64,000 bases of DNA, taken from assembly GCF_008065115.1 (NCBI RefSeq), contig NZ_CP042913.1, forward strand, positions 5,529,257-5,593,256. Reading direction: 5' to 3'. This document shows, one piece after another, positions 1 through 64,000 of this stretch. The notes under the pieces were generated by a model. It searched no databases. It was given only the letters and a program-made list of their open reading frames with translations, and was not told the DNA's origin. The stretch's first letter is position 1, and the number at the start of each line of letters is the position of its first letter. Source of the stretch: Bythopirellula goksoeyrii. Its GTDB lineage: Bacteria; Planctomycetota; Planctomycetia; Pirellulales; Lacipirellulaceae. Position numbers and translations under genes: made by a program.

Positions 1-1798
1 GCTTGTCGAGAATCTGGCCCGTCGCAAATGCTTCACCAGGTTCGAGAATATTGCGATCTCGCATATCGTAGGCATCGATGCCAACCTTCTCGGCGAGCCG
101 GTCGAGCAATCCTTCGATCGCAAACGCCGCCTGATTTGCACCAAACCCTCGCATCGCGCCACAGGGAGGGTTGTTCGTGTAGACGGCCAGTGACTCCATG
201 TCGACTGCCGGCACACGGTAGGGACCGGTACAATGGCCACCGGCCCGTTCGAGAACCTTGGCACCGACCGACGCATAGGCCCCCTTGTCGCCGATAATCC
301 GCGCCTGCACGGCAGTGATGTGCCCCTCGGAATCGCAACCGACCTTGTAATCCAATTCAATCGGATGCCGCTTGGGATGAATCCGAAAACTTTCAGGACG
401 CGTAAGTGTCAACTTCACGGGGCGACCTACCAACCATGCCATCAATGCCGTCTGGGCTTGAATCGACATGTCTTCCTTGCCCCCAAACGCGCCACCGTTG
501 CTCACGAGTTCAACTTGTACGCGTGACGGATCAATCCCCAGCACAGAAGAAATCTGACGCTGATCGTCAAACACTCCTTGGCCCTGAGTGTAAACAAACA
601 GTGAGCGAGCCGGGTCGTCCTCGACCCCGGTCGGGGCGCCATTCGGGGAGCCAGTCGGGGCGGGGGACCGCCCGGCTCGCTCATCGGTGGGGATCACCAA
701 ACACGCTTCCGGCTCGAGGAATAAATGTTCAATTCGCTGGGTGACGTAAGAGTCCTCAATAATAAACGCCGAGTTTCGGAACCCCTCCTCGATATCTCCC
801 CGCTTGAGCGACGATTTACTCAGCAAGTTCGACTCTAAATGAGGATGCACTCGTGGAGCATCTGGCTCAAGTGCCGCGCGGGGACTTGTTACCGGCTCGA
901 GAACTTCGTATTCGATGTCAATCAATTCCGCAGCACGGCGCGCTAATCGTTGATTCTCCGCAACCACTCCTGCAATCACATCTCCCGTGCACCGAGTCAC
1001 ATCACCTATGCCGACAAAGACGGGCCAATCTTTGGCAATGAGACCTACCAAGGGATCGCCCGGCACATCGGCAGCAGTTACCACGCGATGGACGCCAGCA
1101 AGGTCAAGCGCGCGACTGGCATCAATGGACAGGATCTTGGCACGGGGATGATCGGTCAGCCGCACCGCTCCGTAGAGCATGTCTGGCACAGTCATGTCGT
1201 CGATAAACTTGCGATCCCCTAACACGGCGTCGTGACCCGTAAAGCGCGGCAGGTTGGTCCCCACCTTGCCCGATAAATCCGCCGCCGTCGGCTCGGGTAG
1301 TTTTTCACCACGGCGAAGCTTGGCATATTGCTCGATGCTATCGACGATCTGGGTATAGCCCGTACAGCGACAGAGGTGTGGCTTAAGAGCCGTGGCGATT
1401 TCTTCTCGCGATGGTTCGGGATTCTTGTCGCATAAACCCACACCCCGCATGGCCATACCGGGAATACAGAATCCACACTGCACACCGCCGCATTGCACAA
1501 AGGAATCGGCTATCTGCTGGCGGTGTTGCTCGTCGAGTCCTTCGAGCGTGGTGATCGATTTGCCAGCAGCCTTAACGGGTTTGATGGCGCATGATAGCAC
1601 CGGCTTGTCGTCCATCAGAATCGTGCAGCAACCACATTGTGCCTGGGGTTGGCAGCCATTCTTGGGAGAGGTGATCCCCAGATAGTCGCGCAGCACATCC
1701 AACAGGGTCAGCTCATCATCCGCAGGAAGCTGAACTTCGACGTCGGCCCCATTGACCTGACAAGCGAGCGTGAGAGAGTTTTCGGTGACAGTAGCCAC
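1..1798 (-). CDS. xdhD: xdhD-like fused [2Fe-2S]/molybdopterin hydroxylase (partial)
   Basis: Molybdenum hydroxylase of the xanthine dehydrogenase family in which the small Fe-S domain and the large molybdopterin domain are one chain, as in XdhD and the 'selenium-dependent xanthine dehydrogenase' family. Seen by translating the reverse strand: two [2Fe-2S] sites (Cys49, Cys55, Cys57/58 and Cys70; then Cys108, Cys111, Cys143 and Cys145 in CRCTGY), a hammerhead domain from about residue 170, then GGAFGGKEDM and RGFGANQAAF molybdopterin motifs. There is no FAD domain, so electrons must leave by another partner. The start is GTG at 1798 with a strong AGGGAGG ribosome site nine bases upstream. The gene runs off the left edge after about 599 codons. 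Residues of about 373-399 are encoded by an inserted palindromic repeat. It is divergent from ygeY and opens a purine-degradation region. Substrate (hypoxanthine, xanthine or another purine) cannot be told from sequence. Confidence 0.9.
   Translation of the reverse strand, partial: MATVTENSLTLACQVNGADVEVQLPADDELTLLDVLRDYLGITSPKNGCQPQAQCGCCTILMDDKPVLSCAIKPVKAAGKSITTLEGLDEQHRQQIADSFVQCGGVQCGFCIPGMAMRGVGLCDKNPEPSREEIATALKPHLCRCTGYTQIVDSIEQYAKLRRGEKLPEPTAADLSGKVGTNLPRFTGHDAVLGDRKFIDDMTVPDMLYGAVRLTDHPRAKILSIDASRALDLAGVHRVVTAADVPGDPLVGLIAKDWPVFVGIGDVTRCTGDVIAGVVAENQRLARRAAELIDIEYEVLEPVTSPRAALEPDAPRVHPHLESNLLSKSSLKRGDIEEGFRNSAFIIEDSYVTQRIEHLFLEPEACLVIPTDERAGRSPAPTGSPNGAPTGVEDDPARSLFVYTQGQGVFDDQRQISSVLGIDPSRVQVELVSNGGAFGGKEDMSIQAQTALMAWLVGRPVKLTLTRPESFRIHPKRHPIELDYKVGCDSEGHITAVQARIIGDKGAYASVGAKVLERAGGHCTGPYRVPAVDMESLAVYTNNPPCGAMRGFGANQAAFAIEGLLDRLAEKVGIDAYDMRDRNILEPGEAFATGQILDK
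602..683. repeat. Family A palindromic repeat inserted in frame in xdhD
   Basis: An 82-base element bounded by exact 13-base inverted repeats (TGAGCGAGCCGGG at 602-614 and its complement at 671-683). The same ends occur between genes at 36637-36713 and, as half copies, at 47425 and 50592. Here it lies inside the xdhD-like coding sequence and is read through without a stop, adding a Pro/Gly/Ala-rich stretch between VIPTD and LFVYTQGQGV. Confidence 0.8.
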
Positions 1799-2032
1799 GA
1801 GTGTTGGCCTCCCTAATGAGTGAATACGATGGTCGTGTGAATGTGGAAAACCGCTTGGCAGTTTCCGCCTTCAGCCAACCAAGTTTGGGATCGCAGTGGC
1901 CAACTCTTGCCCGGCCAGCTGCCGGACTATCCTTCCACTAGCTCTAGTTTGCCATAGAACCCGTCGCTAGACAAGCAGAATGTGGTTGTTCCGCATAGAC
2001 ACACCTAGGCTTTTTGGTAGATTGCTCCGATT

Positions 2033-3298
2033 ATGAAAAATAAAAAATCCTACCTTGACGCTGCTAAAAAGTACGAAAAACAGATGGTCCGCTTCCTGCG
2101 AGACCTCATTGCCATCCCCAGCGAATCGGCCGAAGAGGGTCAGGTCATCGCACGCATTCGGCAAGAAATGGAAGCCACCGGGGCTTTTGATAAGATTTGG
2201 ACCGACAAACTCGGGAATCTCTTGGGCCAAGTTGGCAAACCGGGAAAAGGCAAGAAGCTCATCGCGATTGATGCCCATGTCGACACGGTCGGTGTGGGAA
2301 ACCGCGACGAGTGGCAACACGATCCCTACAAGGGCAAGGTCGCCGATGGCAAAGTATGGGGCCGCGGCGCGGGCGACCAGGAAGGGGCGATCCCCGCCAT
2401 GGTCTATGCCGCCAAGATCATGCGCGACCTCAAAGTCGATCTCTCCGAATATTATCTGCTGCTCACCTGCACGGTGATGGAAGAAGATTGCGACGGGCTC
2501 TGCTGGCAGTATATCGTCCAGGAAGAAAAAATCCGGCCCGACGTGGTAGTGATCACCGACTCCACGAATTGCACCATCTTGCGTGGCCAGCGTGGGCGTA
2601 TGGAAATCGGCGTCACCTGCGACGGCAAGTCGTGCCATGGTTCGATGCCTGAGAAAGGTGACAATGCCGTCTACAAAATCACCAAGGTGGTCCGCGAGAT
2701 CGAGGCCCTCAACGAGCGATTGCACCGCGATGAATTCCTCGGCAAAGGGACAATCACGGTCAGCTACATCGACTGCAAGACCCCTAGCCTCTGCGCGGTC
2801 CCCGGTCAGGCATACATCCATCTCGATCGGCGCCTCACGGTTGGCGATACCAAGAAGTCCGCCGTCGCCGAAGTGAAAGACGCGATCAAGCGGGCCGGAG
2901 TTAAGGGGAAGGTTGAAGTGCTCCGTTACGCCCAACCCAGTTACACCGGTCTCGTCTACGAAACCGAAAAATACTTTCCCACTTGGTGCTTTGACGAAGA
3001 ATCGCCCCAAGTTCAAGCCGCGATCAAGACTCATCGCGATGTGTTGGGGAAAGCGCCGCTTGTGCATCGTTGGACCTTCAGCACCAATGCCGTCTCGATT
3101 GCCGGCATGTACGATATTCCTTGCGTCGGATTTGGTCCTGCCCCCGAGAATGTCGCCCACACCGTGAACGATTCTGTGCCGATTCAACACATGGTCGACT
3201 GCGCCGCATTCTATGCCGCCTTTGGCCAAAGCTACTGCGACCTCGCCGCGGGTCGGCCCAACGATACCAACATGACATTCAAACGGAAGAAATCATAA
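2033..3298 (+). CDS. ygeY: YgeY-type M20 family hydrolase
   Basis: Metallo-amidohydrolase of the M20 peptidase/deacylase superfamily, closest to the YgeY group found with selenium-linked purine genes; in that context it is expected to cut an amide in a ring-opened purine product rather than a peptide. Zinc ligands are visible: His82 and Asp84 in DAHVDT, the bridging Asp115 in GRGAGDQEGA, catalytic Glu150-Glu151 in VMEEDCDG, and a C-terminal His in ENVAHTVNDS. Length 421 residues is normal. It follows the divergent xdhD-like gene after 234 bases and precedes ygeW, from which it is now separated by an inverted-repeat cassette. No good ribosome site precedes the ATG. A 420-codon open frame on the opposite strand is a coding shadow. 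Function within the pathway is inferred from context. Confidence 0.9.
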   Translation: MKNKKSYLDAAKKYEKQMVRFLRDLIAIPSESAEEGQVIARIRQEMEATGAFDKIWTDKLGNLLGQVGKPGKGKKLIAIDAHVDTVGVGNRDEWQHDPYKGKVADGKVWGRGAGDQEGAIPAMVYAAKIMRDLKVDLSEYYLLLTCTVMEEDCDGLCWQYIVQEEKIRPDVVVITDSTNCTILRGQRGRMEIGVTCDGKSCHGSMPEKGDNAVYKITKVVREIEALNERLHRDEFLGKGTITVSYIDCKTPSLCAVPGQAYIHLDRRLTVGDTKKSAVAEVKDAIKRAGVKGKVEVLRYAQPSYTGLVYETEKYFPTWCFDEESPQVQAAIKTHRDVLGKAPLVHRWTFSTNAVSIAGMYDIPCVGFGPAPENVAHTVNDSVPIQHMVDCAAFYAAFGQSYCDLAAGRPNDTNMTFKRKKS

Positions 3299-3300
3299 GT

Positions 3301-3762
3301 AGAACCACAGAGGGCACGGAGGTTCACAGAGACTAGCTGTGACACTTGAAAACAATCAGATTACTGAGCGAATCATCGGAGCAGCTATGAAGGTGCATAC
3401 CGCACTTGGCCCGGGCTTGCTAGAGAGTGCCTATGAGAAGTGCTTAGCTTTCGAATTGTCTCAGCAGGGGATGACCGTAAGATCTCAAGTTGAGTTGCCG
3501 ATCACTTATGGTGAAGTGACTTTGGACGCGGGATATCGGCTTGATCTCCTAGTTGAAGAACAGGTGATAGTCGAACTAAAGACCGTGGAACGAATCTTGC
3601 CTATACATAAGGCACAGTTACTTTCTTACCTTAAATTGAGTAATCAAAGAGTTGGACTACTTCTTAATTTTCACACTGAACATCTTCGTGATGGCATAAC
3701 TCGCATGGTACATGATAGAAAATGATTCTTCCTCTGAGTACCTCTGAGGCCTCAGTGGTTCT
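3301..3762. mobile_element. Inverted-repeat cassette carrying a GxxExxY gene
   Basis: A 462-base unit whose ends are inverted repeats: 3301-3332 and 3731-3762 match at 25 of 32 positions when one is complemented (both begin AGAACCAC on their outer side). It starts two bases after the ygeY stop and contains only the GxxExxY gene. Similar 'CACAGAGGG...CTCTGTGG' ends are familiar around GxxExxY genes in planctomycetes and related phyla. No transposase is present, so movement would have to be in trans. Calling it mobile is inference. Confidence 0.6.
3339..3725 (+). CDS. GxxExxY protein (PD-(D/E)XK nuclease fold)
   Basis: Small protein of the GxxExxY family (128 residues, normal length), a group assigned to the PD-(D/E)XK nuclease superfamily and of unknown cellular role. 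The naming motif is seen as GPGLLESAYEKCL near the N-terminus, and the nuclease-like core as LDLLVEEQVIVELKTV (Asp, then Glu-x-Lys), followed by HKAQLLSYLKL. It uses a GTG start at 3339. It sits alone inside a pair of inverted repeats and separates ygeY from ygeW, two genes of one pathway, so it looks like an insertion. Its base composition is more AT-rich than its neighbours. It is probably not part of purine metabolism. Confidence 0.85.
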   Translation: MTLENNQITERIIGAAMKVHTALGPGLLESAYEKCLAFELSQQGMTVRSQVELPITYGEVTLDAGYRLDLLVEEQVIVELKTVERILPIHKAQLLSYLKLSNQRVGLLLNFHTEHLRDGITRMVHDRK

Positions 3763-3805
3763 AATCAACAACTCCTACAATGCATAAGAATAGAAAGTGA
3801 GATTC

Positions 3806-4837
3806 ATGGCAAACCTTAAAGGCCGCGACTATATCGAGACCAACGACCTCACCCGCGATGAGCTCGACTTGCTGTTGGATACGACGACCGAACTCAAAGA
3901 AAAATTCCACCGGGGTGAACCAACGCAGCTACTCCCCCATCAAACGGCATTCTTGCTGTTCTTCGACAAATCGACCCGCACCCGTAATGCCTTTGAAGCC
4001 GGCATGACGCAACTTGGCGGGCATGCCCATTTTCTTGATGCCGACGTCACCCAGATCAGCCACGGCGAGACTCCTGCCGACACCGGCAAGATCCTCTCCT
4101 CCATGGGACACGGTATCTGCATCCGCCACGACCTGGTTCTCAACCAAGGCAACCGCTATATGCGTGAGATGGCGGAAGCCTCCGATGTGCCGATCATTAA
4201 TATGCAGTGCGACGTCGATCACCCCACACAAACACTGGCCGATCTGCAAACTCTCCGCGAACATTTTGGCACCGATTTGGCCGGCAAAAAGATAGCCGTA
4301 AGTTGGGCGTTCGCCCCATCCTATGCCAAACCTTTGAGTGTTCCCCAAGGCCTAATCACATTGATGACCCGTTATGGCATGAACGTAACGCTCGCTCATC
4401 CGCCAGGATACAACCTTGTGGGTCGGACATTGGAGGCTGCCAAAGCGAACGCGTCCGGGTCGGGAGGCTCATTTGAGATCGTTGACGACATGGACGCCGC
4501 GTTTGAGGACGCTGACATTGTCTACCCCAAGAGTTGGGGCGTCTACGATCTCATGCTTGCCCGCCAGAACGCAAATACCAAAGAAGAAATTGCTGAGAAC
4601 CAACAAGAATGCCTTGCTATGAACGCGAAGTACAAAGACTGGATTTGCGATGAACGCCGCATGAAGCTCGCCAAGAAGTCGGCCGTCTACATGCACTGCC
4701 TTCCTGCTGATCGTGGCTCGGAAGTAACCGATGCCGTCATCGACGGCCCCCAGTCGATTGTCTTCCCCGAAGCCGAAAACCGTCTCCACACCGCCAAGGC
4801 GATCATGTCCTGCTCAATGCGCGAGCGGCCGTTTTAA
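3806..4837 (+). CDS. ygeW: YgeW-type knotted carbamoyltransferase
   Basis: Member of the aspartate/ornithine carbamoyltransferase superfamily, in the YgeW branch. The carbamoyl-phosphate site is seen as DKSTRTRNAFE (residues 54-64), HPTQTLAD (139-146) and HCLPADRGSEV near residue 300. The natural acceptor of YgeW is not settled; the carbamate kinase just downstream suggests it works in the phosphorolytic direction, yielding carbamoyl phosphate from a ureido compound made from purine. The ATG at 3806 is preferred to a GTG at 3797; both lack a strong ribosome site. Length is 343 residues, somewhat shorter than the E. coli protein. A palindromic repeat lies between it and the carbamate kinase. 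Confidence 0.9.
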   Translation: MANLKGRDYIETNDLTRDELDLLLDTTTELKEKFHRGEPTQLLPHQTAFLLFFDKSTRTRNAFEAGMTQLGGHAHFLDADVTQISHGETPADTGKILSSMGHGICIRHDLVLNQGNRYMREMAEASDVPIINMQCDVDHPTQTLADLQTLREHFGTDLAGKKIAVSWAFAPSYAKPLSVPQGLITLMTRYGMNVTLAHPPGYNLVGRTLEAAKANASGSGGSFEIVDDMDAAFEDADIVYPKSWGVYDLMLARQNANTKEEIAENQQECLAMNAKYKDWICDERRMKLAKKSAVYMHCLPADRGSEVTDAVIDGPQSIVFPEAENRLHTAKAIMSCSMRERPF

Positions 4838-4842
4838 TACAC

Positions 4843-4916
4843 GGTGAGCCAGAAGCGTGAATGCCTGGATCTGTTCGCGCCGCTAGATCTCCAGGCGCTC
4901 ACGCTTCTGGCTCGCC
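4843..4916. repeat. Palindromic repeat between ygeW and carbamate kinase
   Basis: Imperfect inverted repeat: GTGAGCCAGAAGCGTGA on the left and TCACGCTTCTGGCTCGC on the right, with CCTGGA/TCCAGG inner arms. It begins six bases after the ygeW stop and could fold in the transcript as an intercistronic hairpin. No U-run follows, so it is not a typical terminator. Confidence 0.65.
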
Positions 4917-4934
4917 AAAGGAATTCGATTCTTG

Positions 4935-5894
4935 ATGTCCATCCCACCACAACAACTGGTGATCGCACTTGGGGGCAACGCAATTAGTGTCCCCGGCGAA
5001 CAGGGCAATATCGACGAACAGTTCGCCCACACTCGCCAGACAGCAAGCATTCTCGCCGACGCAATTGCTGCCGGCTTTCGCCCGATCCTCACTCACGGCA
5101 ACGGTCCGCAAGTCGGCAACATCCTCCGACGTGTGGAACTTGCCCGACATGAACTCTACACAATTCCTTTAGAACTCTGTGTCGCGGACACGCAAGCCGG
5201 CATGGGCTACATGATCGCTCAATGTCTGATGAATGAATTGGCCGTACGTGGGCAACCTCGCCAGGTAACCACTCTCGTGACCTCAGTAGTAGTCGATGAG
5301 AATGATCCTGCATTCGACAATCCAACCAAGCCTATCGGCCCACGGATGGATCGCGTTGTCGCTGAAGCACATCGTGACAATGACGGCTGGAAAGTGCGCG
5401 AACTCGAAGATGGTGGCTTTCGTCGCATCGTCTCCTCGCCCCGCCCTAGAGATATTCTAGAATTTCCTATTATTCGCCAATTGGTCGACGCCGAGGAACT
5501 GGTGATCTGCTGTGGTGGAGGAGGCATTCCCGTCTGTCGCAACGCCACAGGTCAATTGAGTGGTGCTGCTGCGGTAATCGACAAAGATCTTACTTCGTCG
5601 CTACTGGCCCGCGAACTTGGCGTAGGCACCCTGGTGATTCTCACTGGTGTGGAACACGTGTGCCTCAACTTCGGTAAGCCAAATGAAATGCCACTCAGAG
5701 AAGTATCCACCGCCGAGGCACAAGCCTATCTTGCTGCAGGACATTTTGGCTCGGGTTCGATGGGCCCCAAAATCGAAGCCGCGATAGATTTCGTCACCAA
5801 TTCCGCTCATCCCAACCCCGTTACCTTCATTGGCCATCTCGACAAGTTCACAGAACTCCTGGCAGGAACCAGTGGCACGCGCGTTACCCGTTAG
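4935..5894 (+). CDS. yqeA: Carbamate kinase (YqeA/ArcC type)
   Basis: Carbamate kinase: moves phosphate from carbamoyl phosphate to ADP, giving ATP, CO2 and ammonia. Amino-acid-kinase motifs are clear: ALGGNAI near the start, HGNGPQVGN, a CGGGGIPV glycine loop, VIDKDLTSSLLA (catalytic Lys/Asp) and GSMGPKIEAA near the C-terminus. The 319-residue length is typical. ATG at 4935 has AAAGGAA about ten bases upstream; a TTG directly before it is less likely. It follows ygeW, and the pair forms an ATP-yielding end to ureido-compound breakdown, as in the E. coli ygeW-yqeA neighbourhood. It is convergent with the PEP-CTERM gene downstream; an 8-base stem (5926-5933 with 5948-5955) lies at the junction. 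Confidence 0.92.
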   Translation: MSIPPQQLVIALGGNAISVPGEQGNIDEQFAHTRQTASILADAIAAGFRPILTHGNGPQVGNILRRVELARHELYTIPLELCVADTQAGMGYMIAQCLMNELAVRGQPRQVTTLVTSVVVDENDPAFDNPTKPIGPRMDRVVAEAHRDNDGWKVRELEDGGFRRIVSSPRPRDILEFPIIRQLVDAEELVICCGGGGIPVCRNATGQLSGAAAVIDKDLTSSLLARELGVGTLVILTGVEHVCLNFGKPNEMPLREVSTAEAQAYLAAGHFGSGSMGPKIEAAIDFVTNSAHPNPVTFIGHLDKFTELLAGTSGTRVTR

Positions 5895-5943
5895 GCTGTT
5901 ACGTCCTTAGTAGCCGTTGGCGCAAGCAAAGGTCTGCACCGTA

Positions 5944-7632
5944 CTAAACCTTTGCCTGCCGGCGACGTCTACAACTGCAAATTAGTGCACATCCAACCAG
6001 CAGCAACCACGTCGCCGGTTCTGGGACAGCTAAATTACTAGCAAAAGTCGCAGCCACATTCCGCTGCCAGATCAAAAAATCTTCACCGTCAATGAGTCCA
6101 TTGGCATTTCCGTCGGCATACGATCCCGGTGCAACGGAAGTACCATAGCTCGACTGCCAGAGGGCCAAATCCAATCCATCAACCATTCCATTGCGATCGT
6201 AATCGCCGTCGAGCAATGAGATTACCACCTCGAAGATACGGTTCGAGGCAGACGACATGGCTCCTTCCACGTCACGCACATGGGGTGCATTCGACACGAT
6301 CCCGCCAAACACGTAGCCGACAACCGTTTCACCATGCAATAGGTCGAGATCGATCACACCGTTGTCGTATGTGGCTATGCCCGGCGCCAAGAAAAACTCT
6401 CCGTTTGCCCCAAACCTAAGCAGGTTGCTCTCGGTATCGAACAACTCAGGGTATGCTCCAATGAGGTGTTGAGAATAGTTCCCGCTACTATCAACCACGA
6501 CGGATGTCGCCTGGCTAGTGAATGGCATATCGTCGTCTTGAACGAAAGTGCCCGATCCCTCGTCATAGGTCTTCAGTGTGATCCCGCCCAAGAGCAACTC
6601 ATGCATGGCTCCTTGCGCGGCCGAGTAGAGTCCCACTTTTGCCGAGTGATATTGATTCATCGCCTGTTTGAAAGTTCCCACCGCCAATGGATCTGCCATC
6701 GTCGGCAGACCGCTCTGGTCGATCTCCACAGGTACGGTCCACACTCCCGTATCTGGTGTAAAAACGCCTGATAACACAGTGAGGCCCTCTTCTACGCTTC
6801 CACCAATCCCAGGTTTTACAACGGGATAGACATTCAGATCTCTTCGGTGATAGGCGGCAACTTGTGGAGTTGTGGTTGCATTGGTCACCGACAGGGTCGT
6901 GCCATTATCTACGATATCGAACGATCGAACCTGCTCCGAATAGGCACCAGTCTTTCCAGGGATGTAGCCTCCCGTAAAATCCTGACCGAAGACCAGATGG
7001 GTGCGCCCATCAATCTCATACATCGCCCCACCCGTGATCTTGAATATCGGATCGCTGAGTTGACGAATATGATCGGCCGCTTGCCCCGTACCAGTGACAA
7101 CCCAATCGATCATGCCATCCAGATCGATCGCCGAAAGTGTGTCAAAGGTAGTGAAACCATTTCCAGATCCGGGTACTCCATAGCCTCCGGTGATGTAGAG
7201 CCGGTCGCCAATATGCGTGAACTGCTGGTTGGTGGGCGTGAGTGAAGCGATTTCGTTGGCGTCCAAACCTGAAGAAACATCCTCCAACGAGCGGCTCCAC
7301 GACTGCTGCGTGAGCGGGTCAATCACCCATATATCACGATTCTGATACTGCTCGGGGAAATTCGTTGATGGTGAATTAGTAAAATCGTGCAGCCCATTCG
7401 TGCGACCGGCGATGAGAAACCACTTGCCATCATGTATGGCGGCAGAAAAGGAATGTAAAGTCGGCATGGCTGCTGTGCCAAAGGTCGTTTCCTGTAGCTC
7501 CAAGCGATAGGGAAGAGCAGAATTCACGAACACAGGAGAGAAAACTGCCGTTTGGTGTTGAGCCAAACTGCCTGCTGATCCGCAGAGTAATCCCCATAGC
7601 ATCCCACACAATGCCAGTAATCGCTTAAGCAC
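5944..7632 (-). CDS. Kelch-like, dockerin-bearing PEP-CTERM protein
   Basis: Exported protein of 562 residues. Seen in order: a signal peptide (LLALCGMLWGLLCGSAGSLA), a body with kelch-like phrases such as LYITGGYG and WFLIAGRTNG that suggest a beta-propeller, two dockerin-type calcium-loop repeats (DYDRNGMVDGLDLALW and DGNANGLIDGEDFLIW), and a C-terminal PEP-CTERM signal (VPEPA, a hydrophobic stretch, then RRRR). The dockerin-plus-PEP-CTERM tail is typical of planctomycetes. The start is GTG with GAGGA upstream, and the gene follows the stop of the preceding PEP-CTERM gene after one base, so the two are a translationally close pair. Function unknown; it interrupts the purine genes and has no evident link to them. 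Confidence 0.82.
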   Translation of the reverse strand: MLKRLLALCGMLWGLLCGSAGSLAQHQTAVFSPVFVNSALPYRLELQETTFGTAAMPTLHSFSAAIHDGKWFLIAGRTNGLHDFTNSPSTNFPEQYQNRDIWVIDPLTQQSWSRSLEDVSSGLDANEIASLTPTNQQFTHIGDRLYITGGYGVPGSGNGFTTFDTLSAIDLDGMIDWVVTGTGQAADHIRQLSDPIFKITGGAMYEIDGRTHLVFGQDFTGGYIPGKTGAYSEQVRSFDIVDNGTTLSVTNATTTPQVAAYHRRDLNVYPVVKPGIGGSVEEGLTVLSGVFTPDTGVWTVPVEIDQSGLPTMADPLAVGTFKQAMNQYHSAKVGLYSAAQGAMHELLLGGITLKTYDEGSGTFVQDDDMPFTSQATSVVVDSSGNYSQHLIGAYPELFDTESNLLRFGANGEFFLAPGIATYDNGVIDLDLLHGETVVGYVFGGIVSNAPHVRDVEGAMSSASNRIFEVVISLLDGDYDRNGMVDGLDLALWQSSYGTSVAPGSYADGNANGLIDGEDFLIWQRNVAATFASNLAVPEPATWLLLVGCALICSCRRRRQAKV

Positions 7633-7633
7633 T

Positions 7634-8203
7634 TCAGGTCCTCTTCGCTCTCATTCCTAGCACTGCCACAATTGCCACTCCAATCAAGCCCAGACTTGCG
7701 GGCTCAGGAATGGCTGTCGATCTTTCGTAAGTAAATGGGCCGCCGCCCGCGCCACCCCATTCAGTAAACATGATATTGAGGTAGATATTGTCGCTGATCA
7801 AATGCAGAACTGCCGGTTGGTCTACTGTGTCCGGCGGGCCGCTCGGAGCACCACCGTTTGCTGTTTCCCAATCCTCAAAAACTAGTGCCGCCCAGTTAGT
7901 TGCCGTCAAATCAGTGGGTTGAGCAAGTGGATTGTTGAATGGGAATGCCCATTCTGTATCAGCGGGACTCAAACTGTTTGTGTAAAAATCTTCCGCCGCA
8001 ATATTATAGATTCCCCGGCTGCTGTCTCGTGTGAGCCAGACATTGTCTGTAATGCGATCTTGATTGGCTGCCGACATGGGGTCCGCTCCTGATGCTTTGG
8101 AAAACGTGATATTGGGACCGGTCCAAATCGTTTGTCCATAGCATTTCAAACAGACGTTTAGAGTGGCAAAGGCAATCAATGGAACTAAAAAACTTCGAAA
8201 CAT
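7634..8203 (-). CDS. PEP-CTERM protein, first gene of a pair
   Basis: Small exported protein of 189 residues with an N-terminal signal peptide (FLVPLIAFATLNVCL) and a C-terminal PEP-CTERM signal (IPEPASLGLIGVAIVAVLG followed by basic residues). The body is not recognised; it holds aromatic-rich segments such as NWAALVFEDWETANGG, compatible with a beta-sandwich. It is co-directional with the larger PEP-CTERM gene and ends one base before that gene's GTG. The 370 bases upstream are AT-rich and non-coding, and probably hold the promoter of the pair. Confidence 0.75.
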   Translation of the reverse strand: MFRSFLVPLIAFATLNVCLKCYGQTIWTGPNITFSKASGADPMSAANQDRITDNVWLTRDSSRGIYNIAAEDFYTNSLSPADTEWAFPFNNPLAQPTDLTATNWAALVFEDWETANGGAPSGPPDTVDQPAVLHLISDNIYLNIMFTEWGGAGGGPFTYERSTAIPEPASLGLIGVAIVAVLGMRAKRT

Positions 8204-8576
8204 CTAATACTCCGTAGGTCGTGACATAGTCAATTCAATAGGTGGGAAGATCTCAGGTGCATCAATAGTGTGGGGCACGATCAAAGTGCATCACCACAAT
8301 TGCAGAAACCAATTCTGATGGAATGCCGCTAGCTAGAAACAATAAGAGGAGTCTGCATGAAAATCAGACTCACAAAACGGCATAAGAACTTGCACCAGAA
8401 TTCAACAAAAAATGGAAACGTGAAAACAAGCAAGATAATACTGAAGTGGTAATGGGACTTCTTACCCTTTTCACAGCATATCTAACTCAAAATATAGAAT
8501 ATTTCCGCTTCACCGATGATACTGAGAGATCTAGGACATGTCAAACACTTGTGGCTTTGCAATCATCCGCTAAACT
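8204..8576. other. Non-coding AT-rich stretch
   Basis: No supported gene. The DNA is richer in A and T than its surroundings, which fits a promoter for the two PEP-CTERM genes on the minus strand and the 3' end of ssnA. I see no clear -35/-10 pair, hairpin or repeat. Confidence 0.5.
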
Positions 8577-9884
8577 TCACATTCGCGACCATAATTCGCC
8601 TGCCTGAGCGGCTGCATCAGCACGAAGAGCTCGTTCGTCGCACGAAACGACCTCCCCCCCTCGCAAACACCAGCGCCCATCGATCATGACATCGCGGACG
8701 AATTCTGGCCCCAGTGCATAGAGAAAATGTCCTGCCAGATTGTCGGTCGTCAGCGGAGTAGCTGGGCGATAACCAGTGAGTACCAGATCGGCCGCGGCGC
8801 CCACACCTAAACTTCCCAGGGTGATTCCCAAGGCCCGAGAGGCCAACCGTGCCGATTCCGCCAGAAAGCCTAGCGACTTACCGAATGGCAAAGACAACTG
8901 AGCATCGTGACTCTTAAATTCCGCCACGCGTGCTTCTCGCCACATATCCGCCCCGATGCCATCGGTCCCCAACACTACCGGCATTGTCGCTGAAACGACT
9001 GGCGTATATCCGACTCCATTGTTCATATTCGAACTAGGATTGTGAGCTAAATGCAAATAGTCTTTATGCTCCCCCAATCTCGTAAATTCCTCCGCCGACA
9101 AATGCGTACCGTGCCCAAAGATAGTACCAGGAATCTCAAGGAGCCCCACCCGCTCGAACCGCTCCATCAATCCGCAACCAAATTTCTCCTGGGTAATCCG
9201 TTCATCACAGGGATCTTCAGCGATGTGGATATGCACCCCGGTATCCAACTCGCGAGCCAGCCGAACACAACCGACGAATGATTCCTCTTCTAAAGTAAAA
9301 CTGGCATGTGCCCCCACCAGAACAGAGAATCGATGATTTTTCCTACTGCTCAATTCCCTTGCATACCGAGACGTCTCATCCAATCCTTCACGGGCTTCGG
9401 TGTCTCGGTTGCGGTCGGTCACTTCATAGCACAACACACCCCGACAACCCACTGAAGCAATTCCCGCCTCCAGTGCGGAGAGACTCCCCGCGATGCAGTT
9501 GGGGGAAGCATGGTGATCGACGAGCGTCGTCGTGCCGCAACGTAGAGCGGCCAGTGCTCCCACGGTGCCGCTAGCGGTGACGCTCTTGAAGTTATGTGCC
9601 CGATCAAGCCGCCACCAGATGAGTTCTAGTATCTCCAGAAAGTTGGTCGGCTGCCGTGGGGGCGCTGGCATGCCAGCAGCAAGAGATGAATAGAGATGTG
9701 TGTGCCCATTCACAAGCCCCGGCATCAACACGGCACCTCCGCAATCGACAATCTCATCGTCCTGTTGCAATGTGAGATTCCGCCCCACGGACGCAATCCG
9801 GCCATCGGATACGCGCAGATCCCCCTGTCGAACCATCGGTGGATCGAGCTCGACCAGCATCGCGTCGCGAAAAAGCGTCGACAT
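8577..9884 (-). CDS. ssnA: SsnA-type amidohydrolase
   Basis: Metal-dependent amidohydrolase/deaminase (435 residues) of the SsnA group, related to guanine deaminase and TrzN-type hydrolases. Metal ligands are visible: HTH in NGHTHLYSS, His in HIHIAEDP, His in GHGTHLS and Asp in GTDGIGADM. SsnA is one of the enzymes found with ygfK and xdhD in purine-utilisation clusters and is thought to hydrolyse a purine-derived ring. The ATG overlaps the stop of the upstream PLP gene (TAATG), indicating translational coupling, which settles this start over a longer upstream frame. The exact substrate is unknown. Confidence 0.88.
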   Translation of the reverse strand: MSTLFRDAMLVELDPPMVRQGDLRVSDGRIASVGRNLTLQQDDEIVDCGGAVLMPGLVNGHTHLYSSLAAGMPAPPRQPTNFLEILELIWWRLDRAHNFKSVTASGTVGALAALRCGTTTLVDHHASPNCIAGSLSALEAGIASVGCRGVLCYEVTDRNRDTEAREGLDETSRYARELSSRKNHRFSVLVGAHASFTLEEESFVGCVRLARELDTGVHIHIAEDPCDERITQEKFGCGLMERFERVGLLEIPGTIFGHGTHLSAEEFTRLGEHKDYLHLAHNPSSNMNNGVGYTPVVSATMPVVLGTDGIGADMWREARVAEFKSHDAQLSLPFGKSLGFLAESARLASRALGITLGSLGVGAAADLVLTGYRPATPLTTDNLAGHFLYALGPEFVRDVMIDGRWCLRGGEVVSCDERALRADAAAQAGELWSRM

Positions 9885-11335
9885 TAGAGCAACTCCAGCA
9901 CACCCGTTTGCCGATTGAAATCTTCGATCTGACGATCCCACTCCGTCGCCTGCTCGAAAGTCTTCTGCCAAAACTCGGGATCCCACAACTCACGGAGTTC
10001 CTCGGCACTACGCCCCTGCTGCTCGACCCAAGTGAAATACTTAAAGTTGTGCAATGCCTTGCGATCCTGATAAGTCAATTCACGAACATAGTCGGTCGCT
10101 ATCCCTTCAAGATACCGCTCACGATCCAAAGCAGCCCGCTCTGCCGTGTAGGCACCACACTCTTCGGTGAGTTCCTCAAGTCGACTTGAGTACAGCCCTG
10201 CCGAGTCAGTCAAGCACGTAAAGATGACGTCTTTGCCTGTCATGTCAAAGTGCTTGGCAGTCTTGATCGCAGCCACCAGATTACAAATCCCCGAAATGCC
10301 GACTTGTGGTAATTTCTCGATGAAGTCCCCTGATAGGTCTTTTTGTAAGACCTGTTGGCCCGCATCTTCATTGAACAACCGCATGAGCGACATGCACTGC
10401 TGATCGTCAATCGCGGCGATCATGTCGGTGTTGCGAACATTGTGAATCCACGGCACGTGCTTGTCGCCGATTCCCTCGATGCGATGTCCTCCGAACCCAA
10501 ACTGGTAGAGCGTCGGACATTGCTGGGCCTCGGTCGCCACCACCCGCATCTCCGGATGAAGCGTACGAAGCATATCCCCGGCGGCAATTGTACCCGCGCT
10601 CCCTGTGGCAGACACATAGCCCGCCAGACGCCCCCCATTGGCAACCCGCTCAAACACTTCCTGAATCGCCGCAGCTGTCACATGATAATGCCAACAGGCG
10701 TTGCCAAATTCCTCGAACTGATTGAAGATCACGCAGTCGGGCCGTGTGCGGCGAATCTCCCAGCACTTGTCATAGATTTCCTTCACGTTCGATTCACAAC
10801 CCGGCGTGGCGATCACCTCGGCCCCAATCTCCTTGAGCCACTCAAACCGTTCGCGGCTCATCCCCTCGGGCAGAATCGCCACGGCCGTGCAGCCCAACAA
10901 CGCCGAATCAAATGCCCCGCCGCGACAATAATTCCCCGTGCTGGGCCAGACCGCCTTTTGCTTTGTCGGATCAAACTCTCCGCTGACAACGCGGGGAATT
11001 AAGCACCCATAGGCCGCCCCCACTTTGTGCGCTCCGGTAGGAAAATACTTCCCCACCAACCCAATGATCCGCGTGTCGACGCCAGTCAAAGCCGAAGGAA
11101 ACTCGACCCAGTTCCCTTCATTGAAGAGTCCTCCCTTGTCGACCGGTTCGTTCTTCCAAGTAATTCGAAACAAGTTCGCAGGATCGACGTCCCACAGACC
11201 CACTTCGCGGAGTCGGCTGGTGATCTTCTCAGGAATCTTCGTCGGATCACGCATCTGGGCAAACGTCGGCAACAAAATCCGCCGCTCCCGAAACCGTTCG
11301 ATCGTCCGCTCTAATACTTTTTTATTGACTTGCAT
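9884..11335 (-). CDS. PLP-dependent fold-type II enzyme (ammonia-lyase/synthase-like)
   Basis: Pyridoxal-phosphate enzyme of the tryptophan synthase beta/cysteine synthase superfamily. The Schiff-base lysine is Lys104 in TGAHKVGAAYG; an asparagine loop is seen in STGNYCRGGAF, and a phosphate-binding glycine loop in SATGSAGTIAAGD. At 483 residues it is longer than YgeX (diaminopropionate ammonia-lyase), with a C-terminal helical extension of about 90 residues ending in acidic and aromatic segments. It is translationally coupled to ssnA (TAATG) and lies downstream of a second PLP enzyme, so it probably acts on a late purine intermediate by eliminating or exchanging an amino group. Substrate not predictable; YgeX equivalence is an inference from position. 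Confidence 0.82.
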   Translation of the reverse strand: MQVNKKVLERTIERFRERRILLPTFAQMRDPTKIPEKITSRLREVGLWDVDPANLFRITWKNEPVDKGGLFNEGNWVEFPSALTGVDTRIIGLVGKYFPTGAHKVGAAYGCLIPRVVSGEFDPTKQKAVWPSTGNYCRGGAFDSALLGCTAVAILPEGMSRERFEWLKEIGAEVIATPGCESNVKEIYDKCWEIRRTRPDCVIFNQFEEFGNACWHYHVTAAAIQEVFERVANGGRLAGYVSATGSAGTIAAGDMLRTLHPEMRVVATEAQQCPTLYQFGFGGHRIEGIGDKHVPWIHNVRNTDMIAAIDDQQCMSLMRLFNEDAGQQVLQKDLSGDFIEKLPQVGISGICNLVAAIKTAKHFDMTGKDVIFTCLTDSAGLYSSRLEELTEECGAYTAERAALDRERYLEGIATDYVRELTYQDRKALHNFKYFTWVEQQGRSAEELRELWDPEFWQKTFEQATEWDRQIEDFNRQTGVLELL

Positions 11336-11412
11336 CTCATAACCTTGGATCCAGTAACACCTAGGACGAGCTGATAGTGGTAGCGCGTCCTCTTATAAAA
11401 ATCAAGTTGGCT

Positions 11413-11480
11413 TCTTGCAGAGTCGCAGATTCACAGAGGGATACCTGATTCTCTCTGCGTCTCTGTGTCTCTGCGAGAGA
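11413..11480. repeat. Empty inverted repeat resembling GxxExxY cassette ends
   Basis: Left arm 11413-11441 and right arm 11450-11480 pair at about 22 of 29 positions, around an eight-base loop. The words CACAGAGGG and CTCTGTGTCTCTG recall the ends of the cassette at 3301-3762, but nothing lies between the arms. It separates the two PLP genes. Confidence 0.6.
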
Positions 11481-11490
11481 TCACTTCTTT

Positions 11491-12741
11491 CTACATTGCA
11501 TTTTCCACCGCCGCTTCGACCGAGGTCAGGTCGGGTTTGATACTCAGAGGTTCTCCTCCAGCCCGAATCGAACTGCGGATGTCTTTCAGTCCGCTCCCAG
11601 TAATCATCACTAGCACTGACTCATGGGGTTCAATGATTTTAGCATCGACCGCCTCGACCACTCCTGCCAATGCCGCCGCGGCCGCCGGTTCGGCAAACAC
11701 TCCGTGCCGACCTGCAAGCCGAATAGCCGCCAAAATCTGTTCGTCGCTTACGCAAACTACGCGCCCGTGCGCAGAGTCGAGTGCATTGACCGCTTTACGC
11801 CAGTTCCGCGGCACTTGCACATCGATGCTGTCAGCCATGGTCGTCCCTTCACCAGGCTCGGGAAGAACACCATGCTCCAAAGCATAAGGAATCGGGGCAA
11901 CCTCTTTGGCTTGCACACCTAACAAGCGAGGCAAACGGTCGATCATTCCCAGTGCATGCATTTCGGAGAGTCCTTTCCAAATGCCAGCAATCGTGCAGCC
12001 ATCACCTATGCTCACCGCCACCCAATCCGGCACGCCACCATACGCGGCCACTTGCTCGGCGATCTCAAGCCCGGCTGTCTTTTTCCCTTCCACCAACACA
12101 GGGTTAATCGCGCAGTTGCGATTGTACCAACCAAATTGCTCGCAAGCTGAGGAGCAAAGCTGGTACGCCTGATCGTAGGACCCCTCGACAGAGAACACTC
12201 TCGCCCCGAAGACCAAGAGCTGCGCGAGCTTCGGCTCGGGAGCTGTATGAGGGACAAAGATGTTCGCCTCGATCCCGGCCAATGCCGCATGACAAGCCAG
12301 GCTCGTGGCGGCGTTGCCTGTTGACGCACAGGCGATCGCATTCGCACCAACTTCCATTGCATGGGCCACGCCTACCGAACTTGCCCGATCCTTGAACGAT
12401 GCCGACGGATTGCGCCCTTCGTCCTTCAAGAGCACACGTTCCAAATCAAGTTCTGTGGCCAGTCGCTCGGCATCAACAATCGGCGTCCATCCAACTTGCC
12501 AATCCGTCCGCAATGAAGTTTCTTTCAGCGGCAACAACTCCGCATAGCGCCAATGGTTGTGCTCACGCTTCGAGAGTGGCTTATCGAGCCAAGAGTCGCG
12601 CACCGCTTCTAGATCGTAGCGAAAATCCAGGATTCCTTCTGCCGGTCCACACGTGGGGCATGTCATCCAGACATTTGGCGCATCCGCAGACTGCGGAAAG
12701 TACTCAGCACCGCAATTTACGCAAACCAACTTTTCAATCAT
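11491..12741 (-). CDS. Threonine synthase-like PLP enzyme
   Basis: Fold-type II PLP enzyme with an N-terminal zinc ribbon (Cys7, Cys10, Cys28, Cys31), as in one branch of threonine synthases. Lys117 in NPSASFKDRAS is the Schiff-base lysine; STGNAATSLA and SIGDGCTIAGIWKG form the substrate and phosphate loops. Length 416 residues is normal for this family. The ATG at 12741 (MIEKLVC) is preferred to one 15 bases upstream. It is transcribed with the other PLP gene and ssnA and is divergent from ygfK. No hom or thrB lies nearby, so a catabolic role (a beta-elimination on a diaminopropionate-like or serine-like intermediate) fits the context better than threonine synthesis, but this is inference. 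Confidence 0.82.
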   Translation of the reverse strand: MIEKLVCVNCGAEYFPQSADAPNVWMTCPTCGPAEGILDFRYDLEAVRDSWLDKPLSKREHNHWRYAELLPLKETSLRTDWQVGWTPIVDAERLATELDLERVLLKDEGRNPSASFKDRASSVGVAHAMEVGANAIACASTGNAATSLACHAALAGIEANIFVPHTAPEPKLAQLLVFGARVFSVEGSYDQAYQLCSSACEQFGWYNRNCAINPVLVEGKKTAGLEIAEQVAAYGGVPDWVAVSIGDGCTIAGIWKGLSEMHALGMIDRLPRLLGVQAKEVAPIPYALEHGVLPEPGEGTTMADSIDVQVPRNWRKAVNALDSAHGRVVCVSDEQILAAIRLAGRHGVFAEPAAAAALAGVVEAVDAKIIEPHESVLVMITGSGLKDIRSSIRAGGEPLSIKPDLTSVEAAVENAM

Positions 12742-12891
12742 CGCAGTCCTTCCCACACCGACTCACACGCAAACTTTCAAGTTTGCACTCTAACTCACCA
12801 CCAATCGAGAAGCTAGTACCACGTGAATCTCTGAGTTAGAATCGAGGGGAGTACTCCTGCGGATTCTACTTACTGTTTACAGCTAAGCCCC

Positions 12892-14898
12892 ATGGTCGAT
12901 CTCTATTGCACACCGTTTGTCGAACTCGTCGACCGCATGCGACTGGAGTATGCAAACCGCGCGTCGATATTCGACCTGCCACGGCGAAAGTGGTTTGTCC
13001 CTGCCGCCGATGACGATACGGATCTTTCGGTGCGCTTCCATGGCCAGCTGGCTGGTAACCCCCTCGGCCCAGCATCGGGGCCACAGACCCAAATGGCCCA
13101 GAATCTGGTTCTCTCCTGGCTCGCCGGTTCGCGGATCATGGAACTTAAGACCGTGCAGGTCAATGACGCACTAGAGATTGCCAGGCCTTGCATCGATGCC
13201 ACCAACGTTGGCTACAACATCGAATGGTCCCAGGAACTCAAGGTCCATGAGTCGCTCGATCAATATGTCCAAGGCGCGATGCTCATCCACATGCTCCGCC
13301 ATGCACCTGAGGAGTTTGGCAATCCGTGTGGGGCGACCGACATGGCGGGCGCGATTGGTGAGACCGTTTTCGACATGTCCGTCGGCTACGATTTGGCTGG
13401 CATTCAAACCGAAAAGGTGGTGAATTTCATTCGCGGCATGATGGATGCCACCGAGAGTGTCAATCGCCTCCGCGATCAATTGCCCCATCGTTTGCGCGCC
13501 CTGCGAGACCTCGACTACCCCACCAATTTAAGCCGCAGTATCACACTCTCCACATTCCACGGTTGCCCCGCCGATGAGATTGAAAAGATCTGCGAGTTTC
13601 TTCTCACTGAAATCGGCACCGATGTGATCGTGAAGATGAACCCCCCCATGCTGGGCAAAGAACGGCTCGAACATTTGCTCTACGACGTGATGGGCTACAC
13701 AGAAATCACCGTCCATCCACATGCCTACTCGAGTGGTTTGCTGTATGACGAGTCCATCGCTATGTGCAGTCGTTTGGCGAAGATTGCAGCAGAGCGCGAC
13801 CTCGGCCTCGGGGCAAAATTTTCTAACACGTTGGAAGTCACCAACCATCGCGATTTCTTTCCCGAGAAGGAAGAGGTGATGTACCTCTCCGGCCTGCCAC
13901 TGCATGTAATCACACTCACCCTTGCCCATGAGTTCCGCAAGACCGTAGGGCATGCGATGCCGATCTCTTTCTCGGCGGGCATCGATCGCAAGAATGCCCA
14001 CCAGGCAATCGCCTGTGGATTCATCCCCATCACCACCTGCACCGATCTCTTAAAGGTTGGAGGCTACGGCCGCTTGCCAGCTTATTTCCAGGACCTTCGC
14101 AAGGAGATGGACAAGTGCAACGCCAAGACGCTCGACGACTACCTGCTCGACTGCAGAGGCAACCGCGATGCCGCCGGAGGCGATCCAGTACTTGCCGGTT
14201 TCCTAAACATGGAAGCAATCGTCGCTGAGACGCAGGCCGACCCTCGCTACTACGCCGAGCAAAATCGCACCATCCCCAAGAAAATCGACTCGCACTTGAC
14301 GACGTTCGATTGCATCACCTGCGACAAGTGCATCCCGGTGTGCCCCAACGATGCGAATTTCACTTATGCCGTTGAGGCGGTCGACATCACCTACCGTGAC
14401 CTACAAGTGCACCCTGACAGTACGCTGGTCGAAATCGGCGACGAAAAACCGTTCCGCGTCGAAAAGGCAGAGCAAATTGCCAACTTCGCCGACTACTGCA
14501 ACCACTGCGGCAACTGCGACACCTTCTGCCCCGAATACGATGGCCCCTATCTGATGAAACCCAGTTTCTTCGGCAGTCGAGAAGCGTTTGAAGCTGGTGC
14601 GCCGCATGATGGATTTTACTTGGAACATGAAAATGGAAAGCTATCTCTCCAGGCACGCATCAACGGTGACAAATACAGGCTTACACAAACCAATGACTGC
14701 TACCTCTACAACGATGCCACCATCACGCTGGCGTCTTCGCGGGGAGAATTCACCCTCGCCGCTGACACAAACCCACCAACCAAACCCCACACCATCAACA
14801 TGGGCCGTTTCCACGCCTTGGCGACCTTGCTCAATGGTATCACCTCCGATAATAAAATCCACGCGGTGAACACGCCGCTGGTGGCGGAGAGAAGGTGA
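12892..14898 (+). CDS. ygfK: YgfK-type Fe-S reductase, short form
   Basis: Homologue of YgfK, the 'putative selenate reductase' subunit that always accompanies ssnA and xdhD in purine clusters. The first 460 residues form the dihydropyrimidine/dihydroorotate dehydrogenase-like barrel, with the family motif LSTFHGCPADEIEK; two ferredoxin-type [4Fe-4S] sites follow: Cys474, 477, 480, 484 (CITCDKCIPVCP) and Cys536, 539, 542, 546 (CNHCGNCDTFCP). Usual family length is near 1000 residues because a GltD-like FAD/NAD(P)H domain sits before the Fe-S part. Here the protein is 668 residues and that domain is absent. Electrons may come from the XdhA FAD subunit or a separate reductase. Likely role: reductive dearomatisation of the purine or a ring-cleavage intermediate. 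Confidence 0.88.
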   Translation: MVDLYCTPFVELVDRMRLEYANRASIFDLPRRKWFVPAADDDTDLSVRFHGQLAGNPLGPASGPQTQMAQNLVLSWLAGSRIMELKTVQVNDALEIARPCIDATNVGYNIEWSQELKVHESLDQYVQGAMLIHMLRHAPEEFGNPCGATDMAGAIGETVFDMSVGYDLAGIQTEKVVNFIRGMMDATESVNRLRDQLPHRLRALRDLDYPTNLSRSITLSTFHGCPADEIEKICEFLLTEIGTDVIVKMNPPMLGKERLEHLLYDVMGYTEITVHPHAYSSGLLYDESIAMCSRLAKIAAERDLGLGAKFSNTLEVTNHRDFFPEKEEVMYLSGLPLHVITLTLAHEFRKTVGHAMPISFSAGIDRKNAHQAIACGFIPITTCTDLLKVGGYGRLPAYFQDLRKEMDKCNAKTLDDYLLDCRGNRDAAGGDPVLAGFLNMEAIVAETQADPRYYAEQNRTIPKKIDSHLTTFDCITCDKCIPVCPNDANFTYAVEAVDITYRDLQVHPDSTLVEIGDEKPFRVEKAEQIANFADYCNHCGNCDTFCPEYDGPYLMKPSFFGSREAFEAGAPHDGFYLEHENGKLSLQARINGDKYRLTQTNDCYLYNDATITLASSRGEFTLAADTNPPTKPHTINMGRFHALATLLNGITSDNKIHAVNTPLVAERR

Positions 14899-14981
14899 AT
14901 CCGCCGATAGCCATTGAGTCTTCATGGAGGTATAATTAAAGTAGGGACGCTCCTTTTCACCTGTTCCGATAGAGATCTACT

Positions 14982-15203
14982 ATGGCCACGCTACCCACTG
15001 TAAATGCCCATTTCGATGGCACCGTGATCGTGCCAGACGAGCCCTTGAAACTCGCCCCAGGTGAGAAACTCCGGGTGACTATCGAACGTGCCCCTGCGGA
15101 GTCGGACCAGCCACGTCGCTCGTTACGTGGAATCGCCAAAGGCATGTTTGGGATGGGGGACGATTTCAATGCTCCGCTTGACTGTTTTGATGAGTACCGC
15201 TGA
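14982..15203 (+). CDS. Antitoxin of a PIN-domain toxin-antitoxin pair
   Basis: A 73-residue protein with the short beta-strand domain seen in AF2212/DUF104-like and AbrB-like antitoxins (NAHFDGTVIVPDEPLKL, then LRVTIE), followed by a flexible tail for toxin binding. Its stop overlaps the toxin's start (TGATG). An AT-rich stretch with GGTATAAT lies 50 bases upstream and may serve as promoter. Expected to bind and silence the PIN RNase and to repress the operon. Confidence 0.78.
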   Translation: MATLPTVNAHFDGTVIVPDEPLKLAPGEKLRVTIERAPAESDQPRRSLRGIAKGMFGMGDDFNAPLDCFDEYR

Positions 15204-15595
15204 TGAGTTCGGTGCTAATTGACACACAGGCGATGATCTGGATCGTTGAGGACAATCCTAACCTCTCGGAGCGTGGGTTGGCGCTGGCGGACAATAGAAC
15301 TACTCAACGGTTATTCAGTGTTGCGAGCATCTGGGAGATGGCGATCAAGATCGCGATTGGCAAGCTTGATTTGAAACATGGCACTCTCGATGAATTTTTG
15401 AGCATCATCAAAGACAATGAGGTCGAATTGCTTCAAGTTCAGGCCCTTGAGGCTGTTGACGTTGCTTTACTGTCGCAAGGTGATCACAAAGATCCCTTCG
15501 ACCGCCTTATCGCAGCGCAATGTCTACGGTACGATTTAACATTAGTCTCAATCGACTCGGAGTTCGATCAATACGGAGTACGGCGAGTGTGGTAA
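15203..15595 (+). CDS. vapC: VapC-like PIN-domain toxin
   Basis: PIN-domain ribonuclease, 130 residues. Acidic metal ligands are seen at Asp7 (LIDTQAMIW), Glu in SIWEMAIK, Asp in KDPFDRLIAAQ and Asp in SIDSEFDQYG. It is translationally coupled to the antitoxin by a one-base overlap. The pair sits between ygfK and xdhC, and the toxin stop is only four bases from the converging xdhC stop. Such pairs often stabilise the DNA around them; here it would help hold the purine region, but that is speculation. Confidence 0.88.
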   Translation: MSSVLIDTQAMIWIVEDNPNLSERGLALADNRTTQRLFSVASIWEMAIKIAIGKLDLKHGTLDEFLSIIKDNEVELLQVQALEAVDVALLSQGDHKDPFDRLIAAQCLRYDLTLVSIDSEFDQYGVRRVW

Positions 15596-15599
15596 TCTG

Positions 15600-16400
15600 T
15601 CACTTTTTTCCCCGCCACCGATCCCGCTCCTGAATCAACTCCGCCACTACGCTGATGGCAATCTCGCCCGGTTCGTTCGTTCCCAGGGGCAAACCGATCG
15701 GACAGTGAAATGCCTCGGCCTGTTCGCGCGGGATGCCGTCGGCGACAAGTTCCCGCACCAGCACGCCTCGCTTCGCGCGGCTGCCAATGACACCAAGGTA
15801 AGGGAAAGTGCGGCCTTGGCGGAAAATCTCCGCGAGCACGGGGCGGTCGGTGCCGTGGCCCATGGTGATGCATAATACAAACGCATCGCTCGGTAAAGCG
15901 GCGACCTGGGCGGGGAGGTCGTCGGTGCGGATCTTGGTGAGCCGGTCGCGGTCGGCGATCTTGTCTAGCCACTCACTGCGAGAATCGATGCAGCGGGTGT
16001 GACAGTTAATCTGCCCCAGGCAACTTGTCACTGCCGACGCAACGTGGCCGGCTCCGAAGATGACGACCTGCCAATCGCTGTGGTTGTAGGTCTCGAAGAA
16101 CAGTTTAACTACACCACCGCAGGTCATCCCCACGTCGCGCTGCAGGTTCCACTCGACCAGTTGATGCACGGGTGCCTGTCCTGAAGTATCGGCAAGCATC
16201 GCCTGGGCGTGTTGAATCGCCTTGTGCTCTACCTTGCCACCGCCGACGGTGCCTGACGATAAGCCCTCGGTCGTAACCAGCATCTTGCTGCCGGTGTCCT
16301 GCGGAGTGCTGCCGACCGCTTCGACCATGGTCACGCTGACAAACGGTTCGCCAACCCGAGCTAGTTCCGCAAGTCGTTCAACAAAGCCGTGTGGAGCCAT
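15600..16400 (-). CDS. xdhC: XdhC molybdenum cofactor insertion chaperone
   Basis: XdhC family protein (266 residues) that loads sulfurated molybdenum cofactor into xanthine dehydrogenase. Family features: GSTPQDTGSKML near the N-terminus, GTVGGGKVEH, a conserved CGG (GMTCGGVVKLF), and a C-terminal Rossmann domain starting VIFGAGHVA. The start at 16400 (MAPHGF) is chosen because the longer frame reads through an ATTCCGCA-type intergenic repeat. It is the last gene of an xdhA-xdhB-xdhC string on the minus strand. Confidence 0.92.
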   Translation of the reverse strand: MAPHGFVERLAELARVGEPFVSVTMVEAVGSTPQDTGSKMLVTTEGLSSGTVGGGKVEHKAIQHAQAMLADTSGQAPVHQLVEWNLQRDVGMTCGGVVKLFFETYNHSDWQVVIFGAGHVASAVTSCLGQINCHTRCIDSRSEWLDKIADRDRLTKIRTDDLPAQVAALPSDAFVLCITMGHGTDRPVLAEIFRQGRTFPYLGVIGSRAKRGVLVRELVADGIPREQAEAFHCPIGLPLGTNEPGEIAISVVAELIQERDRWRGKK

Positions 16401-16404
16401 AGAT

Positions 16405-16438
16405 GGAATGCGGAATTGGGAGTGCGGATTGCGGAATA
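16405..16438. repeat. ATTCCGCA-type repeat before xdhC
   Basis: Direct iterations of GGAATGCGGAATT / GTGCGGATTGCGGAAT just upstream of the xdhC start. The same words form a large palindrome at 39765-39838. Its reading as protein in the extended XdhC frame is an artefact. Confidence 0.55.
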
Positions 16439-16447
16439 AAATGAAAT

Positions 16448-16508
16448 AGCCGTTGGCGGAAGCCACATGGTTCTACGAGGCGACAACCATTGGCTTCCGC
16501 CAACGGCT
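16448..16508. repeat. Perfect palindrome between xdhB and xdhC
   Basis: 18-base arms AGCCGTTGGCGGAAGCCA (16448-16465) and their exact complement (16491-16508) around a 25-base loop. It lies between the xdhB stop and the xdhC start, so it would fold in the transcript. A half copy (TAGCCGTTGGCG) occurs after the carbamate kinase at 5911. Confidence 0.75.
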
Positions 16509-16525
16509 CTCAAGGAAAGAATGGA

Positions 16526-18880
16526 TCACGATTCTAGTCGTGCGGGAACTTCCAAAGTATTTGTCGTTGTATCTTTCTCCAGCGCTGTCATCACACGCAA
16601 AATCTCCTCCCCCGTGGCCGGTGACTTCAGATCAATCTCCGCGCCCGGCTTGACGTAGGAAAGCGCATTTCGCACTGCAGCCCACACCGAGAGCGCCAAC
16701 ATGAGCGGCGGTTCGCCGACGGCCTTGCTGCTGCCAATGTTATGCGTGTTGTCGTGATTGGGGAACATGCGGACGTTGAACTCCGGGGGGATGTCGGTCA
16801 CAGCGGGGATCTTGTACGTCGTTGGCGAATGGGACAGGAGTTCACCCTTCTCATTGTAGGTGAGACACTCGTTCGTGACCCAGCCCATTCCCTGCACAAA
16901 TCCGCCGATGATCTGACCCCGATCCACCCCCGGGTTGATCGACCGGCCAATGTCAATCAAGAGATCCGCCCGCAAGACGCGCATCTCGCCATTAAAGCGA
17001 TCGATGACCACCTCAGCTACAGCCGCCCCCTGGGTGAAATAGAAAAAGGGCGTACCGCGACCCGTCTCGCGATTGAAGTCAATCCCCGGTGTAGCAAAGA
17101 ACCCGCGGGCACCCAAATCAACCCGGTCCCGCCGGGCATCCTCGCACAACTGTTCAAACGGAATCCGCACCTGAGGTCGCCGGTCGTCATGCACGCTCCC
17201 CTCGGCAAAGCAAATATGCTCCGGCGAGGCGACCAGCCCCGACTCACTGTCAGCCAGATGCTCGGCGGCGAAGGTACGCAGGCGGGACTTGATTTCCTGG
17301 CAAGCCACGACTGCAGCGGCCCCATTCAGGTCGGTGCCAGCCGACGCCGCCGTAGGCGAAGTATTGTTGTTCTTCTCTGTGCTGGTTGCCATCATCAACA
17401 CCCGGCGCGGATCAATGGCAAATTCGTCGGCCACCAGTTGCCTAATCTTTACGTTCACCCCCTGCCCCATTTCCGTGGCCCCGGTCGAGACCTGAATCGT
17501 ACCGTCGGTGTAAATATTTACGAGCGAATTGCCTTGGTTGAGAAACTTGGTCGTGAACGAGATGCCAAACTTCATCCCCGTGAGCGCTAGACCGCGCACC
17601 TGCAGGCGCGACTTGGCATTGAAGTCGGCAATCTCTATACGACGTCGCTGGTAATCCGAATCTTCGGCAAGGGTTTCAAAAATCTCCGGCAAGTGATTCT
17701 TGTCGACCACTTGGCCATAGGGGGTCACATTGCGACTGCCAACGCCATAGACATTCGCCCGGCGAATCTCCAGCGCATCAAGGCCCAACTTCTCAGCTAT
17801 CGACTCCAGCACATTCTCGATGACAATCATCCCCTGTGGTCCACCGAAACCTCGAAACGCCGTATTGGGTGGGAGGTTTGTAAAGCACACCTTGCCCGTG
17901 AACTCCACATGCGGCAGGTAATAAGCATTGTCGCCGTGGAGTAGAGTGCGTTCCATCACCGAGGGGGAAAGGTCGGTCGTGGCCCCGCCGTTTGAAAAGT
18001 ACTCACACCGCAATGCCAACAAATGCCCCGCATCGTCGAATCCACACTCCCAACGCGTAAAATATTCGTGTCGCTTGCCGGTGACGCACATGTCGTCGTC
18101 TTTGTTGTATATCACCCGAGCCGCACGGCCAGTCTTCGAGGCAACCAGCGCCGCCATGATGGCGGGAATCGCCGCCTGGGTCTCCTTGCCACCGAACGCT
18201 CCCCCCATTCGCTTGCAGATGCAGACGACTTCGTGTTGACCGAGTCCCAACACCTCAGCGATGACCGCCTGAATCTCGGTTGGATTCTGCGTAGACGAGT
18301 GGACGACAATCTGCCCCTGCTCGCCCGGATAGGCAAGCGCGGCCTGCGATTCAAGGTAAAACTGCTCCTGCCCGCCACTTTTGAAGGTCCCCTGCAAACG
18401 GTGTGGAGCGGAAGTAAGGTTCTCGTCGACACGCCCGCGGGCGATTTTTCGCACAGGTCCCAGAAAGCGATTCTCTTGAATCGCCTGCTCAATGGTCAGC
18501 ACCGGTGTTTTCTCTCGGCATTCAATCTCCACGGCGCGCCGACCAAGTTCCAGGGCCGCAGGCGTCTCCGCCGCTACTACCACTACCGGTTGCCCGACAT
18601 ACATCACCTCCTCACGAGCCAGAAAAGGATCATCGGCGACGATGAGGCCAAAGACATTATGCCCCGCCACGTCCTCAGCCGTGTAGCAAGCCACGACGCC
18701 AGGTGTTTCCAGAGCGGCTTGCACGTCGATCCGCACAATCTCACCACAAGCAACCGGGCTGCCCACAAATCCAACATGCAACTCTCCCACCTGCGCCGGC
18801 ATATCATCAATAAACAAGGCGCTACCGGTAACATGCCCGCGCGCCGAATCATGTGGCAATGGTTTTCCGATGGAGGTCAT
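16526..18880 (-). CDS. xdhB: Xanthine dehydrogenase molybdopterin subunit
   Basis: Large molybdenum-binding subunit of a two-subunit bacterial xanthine dehydrogenase (784 residues, normal length). Motifs: GKPLPHDSARGHVTG at the N-terminus, GGAFGGKETQ, FRGFGGPQGM, GGFVQGMGW, and SKAVGEPPLML whose Glu is the catalytic base. It oxidises hypoxanthine/xanthine to urate at the Mo centre and passes electrons to the Fe-S and FAD centres of XdhA, encoded just upstream. XdhC is downstream. This classical enzyme exists beside the fused XdhD-like hydroxylase in the same region, so two different purine hydroxylases are available. Confidence 0.93.
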   Translation of the reverse strand: MTSIGKPLPHDSARGHVTGSALFIDDMPAQVGELHVGFVGSPVACGEIVRIDVQAALETPGVVACYTAEDVAGHNVFGLIVADDPFLAREEVMYVGQPVVVVAAETPAALELGRRAVEIECREKTPVLTIEQAIQENRFLGPVRKIARGRVDENLTSAPHRLQGTFKSGGQEQFYLESQAALAYPGEQGQIVVHSSTQNPTEIQAVIAEVLGLGQHEVVCICKRMGGAFGGKETQAAIPAIMAALVASKTGRAARVIYNKDDDMCVTGKRHEYFTRWECGFDDAGHLLALRCEYFSNGGATTDLSPSVMERTLLHGDNAYYLPHVEFTGKVCFTNLPPNTAFRGFGGPQGMIVIENVLESIAEKLGLDALEIRRANVYGVGSRNVTPYGQVVDKNHLPEIFETLAEDSDYQRRRIEIADFNAKSRLQVRGLALTGMKFGISFTTKFLNQGNSLVNIYTDGTIQVSTGATEMGQGVNVKIRQLVADEFAIDPRRVLMMATSTEKNNNTSPTAASAGTDLNGAAAVVACQEIKSRLRTFAAEHLADSESGLVASPEHICFAEGSVHDDRRPQVRIPFEQLCEDARRDRVDLGARGFFATPGIDFNRETGRGTPFFYFTQGAAVAEVVIDRFNGEMRVLRADLLIDIGRSINPGVDRGQIIGGFVQGMGWVTNECLTYNEKGELLSHSPTTYKIPAVTDIPPEFNVRMFPNHDNTHNIGSSKAVGEPPLMLALSVWAAVRNALSYVKPGAEIDLKSPATGEEILRVMTALEKDTTTNTLEVPARLES

Positions 18881-18914
18881 GATGAAAGGTCCTCATTAGT
18901 CGGGAGTCTAATCC

Positions 18915-18984
18915 CTGCGACGCGCCCTCGTCGCGGCTATTTCTATTTTCTAAATTCAACCTAGCCGCGACGCAACGCGTCGCA
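18915..18984. repeat. Family B palindromic repeat between xdhA and xdhB
   Basis: Left arm GCGACGCGCCCTCGTCGCGGCTA (from 18917) and right arm TAGCCGCGACGCAACGCGTCGC (18962-18983). Same family as 40431-40500, 42729-42783 and 44926-44988. It lies in the 124-base gap between the two subunit genes. Confidence 0.75.
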
Positions 18985-19004
18985 CGGTTCTTGACTCTGA
19001 ACTC

Positions 19005-20510
19005 TCATAACAACACCGCATCCGGTTGATGCTCCAAGTAAAACTTCACGAATACATTCCTGGTTAGCTGCAAGCGATAGTCTTCGCTCCCCCGCACATC
19101 GCTAATTGGCGTCACCTCCGCCACTGCCAGTTCACCCGCCTCTCGCATCGTTGCTTCACTGAATTCACGGCCGACGAGAAAATCTTCCGTATTGCGAGCC
19201 CGCAGCACCGTCGGGCCGACCGCTCCAAATGCCAACGCTGCCTCAGCAATTCTGCTTCCATCGAGTCGAATTCGAATCGCTGCCGTGAACGACGAGATAT
19301 CCAAATCTAGCCGACGCGACACCTTGAACAAACGCAGTAATTCTCCTTCGTCTGGCAATGGCACCGTCACCCGTGTAAGCAGTTCGCCGGGCTGTAGATC
19401 AAACTTCTTGTAGCCTTGGTAAAAATCGTTGATATTCACCGTGCGGCTGCCTTCAGCGGAACGCAACTCCAACTCGGCATCCATCACAAAGTAAAACGGC
19501 AACGAGTCGGCAATCGGTGAAGCATTGATCACGTTGCCCCCCACGGTGCCCATGTTGCGAATCTGCGGCGCCCCAAACACCTTCACAATCTGATAAAACT
19601 CCTCCAACTGCTGGCGGCATAGCGATTCCACTTCCGTCCAGGACGCCCGCGCTCCCATCACAAGCTTTCCATCAACAACTCCCAGCTGCTCCAATTCCTT
19701 CACGCGATTTAAATCCAGAATCGTCTCCGGCAACGCCTGCCCTTTGTTCACGCGCACCCCAATGTCCGTGGCCCCCGCCACGATCATAGACTGCGGCCAT
19801 TCGCGAAGTACCTCAAGTGCGCTGGCCAACGTCACTGGACAAAGAACCCGTGACGCGGCAAACCCCTTTCCTTGGCCATTCGTGGAAATGCTCGCCGGCG
19901 ATGAGAGCTTCTTGAGTAGCGGAGGTGTGGAGTCTTCAATCAATGCGATATCTTCAGCCGAGTGGGCATAGAAATCCTGCAGCATCGGCTCCGAGGGATA
20001 GAGCACATCCATCCGATCGCCTTCGGCAAGTTCCGCCGTGAGCCCCGCTTCGAGAATCGACACATATCCTGTGCAGCGGCACAAGTTCCCGGTGAGACCT
20101 GTCCGCATCGAGTCCGCATCTTTCGAACAATCATTTTCTTGCATGGCCGTCATCGCCATGGCAAATCCTGGTGTGCAGAAGCCACACTGCGAACCGTGGC
20201 AATCGACCAGTGCCTGTTGCACGTCGTTCATGGAGCCTGCCTTGGCAAGTCCTTCCACAGTAACAATGTGCGTCGAATCGAGTTGAAACAAAAACGCGAT
20301 ACAAGAATCGATTGCTTCATAGCGGAGCCCATCTTCATGGACGCGACCTACTAACACCGAACACGCTCCGCAATCCCCCTCACTGCATACAATCTTTGTA
20401 CCAATCTGGCCCAGCTCTCGACGGAGAAAATCCGAGAGCGACATCCGCGCCTGGTGCGCGTGAATTTGGTGACGGACACCATTGATGTAGAGCAATAAGA
20501 AGTCGCGCAT
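19005..20510 (-). CDS. xdhA: Xanthine dehydrogenase FAD/[2Fe-2S] subunit
   Basis: Small subunit (501 residues) with two [2Fe-2S] clusters followed by a FAD domain, the standard XdhA layout. Seen: CSEGDCGACSVL for the first cluster, CGFCTPGFAM and CRCTGYVSIL for the second, then FAD-binding VAGATDIGV, NMGTVGGNVINASPIAD. It takes electrons from XdhB and hands them to NAD+. It leads the xdhA-xdhB-xdhC string. No strong ribosome site precedes the ATG. With YgfK lacking its own FAD/NAD domain, this is the only flavin electron carrier encoded in the purine region. Confidence 0.93.
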   Translation of the reverse strand: MRDFLLLYINGVRHQIHAHQARMSLSDFLRRELGQIGTKIVCSEGDCGACSVLVGRVHEDGLRYEAIDSCIAFLFQLDSTHIVTVEGLAKAGSMNDVQQALVDCHGSQCGFCTPGFAMAMTAMQENDCSKDADSMRTGLTGNLCRCTGYVSILEAGLTAELAEGDRMDVLYPSEPMLQDFYAHSAEDIALIEDSTPPLLKKLSSPASISTNGQGKGFAASRVLCPVTLASALEVLREWPQSMIVAGATDIGVRVNKGQALPETILDLNRVKELEQLGVVDGKLVMGARASWTEVESLCRQQLEEFYQIVKVFGAPQIRNMGTVGGNVINASPIADSLPFYFVMDAELELRSAEGSRTVNINDFYQGYKKFDLQPGELLTRVTVPLPDEGELLRLFKVSRRLDLDISSFTAAIRIRLDGSRIAEAALAFGAVGPTVLRARNTEDFLVGREFSEATMREAGELAVAEVTPISDVRGSEDYRLQLTRNVFVKFYLEHQPDAVLL

Positions 20511-20715
20511 AGTTGGTTCGATTGCCTTGAGCGAAGGTACCTTTTACCTACTATTCAACTTAGTTCTGCACTACGAAGCTGGCCAGCCCTTTCCCCCTCA
20601 GAATGAGGCTTTGACCCATGAAAAATGCGCAAACTACCTACAAAGATTTTGCGATTCTTCGTTGCACATTACCAAGGTCGAGAAAGTATGACTGCGTGCA
20701 CGAAGTAGCTTCCTG

Positions 20716-23178
20716 CTACTTATAAATTGGAACTATTGGATCTCGCTGGGCACTTCGCCTGGGACGCGCTACTATCGACCCAGCACGCCAAGTAGCCACG
20801 TAAACTCGGTCGTTCGATTTGGGGGCCGACAATTGGATTCCGTCGGAGCAGATTTCGCCAAGTTCTTTTAACTCTGCTCGATCGGCCACCACCACTGCCT
20901 CAAGGTGTTCTGCCATAAACTTCTTGAATTGAGCGCTTTGGTCACGGGAGAATTCAACGGTTGCCGTTTGGATCGAAAAAGAGGTCACTTCAGGTGGTTG
21001 GCCGAATAGCACGATGGGCGTCGATCCATTTAACTCTGCTTGCAATCTAACAGCCGACTGCGGAACAGACCTGAGGTTGGCACACTCGGGTACCACTCGG
21101 CAGTAGCCAATAATAGTGACCAGCAGACTCATCCCCACCGTAGCAGCGACCAAGCGCCGGTCGGACGTGAGTTGGTTCTTCCACAACAGCACACAGCCAA
21201 CCAATGGCACAAGGCCAATCACAAGTGCCAGCCATATTGCGTTAGGCGTAACCACCACATGCGCGATCAACAACACCAAAGCCAACACGGTGCATCCGAG
21301 TACCAACTGCCTGGCAGCACGCGACGAATACTCTTCAATGAGGACATTGGCCTGCGAAGGGATAGAAGACCATCTACAATCTCCCAACATTTTCCCGAGA
21401 GACAACGACAACAAGGGCATCGCTGGGAGAATGTACGTGGGGAGCTTGCATCTCGAAAGCGAAAAGAATCCCACGATCCATGCGCTGGAGAGCAGCAGTG
21501 CACCCAACTCTTGAGTGCGGGCCTGACAAGCCTCTGCATTCTTACGTCCGAGAAAGACCACCATGGCTGGTACAAAAAATGTACTCGGCAGCATCCCCAG
21601 TGCTAACACCGGCAGATAAAACCACCAGGGCTGAGCATGATTCAGTCCGGTTACGAAGCGATGTATGTTGTGTTTCCAGAAAAAGTAGCCGATAAACTCC
21701 GACTGGCTCGCGGCGACTTGCCAAAACCATGGCGCGGAGATCAACATCGTGGGAACCGTCACTGCGAGTAGATTCCGCAACCGAAACATCGAGTAGTTTC
21801 TTGTGAGCCACGCCAAGGCCACGATCGGGGGAAAACAGAGCACCGGGGCAACGGGACCTTTGGTCATCACTCCCAACCCGCAAGCAACCCCAGTCACCAA
21901 CCACCAGAAGAGAGCACGGCGAGGTTCGTAGATTGCTCGCAATGCGCAGAGCAAGCCCACCGTGGAGAAGAGAGAAAGCAGACTATCCATCAACAAGAAC
22001 CGTCCAGCAAGGACAAACCCGCCAGTCAGACTTAGCATCAAGGCCCCTATCCAAGCCGACCTCATTCCCACAAGTCTCCATCCCAGCAGGAAAGTTGCTA
22101 ACACCGTCAAGAGTGAGGCTACGGCGCACGGAAGACGCGCACTCATCTGGTTTTCGCCAAAAAGCGAATAGCTACTAGCTGTGAGCCAATACAAGAGGGG
22201 AGGCTTGTCCAGATAGGCTTTGCCATGGAGTCGTGGAACGAGCCAGTCACCTGAATGCACCATTTCCAGTGCAATTTGCGCATAACGCGTTTCATCGGGT
22301 TCGATAAGTGCATACATTAGATTCGTGAACAACAGTGTCGACGCGATCACTGTCAAGAGAAGAGTCATCAAGGCAAACTTACGTGTTGGCCATGTCGTCT
22401 GATCCGCGCGATCGTCAGCAAACGTCGCAGGAAACATCATCTTGTTCCACCAGTAACGCGCCAGTGTGGCAAAGACCACGGGAATCTCCAGCACAGAAAC
22501 CTTGCTCACTCCGCCAGCACGTGGCCGGTGCGATACGCCAACTTCTACAATCGAGAGATCAAGCTGTCGCGCTTGGGAGAGCATCTCGGCATTTATTAGG
22601 AACCCGTCTGTCGTGATCGGTAATTGGGCGAGCACCTCGCGATGAAATAGTTTCAAAGCACAGTCGCAGTCCCGAACCCGCGTTCCCAACAAGTTTCGCA
22701 CGAGCACGTTGTACCCTGCCGAGTACATCCGCCGTAGCCAAGGATCTTGACGGTCGATGCGATAGCCAGTCACGATATCGTAATCTCGTGCAAGCATCAC
22801 CAATCGATCGAGTTCCGTTAGATCGAATTGGCAGTCGGCGTCAGTGAAACCGACAAGCTGTTTCGTAGCTTCACTAAACCCACGTCGCAGAGCCGCGCCA
22901 TAACCGAGATTCTGCGGTTGTCGTAGCAGACGGACTTGCGGCAGTTTGCCAGCAGCCTGATTTACCAACTCCGCTGTGGCGTCGGTACTGCCGTCGTCGA
23001 CCACAAGCACTTCAAAATCATGGGTCAACTCCGACAGAGCCGCGACTGCTTCATCAACCGCTTGCTGAATCGTGGCTGCTTCGTTGTACGCCGGCAGCAC
23101 AAGCGAAATGCTCGGATATTGATCGCGCAGTTCTAGCGTCTCCGTAGTCGGATCTTGATCCGTCGCAGTGGCATTCAT
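20716..23178 (-). CDS. GT2-ArnT/PMT fusion glycosyltransferase
   Basis: 820-residue membrane enzyme joining two glycosyltransferases. Residues 20-250 are a GT2 domain like dolichyl-phosphate mannose synthase (LVLPAYNEAATI, VVDDGSTD, FTDADCQFD); from about 270 comes an ArnT/PMT-type GT-C domain with the EPDETRYAQIA loop motif, LDKPPLLYWL and about ten membrane segments. The GT2 half would make a polyprenyl-phosphate sugar and the GT-C half would use it on the outer face, so the fusion couples donor synthesis to transfer. Typical ArnT targets are lipid A or glycoproteins; the acceptor here is unknown. It stands alone, divergent from the OPT transporter. Confidence 0.87.
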   Translation of the reverse strand: MNATATDQDPTTETLELRDQYPSISLVLPAYNEAATIQQAVDEAVAALSELTHDFEVLVVDDGSTDATAELVNQAAGKLPQVRLLRQPQNLGYGAALRRGFSEATKQLVGFTDADCQFDLTELDRLVMLARDYDIVTGYRIDRQDPWLRRMYSAGYNVLVRNLLGTRVRDCDCALKLFHREVLAQLPITTDGFLINAEMLSQARQLDLSIVEVGVSHRPRAGGVSKVSVLEIPVVFATLARYWWNKMMFPATFADDRADQTTWPTRKFALMTLLLTVIASTLLFTNLMYALIEPDETRYAQIALEMVHSGDWLVPRLHGKAYLDKPPLLYWLTASSYSLFGENQMSARLPCAVASLLTVLATFLLGWRLVGMRSAWIGALMLSLTGGFVLAGRFLLMDSLLSLFSTVGLLCALRAIYEPRRALFWWLVTGVACGLGVMTKGPVAPVLCFPPIVALAWLTRNYSMFRLRNLLAVTVPTMLISAPWFWQVAASQSEFIGYFFWKHNIHRFVTGLNHAQPWWFYLPVLALGMLPSTFFVPAMVVFLGRKNAEACQARTQELGALLLSSAWIVGFFSLSRCKLPTYILPAMPLLSLSLGKMLGDCRWSSIPSQANVLIEEYSSRAARQLVLGCTVLALVLLIAHVVVTPNAIWLALVIGLVPLVGCVLLWKNQLTSDRRLVAATVGMSLLVTIIGYCRVVPECANLRSVPQSAVRLQAELNGSTPIVLFGQPPEVTSFSIQTATVEFSRDQSAQFKKFMAEHLEAVVVADRAELKELGEICSDGIQLSAPKSNDRVYVATWRAGSIVARPRRSAQRDPIVPIYK

Positions 23179-23390
23179 GCCTGACCTGCCTTGCTAAATT
23201 TTCTTAAAGAGGAGACGGATCGTGAGAGTCGTCATGTTGACTCAGTACTTTGTTATCCAATGAGCGAACTGCTTGCACCGCATGTCGCGTGAGAGAAATA
23301 ACCTCTGCCCCTAGGGGGGTCAAGTGCAGCATCCCTCCAGATTCGTCTCGCATGCATTCTCCAGGCAGGTTAAATTGTGCTAGCAAGCAA

Positions 23391-23446
23391 GTTTAGCCGT
23401 CAGCCGCAGGCGTACGCGCGCTCCCCCTACGGGGTCGAGGCTAAAC
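23391..23446. repeat. Palindrome upstream of the OPT gene
   Basis: GTTTAGCC (23391-23398) and GGCTAAAC (23439-23446) enclose a GC-rich core (GCCGCAGGCG...CTACGGGGTCGAGGC). It ends 14 bases before the OPT start, so it would lie in that gene's leader. Confidence 0.55.
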
Positions 23447-23459
23447 ATTCCTACCCAAC

Positions 23460-25250
23460 ATGAAAATCCGCACCATGCCTGAAAACGAAACCGTCCCTAC
23501 AGTAGACTCCGACATCAAATACACCCCTCAACCGGGCGAACGCCAACTCACCGCTCGAGCTCTTATCGCGGGTTGTCTGGTCGGAAGCGTCGTCTCCTGC
23601 ACCAATATCTACATAGCCCTCAAGATTGGTTGGTCATTCGGCGCGTCTATCATCACCGCGGTCTTGAGCTACTCGATTTTTTCGTGGTTCAATAACAAGC
23701 TCTCCGTTATGGAAACCAACATTGCCCAAACAGCCGGCTCGGCAGCAGGCTACATGTCCACTGCAGCAGGATTAGTAGCCCCCATTCCAGCGATGATCAT
23801 GCTTGGATACGAGGTCTCGTTCCCTTCGTTGTTCATGTGGGCAGTGGCAGTCGCGTTTCTCGGTGTCTTTTTCGCTGTTCCCTTAAGACGCCAATACGTG
23901 GAAGTCGAGAAGCTTCGATTTCCCACGGGCACCGCTGCCGCTGAAACCATTCTGGCTATGTATAGCGAAGCGGGAGACGCGGTGCTCAAGGCGCGTGTAC
24001 TCTTGTGGTCGGCCCTGGGGGCCGGGCTTTTTACCTTGGCGTACAAGTTTTTTCCGCAACTCGAGGAACCTCCCCTTGAAGAATGGTTGGGCTGGGGAAT
24101 GCTTGCAACAGCTGCCGCTTGGGGATTCAAACTCTACATAGGACCTTCTCTCTTTGGAGCAGGCCTGCTGATTGGCCCTCGCGTGGTGTGGTCGCTTTTA
24201 GCTGGGGCAGTGCTGGGGTGGGCAATACTTGGACCGATAGCACAATCTCAGGGTTGGGCCCCGGGAGAGAATATGAGTTATGCCGATGGCGCAAAAGGCT
24301 GGATTCTCTGGCCGGGGGTCGCGATCATGGTTTGCGAATCACTCATGGCTTTGGCCCTTTCGTGGCGAACTTTTGTGAGGACCTTTACCACCAAGACATC
24401 ACTTGGCGAGGCCGCAGCCGACCCGGAAGCCATTCCGAATAGTTGGTGGATCGGAGGACTGATGGCGGGATCCATCGTCACCATCATCTTGGCAGACTAC
24501 ACATTCAACATCCCTTGGTATCTCACGATCGTGGCCATCCCGCTCTCCGCCGTCCTTGCCTCGGTGGCAGTTCGATCACTTGGCGAGACGGATATTAATC
24601 CCGTCGGTGGGGTTGGCAAAGTGACTCAGTTGGTATTTGGCGGAATTGCTCCCGGACAGATGGACATTAACCTTATGGCGGCGGCAATCACAGGCGGTGG
24701 AGCCAGCCAAGCCGCAGACATGATGCAAGACCTTAAGACAGGGCATCTATTGGGTGCTTCGCCTCGAAAGCAACTGGTCGCCCAACTTATTGGCAACTGT
24801 GCCGGAGTTCTCTTTGCTGTACCAGCCTATTGGCTGATCACCAGCGGCTATGAGCTTGGCGGCTCTGACATTCCCGCGCCCGCTGCGCAAGCTTGGAAGG
24901 CCATGGCCGAGCTATTGGCTGATGGCTTGGGTGCACTTCCACCGATGGCGCCTCAAGCACTATTGATCGCCGCCTGTGTCGGGGCAATTCTGCCACTGCT
25001 GAGACGTTCCGCTGCACTTCGCCCTTATATCCCAAACGGCTTGGCATTGGGAATCGCCTTTATCATCCCGCCCTACTATTCGCTGGTGATGTTCTATGGA
25101 CTGGTCGCCTGGTACATCTGGCGTTGGATCAATCCTGCTGCCCTCGAGAAGCTAAGCTATGCCGTCGCAGCAGGACTCATTGCCGGCGAGGGCCTGATGG
25201 GCATCGTCAACGCCGCCCTCACGATATTGGGTGTAAAACCATTAACATAG
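23460..25250 (+). CDS. OPT family oligopeptide/metal-chelate transporter
   Basis: Inner-membrane transporter of the OPT superfamily, 596 residues with about 14-16 hydrophobic segments. N-terminal family features are present: TPQPGERQLTARALI, then GSVVSCTNIYIALKIGWSFG; central INPVGGVGKVTQLVFGG and QAADMMQDLKTGHLLGASP are characteristic. Bacterial OPT proteins import peptides or metal-siderophore complexes by proton symport. Start is ATG at 23460, or a Met six codons later; neither has a good ribosome site. A palindromic repeat occupies the leader. The stop lies in a TAGCC word. Confidence 0.88.
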   Translation: MKIRTMPENETVPTVDSDIKYTPQPGERQLTARALIAGCLVGSVVSCTNIYIALKIGWSFGASIITAVLSYSIFSWFNNKLSVMETNIAQTAGSAAGYMSTAAGLVAPIPAMIMLGYEVSFPSLFMWAVAVAFLGVFFAVPLRRQYVEVEKLRFPTGTAAAETILAMYSEAGDAVLKARVLLWSALGAGLFTLAYKFFPQLEEPPLEEWLGWGMLATAAAWGFKLYIGPSLFGAGLLIGPRVVWSLLAGAVLGWAILGPIAQSQGWAPGENMSYADGAKGWILWPGVAIMVCESLMALALSWRTFVRTFTTKTSLGEAAADPEAIPNSWWIGGLMAGSIVTIILADYTFNIPWYLTIVAIPLSAVLASVAVRSLGETDINPVGGVGKVTQLVFGGIAPGQMDINLMAAAITGGGASQAADMMQDLKTGHLLGASPRKQLVAQLIGNCAGVLFAVPAYWLITSGYELGGSDIPAPAAQAWKAMAELLADGLGALPPMAPQALLIAACVGAILPLLRRSAALRPYIPNGLALGIAFIIPPYYSLVMFYGLVAWYIWRWINPAALEKLSYAVAAGLIAGEGLMGIVNAALTILGVKPLT

Positions 25251-25286
25251 CCGCTTGAGGCATAGCGATCTCCCCAGAAATGCTAG

Positions 25287-25320
25287 CGGCCTCGCCGGGT
25301 TTATACCACAGGCGAGGCCG
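25287..25320. terminator. Hairpin between convergent genes
   Basis: Ten-base perfect stem CGGCCTCGCC / GGCGAGGCCG with a 14-base loop, located between the ends of the OPT gene and the tiny basic gene. Only a weak T-rich run follows on the plus strand (TTGTCGTT), so termination in either direction is plausible but not certain. Confidence 0.5.
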
Positions 25321-25364
25321 TTGTCGTTCAAACAATCACAGAGCATCGCTCTGCAACCAGCCAA

Positions 25365-25463
25365 CTACTTTCCCTTTTTGCCGAGCTTAGCAGCTGGCTT
25401 GGCGGAGGCGGCTGGTTTGGCGGTAGCTTTCGCGCTACCCTTCTGTACTTTCTTATCACCCAT
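25365..25463 (-). CDS. Tiny Lys/Ala-rich basic protein (32 residues)
   Basis: A 32-residue protein beginning MGDKKVQKG and ending AAKLGKKGK, made of Ala, Lys, Pro and Ser repeats like the tails of histone H1-like or HU proteins. The start is supported by a strong ribosome site: AAAGGAG seven bases before the ATG at 25463. A longer frame upstream lacks such support. It could bind nucleic acid or be a ribosome-associated peptide; no folded domain is possible. It is separated from the OPT gene by a hairpin and from the aldo/keto reductase by about 165 bases. Confidence 0.6.
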   Translation of the reverse strand: MGDKKVQKGSAKATAKPAASAKPAAKLGKKGK

Positions 25464-25628
25464 CTGAGTTTCTCCTTTGAAGAAACGGGGGCCGAGCGTG
25501 ACTGCCAGAAAAACAAATCCCGACACTCTATTGTCACGACTTCGCGCGGATTGTACTGATCTCCTGCCAGCCGATGCAAGATGACTTTTCAAAGATTTTT
25601 AATACAGCTGAAGGTCGATCTCAACCCG

Positions 25629-26624
25629 TCAAACCGCACCGCGCACTAAAGGCCTGACCCGGGCTAGATAGAATGCCGCGAGTTCCTCGTGTAATGCGCC
25701 GTCCAAGGGTGCCATGTCGCTGGCCTGGGCGTTTTCGGCTACCTGTTCTGGTCGGCTTGATCCCGCAATGATCGTGCTCACAGCCGGGTGATCCAATATC
25801 CAGCGCAAGGCAAACCGTCCTAAAGGCAAGTCGTTCGGAGCTAGCTGTTTGAGCTCTTCGACCAGGCTTACCCCCTTCTCGAAGGGCAATCCTGCGAAGG
25901 TTTCTCCCACGTTAAAACATTGCCCATCGCGATTGAAATGGCGGTGATCTTCGGCAGCAAATTGCTGGCTAGCAGCCATCTTGCCACCCAAGAGCCCGCT
26001 CGCTAGCGGCAACCGCACGATGATGCCAACATTGGCCCGCTGAGCGGCGGCGAACAACTTTTCGACGGCATCCTGCCGAAACAAGCTGAAAATGATCTGC
26101 AGCGTTGCGATCCCCGGCTGGGCGACACAATAGAGTGCTTCTTCAATCGTTTCGACGCTCGCCCCATAATGGCGAATCAGGCCTTCGCTCTTGAAGTCCT
26201 CCAGCCAGGCGAGAATGTCTCCCTGCTTGATGAGATCGATTGGCACGCAATGCAACTGAACCAAATCAAGCGAATCACCTCCAATTCGTTCCAGCGATGC
26301 CGTCAAATTCGCCCGCACCCGCTCCTTGGTGTACTTGTCTGGGTAGAGTTCGCCACTTCGACCGACCTTGGTGACGATAGTAGGTCGAGGTTGTCCCGCT
26401 TGGTCACAGTTTTCTTCACACCAGCGTCCAATGCGAGATTCGCTAAGCCCCGCCCCATAGACGTCGGCAGTATCCCAGAAAGTGATCCCCTGCTTAGCGG
26501 CTTCGTCGAGAATTGCGACGGCCCGCTCATCTTCCATCGTGCCGAAATCGCCACCCAATTGCCAGCAACCGAGGCCGATCTCCGACACCCGGAGATCGGT
26601 CTTTCCTAGAGTGCGATACTGCAT
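25629..26624 (-). CDS. Aldo/keto reductase
   Basis: NADP-dependent aldo/keto reductase with a TIM barrel, 331 residues. The catalytic tetrad is visible: Asp and Tyr in WDTADVYGAG, Lys in IVTKVGRSG and His in LVQLHCVP. The opening MQYRTLGKTDLRVSEIGLG is typical of the AKR group acting on aldehydes or sugars. Single gene; no pathway link with its neighbours. The C-terminal SSRPEQVAENAQA is the usual NADP-phosphate contact region. Confidence 0.9.
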   Translation of the reverse strand: MQYRTLGKTDLRVSEIGLGCWQLGGDFGTMEDERAVAILDEAAKQGITFWDTADVYGAGLSESRIGRWCEENCDQAGQPRPTIVTKVGRSGELYPDKYTKERVRANLTASLERIGGDSLDLVQLHCVPIDLIKQGDILAWLEDFKSEGLIRHYGASVETIEEALYCVAQPGIATLQIIFSLFRQDAVEKLFAAAQRANVGIIVRLPLASGLLGGKMAASQQFAAEDHRHFNRDGQCFNVGETFAGLPFEKGVSLVEELKQLAPNDLPLGRFALRWILDHPAVSTIIAGSSRPEQVAENAQASDMAPLDGALHEELAAFYLARVRPLVRGAV

Positions 26625-26645
26625 ACTGAACCTGTTACAGCTTGC

Positions 26646-27548
26646 TCAAACTCGACGACGCCGCCCCGCAAAAGCAACCAGTCCGAAGCTTAGCAGTATT
26701 ACTGCCGAAGGTTCCGGAACCGCTAGCACTGCATCTGCTAAAGAAGTCAAGTATTGGCCGTCGCTGGCGCTGAGTTGCAAACCGTTTAGCACAGTAGTCA
26801 AATCGATGTCGCTCGTCGTTGGATCGTCGTAAATCGTGCCGTAGAGCACCAACGCGTTGAGCAGAGTTCCCCGATTGGAAGCATGATAACTACCATCGCC
26901 ATAAAAGTTCGCTGGGAAGTTCGCTAATTCCCAGGCATCTCCCGCCGGTGCTAGTTTGGCAAGTTCATTGCCTACCGTTGAATTGATATTGTTAGTTGAA
27001 AGGTGGTAACCGTCTCGAAGTTCCTGTTGCATTTGAGTTGGACCACCAGGAAACGACGGAGAGACTCCCGTGTAAAACGCATTTCCGTATCCGCGTGCCC
27101 AAGTTTCATATAACACTGGCACCACATCAGGGCTGTGCGCTGCGACAGCCTGATACATCCCCAGAGTACTGGAAATATGCTGTGCCAAGTTTCCGATATG
27201 TGTAGGCATCGTCGAAAAATCTTGCAAAACCACGTTATCCCATGTCTCACCTGCAGTAATTCTTGTTGTGATGTTTGCTAATTGCGCGGGAGTCGTGAGA
27301 TGCCACTGCAAGGACTGCCCATTCATAGAAGCGTCGTACATGCGAGGCAGAGGATGACCAGCGGACGCGGCAATTACTCGGAAAGTGTTTGGAACTGATA
27401 CACTGCTGCCACAGCATGTGGCGAGCGTGAAGCTATTGCCGTACCAAAGGATATCTTTGGGATCCTCCGCTGACGCACGCACACCAAACTGAGCAGCTGC
27501 AAACAATGCCAATGTCATGACCGTCTTGCAATTTATATTTCGTAACAT
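26646..27548 (-). CDS. PEP-CTERM protein with SGNH-hydrolase-like start
   Basis: Exported protein of 300 residues. After the signal peptide (VMTLALFAAAQFGVRASA) comes LWYGNSFTLA, which resembles block I of SGNH-type hydrolases with Ser in GNSF; later VVLQDFST and a C-terminal DGSYHASNRG, a candidate for the Asp/His pair, support the comparison. A PEP-CTERM signal (VPEPSAVILLSFGLVAFAG then RRRR) ends the chain. The ATG at 27548 has GGAG about eleven bases upstream and is preferred to a TTG six codons earlier. A role as an outer-envelope esterase is inference. Confidence 0.72.
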   Translation of the reverse strand: MLRNINCKTVMTLALFAAAQFGVRASAEDPKDILWYGNSFTLATCCGSSVSVPNTFRVIAASAGHPLPRMYDASMNGQSLQWHLTTPAQLANITTRITAGETWDNVVLQDFSTMPTHIGNLAQHISSTLGMYQAVAAHSPDVVPVLYETWARGYGNAFYTGVSPSFPGGPTQMQQELRDGYHLSTNNINSTVGNELAKLAPAGDAWELANFPANFYGDGSYHASNRGTLLNALVLYGTIYDDPTTSDIDLTTVLNGLQLSASDGQYLTSLADAVLAVPEPSAVILLSFGLVAFAGRRRRV

Positions 27549-27602
27549 AAGGTTCAATCTCCACAAACCGAGGCAAGTTTAATCGAGGCCTAGCATAAGA
27601 TT

Positions 27603-27634
27603 GACACGCCCTACCCGTTTGAGTAGGGCGTGTC
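27603..27634 (-). terminator. Hairpin after a PEP-CTERM gene
   Basis: Perfect 12-base stem GACACGCCCTAC / GTAGGGCGTGTC with an eight-base loop, 32 bases downstream of the stop at 27666 on the minus strand. The T-run after it is short (AATCTTAT), so it is a terminator or processing hairpin of moderate likelihood. Confidence 0.6.
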
Positions 27635-27665
27635 GAAGATTAGGCAGAAGAAATATCCGCTTACA

Positions 27666-28385
27666 CTAAGATCTGCCGCGGCGTTGTAGGGTAAATGCCA
27701 GACCCGCGAAGGCCAACAGACCGATTGTGGCTGGTTCAGGTATGGTATTACTGACCACTCGCATCGCGCCTAGGTAGTAAAAGAGACTGCCATTGTTGTT
27801 ATTCGGTCCTGGCGACACTTCAAGAGTAATCGTGCCCCCTGCCGTCGGAATAATTCCACTTACGTTAACCACCTCACTAACATTAGCGGTAACATCCAAA
27901 TACCCAACGCCGCTATTGGCACCTGCTAAGGCAAACTGAGTCTCGCGGTTGTCAGTTGCCCCGGTTCGCGAGCCGAAGAAGGTAAAGTCGTAACTGGTAG
28001 CTCCCGACCCGTCTAATCCTCCCATCGTTACTGTGGCTAATGGAGTTAACGGGTTTGTGCCAAAGGCCCCAGCGTGTCCGAATGCGTTGTCGACGGTTGC
28101 ATCAGTTTCAAAAATCGCTGCAGCATCGCCACTCGCAACTCCTGGGCCTGATTGATTTGAACCCGCAAAGAAGCCGCTGGCATCCAGCGAAATGCCCGTG
28201 TTCGCACCAGTAGAGTCAACCGAATCCGCAATGCTAAGCACTGATGGAGCGTTCATTACTATGTTGTTGTAGTTGCCTGCCGTCGTGCGGCTGCTATCGC
28301 CGAAATCGTAGAACAGGGTTGCCGCAGATGCGGCGGTCGAGAATGCCATCCCCAACACGATGGCTGAGATCATTTGTCTTTTCAT
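27666..28385 (-). CDS. PEP-CTERM protein, beta-sandwich-like
   Basis: Exported protein of 239 residues: signal peptide after MKRQMISAIVLGMAFSTAAS, a body rich in Gly, Ser, Thr and Asn consistent with a beta-sandwich, and a C-terminal PEP-CTERM signal (IPEPATIGLLAFAGLAF then RRGRS). The start at 28385 is chosen because it begins the signal peptide and has GAAAGG upstream; a frame 40 codons longer lacks these. Body shows DGSGATSYDFTFFGSR, like other planctomycete PEP-CTERM proteins of unknown role. A strong hairpin follows the stop. Confidence 0.72.
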   Translation of the reverse strand: MKRQMISAIVLGMAFSTAASAATLFYDFGDSSRTTAGNYNNIVMNAPSVLSIADSVDSTGANTGISLDASGFFAGSNQSGPGVASGDAAAIFETDATVDNAFGHAGAFGTNPLTPLATVTMGGLDGSGATSYDFTFFGSRTGATDNRETQFALAGANSGVGYLDVTANVSEVVNVSGIIPTAGGTITLEVSPGPNNNNGSLFYYLGAMRVVSNTIPEPATIGLLAFAGLAFTLQRRGRS

Positions 28386-28604
28386 TATACACACCAACCT
28401 TTCATAAGAAGTAACATCTGTAGTTGCATTGCCCAGTACGCCAAGGCACATGCTGGAATACAGCCTAACGAGGAGTTTATCACACACGCCTGAATGAAAC
28501 TGCAAGCGTTTTCAGTGATGCTCTAATTCTAAGCAGGACGGTGTCCTTAATGCAAGCGTTTTCTGCAAAAACTAGGAAACTTCCGTTTTTTTACGCTGCA
28601 CTTC

Positions 28605-31571
28605 TTAGCGGTCCGGAAACAAAGCCCGATGCACGGCCTCGGCTGGGTGTAATACCCGCCGACCCGTGCCATGCATAATCTGATGGCGACAACTCATCCC
28701 CGCAGCCACGATGGTCGTGCTGTCTTCTGCCGCGCGAACTGCCGGCAACAAGCGTCGTTCACCCATTGCCTGGGAAACGTCGTAATGTTCTGCTTCGTAG
28801 CCAAACGATCCGGCCATACCACAACAACCTGAATCGACTTCCTCCACTTCACCGCCAGCAAAAGCAAGCGTCTGTTTCGAAGGCCCCGTCCCCACGAGTG
28901 CTTTCTGATGGCAATGGCCATGGAGAAGCACCTTGCCCAGGGACTGTTGGATATTGAGATCGAGTGACTCCTCACTGACAAGCTTGGCGATGAACTCCTC
29001 GAATAACACCGAGTGCTCGGCGATCTTCTCCGTACGAGGATCGTCTGGCAGCAGCTCAAACACTTCATCACGAAGCGTGAGTAAGCAGCTTGGCTCCAAG
29101 CCGACAATCGGTATCCCTTGTTCGGCAAACGGAGCAAGTTTCTCCACGCAATCCCGCGCGGCACTTCGCGCCTGATTCACCATTCCCTTGGAAATCATCG
29201 GTCTTCCACAACAGAAATGCCCGGGAAGCAAAACATCGTATCCAGCAGCTTCCAGGACTTCAGTTGCAGCGATGCTCACCTCAGGGTGGTTGTAAGTGTT
29301 CCAGGTGTCATTAAACAGGACGACCTTCTTTCCAGTGGCCTTTTTGGAAGGACGCTCTCGAAACCAGGTGGTAAACGGCACGCTGGCAAAGTGAGGCAGG
29401 ACTCTGTGCTGGCTAATCCCAAACAGTTTATCCATGAGTTTCCGCACCAGCCCGTTGCTAATCAAACCATTGACCAGCGGAGCCATCAGCCCCGCGCTAA
29501 GTCGGCTCGCCCGCGGAACTCCCGCCATCATCCGAGCCCGAAACGGTACGCCATTCTTTTCGTAGTAGCGCGCGAGAAATTCGAACTTGATCTTCGCCAT
29601 ATCAACCGACGAAGGACATTCGCTCTTGCATGCCTTGCACTCGATGCAAAGGTCCAACGCTTCGTACATTCGCTCACTGGTGAGTGACTCCGCCGGTAGC
29701 AGTCCCGACAACCCGGCCCGCAGCAAATTCGCCCGACCGCGCGTGCTGTGCTCTTCGTCCTGCGTGACCATAAAACTGGGGCACATCGTTCCGCCAGTTG
29801 TTTTGCGGCAGATTCCGGCGCCGTTGCACATCTCGATCGCCCGATGGAACCCTTGATCCTCGGAGAAATCCACATGCTCTGGCTCTTCGTGAACGTGATA
29901 GTCCGCACCATATCGCAGGTGCTCGGTCATGGGTGGTGCTTCGACAATGTTTCCTGGGTTGAGCAAGTTATTCGGATCGAAGATTTCCTTCACACGGCGG
30001 TAGAGTCCGTACAACTCCGGGCCATAAAATTTCTCAGCCTGCCAACTCCGTGAGCGTCCATCTCCATGCTCGCTCGATAGTGCCCCGCCGTAGCCCTTCA
30101 GCAATTTCACCGAAAAATCGCTGATCGTGGGCAACTTCGCCACCTCGGCTGCTTGTTTCACATTCAGCAAAGGTCGAATGTGTAGACAACCCGCGCTGGC
30201 GTGGGCATAGTAAGCCACCTGGCTCCCCAACCCCTGGCAGAATTCCTCGATCTTCGTCACATAATCTGCGAGATGTTCCACCGGAACGGCAGAATCTTCA
30301 ATGAATGGCAACGGCTTGTAGTCTCCCTTCATACTCATCAACAAGCCCAAGCCCGCCTTGCGCACCGTCCATACGTCGGCCTGTAATGCAAGCGTCTTCG
30401 CCTCGGTGACTGCCGTAGCGGGAACACCCTGCGATTTCAAATGCTGGCGGAGCCGGGCAACTTTGTCAGTCAGTTCCGCTTCACTCGTGCCCGTGAACTC
30501 TGTCATCAGCACACAATTCGGAGTCCCCTCGACAAAGTTGCAAAGAGGACCTGCAAATTCGCGAACCTGCCGACACATCTTGATCGCCATCTGATCGAGT
30601 AACTCAACCGCCGTCGGATCGGTTTCCAAAATCGTGGGCACAGCGGAGAGTGCCGCATAGAGTTCGTCAAAATGGATCACCGCAATTGTGGCCATCTTCG
30701 GCACGTCCACAAGATTCACTTTGATCTCGTGCATCACACCAAGCGATCCTTCACTACCGCAAAGCAACTTGGCGACATTGAATCTTGGATCCTGTGGGCG
30801 TCGGTAGCTGGCCGCCCCCGGCACGAGACGATCGAGATTGTATCCACCGCACCGACGCCAGTGGTTGGGCGTGTTCTCGCGAATCACCTCTCGATTCTTG
30901 GGCGATTCGACCAATGCTGCCAGTTCGCGATAGATTCTTCCTTCTAATCCACTTAGCTGCGTCTTGGCCGTGAGCGATCCATTCTCCAGCGGGCCGAAAT
31001 GTGCACGGCTTCCATCGCTCAAGAACACACCCGTCTCAAGTACATGATCTGCCGCCATGCCGTAGACGATCGAGTGGCTCCCCGTGCAGTTATTCCCGAC
31101 GATGCCACCCATTGCCGCGCGGTTGCTGCTTGCTGGGTCGGGACCAAACTGCAAGCCGTGCGTACGGAGCTCGATATTCAGCGGGTCGAGGACTCTGCCC
31201 GGTTCCACACGAACCCATTTTTCATCGGTGTTCACTTCCAAGATGCGATTCATGTGCCGAGTCAGATCGAACACGACGGCTTCGTTGACGGCTTGGCCCG
31301 CGAGGCTGCTGCCACCGGCGCGCGGCAAGATCGGCACTCCATGTTTGGCTGCTAACTCAACACCGGCCTGCAGTTCCTCAACATCCCGAGGAAACACGAC
31401 CGCCAACGGCATGACCTGATAGATGCTGGCATCGGTGCTGTACAGCACTCGACTAAAGCTATCAGAGCGAATATCGCCCCCGGTGCGCTTGCCAAGTTCC
31501 GCCAAATACTCTTGCACTTTTTCAGGAAGGGGTTTCAGTGCAGGCTTCGGCTCGGCAGTGGCGACAGACAT
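28605..31571 (-). CDS. YdiJ-like FAD/Fe-S 2-hydroxyacid dehydrogenase
   Basis: Large flavoprotein of about 988 residues in the YdiJ/GlcD-GlcF fusion family, whose E. coli member oxidises D-2-hydroxyglutarate. Seen in order: FAD-binding PCMH domain (PRAGGSSLAGQA, GGIVGNNCTGSHS), FAD-oxidase C-terminal domain with HGDGRSRSW, a [4Fe-4S] domain with CNGAGICRKTTGGTMCPSF and CIECKACKSECP, and two CCG domains (HFCCGRPM, and GHCHQKAL with DSGCCGMAG) that bind a further cluster. Expected to pass electrons to the quinone pool or an ETF-like carrier. Start could be Met at 31601 or 31571; neither has a clear ribosome site. Substrate within the D-2-hydroxyacids is uncertain. Confidence 0.87.
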   Translation of the reverse strand: MSVATAEPKPALKPLPEKVQEYLAELGKRTGGDIRSDSFSRVLYSTDASIYQVMPLAVVFPRDVEELQAGVELAAKHGVPILPRAGGSSLAGQAVNEAVVFDLTRHMNRILEVNTDEKWVRVEPGRVLDPLNIELRTHGLQFGPDPASSNRAAMGGIVGNNCTGSHSIVYGMAADHVLETGVFLSDGSRAHFGPLENGSLTAKTQLSGLEGRIYRELAALVESPKNREVIRENTPNHWRRCGGYNLDRLVPGAASYRRPQDPRFNVAKLLCGSEGSLGVMHEIKVNLVDVPKMATIAVIHFDELYAALSAVPTILETDPTAVELLDQMAIKMCRQVREFAGPLCNFVEGTPNCVLMTEFTGTSEAELTDKVARLRQHLKSQGVPATAVTEAKTLALQADVWTVRKAGLGLLMSMKGDYKPLPFIEDSAVPVEHLADYVTKIEEFCQGLGSQVAYYAHASAGCLHIRPLLNVKQAAEVAKLPTISDFSVKLLKGYGGALSSEHGDGRSRSWQAEKFYGPELYGLYRRVKEIFDPNNLLNPGNIVEAPPMTEHLRYGADYHVHEEPEHVDFSEDQGFHRAIEMCNGAGICRKTTGGTMCPSFMVTQDEEHSTRGRANLLRAGLSGLLPAESLTSERMYEALDLCIECKACKSECPSSVDMAKIKFEFLARYYEKNGVPFRARMMAGVPRASRLSAGLMAPLVNGLISNGLVRKLMDKLFGISQHRVLPHFASVPFTTWFRERPSKKATGKKVVLFNDTWNTYNHPEVSIAATEVLEAAGYDVLLPGHFCCGRPMISKGMVNQARSAARDCVEKLAPFAEQGIPIVGLEPSCLLTLRDEVFELLPDDPRTEKIAEHSVLFEEFIAKLVSEESLDLNIQQSLGKVLLHGHCHQKALVGTGPSKQTLAFAGGEVEEVDSGCCGMAGSFGYEAEHYDVSQAMGERRLLPAVRAAEDSTTIVAAGMSCRHQIMHGTGRRVLHPAEAVHRALFPDR

Positions 31572-31696
31572 GTTGGCACGTTTCTCGTGGAAAAGGTTCA
31601 TGAATCAGTTCGGCACTATCATAATCTGCAAAACAGGGGTCCTCAACTGGCTCTTCGATTTCGCGCGAACCCCTGCCCCAAGCATTCCCTCTTTTA

Positions 31697-31761
31697 TAGC
31701 CATCGGCGGGAGCCGATGGTTGGTTCCGCAGGAGAAACTATCGGCCTGGCGCCGACGGTTA
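31697..31761. repeat. Palindromic repeat upstream of the MATE gene
   Basis: TAGCCATCGGCG (31697) and CGCCGACGGTTA (to 31761) pair at 10 of 12 positions; an inner CATCGGCGGGAGCCGATG makes a second hairpin. Related in its TAGCC...GG(C/T)TA ends to the other repeats in the window. Confidence 0.5.
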
Positions 31762-31846
31762 CTAATCTCCCACCATATCTTTCCCTCCCGATTCGACTAG
31801 AATCACGGTTCCCTATTCCAGCAAACAGAATCAGGCACCTACGGTA

Positions 31847-33334
31847 GTGATACCCCCGACACCCACACAACTCGATTCGCTCTCATGGCCCAAACGCTGG
31901 TGGCTCCGGGAATGCGGCGGTCGCCAGGTTCTTCAGGTCGCCTTGCCTTTGGTCGTCTCCACGATGTCGTGGACCGTAATGACCTACGTCGATCGGGCAA
32001 TGCTTGCCCACTACTCCCCCATTGCCATGACGGCAGCGTTTTCTGCCGGTATCCTCTGGTTTGCGCTCTTCTGCGTCTTCTTAGGTATCTGCGGCTATGT
32101 AAGTACGTTCGTCTCGCAGTACCACGGCGATGAACAACCCGAGCGTATCGGCCCCGTCGTTTGGCAAGGCAATTGGTTGGCCATGTTATCCGTGCCGTTG
32201 GCGCTGGCAGCCATTCCACTCGCGCCCTGGATATTCTCCCTCGCCAAGCATCGCCCCGATGTGACCGAGCAAGAGATTCGGTACTTCAAAATCCTCTGCT
32301 TCGGCGGTCCAGGGATGGTGCTGGCCACGTCGTTCTCCTGTTTCTACAGCGGCCGAGGAATGACGTGGGTCAACATGCTCATTGATCTGTTCGGCACCGC
32401 TGTCAACTTGGTTCTCGACTACTTGTTGATCTTTGGCTACGCCGGTTGTCCAGAGATGGGCATCGCTGGCGCCGCATGGGCAACCGTTGTTGGCATCTGG
32501 GTAAAACCCTTTATTTTCTTTGCACTGATATGGCAGAGGTCCAATCGGGCAACCTATCACACCGATAATTGGCGCATCGAACTTCCACTCCTCCGCCGGC
32601 TGGTTTATTACGGCGGACCAGGCGGAATGCAGATGCTGCTCGACATCAGCGGATTCACCATCTTCATCATCCTGGTGGGCAGACTTGGCGACATGCCGGC
32701 GATGGCCTCAAGCATGGCCTTCAGCATCAATACGGTCTCGTTCATGCCCGTTTGGGGCCTTGGCATGAGCGCTGGCATCCTCGTCGGCCAACGACTGGGC
32801 GAAAACCGCGACGACCTCGCCAACCGCGCCACTTGGACCACCTACCAAATCGGCATGGCCTACATGGCACTTCTAACGGTGCTTTACGTCGCACTGCCGG
32901 ATCTCTTCTTGTCGTCGTTTATAGGCACCGAAACCCAAAGCGACCTCTACCAGATGGCGCTCTCCCTGCTCTACTTTGTCGCGGCTTACAATGCATTCGA
33001 CACCACCCAGATTATCTTCGTTTCGGCGCTGAAGGGTTCCGGCGACACCCGCTTCATAATGTTCGTGAGCCTCGTCATGGCCACCGCCTTGGCAGCACTG
33101 ACCTACCTCGCCGTCGAGATGCTGCATCTGGACGTCTATGCCTGCTGGATAATCATTGTCTTTTGGCTTACGATCCTGGCGGTTACCTACCTGCTCCGTT
33201 TCATCAGCGGCAAATGGCGCACGATGCGCGTGATCGAACAGATCCATCATCCGCAACCCGCAGACTGCGAGCTGGCCGTCCCCGAAGCGTGTCCCGAAGC
33301 GGTGCAATCAATCGACCAAGCAGCACCAGTGTGA
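31847..33334 (+). CDS. MATE family multidrug/organic-cation exporter
   Basis: Inner-membrane antiporter of the MATE family, 495 residues, twelve predicted membrane segments in two halves (first half begins QVALPLVVSTMSWTVMTYVD, second begins GPGGMQMLLDISGFTIF). The phrases WGLGMSAGILVGQRLGE and FGGPGMVLATSFSCFYSGRG are typical. It uses a GTG start at 31847 without a strong ribosome site. Exports cationic compounds by Na+ or H+ exchange; the natural substrate is unknown. Confidence 0.9.
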   Translation: MIPPTPTQLDSLSWPKRWWLRECGGRQVLQVALPLVVSTMSWTVMTYVDRAMLAHYSPIAMTAAFSAGILWFALFCVFLGICGYVSTFVSQYHGDEQPERIGPVVWQGNWLAMLSVPLALAAIPLAPWIFSLAKHRPDVTEQEIRYFKILCFGGPGMVLATSFSCFYSGRGMTWVNMLIDLFGTAVNLVLDYLLIFGYAGCPEMGIAGAAWATVVGIWVKPFIFFALIWQRSNRATYHTDNWRIELPLLRRLVYYGGPGGMQMLLDISGFTIFIILVGRLGDMPAMASSMAFSINTVSFMPVWGLGMSAGILVGQRLGENRDDLANRATWTTYQIGMAYMALLTVLYVALPDLFLSSFIGTETQSDLYQMALSLLYFVAAYNAFDTTQIIFVSALKGSGDTRFIMFVSLVMATALAALTYLAVEMLHLDVYACWIIIVFWLTILAVTYLLRFISGKWRTMRVIEQIHHPQPADCELAVPEACPEAVQSIDQAAPV

Positions 33335-33366
33335 GGAGTTAGCTGGCAGCGCCCCAGAATTATTCC

Positions 33367-34296
33367 TCACACACTCCGCGTACCAAAACACTTCCCCATC
33401 AAGGCCAAGATTACGCATACCAAAACGAATGTGCCAACTCCGCCCAGCGCTATAATGCCATATCTCATGTCGGGATCGATTTCCTCCGTGTTGAATGCGT
33501 TTTGCATGACTTTAATTCTTTCCACGCTCGAATTGTCCATGTCCATGATCTTCAGTCTTCGTAGGTAAAGCGATAGTTCGCGTCGAAGTTCTTCGAGCTC
33601 ATCGATTTCTTGCTCAAGCATCCTCAGTTCACCATTGCGTAATCCCTTCGGCTTAGAAGAACGAGAGCTAATTTCATTCACATCATCCTGCTTTCCCTCG
33701 TTTGCAGTCGCGTTGCTCTCAAGCTCCTGTTCAAGCATGTAATACTTTTCTAGCTTGCTGCGAAGTTCGACCTCCAATTGCCTCAATACCGTGTCAAGTC
33801 CCGCCATCTCTTCAAACTCTTCGATCCTGTCTGCAGCTACTATTTCATTCATGTATGCCTCAACGACTGCATCGATGATTTTTTTCATTTCGTCGGGGTC
33901 TTCATTACCCTCATAGCTGATCATGAGTATCTTACTCTCACCTGGGAAGGACGCCTGCAGTTCATCCTGGAGCCACGTAAGCTCATCCGGACGATTCTTC
34001 ACCACAACATTGAGCTCGCGAATATCGCCTCGATTGAGTGCAGCCATCAAGACAAACTGACTTTTCAGCAAAGTTAGTTGGGTTTCCTTAAAAATCTCAA
34101 ATTCTTTCTCCGAAAACCGTTGCTCCGGATTAAGAAACTTCATGCTTGAGGTGTTGCTATCGACTTGCATATAGGCGGTTACAGAGAAGGGCTGAGGTAA
34201 CCACCAAAATAAAAAGGCACTGACAAGGATCGCCAGCACAAGACTCAAGAATAGAAATACTGGTGGACGAAACAGAAAGAAACGATCGGAAACCAT
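33367..34296 (-). CDS. Wzz-like chain-length determinant protein
   Basis: 309-residue inner-membrane protein with one membrane helix at each end (about residues 11-33 and 280-302) and a long periplasmic coiled-coil between, the layout of polysaccharide co-polymerases of the Wzz/GumC family. The coil includes LRQLEVELRSKLEKYYMLEQ and LEQEIDELEELRRELSLYL. No kinase domain follows, unlike BY-kinases. The neighbouring galE supplies UDP-galactose, which suggests a place in exopolysaccharide synthesis, though no polymerase or flippase lies in the window. Confidence 0.65.
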   Translation of the reverse strand: MVSDRFFLFRPPVFLFLSLVLAILVSAFLFWWLPQPFSVTAYMQVDSNTSSMKFLNPEQRFSEKEFEIFKETQLTLLKSQFVLMAALNRGDIRELNVVVKNRPDELTWLQDELQASFPGESKILMISYEGNEDPDEMKKIIDAVVEAYMNEIVAADRIEEFEEMAGLDTVLRQLEVELRSKLEKYYMLEQELESNATANEGKQDDVNEISSRSSKPKGLRNGELRMLEQEIDELEELRRELSLYLRRLKIMDMDNSSVERIKVMQNAFNTEEIDPDMRYGIIALGGVGTFVLVCVILALMGKCFGTRSV

Positions 34297-34467
34297 GGCG
34301 AGAACCCTTGCGATAAGAATCGATCACGAGAGATGAACCATGGGCTACTATAGCAGTTCGTCTGAATCTGCAAAGCTACCAGGGGCTTTGGAAACAGAAA
34401 TAAGTAATGTGCCCCAAGAGAGGGTAATTCAATCATTAAGATTGATGCAAGTGAGAACTTGGTACGA

Positions 34468-35451
34468 TCAATCCCCATACCCTTCCGGGTGTTTCTGGTG
34501 CCAACCCCAGGCACTTTCCACAATCGACCCGATCTCTTTATGCTGCGGTTGCCAGTTGAGCACCCGGTTCGCCTCGCGGGCATCGGCTACCAGCGCCGGC
34601 GGATCCCCTTCACGGCGCGGGGCCACCACAGCCGGGATGGCATGACCCGTCACGTGGCGGCAAGCCTCGATCACCTCCAACACACTCGCCCCACTGCCGG
34701 TGCCGAGATTCAATTTAAGCTGAGTTCCATCCTCAAGCTGCTCCAGCGCAGCCAAGTGCGCCGCCGCCAGATCGTCGACGTGGATATAATCGCGAACGCA
34801 AGTGCCGTCAGGAGTTGGATAATCGTCCCCAAAGATTTTCACGTTCTTGCGTTTTCCCAACGCCACTTCCAAAACCAGCGGGATGAGATGCGTCTCGGGA
34901 TCGTGATCCTCGCCGATCGTACCATCCGCTGCAGCCCCCGAGGCATTGAAGTACCGCAGCGCCGCATAGCCCCACCCGTACGCATGGCTATAATCGGCCA
35001 ACGCGTGCTCGATCACCAGCTTGGTAAATCCATAGGGATTGATCGGCGATTGCTTTTCGGCCTCGGTGATTGGCACAACGTCTGGGACACCATAGGTCGC
35101 GCAGGTACTGGAAAACACAATTCGCTTTACCCCCACATAGCGCATCGCTTCCAACAGTGAGAGTGTCCCCACGACGTTATTGTGGTAATACTCCGCTGGG
35201 TTGGTGACCGATACCCCCACGTAGCAAGAAGCAGCAAAGTGCATCACCGCCTCGATTTGCTTTTCGCGCAGGGCTCTCTCTAAAGCCAGCCGGTCGTGCA
35301 AGTCTCCCTCGATCAACCTCCCCTCGGGCACTGCCGCTCGATGTCCCTCGGAAAGATTGTCGTAGACCCACACCTCATGCCCTTCGTGCATCAGCACTTT
35401 GGCAGCATGCGAACCGACGTAACCCGCTCCACCACACAGTAATACTTTCAT
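34468..35451 (-). CDS. galE: UDP-glucose 4-epimerase
   Basis: NAD-dependent short-chain dehydrogenase that interconverts UDP-glucose and UDP-galactose, 327 residues. Seen: GGAGYVGSHAAKVL nucleotide-binding motif at the N-terminus, SSTCATYG with the catalytic Ser/Thr, and YGFTK with Tyr and Lys of the active site; VRDYIHVDDLAAAHLAA is characteristic of GalE. Feeds sugar nucleotides to glycan synthesis; the Wzz-like gene lies downstream on the same strand. Confidence 0.95.
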   Translation of the reverse strand: MKVLLCGGAGYVGSHAAKVLMHEGHEVWVYDNLSEGHRAAVPEGRLIEGDLHDRLALERALREKQIEAVMHFAASCYVGVSVTNPAEYYHNNVVGTLSLLEAMRYVGVKRIVFSSTCATYGVPDVVPITEAEKQSPINPYGFTKLVIEHALADYSHAYGWGYAALRYFNASGAAADGTIGEDHDPETHLIPLVLEVALGKRKNVKIFGDDYPTPDGTCVRDYIHVDDLAAAHLAALEQLEDGTQLKLNLGTGSGASVLEVIEACRHVTGHAIPAVVAPRREGDPPALVADAREANRVLNWQPQHKEIGSIVESAWGWHQKHPEGYGD

Positions 35452-35639
35452 TTTCTTTCCCTATTCCTGCCTCTTGTCTCAGATCCGCCGTGGCGGGCGG
35501 CTTCGCGTGATCAATCTTGAGAAATATCAGATTAAGACTTCCCCTGTCGTTTCGCAACCAACCTCTGACCTTCCGGTCGAGGCTAGAAAAAACCTATAAC
35601 AGTTACTCCAAGGAACACTCGCGAAGAGACAAGTTGTAT

Positions 35640-36638
35640 ATGACAGAGCAAAGCGAAGATTCTGCTGACGAAAAAATACCCCAGCGACCGCTCAAGTGCC
35701 GCTTGCAGGGCAACTTCGCTGCATGGCTGCACCGCTCGGGCGGGAGTCTGGCAATCACCACTTACACCTCTGGCAAGCTGGTTCTGGTTGGCAGCACCGA
35801 CAGCAAGCTTGCTATCAACGCCCATAAATTCGCCCGCCCGATGGGCATGGCCCGCAATGGCAGCCGACTCGCCATTGCGGTCCGCGAGCAGATCCTTACC
35901 TTCCGTCTGCAAGATGATGGCAAGTTCATCCCCGAGCGAACCTACGACACAGGCAAAGTGAATGCCCACGACCTTGCCTTCGGTCGTCGCGGCATTTACT
36001 TCGCCAATACCCGATTCAATTGCTTGGCTCGCGTCTCCGACCGCAAACAGTTTGTCCAGTGTTGGCTACCTCCATTTATTTCCACGATGTTCGCCCAAGA
36101 CCGTTGCCACTTGAACGGCCTTGGAATGCAGGCAGGCTCACCAGCCATGGCCACCGCTTTCTGCGAGACCGATGAAAAAAATGATTGGCGCAAAGAAGAC
36201 CGTTTCACTTCTGGCGTACTCATCGATGTGGCTCGCAACGAGATCGTCGCGCGCAATCTCTGCATGCCCCACTCGCCCCGTCGTTATCGACGAGCATGGT
36301 GGTTGTGCAACTCGGGCCATGGCTCGCTCTCGCGATTCGATCCCAGCAGCAGCGAATGTCAGGAAGTCTGCGCACTGCCAGGGTTCACGCGGGGGTTATG
36401 CTTCACTGGCAAATACGCGCTCGTGGGCCTCTCCAAAATCCGCCCCAAGCACATCCTCGACGCCCCCCCGGTCCGCGCGCGCCACGGGGAGCTAACGGCT
36501 GGCGTTGCACTCGTGAATCTATCCACCGGCAAACAAGAGGGGCTGCTGGAATTCGTTGAGGGGGGCAACGAAGTGTTTGAAGTTGCTTTCTTACGCGACG
36601 TCAAAGAGCCTCGCCTGCAACATGAAAAAGAAACCTAG
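35640..36638 (+). CDS. TIGR03032 family protein
   Basis: 332-residue protein of the TIGR03032 family of unknown function, probably a beta-propeller (repeated short strands such as GSLAITTYTSGKLVLVG, FARPMGMAR and FTRGLCFTGKYALVGLS). The start at 35640 is preferred over an upstream frame since the conserved region begins shortly after it (GNFAAWLHRSGGSLAITTY). No signal peptide, so cytoplasmic. The stop codon TAG at 36636 is part of a family A palindromic repeat. No functional clue from the neighbours. Confidence 0.75.
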   Translation: MTEQSEDSADEKIPQRPLKCRLQGNFAAWLHRSGGSLAITTYTSGKLVLVGSTDSKLAINAHKFARPMGMARNGSRLAIAVREQILTFRLQDDGKFIPERTYDTGKVNAHDLAFGRRGIYFANTRFNCLARVSDRKQFVQCWLPPFISTMFAQDRCHLNGLGMQAGSPAMATAFCETDEKNDWRKEDRFTSGVLIDVARNEIVARNLCMPHSPRRYRRAWWLCNSGHGSLSRFDPSSSECQEVCALPGFTRGLCFTGKYALVGLSKIRPKHILDAPPVRARHGELTAGVALVNLSTGKQEGLLEFVEGGNEVFEVAFLRDVKEPRLQHEKET

Positions 36639-36713
36639 CGAGCCGGCCCGTCCTCGGGCCCGGCTAAGCCTCGGGCTCAAGGAAAGCCGGGCCCGGGGAC
36701 GGGCCGGCTCGCT
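36637..36713. repeat. Family A palindromic repeat, complete copy
   Basis: 29-base arms at 36637-36665 and 36685-36713 that match at 28 of 29 positions (outer end AGCGAGCCGGCCCGTCC). It begins within the stop codon of the TIGR03032 gene and ends 35 bases from the stop of the kinase gene, so it sits between convergent genes and may terminate both. Same ends as the copy inside xdhD. Confidence 0.8.
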
Positions 36714-36747
36714 CATAATTCAATCCGAACTCCGCTTTCCTCGTTCC

Positions 36748-39039
36748 CTAAACTCCTCGCGGGGTCTCGATCGCGATCTTCTCCAGCGCCGCGATATTCG
36801 AATCGATGTATCGCTCGAGAATAAACATCGCCGCGAAGCCGATGATTCCCACACCGCTCACCACCATCAGCGCCCACCGCCGGGAGTCATCACCACCCGA
36901 CGCGGTCACGAGTAAAATTCCCAGCATGGGCACAAGTGCTGACAGCGCCAAATGGATCAAATTAAGTTTCTTGAGCTTCTGCAGATCACGCCATCGTGGC
37001 CCAGCCACAAGGCCGTTGCGCACGATAGCGGGAAAGTAAACTCTCACTGCCAACGCCGTCAGAATAAAATAAGGGAACACCGCCGCCGAGATTCCACAAA
37101 GCGCCAACGACATAAAGAAATGCGAATAGAAGCCGACGACCCCCTCGATCTCTCCGCCCATGTTCATCACGAGCGGAAAGACCAAACCGGAGACACTCCA
37201 CATCCCCAGCGTCAGCAGTGAAACAAACCAGCCGAAGAATAGTACTTGTTTCCCCCCCTCTGCGGACAATTGAGGTTTCGTGCGATCCAGTTGGCGGGCA
37301 ATCTTCCGCACCACCCACACTCCCACCAACACTCCGAGTGGGAAGACGATCCCGTTGATCCAAAGTTGCACTGTCTCGAACCACTCCGACAAATCCGGAG
37401 TAATCCGACTGCGATTGTAGAGCAGGTTGAAACGGCCAGCCAAGGCATTGGGCAACAACCCCGCGATCACGACCGTCGGAATCGGCAGCGCCAGCATTAG
37501 TTTGACGATCGCGCTCCGCGGTTCTTGCAACAACTTCCAGCAACGCGGTTCCAAACAAAGCCGCAACTCCCGAGCGACTTCGTCGGCCGTCTGATAGCGT
37601 TCTTCCTTCCGCGAGGCGAGGCATTTCATCAGTACTTTGCGCAGCGACTCGGGGCAATCGCTCGGCAGCGCCTGACGCATCGCATTGAAATCCGCGTAGT
37701 GCCGCCGATCAATCATCCGCTGAATATGTGCTAGCGACCCACCGTCGGAAGGCCCATCATCAAAGGGACGCGTACCGACCAATAGTTCCCACAGCATCAC
37801 TCCCAGCGAATAGACATCACTCTGCCCGCGCACCAATTGAGGGGAACCACCCAACACTGGGTGACACGCCTGCAATTGCTCCGGCGACATGTAGGCCAAC
37901 GATCCACCAAACGCCTCGGCCGGATCCTCGTCGGCCCGTCCGCCGTTGTAACTCACATTAAAATCCGCCAGCTTCGGCAATCCCTCGGGAGACAACAGTA
38001 CATTGGCAGGCTTGATATCGCGATGCAGTACGCCGCGCGAGTGCGCGTATCCCAACCCTTCGGCCAACTGGGCTCCCAAGCGAGCGACCACCAGCGGCCA
38101 GCTGGTTTCCTCCAGCCAGTGCCGATGCGAAGACCCATCAGGCCGGGCCGTACCACTCGACCCAAGATGTTCGTCCACCACATCCAGTAGCAATTGCCCC
38201 GTGCGTTGTTTCTGGGGTGTGCTACGCACCCGCTTCACCACGTCGAACACCGTGCCGCCGGGGATGACTTCCATGTACAACAGCCGCGCCGGCGGCGAAG
38301 TACTTGCCCGTTGGTCAAACACGCGCACGACGTACTGATGGTCTAGCTGCGCAAGCGTCTGCGGTTCGCTGCCGGTGTGTTTAGAAATCTTTAATGCGAC
38401 CAGTCGCTCCATGGACATCTGCCTGGCAAGAAACACTTGGGCGAATGCCCCGCTTCCCAGTTCAGTGAGAAGTTGAAAATCATCGACGGTTTGTCCCGCC
38501 TCAAAACGAAGCGGAATCTCTTCAAGCTGCGACGGTCCCTCACCTTTTCCTTTCAGGGCATCGCTCCTGACAGTTGAGCCGTAATAGGTACACGTTGGCG
38601 AACCCGAGACCGCCATCCCCCCCACGAGTGCACAGAGTGAAGTTGCCTGCTCGGGAAATCGTTCGCGGATCTCCTCCTCAGTCACCCGATCCCCAGCTTG
38701 CATCCGCACCTGCAATTCTTCGTGGATCAAGTCCACTGGCAGTTCTACCGATGTGCCCAAAACAGGAAACTCGGCAGCATACTCCTCCACCCTCAGGGGC
38801 GATCGACCATATTGCCAGCGATATTCGAGATCGAGCTTCACCAACTCGGGGAGCACCAATTTCACGAACTGCTCATCCTCGCTAGGCAAAAACTCCGCCA
38901 GCCGCGGTTCAGCCGCCCCCTGCGAGAAATGGGCCTCCCATGCCTCCGACAACGCATCAATAGCACGAGCAACCCGATCCCAACGATCCTCATCGCTCTG
39001 GGCGGCTGGCTTCGATAGGCTAGAATGGTGCGTGGTCAT
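36748..39039 (-). CDS. Membrane Ser/Thr protein kinase with DFN motif
   Basis: Hanks-type kinase, 763 residues from the Met at 39039. An N-terminal 180-residue region typical of planctomycete kinases is followed by the kinase domain: glycine loop GSGAFAQV (195-202), Lys217 in VALK, HRD at 339-341 (HRDIKPANV), DFN at 359-361 in place of DFG, and SPEQ. The C-terminal 230 residues hold about six membrane segments, so the kinase domain is cytoplasmic and anchored from its C-terminus. The extended frame upstream of 39039 reads through a GTGAGT repeat and is rejected. It is divergent from a sigma factor gene, the arrangement seen for kinase-controlled ECF sigma factors in this phylum; regulation of that sigma factor is inferred. 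Confidence 0.9.
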   Translation of the reverse strand: MTTHHSSLSKPAAQSDEDRWDRVARAIDALSEAWEAHFSQGAAEPRLAEFLPSEDEQFVKLVLPELVKLDLEYRWQYGRSPLRVEEYAAEFPVLGTSVELPVDLIHEELQVRMQAGDRVTEEEIRERFPEQATSLCALVGGMAVSGSPTCTYYGSTVRSDALKGKGEGPSQLEEIPLRFEAGQTVDDFQLLTELGSGAFAQVFLARQMSMERLVALKISKHTGSEPQTLAQLDHQYVVRVFDQRASTSPPARLLYMEVIPGGTVFDVVKRVRSTPQKQRTGQLLLDVVDEHLGSSGTARPDGSSHRHWLEETSWPLVVARLGAQLAEGLGYAHSRGVLHRDIKPANVLLSPEGLPKLADFNVSYNGGRADEDPAEAFGGSLAYMSPEQLQACHPVLGGSPQLVRGQSDVYSLGVMLWELLVGTRPFDDGPSDGGSLAHIQRMIDRRHYADFNAMRQALPSDCPESLRKVLMKCLASRKEERYQTADEVARELRLCLEPRCWKLLQEPRSAIVKLMLALPIPTVVIAGLLPNALAGRFNLLYNRSRITPDLSEWFETVQLWINGIVFPLGVLVGVWVVRKIARQLDRTKPQLSAEGGKQVLFFGWFVSLLTLGMWSVSGLVFPLVMNMGGEIEGVVGFYSHFFMSLALCGISAAVFPYFILTALAVRVYFPAIVRNGLVAGPRWRDLQKLKKLNLIHLALSALVPMLGILLVTASGGDDSRRWALMVVSGVGIIGFAAMFILERYIDSNIAALEKIAIETPRGV

Positions 39040-39099
39040 AGCGATGGAATAGAAAGCAGTTTCCGCCTCAACATTCTTGAAGTAACAATACTCGCACTG

Positions 39100-39170
39100 G
39101 TGAGTGGGTGAGTAAGTGAGTAGGTACAGATGGAACACCTACTCACCTACTCACTTACTCACTCCCTCAC
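39100..39170. repeat. GTGAGT-type inverted repeat at a sigma-factor start
   Basis: GTGAGTGGGTGAGTAAGTGA (from 39100) and its near complement ending at 39170 match at about 23 of 26 positions over a short loop. It occupies the whole region where a ribosome site for the sigma factor should be: the ATG follows at 39171. A hairpin there could block or shape translation, though similar words also occur as plain intergenic repeats. Confidence 0.7.
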
Positions 39171-39761
39171 ATGAACGATCATGATACCCAAATTTTGGCC
39201 TCTCTGCGAACCGGCGATGAAAATGCGCTCGTAGAGTTCCTAAAAACGAACGAGGCTTCGCTCTTGGCGTTTATTCGCAGTCGCATTGGTTCGCAGCTGC
39301 AGAAAAAAATCGAGCCCGAGGACATCCTCCAAGAAGCCAGCATCGAGGCGATTCGCATCCTGCCGACCACCGACCTCTCGACTTGGGACCCGCTGCATTG
39401 GCTTTTTCAGATCTGCGAGCGGAAAGTTATCGATGCCCACCGCAAGTTCTTTGCCAGCCAAAAACGCGATGCCAGTCGCGAAGCTGCCATCCCCGACGGT
39501 AGCGAGGCGGCCGGCTTGGGCGATCTCTTGGCCGCTAGCATGACCACCCCCAGCGCCGCTTTCTCCCGCGACCAGAAACAAATTGCCATGCTCGCCGCCC
39601 TGGATACCCTCCCCGAAGACCAGCGCGAGGCATTGCGACTGCGCTATCTGGTCGGTCTCTCGTCTAAAGAAATCGCCAAGAAGATTGGCAAAACCGACGG
39701 GGCGACCCGAGTGATGATCTCCCGGGCGTTGAGTCGGTTGCATGAAATGCTGGCAGAATGA
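39171..39761 (+). CDS. ECF-type RNA polymerase sigma factor (first)
   Basis: Sigma-70 family factor of 196 residues with sigma-2 (LLAFIRSRIG, EDILQEASIEAIR, WLFQICERKVIDAHRKF) and sigma-4 regions (LDTLPEDQREALRLRYLVG then SSKEIAKKIGKTDGATRVMI, a helix-turn-helix). It directs RNA polymerase to a specific set of promoters. Its divergent neighbour is a membrane Ser/Thr kinase; in planctomycetes such pairs are frequent and phosphorylation is thought to control the sigma factor. No anti-sigma gene adjoins it. The leader is one large hairpin and has no Shine-Dalgarno site. Confidence 0.88.
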   Translation: MNDHDTQILASLRTGDENALVEFLKTNEASLLAFIRSRIGSQLQKKIEPEDILQEASIEAIRILPTTDLSTWDPLHWLFQICERKVIDAHRKFFASQKRDASREAAIPDGSEAAGLGDLLAASMTTPSAAFSRDQKQIAMLAALDTLPEDQREALRLRYLVGLSSKEIAKKIGKTDGATRVMISRALSRLHEMLAE

Positions 39762-39764
39762 TTC

Positions 39765-39838
39765 GAATGCGGAATTCGGATTGCGGAATGAATAAGAATT
39801 CCCGCCTATTCTGCACTCCGCAATCCGAATTCCGCATT
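39765..39838. repeat. ATTCCGCA-type palindrome between two sigma genes
   Basis: GAATGCGGAATTCGGATTGC (from 39765) and a right arm 39818-39838 that matches its complement over 21 bases. Lies between the stop of sigma factor 1 and the start of sigma factor 2. The same words appear at 16405-16438. Confidence 0.65.
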
Positions 39839-39878
39839 TCTCTGAACCCTTTTCATCGCCAGCCTGCACTATAGGGGC

Positions 39879-40424
39879 ATGTCAGCCGTCATGAGCCAAT
39901 CCCCGATCAGCAAAGACGCCAAATTGGCCCCGACCGAGCTAGCCCAACTGGTCCGCGAGCACCAAGCCGACATTTGGCGTTACCTTCGCTACCTCGGTGC
40001 CACGCCCAGCGACGCCGACGATCTCACGCAAGAAACCTTTTTGGCCGTCGCCCGAGCAAACTTCATCGAACAAAGCCCACCCCAGACGGCAGCGTACCTG
40101 CGAACCGCGGCTCGCAACCAACTACTGATGGCCCGCCGCCGGGAAAAACACCAAATCAACACCGTCGAACTTGCCACCGCAGAACAAGTCTGGAGCACCC
40201 TGGTCCCCGATACCGGAACCGCCGGCTTGTTCGCAGCCTTGGCTGACTGCCTGGAAAAACTCGAAGGCCGCGCCCTTGCGGTGATTGATGGTTTTTACCG
40301 AGACCGGCGCAGCCGCGAGGAACTCGCACACGAGATGCGTATGAAACCCGACGGCGTGAAGACGCTGCTAAGGCGCACGCGAGAAGTCCTACGCAACTGT
40401 ATCGAGAAGCGAACTGAAAGTTGA
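39879..40424 (+). CDS. ECF-type RNA polymerase sigma factor (second)
   Basis: Second sigma-70 family factor, 181 residues. Sigma-2: LVREHQADIWRYLRYLG, DADDLTQETFLAVA, AYLRTAARNQLLMARRREK. Sigma-4: LEGRALAVIDGFYRDRRSRE followed by ELAHEMRMKPDGVKTLLRRT. Two start codons, 39879 and 39891, are possible. Downstream after 87 bases, across a family B hairpin, lies a membrane vWA protein whose cytoplasmic N-terminus looks like a short anti-sigma region; the two are a likely operon and regulatory pair. Confidence 0.87.
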   Translation: MSAVMSQSPISKDAKLAPTELAQLVREHQADIWRYLRYLGATPSDADDLTQETFLAVARANFIEQSPPQTAAYLRTAARNQLLMARRREKHQINTVELATAEQVWSTLVPDTGTAGLFAALADCLEKLEGRALAVIDGFYRDRRSREELAHEMRMKPDGVKTLLRRTREVLRNCIEKRTES

Positions 40425-40430
40425 AGACCA

Positions 40431-40500
40431 GCGATGCGTTGCATCGCGGCTACTATTTTCACTCGACAAAGAAACCCCTAGCCGCGATGCAACGCATCGC
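40431..40500. repeat. Family B palindromic repeat, perfect copy
   Basis: 22-base arms at 40431-40452 and 40479-40500 are exact complements (right arm TAGCCGCGATGCAACGCATCGC) around a 26-base loop. Lies between sigma factor 2 and the vWA gene, within the presumed operon. Confidence 0.8.
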
Positions 40501-40511
40501 AGGGCACCACC

Positions 40512-42731
40512 ATGAACGACAAGAACCAACACGACTGGCACGACACTCTCATCGACCGCGGCCTGGCCGAACTGGTCGGCGGCGAAACGCCCCCCGATCT
40601 GACCGATCGTATCCTCGCCGCGGCTGACTCAAACCAGGCAGAGAAGGTAACTCTTGCAGAAGGAACCGAGACGATGAATACAGCAAACTCAACCACCAAA
40701 GTTTGGATCACCCTCGCCGTCGCTGTATCGCTTGGTGGCGTCGTCGTAGGTTTACTCTTGCCGGAGGTCAAAGAGGCTCGCGAAACGGCACGACGTAGCG
40801 AGATGCAGCAAGTCGAGCAACGAAATCCTATCCAGCATCCGAATACAGAAGTTGGAGATTCACTACATCTACCTCAGGGGAAGTTGGATGTTACTGGGCA
40901 GGCAAATGCTGAACCATCATCGCAGGAAGGAGAAGAATTCGCTTTTAATTTGGGATTCGCTCGGGCCAAACCTCAAACCAAGCAGGAAAGTTCTGGAAGC
41001 GAAAGTGACAAAAGCATCAATCAAGAACTACGCATTAGGCGGTTAGGCAGGTCTTCTCGTTCTAATGAATCCCCCTCCTCTCCGACCATGCCCAGTCCTT
41101 ATTACTTGTCTGACGACGTACAGTACTACGCCTCTGGTAGTGGTAATAAAGTCCCAGCGAGAGAAAGCATTCGAAGCGCCGGCCAACGATTCAGCAGCGA
41201 TGCTGGTTTCAAACCTAGCTTCGGTCGACAATTAAATGAGTGGGGATTGCCTCCCCAGCAAGGCACCGGCCCCGACACCTCGGGCGACCAGTACACCCGC
41301 ATCAACGAAAACCCCTTTATCAAAGCCGTGGGTGGCGACGCGGTCAGCACGTTTTCGATCGACGTTGATACGGCCAGCTATGCCAATGTGCGGCAATTCC
41401 TTGAGCAATCCCGTCGCCTGCCGCCGCCTGATGCCGTGCGGATCGAGGAACTGGTCAACTATTTTGACTACGACTACGCCGGGCCTACCGAAGACAGTCC
41501 TTTTGCTGCCCACATGGAAATCGCCGCCTGTCCCTGGAACGCCGAGCATCGACTGGCGCGGATTGGCATCAAGGGCCGTGAGATCGATCGCCAGGCACGA
41601 CCTCAATCGAACCTTGTATTTCTGATCGATGTCTCCGGGTCGATGAATGATCCGAATAAGCTGCCGCTCTTGATTGAAGGCATGAAACTCCTCACTCGCG
41701 AGTTGGGCGAGAACGACAAGGTCGCCATCGTGGTCTACGCCTCCAGCGAAAGACTAGCGCTGGAGAGCACCCGCGGTGATCAACAGCAGACGATCCTCGC
41801 GGCGCTCGATCAATTGCGATCAGGTGGTTCCACTGCTGGCGGGGCGGGCATCGAACTTGCTTATAAAACCGCCCAGGACAATTTCATCAAAGGGGGCGTC
41901 AACCGCGTGATCCTTTGCACCGATGGCGATTTCAACGTGGGGGTCACTAACACCGCCGACCTTGAGCGGATGGCCGAACAGAAGGCGAAGGAGTCCGGCG
42001 TGTTCCTCACAGTCCTTGGCTTCGGTCGCGGCAATCTCAACGACGCGATGATGGAAGCGATCAGCGGCAAAGGGAACGGCAACTATCACTACGTCGACAA
42101 TCTCACCGAGGCCCGCAAGGTTCTCGTGGAAGAGATGGTCGGCACACTGGTGACGATCGCGAAAGACGTGAAGATTCAAGTTGAGTTTAACCCGGCCCAA
42201 GTCGCCGGATACCGTCTGATTGGTTACGAGAACCGCATGTTGCGCACCGAGGATTTCAACGACGACAAGAAAGACGCTGGTGAAATCGGTGCGGGGCACA
42301 CAGTGACCGCGCTCTACGAAATCATCCCCGCGGGGAAGCGTGTCGATACGCCGGCCGTTGACGAGCTCAAGTACCAACCGCCGCTCGCCGACTTAGCGGA
42401 GACCGCGAAGACGCAAGCGAGTGATTCAGATTCGAGTGGTGAATTGCTGACTTTGAAACTCCGTTACAAACTCCCCGACGCCGATACGAGCACGAAGATC
42501 GAGTTCCCCATCACCGACAAGGGCGAATCCTTCGCCGACGCGAGTGACGACTTTAAGTTCGCCTCCACAGTGGCCAGCTTCGGGATGTTGCTCCGAAGTT
42601 CCCAGTACAGCGGCAACGCCACCTACGACACCGTTCTAGAAACCGCCTCCACCGCCAGCAGTCGCGACCCCCACGGCTACCGCGCTGAGTTCATGGATCT
42701 GGTGCGCATTGCCAAGCAATTACAACGATAG
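40512..42731 (+). CDS. Membrane vWA-domain protein (YfbK-like)
   Basis: 739-residue protein of the YfbK-like von Willebrand A group. Residues 1-60 are cytoplasmic (GLAELVGGETPPDLTDRIL), 63-83 form one membrane helix, then a low-complexity stretch, the family lead-in FSIDVDTASYANVRQFL, a vWA domain with an intact MIDAS (Asp373-x-Ser375-x-Ser377 in DVSGSM, Thr in GGSTAGG, Asp in CTDGDFN) and the C-terminal DUF3520 region. It follows an ECF sigma factor, and its N-terminal region resembles those of planctomycete vWA proteins linked to sigma factors, so it may sense an outer signal and hold the factor. The helix end LLLPEVKEARETARR recalls DUF1559 pilin-like proteins. The stop is part of a family B repeat. 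Confidence 0.85.
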   Translation: MNDKNQHDWHDTLIDRGLAELVGGETPPDLTDRILAAADSNQAEKVTLAEGTETMNTANSTTKVWITLAVAVSLGGVVVGLLLPEVKEARETARRSEMQQVEQRNPIQHPNTEVGDSLHLPQGKLDVTGQANAEPSSQEGEEFAFNLGFARAKPQTKQESSGSESDKSINQELRIRRLGRSSRSNESPSSPTMPSPYYLSDDVQYYASGSGNKVPARESIRSAGQRFSSDAGFKPSFGRQLNEWGLPPQQGTGPDTSGDQYTRINENPFIKAVGGDAVSTFSIDVDTASYANVRQFLEQSRRLPPPDAVRIEELVNYFDYDYAGPTEDSPFAAHMEIAACPWNAEHRLARIGIKGREIDRQARPQSNLVFLIDVSGSMNDPNKLPLLIEGMKLLTRELGENDKVAIVVYASSERLALESTRGDQQQTILAALDQLRSGGSTAGGAGIELAYKTAQDNFIKGGVNRVILCTDGDFNVGVTNTADLERMAEQKAKESGVFLTVLGFGRGNLNDAMMEAISGKGNGNYHYVDNLTEARKVLVEEMVGTLVTIAKDVKIQVEFNPAQVAGYRLIGYENRMLRTEDFNDDKKDAGEIGAGHTVTALYEIIPAGKRVDTPAVDELKYQPPLADLAETAKTQASDSDSSGELLTLKLRYKLPDADTSTKIEFPITDKGESFADASDDFKFASTVASFGMLLRSSQYSGNATYDTVLETASTASSRDPHGYRAEFMDLVRIAKQLQR

Positions 42732-42783
42732 CCGCGACTCTACGAGTCGCCGGACTTCCCTGCGACGCGTTGCGTCGAGGCTA
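42729..42783. repeat. Family B palindromic repeat at the vWA stop
   Basis: TAGCCGCGACTC...GAGTCGC (hairpin 1) followed by GCGACGCGTTGCGTCGAGGCTA; the outer TAGCC/GGCTA ends pair. The first TAG is the stop codon of the vWA gene. Located between convergent vWA and recG genes. Confidence 0.7.
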
Positions 42784-42822
42784 TTTCGGCTCTCGACTCT
42801 TAACGCTCAACTCTCAAGCTCC

Positions 42823-44907
42823 CTACCCCACATCACTAATATCCAGCGCCTCGCCATACCGCTTGAGCATCTGCTCGCGCAATCGTTCATGCTCCGCATG
42901 TTTCAGCCCAGGGTCTTCACTCACCAAGAGCTGCGCTTCGCGACGGGCTTCTTCGAGTATTTCGCGATCCCGCTGCAAGTCGGCCAACCGCAATGGGGGC
43001 AAACCGTGCTGCTGCGTCCCAAACAGGTCGCCGGGGCCGCGCATCGAGAAGTCTAACTCCGCCAGTGCAAAACCATCCGTGGACTTAGAAAAAGCCGTCA
43101 ACCGCTCGCGGCCTTGTTCGCTCAATTCTTCGCTGACCAACACCCCGCAGAATCCCGCATGGTTGCCACGTCCCACGCGGCCTCGGAGTTGATGCAGTTG
43201 CGCTAAGCCAAACCGTTCCGCGCCAGCCACGGTCATCACCGAAGCATTCGGCACATCGACCCCCACCTCAATCACCGACGTGCTCACCAACACCTGGGTC
43301 TCGCCGTCGCGAAACAGGTCCATCGTCTCCTGCTTGTCGGCGGCCGTCATTCTCCCGTGTAACAACGCCATGCGAAATGCTTCGAGTTCGCCATTGGTAA
43401 GCTGCTCAAACGCCTCTGCGACACTGGGGGCCGAGATGGTTTCTGACTCATCCACCAACGGTGCCACGACATACGCCTGCCGCCCTTCTCGTAGTCGATC
43501 GCGCACAAATTGCCACCACCGCGCCTGGTGATCCGGTTCGACGAGATAAGTATTGATCGGTTGCCGCCCGCCGGGGAGTTCCGTCAACGTGGAAATATCC
43601 AGATCGCCAAACAGAGTCATCGTCACGGTGCGCGGAATTGGCGTGGCGGTCATCACCAGGTAGTGCGGTGACATGTCACCTTGCCGAAGGGCGGCCCGCT
43701 GCTTCACACCGAACTTGTGCTGTTCGTCGATCACAACCAGCCCCAGGTCTTTAAATTTTACCGAGTCTTGGATCACAGCGTGCGTGCCAAGTACCACGTT
43801 GATCTCTCCCGAGGCGATCTCGGCGAGTATCTGCTCCCGCTCGCCCTTGGCAGTCCCACCGGCAAGCACCGCGAATCGCACACGGCTTGCCTCCAACATC
43901 CCGGCCAGCGTGTCGGCATGTTGCCGAGCGAGAATTTCCGTCGGGGCCATCAACACCGCCTGTTTACCATGAGCCACCGCCACCAGCATCGCGTACAACG
44001 CCACAAGTGTCTTGCCACTACCCACATCCCCTTGCAGCAAGCGATTCATGGGGCGATCGAGAGCCATGTCGGCACTCACCTCGGCAATCGCGCGGTTCTG
44101 ACTCTCGGTCAGTTCAAACGGCAGAAGCCGCCGAATACGCGCATCAACCTTGGTGGTCGCCGGTAGAGGTGGCGCTGGCAGCGAACGTTGCAAAGCCCGC
44201 CGCGTCGAAACGGCCAGCTGCAACACAAACAGTTCCTGAAAGATAAATCGTCGCCGCGCGCGTTCCAGGGTTTCCTGATCCGCCGGTTGGTGGATCCCAC
44301 GAATTGCCTCGGCAAGTGGTGCAATTCCATAGCGTCGCAGCAACTCCTCCGGAAACACTTCTTCCGGCACCTCGGCAAGTTCTTCCACCGCCGACCACGC
44401 CATTCGACGCATGTAGTACTGCGACAATCCCTCGGTCAGCGCATAGACAGGCAACAACTTCCGACCGGCAAGTGGGTCTTCTTCGTCGGCCAACCAGGTG
44501 ATCTGTGGGTGAGACATCTCCCACATCATCCCCCGCATCTTCGGCTTGGCGGTGAGTAGAAGTTGTTGTCCTTCGTGAAACTTGCCAAACATGAACGGCT
44601 GATTGAACCAAGTTGCCCGCAGCGAGCCACTCTCATCCTGCACCAGGATCGAGACACGACTCTTGCCAAACCCCTTGTTCGCTATGGCGATCTCGGTCAC
44701 GGTCCCGCGCACACTCTGCAACTCGTCTTCTTCAAGCTCTCCGATCGGCCGCTCGTCTGAGAGGTCTTGATAGTCGCGGGGAAAATCAAAGAGCAGATCG
44801 CTTGCCGTGCGAATTCCCATCCGCTCCAACAGCCGAGCCCGCTCCCGCCCAACATGGCGAAGCGATTCGACGGGAGAAAGCAGGGTTTGCTTTATGGCAT
44901 CGTTCAT
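42823..44907 (-). CDS. recG: ATP-dependent DNA helicase RecG
   Basis: Branch-migration helicase that regresses stalled forks and processes Holliday junctions, 694 residues, full length. N-terminal wedge/OB domain (LRHVGRERARLLERMGI, VRGTVTEIAI), then superfamily 2 motifs: Walker A GDVGSGKTLVAL, DEQH box VVIDEQHKFGVKQR, motif III MTATPIPRT, motif VI QLRGRVGRG. C-terminal FGTQQHGLPPLRLADL is typical. The opposite strand shows long open frames that are shadows. Confidence 0.96.
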   Translation of the reverse strand: MNDAIKQTLLSPVESLRHVGRERARLLERMGIRTASDLLFDFPRDYQDLSDERPIGELEEDELQSVRGTVTEIAIANKGFGKSRVSILVQDESGSLRATWFNQPFMFGKFHEGQQLLLTAKPKMRGMMWEMSHPQITWLADEEDPLAGRKLLPVYALTEGLSQYYMRRMAWSAVEELAEVPEEVFPEELLRRYGIAPLAEAIRGIHQPADQETLERARRRFIFQELFVLQLAVSTRRALQRSLPAPPLPATTKVDARIRRLLPFELTESQNRAIAEVSADMALDRPMNRLLQGDVGSGKTLVALYAMLVAVAHGKQAVLMAPTEILARQHADTLAGMLEASRVRFAVLAGGTAKGEREQILAEIASGEINVVLGTHAVIQDSVKFKDLGLVVIDEQHKFGVKQRAALRQGDMSPHYLVMTATPIPRTVTMTLFGDLDISTLTELPGGRQPINTYLVEPDHQARWWQFVRDRLREGRQAYVVAPLVDESETISAPSVAEAFEQLTNGELEAFRMALLHGRMTAADKQETMDLFRDGETQVLVSTSVIEVGVDVPNASVMTVAGAERFGLAQLHQLRGRVGRGNHAGFCGVLVSEELSEQGRERLTAFSKSTDGFALAELDFSMRGPGDLFGTQQHGLPPLRLADLQRDREILEEARREAQLLVSEDPGLKHAEHERLREQMLKRYGEALDISDVG

Positions 44908-44925
44908 GCCCCTATTGTAAAAGAA

Positions 44926-44988
44926 TAACCGCGACTCGACGAGTCGCCGGAGGGATCGGAATACCTGCGACGCGTTGCGTCGCGGCTA
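44926..44988. repeat. Family B palindromic repeat between recG and rnhA
   Basis: TAACCGCGACTCGACGAGTCGC (44926-44947) and GCGACGCGTTGCGTCGCGGC (44967-44986) with TA ends; each arm is also a hairpin by itself. Located between rnhA and recG on the same strand as both. Confidence 0.7.
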
Positions 44989-45004
44989 TTGCTGGATCTC
45001 AACG

Positions 45005-45466
45005 CTATTTCAGAAACTTCTGATACGCTGCCACCGCCAGCTCATCCACGCGATCGTTCTCGGCGTGACCGCTGTGCCCCGCCACGCGGGTGTACTTCAC
45101 CTCATGCCGGGCCAACTGAGCGTCGAGCAGTTTCCACAGATCTTCGTTCTTGACCGGCACAAACCGTTTCCCCTCTTTGCGGCGCCAGCCGTTCGCCTTC
45201 CACTTGGGCATCCACTCGCTCATCCCTTTGCCGACGTACACACTGTCGGTGAACAACTCCACGTGTGTAGGTTTCTTCAGTGCCGACAAACCCTCGATCA
45301 CGCCGGTGAGCTCCATGCGGTTGTTGGTCGTCTCGCGCTCGCCGCCGGAGCGCTCCATCTCTTTGCCCGTCGAAGGATGGCGCAGAATAAACGCCCACCC
45401 ACCGGGCCCCGGATTCCCGCTACAGCCGCCATCGGTATACAAATGAACTTGAGGAAGTTGCATCAT
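45005..45466 (-). CDS. rnhA: Ribonuclease HI
   Basis: Endonuclease that cuts the RNA strand of RNA-DNA hybrids, 153 residues. The catalytic acids are present: Asp in YTDGGCSGNPGPGG, Glu in NNRMELTGV, Asp in LFTDSVYV and Asp in ENDRVDELA, plus the conserved His in VAGHSGH. The basic protrusion (KWKANGWRRKEGK) of the E. coli type is retained. Same strand as recG, with a repeat between them. Confidence 0.95.
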   Translation of the reverse strand: MMQLPQVHLYTDGGCSGNPGPGGWAFILRHPSTGKEMERSGGERETTNNRMELTGVIEGLSALKKPTHVELFTDSVYVGKGMSEWMPKWKANGWRRKEGKRFVPVKNEDLWKLLDAQLARHEVKYTRVAGHSGHAENDRVDELAVAAYQKFLK

Positions 45467-45501
45467 GGTTGTTTTGCTAAGAATGGATTCAATGTGAGAA
45501 A

Positions 45502-45616
45502 AAGAAATGGGACGCGGATTTACACTGATCTTGCTGATTCGCGCGGATTGTTACGATGACAATATTCTGATCCGCGAATATCCGCTCAATCCGCGTTCAT
45601 CCGCGGCTGATTTCTT
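45502..45616. repeat. CGCGGAT-type inverted repeat
   Basis: AAGAAATGGGACGCGGATTT (from 45502) and its approximate complement ending at 45616 (ATCCGCGGCTGATTTCTT) form a long imperfect palindrome with iterated CGCGGAT words. It abuts the stop of the sensor kinase. Repeats of this sort are often seen next to GxxExxY genes elsewhere, but none is present here. Confidence 0.6.
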
Positions 45617-47387
45617 ACTTATTCACCGCTTTCTCAAGTCGCGGTCTTTCTAATTCTTTCAACTCTTCGCTAATCGAGGAAATGCTTGGCGGCTCCTCGT
45701 CGACTCTCCACGGCAATACGACCGTGAACTCGCTCCCTTTGCCCAGTTCGCTTTCCACCGTGATCTCACCCCCTAGCAGACGGCACAATTCGCGGACAAT
45801 CGACAATCCCAAACCTGTGCCGGAGTACTCGCGCGTCATCGCTGTGCCACCGGCGAGCACATTCGAACCTTGGCGAAACTTCTCAAAGATCACGGTCTGC
45901 TCCGAGTCGCTGATCCCGACCCCCGTGTCGGCCACGCTCAGGCGAAGTTCCCCCCGTCGGTCGCGTTTCACATTCACCGTGATCCGCCCCCCATCGGGAG
46001 TAAACTTGATCGCGTTCGACAAGAGGTTGTTGATGATTTGCTCCACCTTGCTGCAATCCTGCTGCATCGGTGGCAAGGAGGCTTCGACTTGGCAGTCCAA
46101 CTCGATATGCTTCTTCTCGCTCAACGGCCGCGCCATGTCGCACTGGTTGGCCACGACCGAACCAATGTTGAACTCGCTGGGGCGCAGCTCCATCTTGCCG
46201 CTCTCGATCTTTGCCAGATCGAGAATGTCATTGATCATATCCAGCAGTTGCCGACCCGATCGCTGAATGTTGCCGGCATAGCGCTTTTCCTTCTCTTCAA
46301 GCTTCTCCAGCGACACGAGCAAATCGCTAAATCCGATAATGCTGTTGAGCGGCGTGCGGAGTTCGTGACTCACGGTGGCGAGAAAATCGCTCTTCACCTG
46401 ATTCATCTCAAAGAGCCGCATGTTGGCCTCGGCCATTTCATCGATCTTCTCGTCGAGCTCGGTATTGACTTCACGCAGTTCGTCCTGCTGCCGCAGCAGT
46501 TGCCGCAACATCCGATTGAACGCAGCCCCCAGATCCTCAAACTCATCCCCCGTATGAATCACGGCGCGTTGTTCGATATCTCCCCCGCGCACCGCATCAC
46601 TCACATCACGCAGATGCCGCAGCGGCTTGACGATGATGTATCGCACAATGGCGTAGAGGGCCATCATGGACAAGAAGACCGTGGTGATCGCCGCCACAAT
46701 CAACCAGGCGATATTGTTTTGCTGCGCTCGTTTGATCTCTGCCGCGTCGGTTTCAATTCTAACAACAGCCATCAAGTCGCCAACTTCTAAGTGTGGCCAG
46801 AAAACATCCATGATCGGCTTACTGTGGCAATCGATACAACCTTTTTGCGCAAAGACGGGTTCGTAATATTGATAGATCCACCGCTCTTGATTGACTATAT
46901 CCGGTTGCGTTCCTTCTTGCTCAACGACGACCGCACCATATTCCTTGGCTTTTACGAGCTGCTGATACCATTGCGGCTCAAGTGCAGCAATATCTGCATC
47001 GGTTTCTAAACTCTTCCCGATTTTCTCCCAACGAGCCAAGAGATCATACTCGAATTGTTCTTCTGGACTTCCCAGGCCTTGTTCGTTCTTAGGCAACAAG
47101 ATTTGCCAGGCAACATTCGGACTTCGCAGCATATCGGTAATACGTTCGTCGACACGTTGAATGACGGGATCTTCCTCTTGTTTTTTGAAATGCGCCTCAA
47201 CCAGAACTGCCTTCGCCAGAGCGTCGCCCGTAAAGCGAGTACGTTCCTCGACAATCTGATTCATCCGATTGCCATACCACCAAAAGCTTCCCGCGATCAG
47301 CGGCAATAAGCACGTGCCGAACAACAGCCGGCACTTACGCTCTAAGCTGCTTTCGCCAATCGCACGTTTGAACCCGCGGTAACTCAT
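45615..47387 (-). CDS. Sensor histidine kinase with Tll0287-like haem-binding domain
   Basis: 590-residue membrane sensor. Order: membrane helix 1 (about 21-38), periplasmic DUF3365/Tll0287-like domain with a c-type haem motif CIDCH at 184-188, helix 2 (226-248), HAMP (250-302), coiled coil, HisKA with His341 in TVSHELRTPLNS, and HATPase with NLLSNAIKFTPDGG, DTGVGI and GTGLGLSIV. It probably senses redox state or a small gas ligand by haem and phosphorylates a response regulator encoded elsewhere, since none adjoins. The periplasmic haem needs the cytochrome c maturation system. Confidence 0.9.
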   Translation of the reverse strand: MSYRGFKRAIGESSLERKCRLLFGTCLLPLIAGSFWWYGNRMNQIVEERTRFTGDALAKAVLVEAHFKKQEEDPVIQRVDERITDMLRSPNVAWQILLPKNEQGLGSPEEQFEYDLLARWEKIGKSLETDADIAALEPQWYQQLVKAKEYGAVVVEQEGTQPDIVNQERWIYQYYEPVFAQKGCIDCHSKPIMDVFWPHLEVGDLMAVVRIETDAAEIKRAQQNNIAWLIVAAITTVFLSMMALYAIVRYIIVKPLRHLRDVSDAVRGGDIEQRAVIHTGDEFEDLGAAFNRMLRQLLRQQDELREVNTELDEKIDEMAEANMRLFEMNQVKSDFLATVSHELRTPLNSIIGFSDLLVSLEKLEEKEKRYAGNIQRSGRQLLDMINDILDLAKIESGKMELRPSEFNIGSVVANQCDMARPLSEKKHIELDCQVEASLPPMQQDCSKVEQIINNLLSNAIKFTPDGGRITVNVKRDRRGELRLSVADTGVGISDSEQTVIFEKFRQGSNVLAGGTAMTREYSGTGLGLSIVRELCRLLGGEITVESELGKGSEFTVVLPWRVDEEPPSISSISEELKELERPRLEKAVNK

Positions 47388-47396
47388 GAAATAGGA

Positions 47397-47560
47397 GGTT
47401 AGAGGCTGGAGGCTAGAGGTTAGGGTGAGCCGGGTCGTCCTCGACCCCGATTGGCTGGCAAGCTACTTAAATAAGTGCACTTATTCTAGGGTATCAACAG
47501 AACCGCGTCCAAGTGCAACGCATTACGTCCTCTCTAGCCTCTTACCTCCAGCCTCCAACC
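47397..47560. repeat. Interrupted palindrome holding a half family A repeat
   Basis: GGTTAGAGGCTGGAGGCTAG (from 47397) pairs with the complement of 47532-47560. Between the arms lies a left half of family A (GTGAGCCGGGTCGTCCTCGA, from 47426). It separates priA from the sensor kinase and looks like a repeat inserted into another repeat. Confidence 0.55.
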
Positions 47561-47567
47561 ACTATTC

Positions 47568-49868
47568 TCACATCATATCCCAGGGATCTACATCCACTGC
47601 CAGAAAAACCCCGTCGGGCACCTTCCATCGCGTCGTCGCTCTCTGGACAGCACTCCGCAGAGGATCGAGCGTTGGTGCTTGCAGTTGAATTTGGAAACGA
47701 TAGTGATCCCGCAGTTTGGGTATCGCTGCGGCCGCGGGGCCCATGATTCTTATCCCTTCTTCACCGGTCACTTCTCGCTTCAATCGCTCGGCGAGTCCCT
47801 CGGCAACCGCCCGCGCAGTTTCTTCCGCTGGCCCGCGCACAAGTATGCGAATCATCGACCCGAATGGCGGATAGCCAAGCTGCCGCCGCGTGGTGAGATC
47901 TTCCTCGGCGAACATTTCAAAATCATGCCGCACTGCCGCGCGGATTGCCATGTGCTCGGGGCTCAAAGTTTGCACTAAGACACGTCCCCCCTTTTCACCC
48001 CGCCCCGTGCGACCTGCCACCTGAGCCACCAATTGAAAGGTACGCTCCCCCGCACGGAAGTCTGGCAAGTGCAACGCCGTGTCGGCATTGATTACGCCAA
48101 CCAAGGTCACGTTCGGGAAGTCCAAACCCTTGGCGATCATCTGCGTCCCCAGCAGAATGTCAATCTCGCCCTTGCTGAATCTGTCGAGCACCTGCTGGTG
48201 GCTACCTGCCTTACGCATGCTATCGGTATCCATCCGCTCGCAGGTGTGTTCTGGAAACCGAGCAAGCACTTCGGCTTCGAGCTTTTGCGTCCCCATCCCA
48301 CCATAGCGAATCGCCGGCGACTTGCAGTCGGGACAATTCACCGGTGGCGGCTCATGGTAGTCGCAATAGTGGCACCGCAGGATCGACTCCTGACGATGAA
48401 AAGTGAGTGACATCTCACAAGCCGGACACTCCGCCACATACCCACACGCTGGGCATTGCACATGGGTTGAAAAACCACGGCGATTCAGCAGCAGGATCAC
48501 CTGCCCTTGGTCCCGCAGTGCCGCAACCATCGCTTGGTGCAAAGGTCGGCTGATTGCACCACGGCTGAATTTCGTGTGCGCCGAATCCCGCAGATCGACC
48601 GTCACAACATCCGGCAAGGGTCGATTCGACACTCTGCTTGGCAGATCAAGCCGCGCGAACTCGCTCTGCTCGGTCTTGTACCACGACTCCAGCGACGGTG
48701 TCGCGCTGCCGAGCACCAACGGGATCTCCTCGGCCTGTGCCCGCTGCCAGGCCACATCGCGCGCATGATACCGGGGCGAGCTATCCTGCTTGAACGACGA
48801 TTCATGTTCCTCATCAACAACGATCAAACCCAAGTTCGGCGTCGGAGCAAATACCGCGCTGCGCGCCCCGACAACCACCTGCACCTCGCCACGCGCGATC
48901 CGCTGCCATTCGCGATGACGTTCTACGTGTGACTGATGGCTATGCAGCACGGCCACCCCATCAAACCGCGCACGAAATCGCCGCACCGTTTGCGGCGTCA
49001 AGCTAATCTCTGGCACCAATACAATCGCCTGCCGACCGTAACCCACCACCCGCTCAATTGCCTGCAAATAGACTTCGGTCTTGCCGCTCCCCGTCACACC
49101 AAAAAGTACCATCCCCCGTGCTTCGCCCGATTCGAGTGCCGCATTGATGGCGTCAAACGCCCGCTGTTGATCTTCGTTGAGAACCAATGGTGACTCGCGC
49201 TCGGCGGTGATCTCGTCAAACTCACCCGACCGCACGCGTTTCTCGTGAGATTCAATCAAACCCTTTTTCAAGAGTTGCTTGATCGGGCCAGCTGTGCATC
49301 CCACCGCATCGGCCAATTGCGCTGTTGTCAAAGTTCTTCCGCAGCCGGCCAGATAGTCCAGTGCTTTGCGCTGCTGTGGCGAGCCAAGTTTCAACTGCCC
49401 CATCGTTTCCCGCACATCTTCCGGCACAGCCAGCAGCGTAACCTTGCGTGTCCCCGCTAGCAGCCGCACCCCCGCCGGCACCACCGCTTCGAGCACCTCG
49501 CCCCACTTGCAGAGATAATAGTCAGCCATCCACCGAGTGAGCCGTAGCATGGCCGGCGACAACAGCGCGTGCGCATCGATCACTTCCGCCACCGACTTAA
49601 GCCGCGCCGCATCGACCAGCTTCGTCTCCAAAGCTACGCAGTAGCCGACTACCTTGCGATTGGATCGCCCAAACGGCACCCGCACCCGCCGTCCGACTTC
49701 CAGAAAATACTCGCCCCGCTCTCGATCGCTCAGTGCTTCAGGCACCAGATAGTCGTACTCCCCCGTGGCCCCTTCACCTAATACAACCGTCGCCACCAAC
49801 CGCTGCGATTGGGCGTCCAACTCCCACTCCGCCGGGGCGTCATCAAACAAACTCTGCTGCTTTGACAT
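47568..49868 (-). CDS. priA: Primosomal replication protein N' (PriA helicase)
   Basis: Replication-restart helicase, 766 residues, full length. N-terminal 3'-OH-binding domain (YDYLVPEAL), Walker A GVTGSGKTEVYLQA, DEEH box VVDEEHESSFKQ, zinc-binding cysteines (CPACGYVAECPAC, CHYCDYHEPP, CPDC), and helicase motif VAGRTGRGEKGG. Restarts forks after damage by loading the replicative helicase. It is divergent from nadD across a palindrome. Confidence 0.96.
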   Translation of the reverse strand: MSKQQSLFDDAPAEWELDAQSQRLVATVVLGEGATGEYDYLVPEALSDRERGEYFLEVGRRVRVPFGRSNRKVVGYCVALETKLVDAARLKSVAEVIDAHALLSPAMLRLTRWMADYYLCKWGEVLEAVVPAGVRLLAGTRKVTLLAVPEDVRETMGQLKLGSPQQRKALDYLAGCGRTLTTAQLADAVGCTAGPIKQLLKKGLIESHEKRVRSGEFDEITAERESPLVLNEDQQRAFDAINAALESGEARGMVLFGVTGSGKTEVYLQAIERVVGYGRQAIVLVPEISLTPQTVRRFRARFDGVAVLHSHQSHVERHREWQRIARGEVQVVVGARSAVFAPTPNLGLIVVDEEHESSFKQDSSPRYHARDVAWQRAQAEEIPLVLGSATPSLESWYKTEQSEFARLDLPSRVSNRPLPDVVTVDLRDSAHTKFSRGAISRPLHQAMVAALRDQGQVILLLNRRGFSTHVQCPACGYVAECPACEMSLTFHRQESILRCHYCDYHEPPPVNCPDCKSPAIRYGGMGTQKLEAEVLARFPEHTCERMDTDSMRKAGSHQQVLDRFSKGEIDILLGTQMIAKGLDFPNVTLVGVINADTALHLPDFRAGERTFQLVAQVAGRTGRGEKGGRVLVQTLSPEHMAIRAAVRHDFEMFAEEDLTTRRQLGYPPFGSMIRILVRGPAEETARAVAEGLAERLKREVTGEEGIRIMGPAAAAIPKLRDHYRFQIQLQAPTLDPLRSAVQRATTRWKVPDGVFLAVDVDPWDMM

Positions 49869-49977
49869 GGAGCTGGGATTTGGGGGCTGGGGTCTGGAGA
49901 AAGAACACTTTATGTTACAGTGTGTCGAGAAAGATTCACACCGCGTCCTATTCCTCTAGCCCCCAACTCCCAGCCCC
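49869..49977. repeat. CCCAGCCCC-type palindrome upstream of nadD
   Basis: GGAGCTGGGATTTGGGGGCT (from 49869) pairs with AGCCCCCAACTCCCAGCCCC (49958-49977) at about 18 of 20 positions, with inner TCTGGAGAAAG/TTTCTC-like matches. It fills the whole gap between the divergent priA and nadD starts and touches the nadD ATG, so it must overlap their promoters. Confidence 0.6.
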
Positions 49978-50589
49978 ATGAAAATCGGTCTCCTCGGCGG
50001 CAGCTTCGACCCCATCCATCGGGCACATCTCGCATTCGCCGAGGCTTGCCGCGAGCAGGCGAAGCTCGATCGCGTCTGGTTTCTCCCCACGGCACATCAA
50101 CCGTTCAAACCGGGCGGTCCTTTCGCGACAAACGCCGATCGTCTGGCGATGCTCAAGTTGGCGTTAGCCGACCAGGCCGATTCCGAGATCTGCACCCATG
50201 AAATCGATCGCGGCGGCATGAGCTACACCATCGACACGCTCACGCATCTCACGGAGTCGAATCCCGACACCGATTGGTACCTGCTGATGGGAGCCGACTC
50301 ACTCGCTGATTTTCCCTTTTGGCGCCGCCCGGCAGACATCTGCCGCCTCGCCACGCCGCTGGTGGTGAATCGTGCCGGCGAACCCGCGCCCAACTTTGGG
50401 CACTTGAGTGAAATCGTCTCCCCCGAGCGACTTGCCGAGATCGAGTCCCTGGAAGTCAAGATGCCTCCCCTGGCAATCAGCAGTTCAACCATCCGCGAAG
50501 CAATCGCCCAAGGCAAAGAATGGCAATCGCAAGTTCCCGACGCAGTCGCCCAATACATCGTCGAACACAAGCTTTATCTCAACGCATAG
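49978..50589 (+). CDS. nadD: Nicotinate-nucleotide adenylyltransferase
   Basis: NAD biosynthesis enzyme that adenylates nicotinate mononucleotide, 203 residues. The nucleotidyltransferase motif GGSFDPIHRAHL is at the N-terminus, DSLADFPFWRRP in the middle and ISSSTIREAI near the C-terminus, all standard for NadD. The next gene on this strand is not related. Stop is followed directly by a half family A repeat. Confidence 0.95.
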   Translation: MKIGLLGGSFDPIHRAHLAFAEACREQAKLDRVWFLPTAHQPFKPGGPFATNADRLAMLKLALADQADSEICTHEIDRGGMSYTIDTLTHLTESNPDTDWYLLMGADSLADFPFWRRPADICRLATPLVVNRAGEPAPNFGHLSEIVSPERLAEIESLEVKMPPLAISSSTIREAIAQGKEWQSQVPDAVAQYIVEHKLYLNA

Positions 50590-50591
50590 CC

Positions 50592-50620
50592 AGCGAGCCG
50601 GGTAGTCCCCGACCCCGGTT
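50592..50620. repeat. Half family A repeat after nadD
   Basis: AGCGAGCCGGGTAGTCCCCG and a few further bases match the left arm of the complete family A copies at 602 and 36637; no right arm follows. It lies between the convergent ends of nadD and the small gene. Confidence 0.6.
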
Positions 50621-50887
50621 TTAAGCCGCCTCAGCAGCTGGCTCTTGCAAGCTCGCTAGCAATATCGGGTGCAAATCACCCAGATTCAACTCCGGCAATT
50701 CGCGCAGCGCATCAAGCGTATCGCTCAACTGTTCACGGTGCGATTGTGTCATATCCAGCAGCAGACACTTCCTACCACGAATCGTACAGTGTCCCCCACC
50801 CGCACCATCGAGCACCTCTTCGCGAACTTCGTAACCCGCACTTCGTGCCGTCTCAATCGCAATTGATAGCAGTTTCGCAATATGCAT
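50621..50887 (-). CDS. Small conserved-looking protein, DUF unknown
   Basis: 88-residue protein, MHIAKLLSIAIETARSAGYE then GGGHCTIRGRKCLLLD. The start at 50887 has a strong ribosome site (AAAGGGG nine bases upstream); a frame 54 codons longer lacks it. Predicted mixed alpha/beta with no signal or membrane segment. Family not recognised. It converges with nadD. Confidence 0.65.
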   Translation of the reverse strand: MHIAKLLSIAIETARSAGYEVREEVLDGAGGGHCTIRGRKCLLLDMTQSHREQLSDTLDALRELPELNLGDLHPILLASLQEPAAEAA

Positions 50888-51092
50888 TGTCAATTTCCCC
50901 TTTCCAACTTTCGAGTTTTCCCCTTTTCTGGGCCAGGATTGTATCGTCTTCTGTTTGAGTCGCCCAGGCGAATCCGTCGATAGGAAGTAATGAGCATAAG
51001 TCTCAACCACGAAAAGAGTTAAAGCATTCCAGTGAGTCAAGCTTGGCAAACTGAGTCGCGTTTAACTAATAGCTCAAAACTGAAAACACCCT

Positions 51093-51147
51093 AGCCGGAG
51101 GCACACCTGCCTCCGGAAACAATCCGGAGGGCGTGGCCCTCCGGCTA
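51093..51147. repeat. TAGCCGGAGG palindrome upstream of a histidine kinase
   Basis: TAGCCGGAGG (51093) and CCTCCGGCTA (to 51147) pair exactly, each arm also having its own inner hairpin (GGAGGCACACCTGCCTCC and GGAGGGCGTGGCCCTCC). It ends 17 bases before the start of the histidine kinase. Confidence 0.6.
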
Positions 51148-51164
51148 AGCTGGATGGAGCACGA

Positions 51165-51989
51165 ATGTCAGGCGGACATCTTACCCCCGATCAAGAAATC
51201 AAACTTCTCAAGCAACAACTCGCCGAGACCCAGCGGATGGCGGCGCTCGGCGAATTGGCTGGCACCACCACGCACGAATTCAACAACGTGTTGATGACCA
51301 TCCTCAACTACGCAAAGCTAGGCCTGCGCCACAAAGACGAACCGACCCGTGACAAAGCGCTGAGCAAGATCCTCGCCGCCGCCCAGCGTGCCGAGAAAAT
51401 TACCAATAGCGTCCTGGGCCTTGCGCGCAATCGCCAGGATGAATTCGCTCCCACGCAGTTGGCGCAGCTCATTCAAGAGTCGCTTATCCTGCTCGAACGC
51501 GAAATGACCAAATACCGCGTCAACGTCCGCTGCGAATTTGCCGAAGTCCCTTGCGTACGCGCCATCGGCAACCAAATCCAACAAGTGCTCTTGAACTTGA
51601 TGACTAACGCCCGCCAAGCAATGCCCACCGGCGGCGAACTCGTAATTCAAATCGCCCACGACCCAGCGGCCAACTCGGTCGATCTAACTATCCGTGACTC
51701 TGGCAGCGGTATCCCCCGCGAGCATCTCCCGAAAATATTCGATCGGTACTACTCCACCAAGTCCGGACCCGACGAAACCGGCAAAGGAGGCACTGGCGTG
51801 GGACTGGCCACCTGCAAAGACATCATCGACGCCCACCAAGGCCGCATCCGTGTGCAAAGCACCGTGGGCCGCGGCACCGCCTTCGTCATCCGCCTTCCGG
51901 TGTTCAAGCAGCAGACCGCCACTTCGCTCCCCATCCCTAAACTTGGCGTCCCAGGCGCAACGCAATTCAGTGCGTCGGCGGATTCGTGA
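51165..51989 (+). CDS. Soluble histidine kinase without sensor domain
   Basis: 274-residue kinase made only of a short coiled coil, a HisKA-like dimerisation domain with His in GTTTHEFNNVL, and a HATPase (NLMTNARQAMPTGGE, IRDSGSGIPRE, GGTGVGLATCKDI). It has NtrB/PhoR-like HEFNN rather than HELRT. No PAS, no membrane helix and no adjacent response regulator. GGAG lies six bases before the ATG. Its last 23 bases overlap the 3' end of the lipoprotein gene on the other strand. Confidence 0.85.
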   Translation: MSGGHLTPDQEIKLLKQQLAETQRMAALGELAGTTTHEFNNVLMTILNYAKLGLRHKDEPTRDKALSKILAAAQRAEKITNSVLGLARNRQDEFAPTQLAQLIQESLILLEREMTKYRVNVRCEFAEVPCVRAIGNQIQQVLLNLMTNARQAMPTGGELVIQIAHDPAANSVDLTIRDSGSGIPREHLPKIFDRYYSTKSGPDETGKGGTGVGLATCKDIIDAHQGRIRVQSTVGRGTAFVIRLPVFKQQTATSLPIPKLGVPGATQFSASADS

Positions 51990-52707
51990 GTCTTTCCTGA
52001 ATCTCTTCGAGCATCTGCAACTCTACCTCACAATCCCGCCCCAACGGAATCCAGTAGTTACTCAGCCGCGTGCGACTCGTCTGCTCTCTGAGGTTGCTTT
52101 GAAGAGGAATGTCCGTGCGAAACGACGCCGCACCGGCTGTCGAGTTCTCTGGCCGAGGCAAATCTTCGATCTCTTTCTGCACGATCGCTTCGACGAACCA
52201 CCCTCCTTGCTGAGGGATCACGCGGATCTCTGCTCGTCGGCGAATACTCTGAAACGTGCTCTCGAATAAGTTGTATCGCCCCACCGAATCAAATCGCTGC
52301 GGTTCTAAGATCGTCGAACCGACCTGCGGAAACGTATCGATTCGCCCCTCGGTGAGCACATTGCCCACCAACTGGACGCGGTTCTCTTGATCCACGCGAA
52401 AGTAATCATCCACGACGTCAACGATCTGCTCCCAGGCATAATCTTCATTGGTGACTGGCACCAGCACTCCCTGCGTGACAGGCGGACCTCCCGGCTGCTG
52501 AACCACCTGAGGAGACTGGAACAAGGAGTTCCCACCCGGCGCAACAAACGTCGGCTGGGCGGTCGCCGACACTGGAGCCATCGGTGTCACTGGCGCCGGA
52601 TCAAAATGATGGCACCCTCCAATCAACAAAAACCCTAGCGCGCAGCAAAGCCCAGGGATGGCAATCCCAGGGCGTTTGCGCCAGCAGCTTTGAACTTGAT
52701 TTACCAA
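51967..52707 (-). CDS. Planctomycete lipoprotein of unknown function
   Basis: 246-residue lipoprotein. I place the start at a TTG at 52707 because AGGA lies nine bases upstream and the chain then begins with a proper lipoprotein signal: a basic start, a hydrophobic run and LLIGGC at the cleavage site. A GTG at 52818 would give a 37-residue unneeded extension. The mature part holds a Pro/Gln-rich stretch, then YAWEQIVDVVDDYFRVDQEN and a beta-rich region with WFVEAIVQKEIEDLPRP. Probably on the outer membrane or periplasmic face. Overlaps the kinase gene at their 3' ends by 23 bases. Confidence 0.7.
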   Translation of the reverse strand: MVNQVQSCWRKRPGIAIPGLCCALGFLLIGGCHHFDPAPVTPMAPVSATAQPTFVAPGGNSLFQSPQVVQQPGGPPVTQGVLVPVTNEDYAWEQIVDVVDDYFRVDQENRVQLVGNVLTEGRIDTFPQVGSTILEPQRFDSVGRYNLFESTFQSIRRRAEIRVIPQQGGWFVEAIVQKEIEDLPRPENSTAGAASFRTDIPLQSNLREQTSRTRLSNYWIPLGRDCEVELQMLEEIQERLTNPPTH

Positions 52708-53223
52708 CGACGTATTCCTAGCACCTAATTTGCGGCCGCGAATCTTCCCCAAACAATGCCCCTCCCGCAAGGCCGAACCCCTCCCTGCTAGCACGTGTCT
52801 ACCCTCGTTAAATACCACACGCCGCGATTGTTAGCCGCGATTGCGGAGCGACAGCGTAGCAGAGCGCGTCGACTCCGCTCCACCCCCTCCTGTAACACTT
52901 CCCCCAACCTCACGCTTAAACAGACAGAACCAAGAAACCCACGTGCTAGCCAACACCACGGCTCACCAGCACAAGGATCCGTCCCATGAATTCTCAAGAT
53001 CACAGCTTGCCAGATAGTCCAAGCCGCATACCACATCGTCGCAAAGAAGGCCTACCACCGGCCGGCGACGTCACTGCTTGCATAGAGAAAGAGAATGTAA
53101 GCGGCAAGAATCAGGAAGCCCAGGGCTACCCCACCTTCGTGATCACCCCCATCTTCACCGGCGGCATCATCAGCACCATCAGCCGCGTATAAAGAGTTGC
53201 CACCCCACTCACGCTCTAGCCTC
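52708..53223. other. Gene-poor stretch with a possible relic reading frame
   Basis: No certain gene. Partial family B-like words (GTTAGCCGCGATTGCGGAGC) lie near 52829. On the minus strand from about 53190 to 53052 one frame encodes an acidic run followed by ALGFLILAAYILFLYASSD and a stop, like a small membrane protein, but it has no start codon in frame. A 68-codon plus-strand frame (52986-53192) overlaps it and looks like a shadow. Confidence 0.4.
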
Positions 53224-53955
53224 TCACTCTCTATTCCTAATGTGCCCAGCTTCCTCTTCTTCCATCTCCCGCGCCTTGTGCAGCGCCGTAGCTACCAGAC
53301 CCGCCGGCACGGAAACTACAGCCAGACCAATCAGCAGAATAAAGAACGTAAAACACCGCCCCCCCACCGTAATCGGATAGACGTCGCCATATCCCACGGT
53401 GGTCAGAGTAGCCACGGCCCACCACAGCGCGTGAAATACCGAAGCAAACTTCTCTGGCTGGGCGTCGTGCTCGCAATAATAAATCCCCACCGCGGCCAAA
53501 TACATCAAGATCCCCGTTACCAACGTAAATAAGACAATCTCTTCTCTGGCGATGTTCAGTGCCCGAAACAACCGGCGGATGGCCTTGTTGTAGCGCACGA
53601 CCTTCAAAAGGCGAAAGAGCCTCAGGAACCGAAATGCCCGCACTGCACGGAGATCGATGACGTTGCCCAAGAAGAAGGGAAGAATGGCCACCAAGTCCAC
53701 GATCCCATAGAAGCTACGTATGTAATGCCAGGGATGGTCTGCGACAGCAATCCGAGACAAATACTCGATCGTGAAGAACACAAAGATGGCGAAGTCAATA
53801 CCGTTGAGCCATTGCTCCGCAGTCGGGCTCAGATGGGGAAGGGTCTCAATGGAGAATGTGACCACCGAGATCAATATGAGGCATTGAACGACAATAGCAA
53901 ACGCCATCCCGGCCTTGGTATCGGTCTTTTCAATAATCCCCTTGAGTCGCTGCAT
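53224..53955 (-). CDS. Voltage-gated potassium-type ion channel
   Basis: 243-residue six-helix ion channel. S4 voltage sensor is seen as RAFRFLRLFRLLKVVRYNKA (regular Arg spacing) and the pore as TLTTVGYGDVYP with GYGD, the potassium selectivity filter. Ends with an acidic tail (REMEEEEAGHIRNRE). The start at 53955 (MQRLKGII) is preferred over 54000, because the longer frame adds a Gly/Ala segment without support. Tetramer in the inner membrane; role in membrane potential is inferred. Confidence 0.9.
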   Translation of the reverse strand: MQRLKGIIEKTDTKAGMAFAIVVQCLILISVVTFSIETLPHLSPTAEQWLNGIDFAIFVFFTIEYLSRIAVADHPWHYIRSFYGIVDLVAILPFFLGNVIDLRAVRAFRFLRLFRLLKVVRYNKAIRRLFRALNIAREEIVLFTLVTGILMYLAAVGIYYCEHDAQPEKFASVFHALWWAVATLTTVGYGDVYPITVGGRCFTFFILLIGLAVVSVPAGLVATALHKAREMEEEEAGHIRNRE

Positions 53956-54080
53956 GCCGTGAAGTTTAGCATCGCCCCCGGCCCATCCGCAACGCGCCAT
54001 GGTTAGCCGCGCGTACTGATCCCCAGCACAGCAGAGCGCGTCACTCCAACCCCACTCAAAAGCTCAGGACTCGTTTCGCT

Positions 54081-54533
54081 TCAAGCTGCCTCGGGTACGC
54101 CTGCAACATGCACGACCTCGCTCGACAGAGGAACGACTTCCTTTTCGATAGCCTGATGCTCTGAACGAACTGCCACCATATGCAGAACTGCCGGAATGGC
54201 CAACACGGCCAAAAACGGACTAGGAAATGTTTCGAGATTCGTATTGAACCAGGCGAACAACCCTCCTACGGCACAGATCGCGAGCAGACTACCCGTCAAA
54301 GCGAATCTCTTACTCGCGGCGAGCAGGTAGCTAGCAAAGACGCCCAGTAGCAAACCCAAAAACATGCGAACGCCAAAATAATCGGCATTTCCAGAGAAAA
54401 TCTCTGGGTAATGACTGTGGAGCAGCCTGTCTGTGGCGAAAGCGGTCCCAAAGAGCAGCGCGGCAATTGCCGAACCATAGATGGCGCCGAGTCGGACAGC
54501 GTTTCCATACTTAAAATTGGATAGAGTTTTCAT
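54081..54533 (-). CDS. Small integral membrane protein
   Basis: 150-residue protein with about four hydrophobic segments (LGAIYGSAIAALLFGTAFA, MFLGLLLGVFASYLLAA, GSLLAICAVGGLFAWF, PFLAVLAIPAVLHMVAV) and a short cytoplasmic or periplasmic tail. The start at 54533 has GGAGAGGAG upstream, a strong site. Family not recognised and no functional clue from neighbours. Confidence 0.7.
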   Translation of the reverse strand: MKTLSNFKYGNAVRLGAIYGSAIAALLFGTAFATDRLLHSHYPEIFSGNADYFGVRMFLGLLLGVFASYLLAASKRFALTGSLLAICAVGGLFAWFNTNLETFPSPFLAVLAIPAVLHMVAVRSEHQAIEKEVVPLSSEVVHVAGVPEAA

Positions 54534-55050
54534 TTCTATCTCCTCTCCTAAAATGCGATTCCGTAACAGCGTGCAACTATCAGCCAAGCGCAGCGTCTGC
54601 ACAAGATTCTGGAACGGTAGGTTGGTTTAGGTGGGTAATCGAGCACGACTTGCGAAGCTAAACTTCTAACCCAAGTCACGCAGGTGGGAAGATGCTTTCA
54701 AATTGTCTGCCGACATACGGCAACAACTTTCAGATCTTGTGTTATTCCGAGTAGGCAAATCGCATGCCGCAATTAGAAAAGCGATTATCTCAGGGAGTTC
54801 GCCACAAAAGAATGCTATCTCCTGCAACAACCAAAGAGCGAACCTTTGGCAGCGGTGCTTAATAATGTAGCAAGCTAGCTGGAAAAGCTCGAACGGGTTG
54901 CGAGTCCCCTCGGCAAAACTCAGCGTGAATTCATTTCTATCCACCCACTACTTACCGCTCCCTATCCAAACACGCTCTCGAGCAACTCCTCTGACGACCA
55001 TGGCTCACTTACTTTCCCGAATCGCCAACTTTAGACGTTCCCCATAAAAA
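54534..55050. other. Gene-poor stretch
   Basis: A 92-codon minus-strand frame with a GTG start (54666-54944) encodes a Cys-rich sequence (ACYIIKHRCQRFALWLLQ) but has no ribosome site and odd composition; I do not support it as a gene. The right end is a strong terminator hairpin. Confidence 0.4.
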
Positions 55051-55082
55051 CAGGCCGGCAACTCTTGCGAGTTGCCGGCCTG
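55046..55082 (-). terminator. Rho-independent terminator
   Basis: Perfect 14-base stem CAGGCCGGCAACTC / GAGTTGCCGGCCTG with a four-base loop; on the minus strand it is followed by TTTTT. It lies about 70 bases beyond the stop of the gene at 55153-55845, which it would terminate. Confidence 0.85.
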
Positions 55083-55152
55083 GCGGGTTGCAATGCCGCA
55101 GCCAAGTGTATTGGGGCTAAAAGCTGATGGCTGACGGCTGGTCGCTTTCTTT

Positions 55153-55845
55153 TTAGTACTCCGAACCGTCGATGCCTAGTCGCATCTTGAGCGTTTCAAA
55201 TTGCTCAATGTATTCTTCATTCGTCGAATGCACGTGTTCCGCTTCGGTGATGAATCGCATCTCTTCGCGGCAGTTAAGACCCGCGTCGATCAGTGCACCT
55301 TCGTAGGGAGTCAGTTGTTTGCCGTAGACGATCAGCAGTTTGTGTTCGTCGAATTGCACTTCCTGTGGAGTCGTAGGATTCAACACCGCAATGCCCGTGC
55401 AGCCGTCGTTTACCAGCAAGTCTTCAAACTCCCAGAGGATACTCTGCAGGATCGGCATGTCGATATGTTCGCGATACAGATCCTGCATGCCGTTCTTGGG
55501 ATACTGATGGCTGCTTTCCAGCACCACATCAACCACCGGACCTAACGGATCCAACAATTCCATGAACGTCTCGAATACCCGCTCCCGCGAAACCGCCGCC
55601 ATAACGACCGGCACGTCTTGCTTGGCGTTTTCATCGTGATAAGTGTCATGACGAAAACCTGCCGAGGGGACCACGTCGAGTCCATAGGAAGGACGCACCG
55701 CATCGGTCAACTGAAAGCTGCCGTAGCGACTCACACCCAAATGGGCTTCGAGTTCTGCCTCGTTGAGCATCTCGAAGCTGCTGGTGCTTTGGGTACCAAG
55801 TTCCTCGTGGAACACGTTGCGGAAGAATTTTTTCAGGAAGCCCAT
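55153..55845 (-). CDS. Conserved hypothetical protein
   Basis: 230-residue soluble acidic protein starting MGFLKKFFRNVFHEELG. Predicted alpha/beta with repeated acidic segments (EMLNEAELEAHLGVSRYGSF, ESSHQYPKNG, LLVNDGCTGIAVLNP). No membrane helix or signal. It is the sort of protein conserved in planctomycetes but not assigned a role; I cannot name the family. The start at 55845 is preferred to a TTG nine codons earlier; neither has a good ribosome site. A strong terminator follows. Confidence 0.65.
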   Translation of the reverse strand: MGFLKKFFRNVFHEELGTQSTSSFEMLNEAELEAHLGVSRYGSFQLTDAVRPSYGLDVVPSAGFRHDTYHDENAKQDVPVVMAAVSRERVFETFMELLDPLGPVVDVVLESSHQYPKNGMQDLYREHIDMPILQSILWEFEDLLVNDGCTGIAVLNPTTPQEVQFDEHKLLIVYGKQLTPYEGALIDAGLNCREEMRFITEAEHVHSTNEEYIEQFETLKMRLGIDGSEY

Positions 55846-56248
55846 CGGCGAACTCGTATCTGGGTTGAGCAAACTGGTGTAAATAATCTTGCAAACTGGG
55901 GAGTTGCCTGGGTCATTGGCAGAGTGGACTTCTCTTTCAACGGGTTCGTCCGACTTCTACTCAAATCTAGGTTATCTCTGGCTGGTCGGTTCCGGAAAAA
56001 ACGACAAAACCTGTGTCCCAACCATCGCTGGACGCTTGCATGTTGGCATTCGTCCTGCGCTTAGCAAAACGTAGCTCAGCACCTTTTCAAACCCGAGAAA
56101 AAAGCCATAAGCCTAGCTACTTTTTCGGCCAAACAGAAAGTCGCAATAGTGTCTTGCGAAATCTTCGCGCTAACCGTACCAGCACGTTGAGAATCAGAAA
56201 CGCACTCAAGTTACAGAAGGTGCATTCAGGCAACAGCCGCTTGTCGGC
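55846..56248. other. Intergenic stretch without a supported gene
   Basis: Lies between two minus-strand genes, upstream of one and downstream of the other. Short open frames on both strands have no ribosome site and no recognisable protein. No strong hairpin or repeat. Confidence 0.4.
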
Positions 56249-57592
56249 TTAGCGGTCAGAAGGCAGACAACGCACCAACGACGAGATCGCCATCGCCGTG
56301 CCGTATTGCTGGTGATAATCGTAGAGGATATAGTCCCACCAGCTTCCGTCGCTCTCCTGCAAAGGAAGCAAAACGTGCGCAAGCTGCCCTCGAAAGAAGG
56401 GTCGCTCATCTTCTGGCAGCTGGTCAATACACATCGAAGCGTAGAAATGACCGTAATAATAGAAATAACCCGCCACACTAAAATCAGCGTAGTGGGGCGA
56501 TTGTCCCGGATAATTCCGTTTTCGACTCATGCTGAGCCAGCCGTTGCGAGCAAAAAGCCGATTGAGCCAGTTCTCAACCACCTCATCCGTAACCAGCTTG
56601 TCACCATAGAGTCGCAAAGCCAGATTGCAGACCTGCGAGCGGCCCAGGCTTCCCCCTGGCCGATTGATGTCCATCCGCGGTACATATTTGAGATACTCAC
56701 CATAGGCATACGCAAAGTCGGGATAGCGTTGGCGTTCGATCGAGGCGATCGCCGGCTTGGTCACCTCAGTGGGAACTTCGATGCCAAATTCCTTCTCTGC
56801 CTCTTTGAGGGCGATTAGAACTGTAGCTGTGGTAAAGCTGATCGAACTCCCAGTGGGTGTCGCCAGTTTTGCACGCCTCGGATGCGCGGGATTGCCGTAC
56901 TTGTCCGAATAGGGATCGTCGTAATACCCCCAACCTCCATTGAGAAACTCCCCTGCCGAGAGGCGTTCGATCTGTAGGTCGACCAACTGCTTGAGTTTCT
57001 CTTGAAGTTCACTATCCCCTTCTGCTCGCTGGTGCAAGCTAACCGCAGCATGAATGGCATAGGCATGTCCCCACACATTGTAGAGTGCGTAACCCATGTA
57101 GTCGTCGTATTGATCCGGGGCACTCCGTTTGAGTTTACTGCCATTCTCCAAGAGCCAGGCCTGACTCCGATCAAGCGAGTCTTCAATTCTTTCTCGAAGT
57201 TCACCATCAAACAGATCTCGCGACTCCACCAGAGCCATGATTGCCAACGAAGTGGTCGCCGTGCGGTACGCATTGTGAGCCTCGGGAACTGGAGACCAGA
57301 TGCGATAATATTTGCCGTTTTGCGAACGCCCCCAGGCACCCTGCTTCAGCTGCGAGCCGAGTAGAAATTCGACGCCTCGTTCGATAGCCTTCGTTATCTC
57401 AGCAGCAGAGGGTGGAGTAATGGATGCTGGCTTGGGGCCTTCGACCGACAGGGGATACGGTGTCTTTTCTGCAGAACTTGCCTTGGCAGTCGATGCTGAT
57501 TCAGCCAGCACGAATTCCGAGCAAGCCAGCAAACTCCACACGAGGATTGCCATCCCGTATGCGATTGTTCGTTGGTAAATAACCATTCTCAT
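56249..57592 (-). CDS. Exported prenyltransferase/squalene-oxidase repeat protein
   Basis: 447-residue protein with a signal peptide (MAILVWSLLACSEFVLA) and an (alpha/alpha) barrel of the terpene cyclase-type repeat fold. Repeat signatures: GVEFLLGSQLKQGAWG, GEFLNGGWGYYDD, LLPLQESDGSWWDYILYDYH. Such exported proteins are common in planctomycetes; the acidic DxDD/DCTAE catalytic motif of true cyclases is not seen, so it is likely a binding or structural protein, not a hopanoid cyclase. The start at 57592 opens the signal peptide. It follows the adaptor gene with a gap of about 70 bases and probably forms an operon with it. Confidence 0.75.
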   Translation of the reverse strand: MRMVIYQRTIAYGMAILVWSLLACSEFVLAESASTAKASSAEKTPYPLSVEGPKPASITPPSAAEITKAIERGVEFLLGSQLKQGAWGRSQNGKYYRIWSPVPEAHNAYRTATTSLAIMALVESRDLFDGELRERIEDSLDRSQAWLLENGSKLKRSAPDQYDDYMGYALYNVWGHAYAIHAAVSLHQRAEGDSELQEKLKQLVDLQIERLSAGEFLNGGWGYYDDPYSDKYGNPAHPRRAKLATPTGSSISFTTATVLIALKEAEKEFGIEVPTEVTKPAIASIERQRYPDFAYAYGEYLKYVPRMDINRPGGSLGRSQVCNLALRLYGDKLVTDEVVENWLNRLFARNGWLSMSRKRNYPGQSPHYADFSVAGYFYYYGHFYASMCIDQLPEDERPFFRGQLAHVLLPLQESDGSWWDYILYDYHQQYGTAMAISSLVRCLPSDR

Positions 57593-57660
57593 GCCCTGGC
57601 TTGCCATAGTGAATTCGCTATGCCATGTGCCGCATTGCGGCACGGCCAACGAATCAGACT

Positions 57661-59415
57661 TCACTGCTCAGCGTCCTCGTCTTCTTTATCTTCATCTTCC
57701 TTCAACTTTTCCTTGCTAATTTTATCCCCTTCTACCAATCCCTCAAGAATTTCGACCATATCTCCCTTGGTATGTCCGACCTTGATCTCGCGTCGCTGAG
57801 GATCCTCTTCATCTTCAACGAGCACCATGACGTACTTGGTTTTCTCATCCTCTTTGTCAGTCTGCACCAAGTCTTTGGGGATTTGCAAGGCATCTTTTTT
57901 CTCGTAGGTGGTCACCTTTGCCTTACAGGACATTCCAGCCACCAACCACTCAGGAAATTCGCTCTTATCCAGCTCGAATTGCATTTCGAACTTTCTGCTA
58001 GCACTTGGGATACCTGAGAGGCTCTTTACCGTTCCAGTGATCTCGATGTCTTCATCAGCGGTGGGAGTAATCACCGTGTCGAGGCCTACTTTGAATTCTG
58101 AAAAATCCTTCTCGCTCAGTTCACTGATGACATACAAGGGCCGTTGTTCGACAATGGTCATGATCACGGTATTGGGAGGAATAGTGCCGTAAGGAACCAA
58201 CTTGGAAGAGAGAGTATTAATTTCTCCCCATTTCCCATCAACACACCGACCATAATAAACGGTGCCATCCACCGGTGAGCGAAGTTCCATTAGAGCCCGA
58301 TCGCTCAGAAGATCAGCATTCTTGCGAACGCTTCTCGCGCGCGCTTCTCGTTTTTGCTCAAGCTCGTATTTTCCGCGAGAAATCCCCAGCTCACGTGCTG
58401 TTCTAGCTTTCTCCAAGGAGATCCTCGCTGCTTCCAAGGCGGTTATATAAGTCAGATCATTTCGAGGTAGAGTCACATCCATCGTGTAGTCGCGGCTGGC
58501 CGTTTGCAGTTCCATCATCAGCTCGGCAGTATTCACCTCGAACTCCTGACGACGCAGCACAATGGCCTCTGTCTCCTCGGTCAATTCGTCCGCTTCGTAC
58601 ATTTTCTTCAGCTGAGCGAGTTCTTCTTTCTGCGATTCAAGGTCTTCCTTGGCCGAATCAAAACGATATTTTGCAATACGCACTGCAAATGGACGGTCCG
58701 TGTTCTGATAGTACTTATGATCCTCGACCAATTGCTCGTAGTTCCGCTCGGCCTCTCTGAAGGCCAAATCAAGCATCTTTTCTTCTCGAGGGGTCTCCTC
58801 CTCCGCGAGCATTAGCGATAGCTCGTTCAAACGTAGTTCAATTGATTCGTCTGCCAATCGGTCATCGATACTCTCATCATCAAAACGAACCAACAACTCC
58901 CCTTTCTTCACTTCTGTACCGTGCGCCACAGCTTCCAGTACGACGAAACGCGACCACGCATCTGGTCGTACGGCAATTTCCTGCATGTCCGAAGCAACGA
59001 AGATTCCGCTCAACTCCTCTTCGATCTTGAGAGGCTTACTCTTGACGACATGAGGTTTGGGATTTTTCTCTTCTTCCTTCTTTTTCTCTGCTTTGTCAGT
59101 AGACTCTTTTTCATCTGAGCCTTTGTCCTTGGTATCTTTTTCTTCAGCAGCAGGCTCACTCTTAACTTCTTTCGCAGCTGCCTCCTTTGATTCGGTGGCT
59201 GTTTCTTCCTTTTCCTTCGCTTCGGCAGCCTTGTCCGGCTTTTCTTCCTGCTTTTCATCCGCCGCGGTAGAATCCGTCGAATCTTCGGCGGCAGCCTCCT
59301 CAGCAGCACTTGATGAGGTGCTTTCCGCGGCAACTACAAGACTTGCCATGAGGACTAATGAAATAGTGCCCAATACTGCCAATAACTTCGTTGGGCATAG
59401 GTTTATTCGAGACAT
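57661..59415 (-). CDS. HlyD-like membrane-fusion protein with long charged linker
   Basis: 584-residue periplasmic adaptor. After a signal peptide (LLAVLGTISLVLMASLVVAA) comes an 85-residue tract of Glu, Ala, Lys, Asp and Ser, then the HlyD/RND-adaptor core: a barrel-sandwich half (GTEVKKGELLVRFDDESIDD), a coiled-coil hairpin of about 150 residues (LESQKEELAQLKKMYEADEL), the second half (ELRSPVDGTVYYGR) and a beta-barrel (LSEKDFSEFKVGLDTVITPT). A second acidic tail (KLKEDEDKEDEDAEQ) closes the chain. No RND or ABC exporter gene adjoins; a cyclase-fold protein follows. The low-complexity linker is unusual for this family. Confidence 0.8.
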   Translation of the reverse strand: MSRINLCPTKLLAVLGTISLVLMASLVVAAESTSSSAAEEAAAEDSTDSTAADEKQEEKPDKAAEAKEKEETATESKEAAAKEVKSEPAAEEKDTKDKGSDEKESTDKAEKKKEEEKNPKPHVVKSKPLKIEEELSGIFVASDMQEIAVRPDAWSRFVVLEAVAHGTEVKKGELLVRFDDESIDDRLADESIELRLNELSLMLAEEETPREEKMLDLAFREAERNYEQLVEDHKYYQNTDRPFAVRIAKYRFDSAKEDLESQKEELAQLKKMYEADELTEETEAIVLRRQEFEVNTAELMMELQTASRDYTMDVTLPRNDLTYITALEAARISLEKARTARELGISRGKYELEQKREARARSVRKNADLLSDRALMELRSPVDGTVYYGRCVDGKWGEINTLSSKLVPYGTIPPNTVIMTIVEQRPLYVISELSEKDFSEFKVGLDTVITPTADEDIEITGTVKSLSGIPSASRKFEMQFELDKSEFPEWLVAGMSCKAKVTTYEKKDALQIPKDLVQTDKEDEKTKYVMVLVEDEEDPQRREIKVGHTKGDMVEILEGLVEGDKISKEKLKEDEDKEDEDAEQ

Positions 59416-59737
59416 CGAGGGCTCCTCGCAAAGGCTCTTGGTGAGATTCCACAGCAGTTCAAAATGGCCTAAAATCGGCGAGCCGGCAAGATAGGAAAAC
59501 TTTGCGGCCCCTAGATTCTAGCTCTTGGACTGGTGGACAACTAGATTCGCCCCATAAATAGAGGCGATTTTTGATTCGAGAGGGAGACAAAGGAGAGCCC
59601 TTCGGCGCACACCGCCGGGAGCCTCATACTTTCCGGTGTTTAGAATCATTCTGCTCACTAGAACAATCAGAGAATTATCCGCACAATCAAACTATCTGCT
59701 ATTACACGAACAGAACCTATACTCCCAACCGAATGCC
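59416..59737. other. Divergent promoter region
   Basis: Between the divergent adaptor gene and cobalamin adenosyltransferase gene. No B12-box or riboswitch-like core was recognised. A short GC-rich stretch (GGAGAGCCCTTCGGCGCACA) with a weak hairpin lies near 59600. Confidence 0.4.
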
Positions 59738-60283
59738 ATGAAGATTTACACCAAGACTGGCGATGATGGCACGACGGGGCTCTATGGTGGAGGACGTGTT
59801 TCCAAATGTGATGAACGAATCAAGGCCTGCGGCACAGTTGACGAGCTAAATGCACTATTGGGAGTCGTGCGTGCCAGCGGCGTATCGGCCTCCGTCGATA
59901 AGGTGCTCGGGCATATTCAGAATCAACTCTTTGATCTGGGTGCTGAACTCGCAACCCCCGATGCTTCAAGCAGAGGAACTGACTACTTGCAAGATTCCGA
60001 CGTCGCCCAACTGGAAGCGTGGATCGATCAATTCGATCCAGCGCTCCCAGAACTAAAGACATTTATTCTTCCGGGGGGGAGCAAAGCAGCAGCGGGAATC
60101 CATTTGGCTCGCTCGGTTTGTCGGCGGGCAGAAAGAGAGATGGTTGCTCTCAACCAGCGGTCCTCACTTCGCAATACTATTTTACTCTATATCAACCGAT
60201 TGGGTGACCTACTCTTTGTACTCGCTCGAACTGCCAACGCCGAGGTAGGTGTTCCTGATGTAGCTTGGCAGAAATCTCGCTAA
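59738..60283 (+). CDS. Cob(I)alamin adenosyltransferase, PduO type
   Basis: 181-residue ATP:corrinoid adenosyltransferase that makes adenosylcobalamin. Motifs: KIYTKTGDDGTTGLYGG at the start, GTVDELNALLGVVRAS, HIQNQLFDLGAELATP, and the ATP-contacting SVCRRAERE. The Met at 59738 is chosen because the family begins with the KIYTKTGD motif. Trimeric and cytoplasmic. Whether it feeds a ribonucleotide reductase, mutase or eutB-like enzyme cannot be told from the neighbourhood. Confidence 0.93.
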   Translation: MKIYTKTGDDGTTGLYGGGRVSKCDERIKACGTVDELNALLGVVRASGVSASVDKVLGHIQNQLFDLGAELATPDASSRGTDYLQDSDVAQLEAWIDQFDPALPELKTFILPGGSKAAAGIHLARSVCRRAEREMVALNQRSSLRNTILLYINRLGDLLFVLARTANAEVGVPDVAWQKSR

Positions 60284-60438
60284 GAAAAAGCTGCTTTGAG
60301 TACAAAAATACTCCCCTCCGCTACTTTACTGGAATCGTTCAGGCTTTTATTCTACTACTCTGCTGGGCTTGGCCGGTGAAGCACTTGCCGTTCACTTATT
60401 ACCAAGCAGCTCATCATCGATCTCAGGCGGAGGTAGTC

Positions 60439-61827
60439 ATGTTCAAGTGGTATCAAGTTGCTATTGGTGCGTTTCTAATTTCTGGAATTGTTTCAGCGAG
60501 CGTGCCTGTTCAGGCCCAGGAGTTGGCCGAAGTTGCTGCGAAAGCTGATGAAGCAGCCCTCGCAGGCCACAATGCTTGGATGCTTACTTCCTGTGCCCTG
60601 GTACTGTTTATGACGGCTCCCGGTTTGGCCATGTTTTATGGAGGCTTGGTGCGCAGTAAGAATGTCCTGAGCATCATGATGCAGTGCCTGTTCCTGATGG
60701 GACTGATGACCATACTCTGGGCCTTGTATGGGTATAGTCTCTCCTTTGGTGGCGACGGCCCTTACATCGGCAACTCCGACTACCTCTTCATGAAAAATGT
60801 CGAACGCACCTGGGACGAAGCAACCAAGGCTCCGATTGAACCCATGGCAGGAGCGATTCCGCGCTATACCCACATGCTCTTCCAGGGAATGTTCTTCATC
60901 ATTACGCCCGCACTGATCTGTGGAGCCTTCGCAGAACGGATGAAATTCAGTGCAATGGTGGTCTTCAGTATTCTTTGGGGAACGTTGGTCTACTGCCCTC
61001 TCTGCCATTGGGTATGGGGGGGAGGGATTCTAGCGTTCGGCTCCGACCATGGCCTCCAGGGAGGCGCACTCGATTTCGCGGGCGGGACTGTGGTGCATAT
61101 CAGTTCTGGGGTCTCAGCACTAATATGCGCATTGCTCCTGGGAAAACGCAAAGGCTTCGGCACCTCCGATCTGCGACCTCATAATCTCACTTACACGATC
61201 TTGGGAGCCGCGATGCTCTGGGTAGGTTGGTTTGGTTTCAACGCCGGTAGTGAATTGGCCTCCGACGGCCTCACTTCAAGTGCCTTCGCCGTCACCCATT
61301 TTTCTGCTGCGGCGGGCGTATTGGGCTGGGCGTTCTACGAATGGATTACCAATGGCAAACCTAGCGTGTTGGGTGCTGCTTCGGGGGCGGTGGCCGGCCT
61401 GGTCTGCATTACCCCCGCTGCTGGTTTTGTGAATCCCATGCCTGCGATTCTCATGGGAGCGGCAGCTGGGGTCGTATGTGCCCTGGCCTGCGGCAAGCTC
61501 AAGAATTCCTTTGGCTATGACGATTCCCTCGACGCATTTGGTGTCCACGGCGTCGGAGGAACGCTTGGAGCGATACTTACGGGTGTATTTGCCACCCGTG
61601 CCTGCTGGAATATCGCCGAGGGAGAGCCTCTTGGCATGCTCGAAGGAGGGAACGTAATGCCCGGGCAACTTACCGCAATTGTCGTGACGTGGGTATTTAG
61701 TATCGTCGCCACGCTTATTATTCTCAAAATCGTCGATGTTGCCATCGGGCTGCGAGTTGATGAGAATAGTGAAGTGCGCGGACTGGACCTTACCGAGCAC
61801 GGCGAAGAAGGCTACATCTTCGTGTAG
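60439..61827 (+). CDS. amtB: Ammonium transporter
   Basis: 462-residue ammonium channel of the Amt family. The start at 60439 has GGAGG nine bases upstream and a signal sequence (AIGAFLISGIVSASVPVQA); a frame reading from 60265 is longer but not supported. Eleven membrane helices follow. Twin-His pore residues are seen in DFAGGTVVHISSG and FGVHGVGGTLGA; WVGWFGFNAGSELA is also typical. It is followed by a PII gene, the standard amtB-glnK partnership, and a hairpin lies between the two. Confidence 0.95.
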   Translation: MFKWYQVAIGAFLISGIVSASVPVQAQELAEVAAKADEAALAGHNAWMLTSCALVLFMTAPGLAMFYGGLVRSKNVLSIMMQCLFLMGLMTILWALYGYSLSFGGDGPYIGNSDYLFMKNVERTWDEATKAPIEPMAGAIPRYTHMLFQGMFFIITPALICGAFAERMKFSAMVVFSILWGTLVYCPLCHWVWGGGILAFGSDHGLQGGALDFAGGTVVHISSGVSALICALLLGKRKGFGTSDLRPHNLTYTILGAAMLWVGWFGFNAGSELASDGLTSSAFAVTHFSAAAGVLGWAFYEWITNGKPSVLGAASGAVAGLVCITPAAGFVNPMPAILMGAAAGVVCALACGKLKNSFGYDDSLDAFGVHGVGGTLGAILTGVFATRACWNIAEGEPLGMLEGGNVMPGQLTAIVVTWVFSIVATLIILKIVDVAIGLRVDENSEVRGLDLTEHGEEGYIFV

Positions 61828-61852
61828 TATAGATAGGTATACAATCTCTCTG

Positions 61853-61881
61853 GTCGCTTTTCGCTGAGAGCGAAAGGCGAC
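61853..61881 (+). promoter_or_regulatory. Hairpin between amtB and glnK
   Basis: 12-base stem GTCGCTTTTCGC / GCGAAAGGCGAC with a five-base loop, one G-U pair. It is 25 bases after the amtB stop and 37 before the PII start. It may tune the ratio of the two products by partial termination or mRNA protection; no U-run follows directly. Confidence 0.55.
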
Positions 61882-61888
61882 TATTTAG

Positions 61889-62257
<369 letters not shown>

Positions 62258-62361
62258 GGAATGAGGGGATAGGTAATGGGAGAAAGAGTGATCCGTCTAC
62301 GGCTTTCGCCCAATTGTTATGACATACCTGAATGTTACACAGGGAGTTTCACTATTTTTTT

Positions 62362-62445
62362 TGGCCGTAGGCCTTCCTTCACCGTAGCCTAGGGCATCGC
62401 CCTAGGATTAGATACACACTATAGCCGTTTGGCCGAAGGCCTTAT
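62362..62445. repeat. REP-like hairpins, left flank of RAYT
   Basis: Contains CCTAGGGC-ATC-GCCCTAGG (62388-62406), preceded by TTCACCGTAG, and GGCCGAAGGCC near 62432. The right flank carries the same TTCACCGTAGCCTAGGGC motif in inverted orientation. Typical of REP elements mobilised or maintained by RAYT transposases. Confidence 0.7.
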
Positions 62446-62482
62446 TCACCTCTTCCCTGATGTAAGGCATTGGGATTAGAAA

Positions 62483-62890
62483 ATGCCCCAATCTCTGACA
62501 AAGCTCTATGCCCATTTGATTTTTAGTACCAAGAATCGCCAACCCTATATCGACGAGTCCATTCGGCCACGAGTTCACGGATACTTGGCGACGGTCGTGC
62601 GCAATATCGATTCCCCCTGGGTCGTCGTGGGTGGTGTTGCCGATCATGTTCATATTCTCTTCGACATGGGTAAGCTTCACGCACCGTTAGAGTTCGTCGA
62701 GCACGTGAAGCGAGAATCTTCGAAATTTGTAAAAACACTTGATCCAAAGTATAAGAGTTTTTACTGGCAACGTGGCTACGGCATGTTCTCAGTTGGACCA
62801 GCGCACCGCGGTGAAGCCGAAGAATACGTGCGAAACCAAGAGAAACATCACCACAAGAAGACCTTCCAAGAGGAATTCCGGTCGTTCTAG
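62483..62890 (+). CDS. REP-associated tyrosine transposase, amber-truncated
   Basis: IS200/REP-associated tyrosine transposase (RAYT) with the HUH motif HVH in DHVHILFDMG and the catalytic Tyr in AEEYVRNQEKHHH. At 62888 an in-frame TAG stops the 135-residue product; reading on gives ELYDIAYDEKFVWD and a TGA at 62933-62935, the normal end of this family, so the original gene probably ended at 62935 and lost its C-terminus to a TTG-to-TAG change. The catalytic core is intact, so the truncated protein might still act. Flanked by mirrored REP hairpins. Confidence 0.8.
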   Translation: MPQSLTKLYAHLIFSTKNRQPYIDESIRPRVHGYLATVVRNIDSPWVVVGGVADHVHILFDMGKLHAPLEFVEHVKRESSKFVKTLDPKYKSFYWQRGYGMFSVGPAHRGEAEEYVRNQEKHHHKKTFQEEFRSF

Positions 62891-62984
62891 GAATTATACG
62901 ATATTGCTTACGATGAGAAATTTGTGTGGGATTGAACAACATTGGGGTGAATATGGCCCTTGGCCAAACCACAAGAAATAATCC

Positions 62985-63034
62985 TTCACCTAGGGCGTTG
63001 CCCTAGGCTACGGTGAATTAGGCCTTCGGCCAAA
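62985..63034. repeat. REP-like hairpins, right flank of RAYT
   Basis: CCTAGGGC-GTT-GCCCTAGG (62989-63007) followed by CTACGGTGAA and GGCCTTCGGCC. This is the mirror image of the left flank, so the transposase lies between inverted REP units, as in BIME structures. Confidence 0.7.
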
Positions 63035-63122
63035 ACTCCGGATGATAGAACATGCCGTCAAGAATGCTTGACCTGTTCACGTTTGATTTCATTCCCCCAT
63101 TCCTTTATTTCTCACTCAATTT

Positions 63123-64000
63123 ATGCTTGAAAGTTCCCCCTTTGGCAACTTGCTTACCGAGCTTCGCCAGGATCTCGTGGATCGTCGCGATGAAATCCGC
63201 GAGGTGCATCAGCGCGGACTCAGTGGTACTCAAGTCTCGGCCAAGCTTGCATCACTTCTCGACACAGTCCTTATGCGACTACTGGATGCCACCCTGACTG
63301 AGGCGACGGGGCCACGAGCAGCTTCCTTTGCTTCCAACATGGCGGTAATCTGTCTGGGCAGCCACGGTCGGCGGCAATGCTCTCCATTCTCTGATGTCGA
63401 CTTGATGTTCCTATATCAAGGAATGTCGAGATCCGAAGTTGCTGGAATTCTGCGTCCCATGACTCAGGGAGTGTTTGATATCGGTTTGCACTTGGGATCG
63501 AGCATCCGCAAGCCAGCCGAAGCCGTGCAATTGGCCCGCGACGATACCGTGATCTGCACATCGCTTATCGACGCCCGATTGCTCAAAGGCAATCGAAGCC
63601 TGTTCGAAGAGTTTCGCACCAGTTTCGAAAAAATGGCCCGGCGCAATAGCAAGTCCCTGTGCAAATCTTTCCTCGAAGCGCGAGCTGACGAACGCAATCA
63701 ATATGGCGAAAGTGTCTATCTTCTCCAGCCGCATGTCAAACGATCGCGGGGAGGGATTCGCGACTTGAACCTGCTCCGTTGGTTGGGGTTTGCTGAGTTC
63801 GGACAGTCAGACCCCGATCGGCTCCATCTCTTGGGGGCAATGTCAAAATTTGATCATCACCGTTTACTTTCCTCCAGTGAATACCTGCTACGACTTCGCA
63901 ACGAGATGCATTTTCACGCGGGCGCTTCAAGCGACATGCTAGACCGAGCCGAACAGCTGCGAATTGCCGATTGGCTGGGCTTCCAGCATCGCAGCGGACT
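63123..64000 (+). CDS. glnD: Protein-PII uridylyltransferase (partial)
   Basis: N-terminal part of GlnD, running off the right edge after 292 codons. Nucleotidyltransferase signature: CLGSHGRRQCSPFSDVDLMF (Gly-Ser then Asp-x-Asp), and the family motif GGIRDLNLLRW. In full it would also have HD and ACT domains beyond the window. It uridylylates PII under nitrogen limitation and removes UMP when glutamine is high. It belongs to the same block as amtB and glnK, separated only by the RAYT insertion. Start ATG at 63123 has no obvious ribosome site. Confidence 0.9.
   Translation, partial: MLESSPFGNLLTELRQDLVDRRDEIREVHQRGLSGTQVSAKLASLLDTVLMRLLDATLTEATGPRAASFASNMAVICLGSHGRRQCSPFSDVDLMFLYQGMSRSEVAGILRPMTQGVFDIGLHLGSSIRKPAEAVQLARDDTVICTSLIDARLLKGNRSLFEEFRTSFEKMARRNSKSLCKSFLEARADERNQYGESVYLLQPHVKRSRGGIRDLNLLRWLGFAEFGQSDPDRLHLLGAMSKFDHHRLLSSSEYLLRLRNEMHFHAGASSDMLDRAEQLRIADWLGFQHRSG

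Follow-up and report, generated by a model that had tools for sequence, protein, structure and literature searches.

The window, a 64-kb stretch of the 6.47-Mb Bythopirellula goksoeyrii genome (G000, one closed contig), opens on a selenium-dependent xanthine dehydrogenase (Se-XDH) gene, the first 599 of whose 912 codons lie at positions 2-1798 on the minus strand. The 912-codon minus-strand open reading frame (ORF) scores 935 bits against TIGR03311, which has a curated cut-off of 830.45, and the profile match is split at an insert. The initial annotation had named the gene xdhD; it does encode a xanthine dehydrogenase, and selenium-dependent xanthine dehydrogenase is the better name. Beside it, at 2033-4837, are a YgeY hydrolase, which scores above its cut-off, and a YgeW-like carbamoyltransferase, which at 309 bits is well below the YgeW cut-off of 453 bits. 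The window encodes another molybdenum hydroxylase at 17279-18310 (genome positions 5546535-5547566), with about 32% identity to Se-XDH over the molybdenum domain.

The insert is a doublet of two inverted 26-nt REP-like units (AGCGAGCCGGGTCGTCCYCGACCCCG) with a 26-nt spacer between them, 78 nt in total (604-681). The left unit (AGCGAGCCGGGTCGTCCTCGACCCCG; 604-629, plus strand) scored 47.1 bits with R1, our covariance model of the family, and the right unit (656-681, minus strand), which is inverted and has the compensated stem GGGCGG/CCGCCC, scored 43.4 bits; the spacer runs from 630 to 655. The element had first been delimited at 602-683 on the basis of exact 13-base inverted ends, and these ends are indeed present at 602-614 and 671-683. 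The boundaries of the family itself are 604 and 681, the outer 2 bp on each side (TG/CA) being neither family sequence nor present in other copies.

Alignment of 15 copies revealed that the head, AGCGAGCC, is conserved and that the stem has six pairs and a loop of four bases. The stem covaries: 95.6% of cells in the 15 copies were paired, nine were changed on both sides, and none of 500 shuffles was as good. Exact counts of the 10-base head (50, versus 31 in the reversed control) were too noisy and were discarded as a measure of the family, so we built R1. Searching the whole 6.47-Mb genome with this model recovered about 61 units at 46 loci, and the repeat is thus not absent elsewhere. Units are single or paired, the pairs mostly facing inwards, with about 13 tail-to-tail pairs; most loci lie between genes and at most about six within them. 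The two halves of the XDH doublet have E-values of 4e-8 and 2.5e-7 in the window; the corresponding genome-wide values are 4e-6 and 2.5e-5. R1 also recovered all of the further copies reported earlier from the window: a second complete doublet between genes (36637-36713, 44.0 + 44.3 bits) and the half copies near 47425 and 50592, which are single plus-strand units at 47424-47449 (41.1 bits, beside a heptad inverted repeat) and 50592-50617 (44.6 bits).

The unit is open, that is, stop-free, in all six frames. It is patchily distributed in the taxonomic family, being present in 24 of 43 genomes with 0 to 120 matches each; copies are numerous in G023, with 120, and in G011, with 52. Rfam contains no family matching it. 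This REP-like family is new and has in-frame copies in genes. The GGGCGG stem variant of the XDH copy occurs elsewhere in G000 only at 6358161 and 6358793; the region there (L229) holds two head-to-head unit pairs with this stem, 6358127-6358186 and 6358758-6358818, 0.6 kb apart.

The element was originally described as lying in frame within the coding sequence, and the minus-strand ORF bears this out, with the element translated as residues 373-399 of Se-XDH and the doublet at 604-681 supplying residues 374-398. It contributes about 25 added residues, rich in Pro, Gly, and Ala; alignment confirmed that these are extra, as orthologues lack them. The segment from EPEx to YxQGQG spans 12-14 residues in most distant homologues, 16-20 in several Planctomycetota, and 37 here. 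When aligned with the solved D. gigas aldehyde oxidoreductase, the insert falls at a short GDDG turn. In an AlphaFold2 model of Se-XDH (mean pLDDT 87.5, pTM 0.85), residues 374-394 have a pLDDT below 50 and are placed between the confident strands 365-372 and 398-404, in keeping with the loop proposed at the outset. The insert is predicted to be disordered and lies where the molybdenum-cofactor domain starts, at the turn of a beta-hairpin whose two strands are intact.

Such repeats were initially thought seldom to enter genes without breaking them; in this genome, the family is in frame in three well-supported genes and in six at most. In a conserved unnamed protein, which is found in 42 of the 43 genomes of the taxonomic family, a variable linker contains a full doublet (6361571-6361651) in frame, and in MnmA a variable loop contains a single unit (6241184-6241209). 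There is a perfect unit in an RNase HII-like gene, and aconitase and an M56 peptidase have weaker units. The in-gene count leaves out copies located upstream of a start codon (rhodanese-like, 2990533; PrsW-like, 5281915). The four genes that have a right-hand unit all read it in one frame, yielding a GxxDxPAR-like peptide, and the forward frame used in Se-XDH and the unnamed protein gives an RAGxSxxP-like peptide. The two doublets within genes measure 78 and 81, each divisible by three, while pairs outside these genes occur in all three length classes; the numbers behind both the shared frame and the length classes are small.

The MnmA loop takes up a different repeat in another lineage. In G014 (L292), it contains AGCCCCGACCTAGCTAGGTCGGGGCT, a perfect palindrome of 26 bp that is in frame and gave no hits in the control. 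This palindrome occurs at 68 places in G014, 30 in G027, 4 in G038, and none in G000 or G004. A general enrichment of palindromes in the MnmA and unnamed-protein loops was considered and rejected, as most of these loops are non-palindromic and only the clear cases stand out.

The Se-XDH turn likewise holds other repeats in other lineages. In G022, whose protein is 75% identical, the turn is a GGTGTCTGACACC palindrome, AAAAAGGTGTCTGACACCTTTTT, which is present at 6 places in that genome and gave 0 in the backward control. In G024 (80% identical protein), the turn is a run of the heptad GGGGACA with a C-rich opposite arm; its 20-mer occurs exactly at three places and there are 32 matches, a test that is weak relative to its control, since reversing the pattern gives another member of this heptad class. 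In L124 (genome G147), the turn is a run of the heptad GGCGGAT, with 27 matches in G147 and 0 in the control. Across four lineages, one Se-XDH turn holds four unrelated repeats, and the MnmA loop holds at least two. To gauge the background, we used G004 only, where 1.8% of 60-nt windows of long ORFs hold an 18-mer repeated elsewhere. Against this rate, finding a repeat in the turn in three or more of 20 other lineages has a P of about 0.005, a post hoc statistic with a single-genome background that is therefore suggestive, not decisive. Since related bacteria have unrelated repeats at the same turn, the turn looks repeatedly tolerant of stray repeats. In L147, a Planctomycetota metagenome-assembled genome (MAG), the turn (about 658-700) is encoded by a run of GGGACTGA-type octamers, which may be a fifth class of repeat here; this loop was left out of the count of repeat-filled turns.

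We compared the locus with that of the closest relative, G004, whose Se-XDH protein is 92% identical and whose flanking DNA is about 80% identical. The G004 turn comprises 26 residues and has 48 bp of unrelated or decayed DNA where G000 has 81. From this sequence comparison, the event looks like a replacement of the loop sequence rather than a simple addition. The 48-bp loop has weak similarity to the middle of the element (P of about 0.04), at which level it may be an older, decayed element. The unnamed protein of G004 has an apparent decayed left unit (P of about 0.0002), and at least two family sites outside these genes (878685 and 6207499) are common to both genomes, in G004 in decayed form, while others are not. 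The loop sequences of G004 had no second copies as dispersed repeats in 0.4 Mb of that genome. The repeat family is mobile over evolutionary time. Recent mobility of the family, as first claimed, is unproven for the XDH copy because the turn offers no clean empty site, no target duplication is visible there (in comparison with G004 DNA that is about 20% diverged), and no Y1 transposase gene is accompanied by a unit. None of the 15 Y1 transposase-like (Y1_Tnp) proteins in the genome has a unit within about 1.5 kb, and this search found no enzyme that moves the family. One of the 15, also with no unit within about 1.5 kb, is encoded in the window at 62495-62839 (genome positions 5591751-5592095).

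We consider it probable that REP/MITE-like elements are tolerated in hypervariable protein turns and that such turns are recurrent acceptor sites. A non-autonomous, REP/MITE-like inverted doublet would have come into the hypervariable beta-hairpin turn of Se-XDH and would persist there as about 25 disordered, Pro/Gly/Ala-rich residues. It could do so without breaking the enzyme because the units are stop-free, its length of 78 is divisible by three, and the turn is free to vary in length. The turn would be a recurrent acceptor, filled in other lineages with unrelated repeats of the local genome. The identity of the repeat, its in-frame position, the variability of the turn, the other repeats at the same turn, and the prediction of disorder are all computed; we infer that the doublet arrived by movement of an element, not by recombination or conversion. 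The enzyme presumably still works with the insert, and tolerance alone would explain the recurrence at the turn. For the enzyme, the insert most likely has no function and is tolerated ballast in a loose turn. More doubtfully, the Se-XDH turn and the MnmA loop may be standing landing pads, in which the active repeat of a lineage is taken up in frame and reworked into loop; if so, planctomycete proteins would regularly gain new loops from genome repeats.

Several other readings can be weighed against tolerated arrival at an acceptor turn. The strongest of them, which we nonetheless think doubtful, is that the turn is merely hypervariable and captured its repeats by recombination, gene conversion, or slippage, with no special landing site. 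Consistent with this, the unit replaces the loop in MnmA and the RNase HII-like gene, where the length change relative to G004 is only 9 and 3 nt, respectively, over the aligned region, and slippage can extend heptad arrays. However, the exact dispersed palindromes of G022 and G014 and the complete doublets are copies of elements that also occur at other places in the genome. A recent transposition of the doublet into an empty turn, driven by a Y1/RAYT-type transposase of this genome, is unlikely: both 13-base ends and both stems are intact and 15 candidate transposases are encoded, but the 26-residue turn of G004 is not empty, and neither a target duplication nor a unit close to a Y1 gene was found.

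Less likely again is that the insert is functional, whether as a disordered, acidic, Pro-rich loop or as an mRNA hairpin selected for, e.g., partner binding or inter-domain translation pausing. Its ends have stayed intact although the flanks differ by about 20% from G004, and the RAGxSxxP-like and GxxDxPAR-like peptides recur in Se-XDH and the unnamed protein and in four genes, respectively. On the other hand, orthologues either lack the insert or have unrelated sequence of any length in its place, the segment is predicted to be disordered, and the REP-like unit also occurs in unrelated proteins. We regard chance resemblance, a false ORF, or an assembly error as negligible, having found nothing in favor of any of them. 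Against them stand the whole-genome E-values, obtained at the correct orientation and spacing of the units, the single closed contig, and the TIGR03311 score above the curated cut-off.

Rickettsia is the best-known source of palindromes lying in frame within genes, and such palindromes are usually regarded as one-off decorations, each in a different protein. The classic in-frame case, the Rickettsia palindromic elements (RPE; Ogata et al. 2000, 2002), are, in the accounts of PMC10969869 and PMC3733652, translated in frame inside functional genes, as is the palindrome of Se-XDH, the unnamed protein, and MnmA. As these sources describe them, RPE are about 150 bp long and alphaproteobacterial, which sets them apart from our 78-bp, planctomycete, REP-like element. 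In the literature searched, we found no case of in-frame genic palindromes for Planctomycetota. Like REPs, the family has a covarying stem-loop unit of 20-40 nt and many dispersed, mostly intergenic copies, often in inverted pairs and sometimes in frame. It differs from the GTAG/CGTC superfamilies in its conserved end, AGCGAGCC, its CGTC spanning stem and loop rather than being terminal, and from classical REPs in having no RAYT flanked by the unit (within about 1.5 kb) among the 15 Y1_Tnp genes. Like MITEs, it is a small non-coding element with inverted ends and dispersed copies; no target duplication is visible in comparison with a genome diverged by roughly 20% in DNA, and no parent transposon was identified. 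Di Nocera et al. (2013, PMC3733652) catalogued REPs within genes. REPs, as single units or inverted dimers, are mostly intergenic there, but some lie in frame in ORFs, where dimers often code for 20-30 residues; two Xanthomonas species were noted to have REPs at nearly matching positions in recB. Intragenic REPs and RPE are thus already known. The unusual part, which goes beyond the catalogued intragenic REPs, is that one loop is repeatedly occupied by unrelated repeat classes in different lineages. These paired, differently filled sites make it possible to ask if loose loops simply tolerate repeats or if repeats contribute to the making of new loops.

A TAGAGGCTGGAGG-type repeat has inverted arms at 47397-47423 and 47534-47560, and the unit at 47424 starts directly beside one of them. 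Elsewhere in the genome, several REP-like units adjoin similar TAGTGGTTAG-type repeats, as if nested. Three more strong inverted repeats in the window (39766-39838, 40428-40503, and 39100-39170) probably belong to other intergenic families.

Follow-up and report, generated by a model that had tools for sequence, protein, structure and literature searches.

A short form of YgfK without the GltD-like module in Bythopirellula goksoeyrii, a candidate ferredoxin-driven yanthine reductase

Results

The purine gene cluster

The window, the whole 64,000-nucleotide stretch of the B. goksoeyrii genome analysed here, carries a gene for a short YgfK among a set of purine-related genes (Table 1). In the reductive uric-acid pathway described in PMC12507026, XdhD converts urate to yanthine, YgfK reduces yanthine and SsnA performs the opening step, followed by HyuA, YgeW, YgeY, and YgeX. 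Because genes for YgeY, YgeW, carbamate kinase, SsnA, and a Mo hydroxylase are all present, we regard the window cluster as a version of this pathway. No HyuA was detected among the window proteins scanned; HyuA-like genes occur elsewhere in the genome, the best at 35% identity. A classical YgeX beside the short YgfK was not found in the window cluster. The window SsnA scores 354 bits against a model cut-off of 455.5. Interspersed among the purine genes are genes for a GxxExxY protein, two PEP-CTERM proteins, and a PIN-domain protein.

The Mo/2Fe-2S hydroxylase gene extends past the window edge to about position -940, the window holding the 3' part in window coordinates, and is followed outside the window by a MocA-like gene. 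Its product scores 935 bits against TIGR03311, the model for selenium-dependent xanthine dehydrogenase (cut-off 830.45). Pfam identified no FAD_binding_5 domain in this 912-residue protein, and no FAD subunit is encoded adjacent to it. Glu606, the residue proposed to steer E. coli XdhD, lies in an insert lacking from every other protein aligned, namely 32 related Mo hydroxylases, the window one included, as well as 10 XdhB-type proteins, and thus gives no confirmation of the urate reductase assignment.

Table 1. Features of the short YgfK gene and its cluster, in window coordinates
Feature	Position	Strand	Evidence
Mo/2Fe-2S hydroxylase, 912 aa, likely urate reductase (XdhD/XdhAC role), without FAD domain	1..1798	-	TIGR03311
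YgeY-type hydrolase	2033..3298	+	PRK13004, 533.9 bits, over cut-off
YgeW-like carbamoyltransferase	3797..4837	+	best NCBIfam model YgeW, 308.9 bits, below cut-off 453
Carbamate kinase (YqeA role)	4932..5894	+	PRK12352, 313.6 bits, over cut-off 266
SsnA-like amidohydrolase	8577..9986	-	best NCBIfam models SsnA, 374.5 and 354 bits, below cut-offs
CysK-like PLP enzyme, 483 aa	9884..11335	-	PALP
ThrC-like PLP enzyme, 421 aa, divergent from ygfK	11491..12756	-	TIGR00260, 187.4 bits, over cut-off
Short YgfK, predicted FMN-barrel and two [4Fe-4S] sites, without GltD module	12892..14898	+	668 aa, ATG start
Barrel, aa 41-446, predicted dihydroorotate/dihydropyrimidine dehydrogenase FMN-domain fold	13012..14229	+	VIA-align, Foldseek
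Two [4Fe-4S] sites, aa 474-484 and 536-546	14311..14529	+	Cys positions; homologue alignment
Beta-rich C-terminal tail, aa 557-668	14560..14895	+	no fold match found
XdhC-type Mo-cofactor insertion protein	15600..16466	-	TIGR02964, 170 bits, over cut-off
XdhB, Mo subunit of ordinary xanthine dehydrogenase	16526..18880	-	TIGR02965, 918.8 bits, over cut-off
XdhA, 2Fe-2S/FAD subunit of ordinary xanthine dehydrogenase	19005..20510	-	TIGR02963, 454.6 bits (cut-off 467); FAD_binding_5
Four interspersed genes	3339-3725, 5944-7632, 7634-8203, 15203-15595	+, -, -, +	

The short YgfK matches E. coli YgfK in two blocks

The short YgfK frame runs from ATG to stop over 668 codons. By sequence the protein is a YgfK, scoring 395.6 bits (E 3.3e-118) against TIGR03315 without reaching the curated cut-off of 835.3. 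A preliminary description of this locus had the coordinates, the length, the barrel-like N-terminal half and both Fe-S sites right, and its estimate of about 360 residues fewer than E. coli YgfK agrees with the computed difference of 364 from the 1032-residue MG1655 protein. BLASTP aligned a barrel block (residues 8-428 with 9-426 of E. coli YgfK, 36% identity) and a C-terminal block (476-597 with 904-994, 29% identity), and HHalign paired the C-terminal family of the short protein with the E. coli C-terminus at a probability of 99.1. Between the two blocks E. coli YgfK has ~470 residues, from 427 to about 898, that have no counterpart in the short protein, which has ~47 there; extra length in the tail and near the second Fe-S site makes up part of this loss. 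The absent piece is a GltD-like Fe-S/FAD/NAD(P)H module. The description had equated the missing segment with a GltD-like flavin domain; that module is indeed absent, but the loss also takes the Fer4_20-type Cys region (E. coli C455-C511). Cys474/477/480/484 and Cys536/539/542/546 each form a CxxCxxCxxxCP set and are invariant in a 50-row alignment.

The short form is intact and widely conserved

Orthologues from four relatives (86% identity in Bythopirellula polymerisocia, then 69, 68, and 52%) are about equal in length to the window protein. An alignment of these was used to scan genome contigs, which reported 434 relatives, of which the best 80 were kept. Among these, 74 homologues from many phyla were measured from query start to stop codon (to the contig end in one case), leaving out two that were cut (L062, L066), one with a late match start near a contig end (L081), and three that were not picked (L035, L049, L064). 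All 74 fall between 651 and 753 residues, none being long, and both CxxCxxCxxxCP motifs are found in 73 of them; the sole exception, L069, has one complete motif. A tblastn search with E. coli YgfK 427-898 over the window and 20 kb upstream, in any frame, returned only scraps of ~50 residues at E 0.018 or worse, while the controls (the E. coli sequence, the locus of a long planctomycete YgfK and the gltD locus) matched strongly. The orthologue and homologue lengths and the lack of a GltD-like frame nearby practically eliminate a frameshift, an assembly gap or a decayed gene, and the tblastn result rules out a GltD domain placed in another order. Neither of the two findings that the description said would overturn it, a frameshift or gap and a reordered domain, is present at the locus. 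The short YgfK is, on this sequence evidence, an intact and widely conserved form that makes up a broad family.

Long forms of 1094-1177 residues occur in the same phylum (L117-L119, L115, L116). In 392 Planctomycetota genomes, 29 matches were sorted by open frame into 21 short (655-848 residues), five long (1124-1189), and three fragments. A quick tree of 86 short and seven long barrels separates the two forms by a single change with a branch support of 84; as the tree is unrooted, it does not distinguish gain from loss of the GltD module. The long proteins of L115 and L116 branch beside the short clade, and no SsnA lies in the flanks covered. A family search of 398 Pseudomonadota put one over the cut-off, a count that is hard to interpret since GltD-domain proteins match the model.

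Predicted fold and conserved residues

An AlphaFold2 model built from 50 sequences has a pLDDT of 92.2 and a pTM of 0.93. The barrel at 41-446 superposes on DHODH and on DPD 530-933 with VIA Z of 26-28 and rmsd mostly 2.4-2.9 over ~290 residues, and Foldseek with the model placed DPD chains at the top of its list. Residues 41-446 are thus predicted from the model to be an FMN barrel of the dihydroorotate/dihydropyrimidine dehydrogenase type, and FMN is the predicted cofactor. T218, L219, S220, T221, H223, P226, K248, N250, K309, and N312 are identical in at least 97% of 86 short and in 7/7 long YgfK proteins; position 225 is Cys in 81 of the 86 short proteins and Thr in five. Judged by the fold family, these conserved barrel residues would form the active site.

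No solved relative was found in the PDB at E 0.001 with the single protein, a profile gave weak matches only, mostly ferredoxin-type, at E up to 1, and HHalign against a DPD-like protein gave a probability of 6, too weak for use. Searched by themselves, the C-terminal 214 residues had no match in Foldseek (E 0.001), and their VIA Z did not exceed 5.1; for this reason no fold is claimed for the tail.

Neighborhoods of short YgfK genes

The loci of the best 80 of the 434 relatives were surveyed with BLAST thresholds of our own over flanks of up to 10 kb, loci at contig ends included. At least one of SsnA, the FAD-less Mo hydroxylase, YgeW, YgeY, and the 483-residue PLP enzyme is encoded at 55 of these 80 loci, and pathway genes are absent from the other 25, in some cases owing to contig ends. 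The FAD-less Mo hydroxylase was found at 40/80, SsnA at 38/80, YgeW at 28/80, YgeY at 18/80, and HyuA at 3/80; an XDH-type FAD subunit of any kind was found at 13/80 and a GltD-type gene at 1/80. At none of the 40 loci with the FAD-less Mo hydroxylase is the next gene an FAD subunit, although one lies further away at ten. Three loci (L086, L091, L102) carry an FAD-bearing XDH beside the short YgfK and no FAD-less enzyme, and three more (L074, L075, L090) encode separate FeS and FAD subunits nearby; because of these deviations the FAD-less first step is common and not strict.

The FAD subunit does adjoin the Mo protein in E. coli and at three long-YgfK loci of one planctomycete genus, and the contrast with the short loci draws on these two lineages. 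Two further long loci (L115, L116) have no SsnA or other pathway genes, L116 having just an FAD-type XDH subunit, and the sixth (L159) has no XDH gene in the stretch covered.

Among the same best 80 of 434, the CysK-like 483-residue PLP enzyme is encoded at 21 short-YgfK loci and the ThrC-like 421-residue enzyme at 22, and an E. coli-type YgeX exceeds the threshold at one. Another PLP enzyme may perform the last pathway step in short-YgfK clusters. Scans of representatives from ten of the recurrent unassigned-neighbor clusters turned up no shared electron carrier; they comprise a PAS/response regulator, LpxK, a PEP-CTERM protein, a kinase, a secretin, an ABC/AAA ATPase, a cyclase, a symporter, an arginine decarboxylase, and a TPR protein.

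Candidate electron donors in the genome

A separate GltD-like reductase encoded outside the window, which the preliminary description had suggested looking for, was sought genome-wide. One GltD-type gene is present, and it adjoins a 1553-residue ORF of GltB size. Pyr_redox_2 occurs at 21 places in the genome, and one of 12 stretches examined resembles the GltD part of E. coli. The sole GltD-type gene being beside a gltB-sized ORF, a dedicated GltD for YgfK is unlikely in this genome. A 504-residue FAD protein ~5 kb upstream of the window was considered as a partner and rejected as a MerA-like oxidoreductase in another context.

A PFOR of the single-chain type (1771 bits) is also encoded in the genome, as are two more POR_N proteins and small ferredoxin-like ORFs, among them one with 92 residues; from these we conclude that ferredoxin would be available. 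POR_N was found in 47/47 short-YgfK genomes searched; as it is carried by 5/5 long-YgfK genomes too, its presence is compatible with a ferredoxin route and is not proof of one. A PFOR over the cut-off was found in 5/6 YgfK-bearing relatives versus 16/53 others (Fisher p 0.018, kinship ignored). The number of GltD-type matches in the 47 short-YgfK genomes is zero in four, where the genomes may be incomplete, one in nine, and at least two in 34.

Discussion

We propose, at a probability of roughly 0.6, that the short YgfK is a ferredoxin-driven yanthine reductase that works like UacX or PydAc on a YgfK barrel, the donor being suggested by analogy with these enzymes. The built-in NAD(P)H-accepting part is absent, and the protein therefore probably runs on reduced ferredoxin; the weight we give to this donor comes from the genome inventory and the strong precedents of PydAc and UacX. 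The substrate, the FMN, the donor, and the electron path are all inferred. The short YgfK would catalyse the reductive dearomatisation known from E. coli YgfK, taking yanthine (2,8-dioxopurine) to its dihydro form, and the hydrolase SsnA would pull the reduction forward. A small soluble carrier, for which reduced ferredoxin is the likeliest candidate, would deliver electrons directly to the C-terminal [4Fe-4S] pair, from where they would pass on to FMN; the E. coli-type route from NAD(P)H via an internal GltD-like module would be bypassed. The ferredoxin would be reduced by 2-oxoacid:ferredoxin oxidoreductases, and the likely urate reductase of the cluster, the FAD-less Mo/2Fe-2S protein, would probably draw on the same kind of donor.

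Several characterized systems share parts of this arrangement. E. coli YgfK (TIGR03315), the yanthine reductase described in PMC12507026, has in common with the short protein the barrel, the conserved residues, the C-terminal [4Fe-4S] part, and the neighbors SsnA, YgeY, YgeW, and carbamate kinase. It differs in its 427-898 segment (Fer4_20 and FAD/NAD(P)H), and the short protein falls below the cut-off of the family model. C. difficile UacX fills the yanthine reductase role in a reductive urate cluster without an FAD domain, its partner Mo enzyme lacks an FAD subunit as in the window cluster, and ferredoxin is the proposed donor; the UacX assay used reduced methyl viologen (PMC12507026). UacX, however, is a PF01180 (DHO_dh) protein, whereas the short YgfK has no PF01180 match at E 0.001 even though its predicted fold resembles DHODH. 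PydAc of Clostridium chromiireducens, a ferredoxin-dependent dihydropyrimidine dehydrogenase that uses reduced ferredoxin and not NAD(P)H, likewise combines an FMN domain with Fe-S clusters and lacks the FAD/NADPH domain, but it acts on uracil, has two ferredoxin domains with 16 Cys, and belongs to another barrel family (PMC7332683). PreA of E. coli PreTA is also a barrel and Fe-S polypeptide with no NAD(P)H module of its own (PMC7332683); its GltD-like partner is encoded next door, where the short YgfK has none.

The PreT-PreA pair is the model for an alternative in which a separate flavoprotein, a moonlighting GltD or another FAD oxidoreductase, carries NAD(P)H electrons to the short YgfK in trans. 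The many Pyr_redox_2 places in the genome leave room for such a protein, and the 34 of 47 short-YgfK genomes with at least two GltD-type matches make a trans partner possible outside the window's own genome. At L067 a DPD-like protein with a GltD part is encoded head to head with the short YgfK. (This protein, L067:7143-9626 on the minus strand of a Verrucomicrobia contig, has 827 residues; its barrel and Fe-S parts were read by eye.) The location of the single GltD-type gene of the window genome, the one GltD-type gene near a short YgfK among the best 80 of 434 loci, the four short-YgfK genomes without a GltD-type match, incomplete as they may be, and the lack of a recurrent redox partner among the unassigned-neighbor clusters examined all speak against it, and we consider a trans flavoprotein unlikely, at about one chance in six. 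That NAD(P)H itself, or a different carrier such as flavodoxin, reduces the barrel FMN appears quite improbable. The invariant Fe-S cysteines of the 50-row alignment suggest that electrons enter through the Fe-S clusters, and PydAc, whose layout is similar, took no electrons from NAD(P)H (PMC7332683).

The preliminary description had pointed to XdhA, as the only flavin carrier in the cluster, and to an electron route that may be rewired. Inside the window no cluster protein other than XdhA carries FAD, but FMN is the flavin predicted for YgfK itself. The xdhA gene lies 4 kb from ygfK, and an XdhA-XdhB pair immediately precedes the short YgfK in L086 and L091; an FAD-type subunit is nevertheless found at just 13 of the best 80 of 434 loci and is not a conserved neighbor. 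XdhA, moreover, pairs with XdhB, ordinary xanthine dehydrogenase models matching both best, and the close relative G010 keeps YgfK with no XDH genes in the flank covered (in G024 the contig ends there). Feeding of YgfK by XdhA is thus very improbable. The route must still differ from that of E. coli YgfK, as the module is absent, but since the short form is a broad family the rewiring is not peculiar to this cluster. It is also conceivable, with a small probability, that the same barrel acts on a different heterocycle, at least where purine genes are absent, or runs in the reverse direction. The 25 loci without a pathway gene among the best 80 of 434 would fit this, as would the sub-threshold scores of the curated YgfK and SsnA models, while the company of SsnA, YgeY, YgeW, carbamate kinase, and the Mo hydroxylase at the window copy and the barrel residues conserved in common with long YgfK argue for yanthine.

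It was in gut bacteria that the reductive uric-acid pathway was elucidated. The published survey used IPR017700 (SsnA) and IPR017701 (YgfK) and names no Planctomycetota (PMC12507026, section 9). The YgfK and SsnA proteins described here score below the matching NCBIfam cut-offs and would probably be overlooked by the same survey, taking the IPR entries to correspond to these models; the missing Planctomycetota in the SsnA network may likewise reflect window-type SsnA proteins falling below the model cut-off. No description of a YgfK without the FAD domain was found in the open-access (PMC) literature searched.

Taking the observations jointly, we tentatively suggest, at somewhat less than even odds, that the short YgfK marks another branch of the reductive purine pathway, one of very wide phylogenetic spread, found mostly in free-living marine, soil, and sediment bacteria of the Planctomycetota, Sumerlaeota, SAR324, Marinimicrobia, Ignavibacteria, Acidobacteria, and others. 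Ferredoxin, and not NAD(P)H, would commonly drive both the reduction of urate to yanthine and that of yanthine to dihydroyanthine, and this branch would be set apart from the gut-type enzyme by one ancient event, either the gain or the loss of the GltD module. The reductive purine pathway has hardly been sought so far in free-living bacteria that carry the short YgfK. If this reading is true, the pathway would be environmentally widespread and would exist in a ferredoxin-tied form, which would bear on the settings and the energy cost of purine nitrogen recycling in the absence of oxygen.
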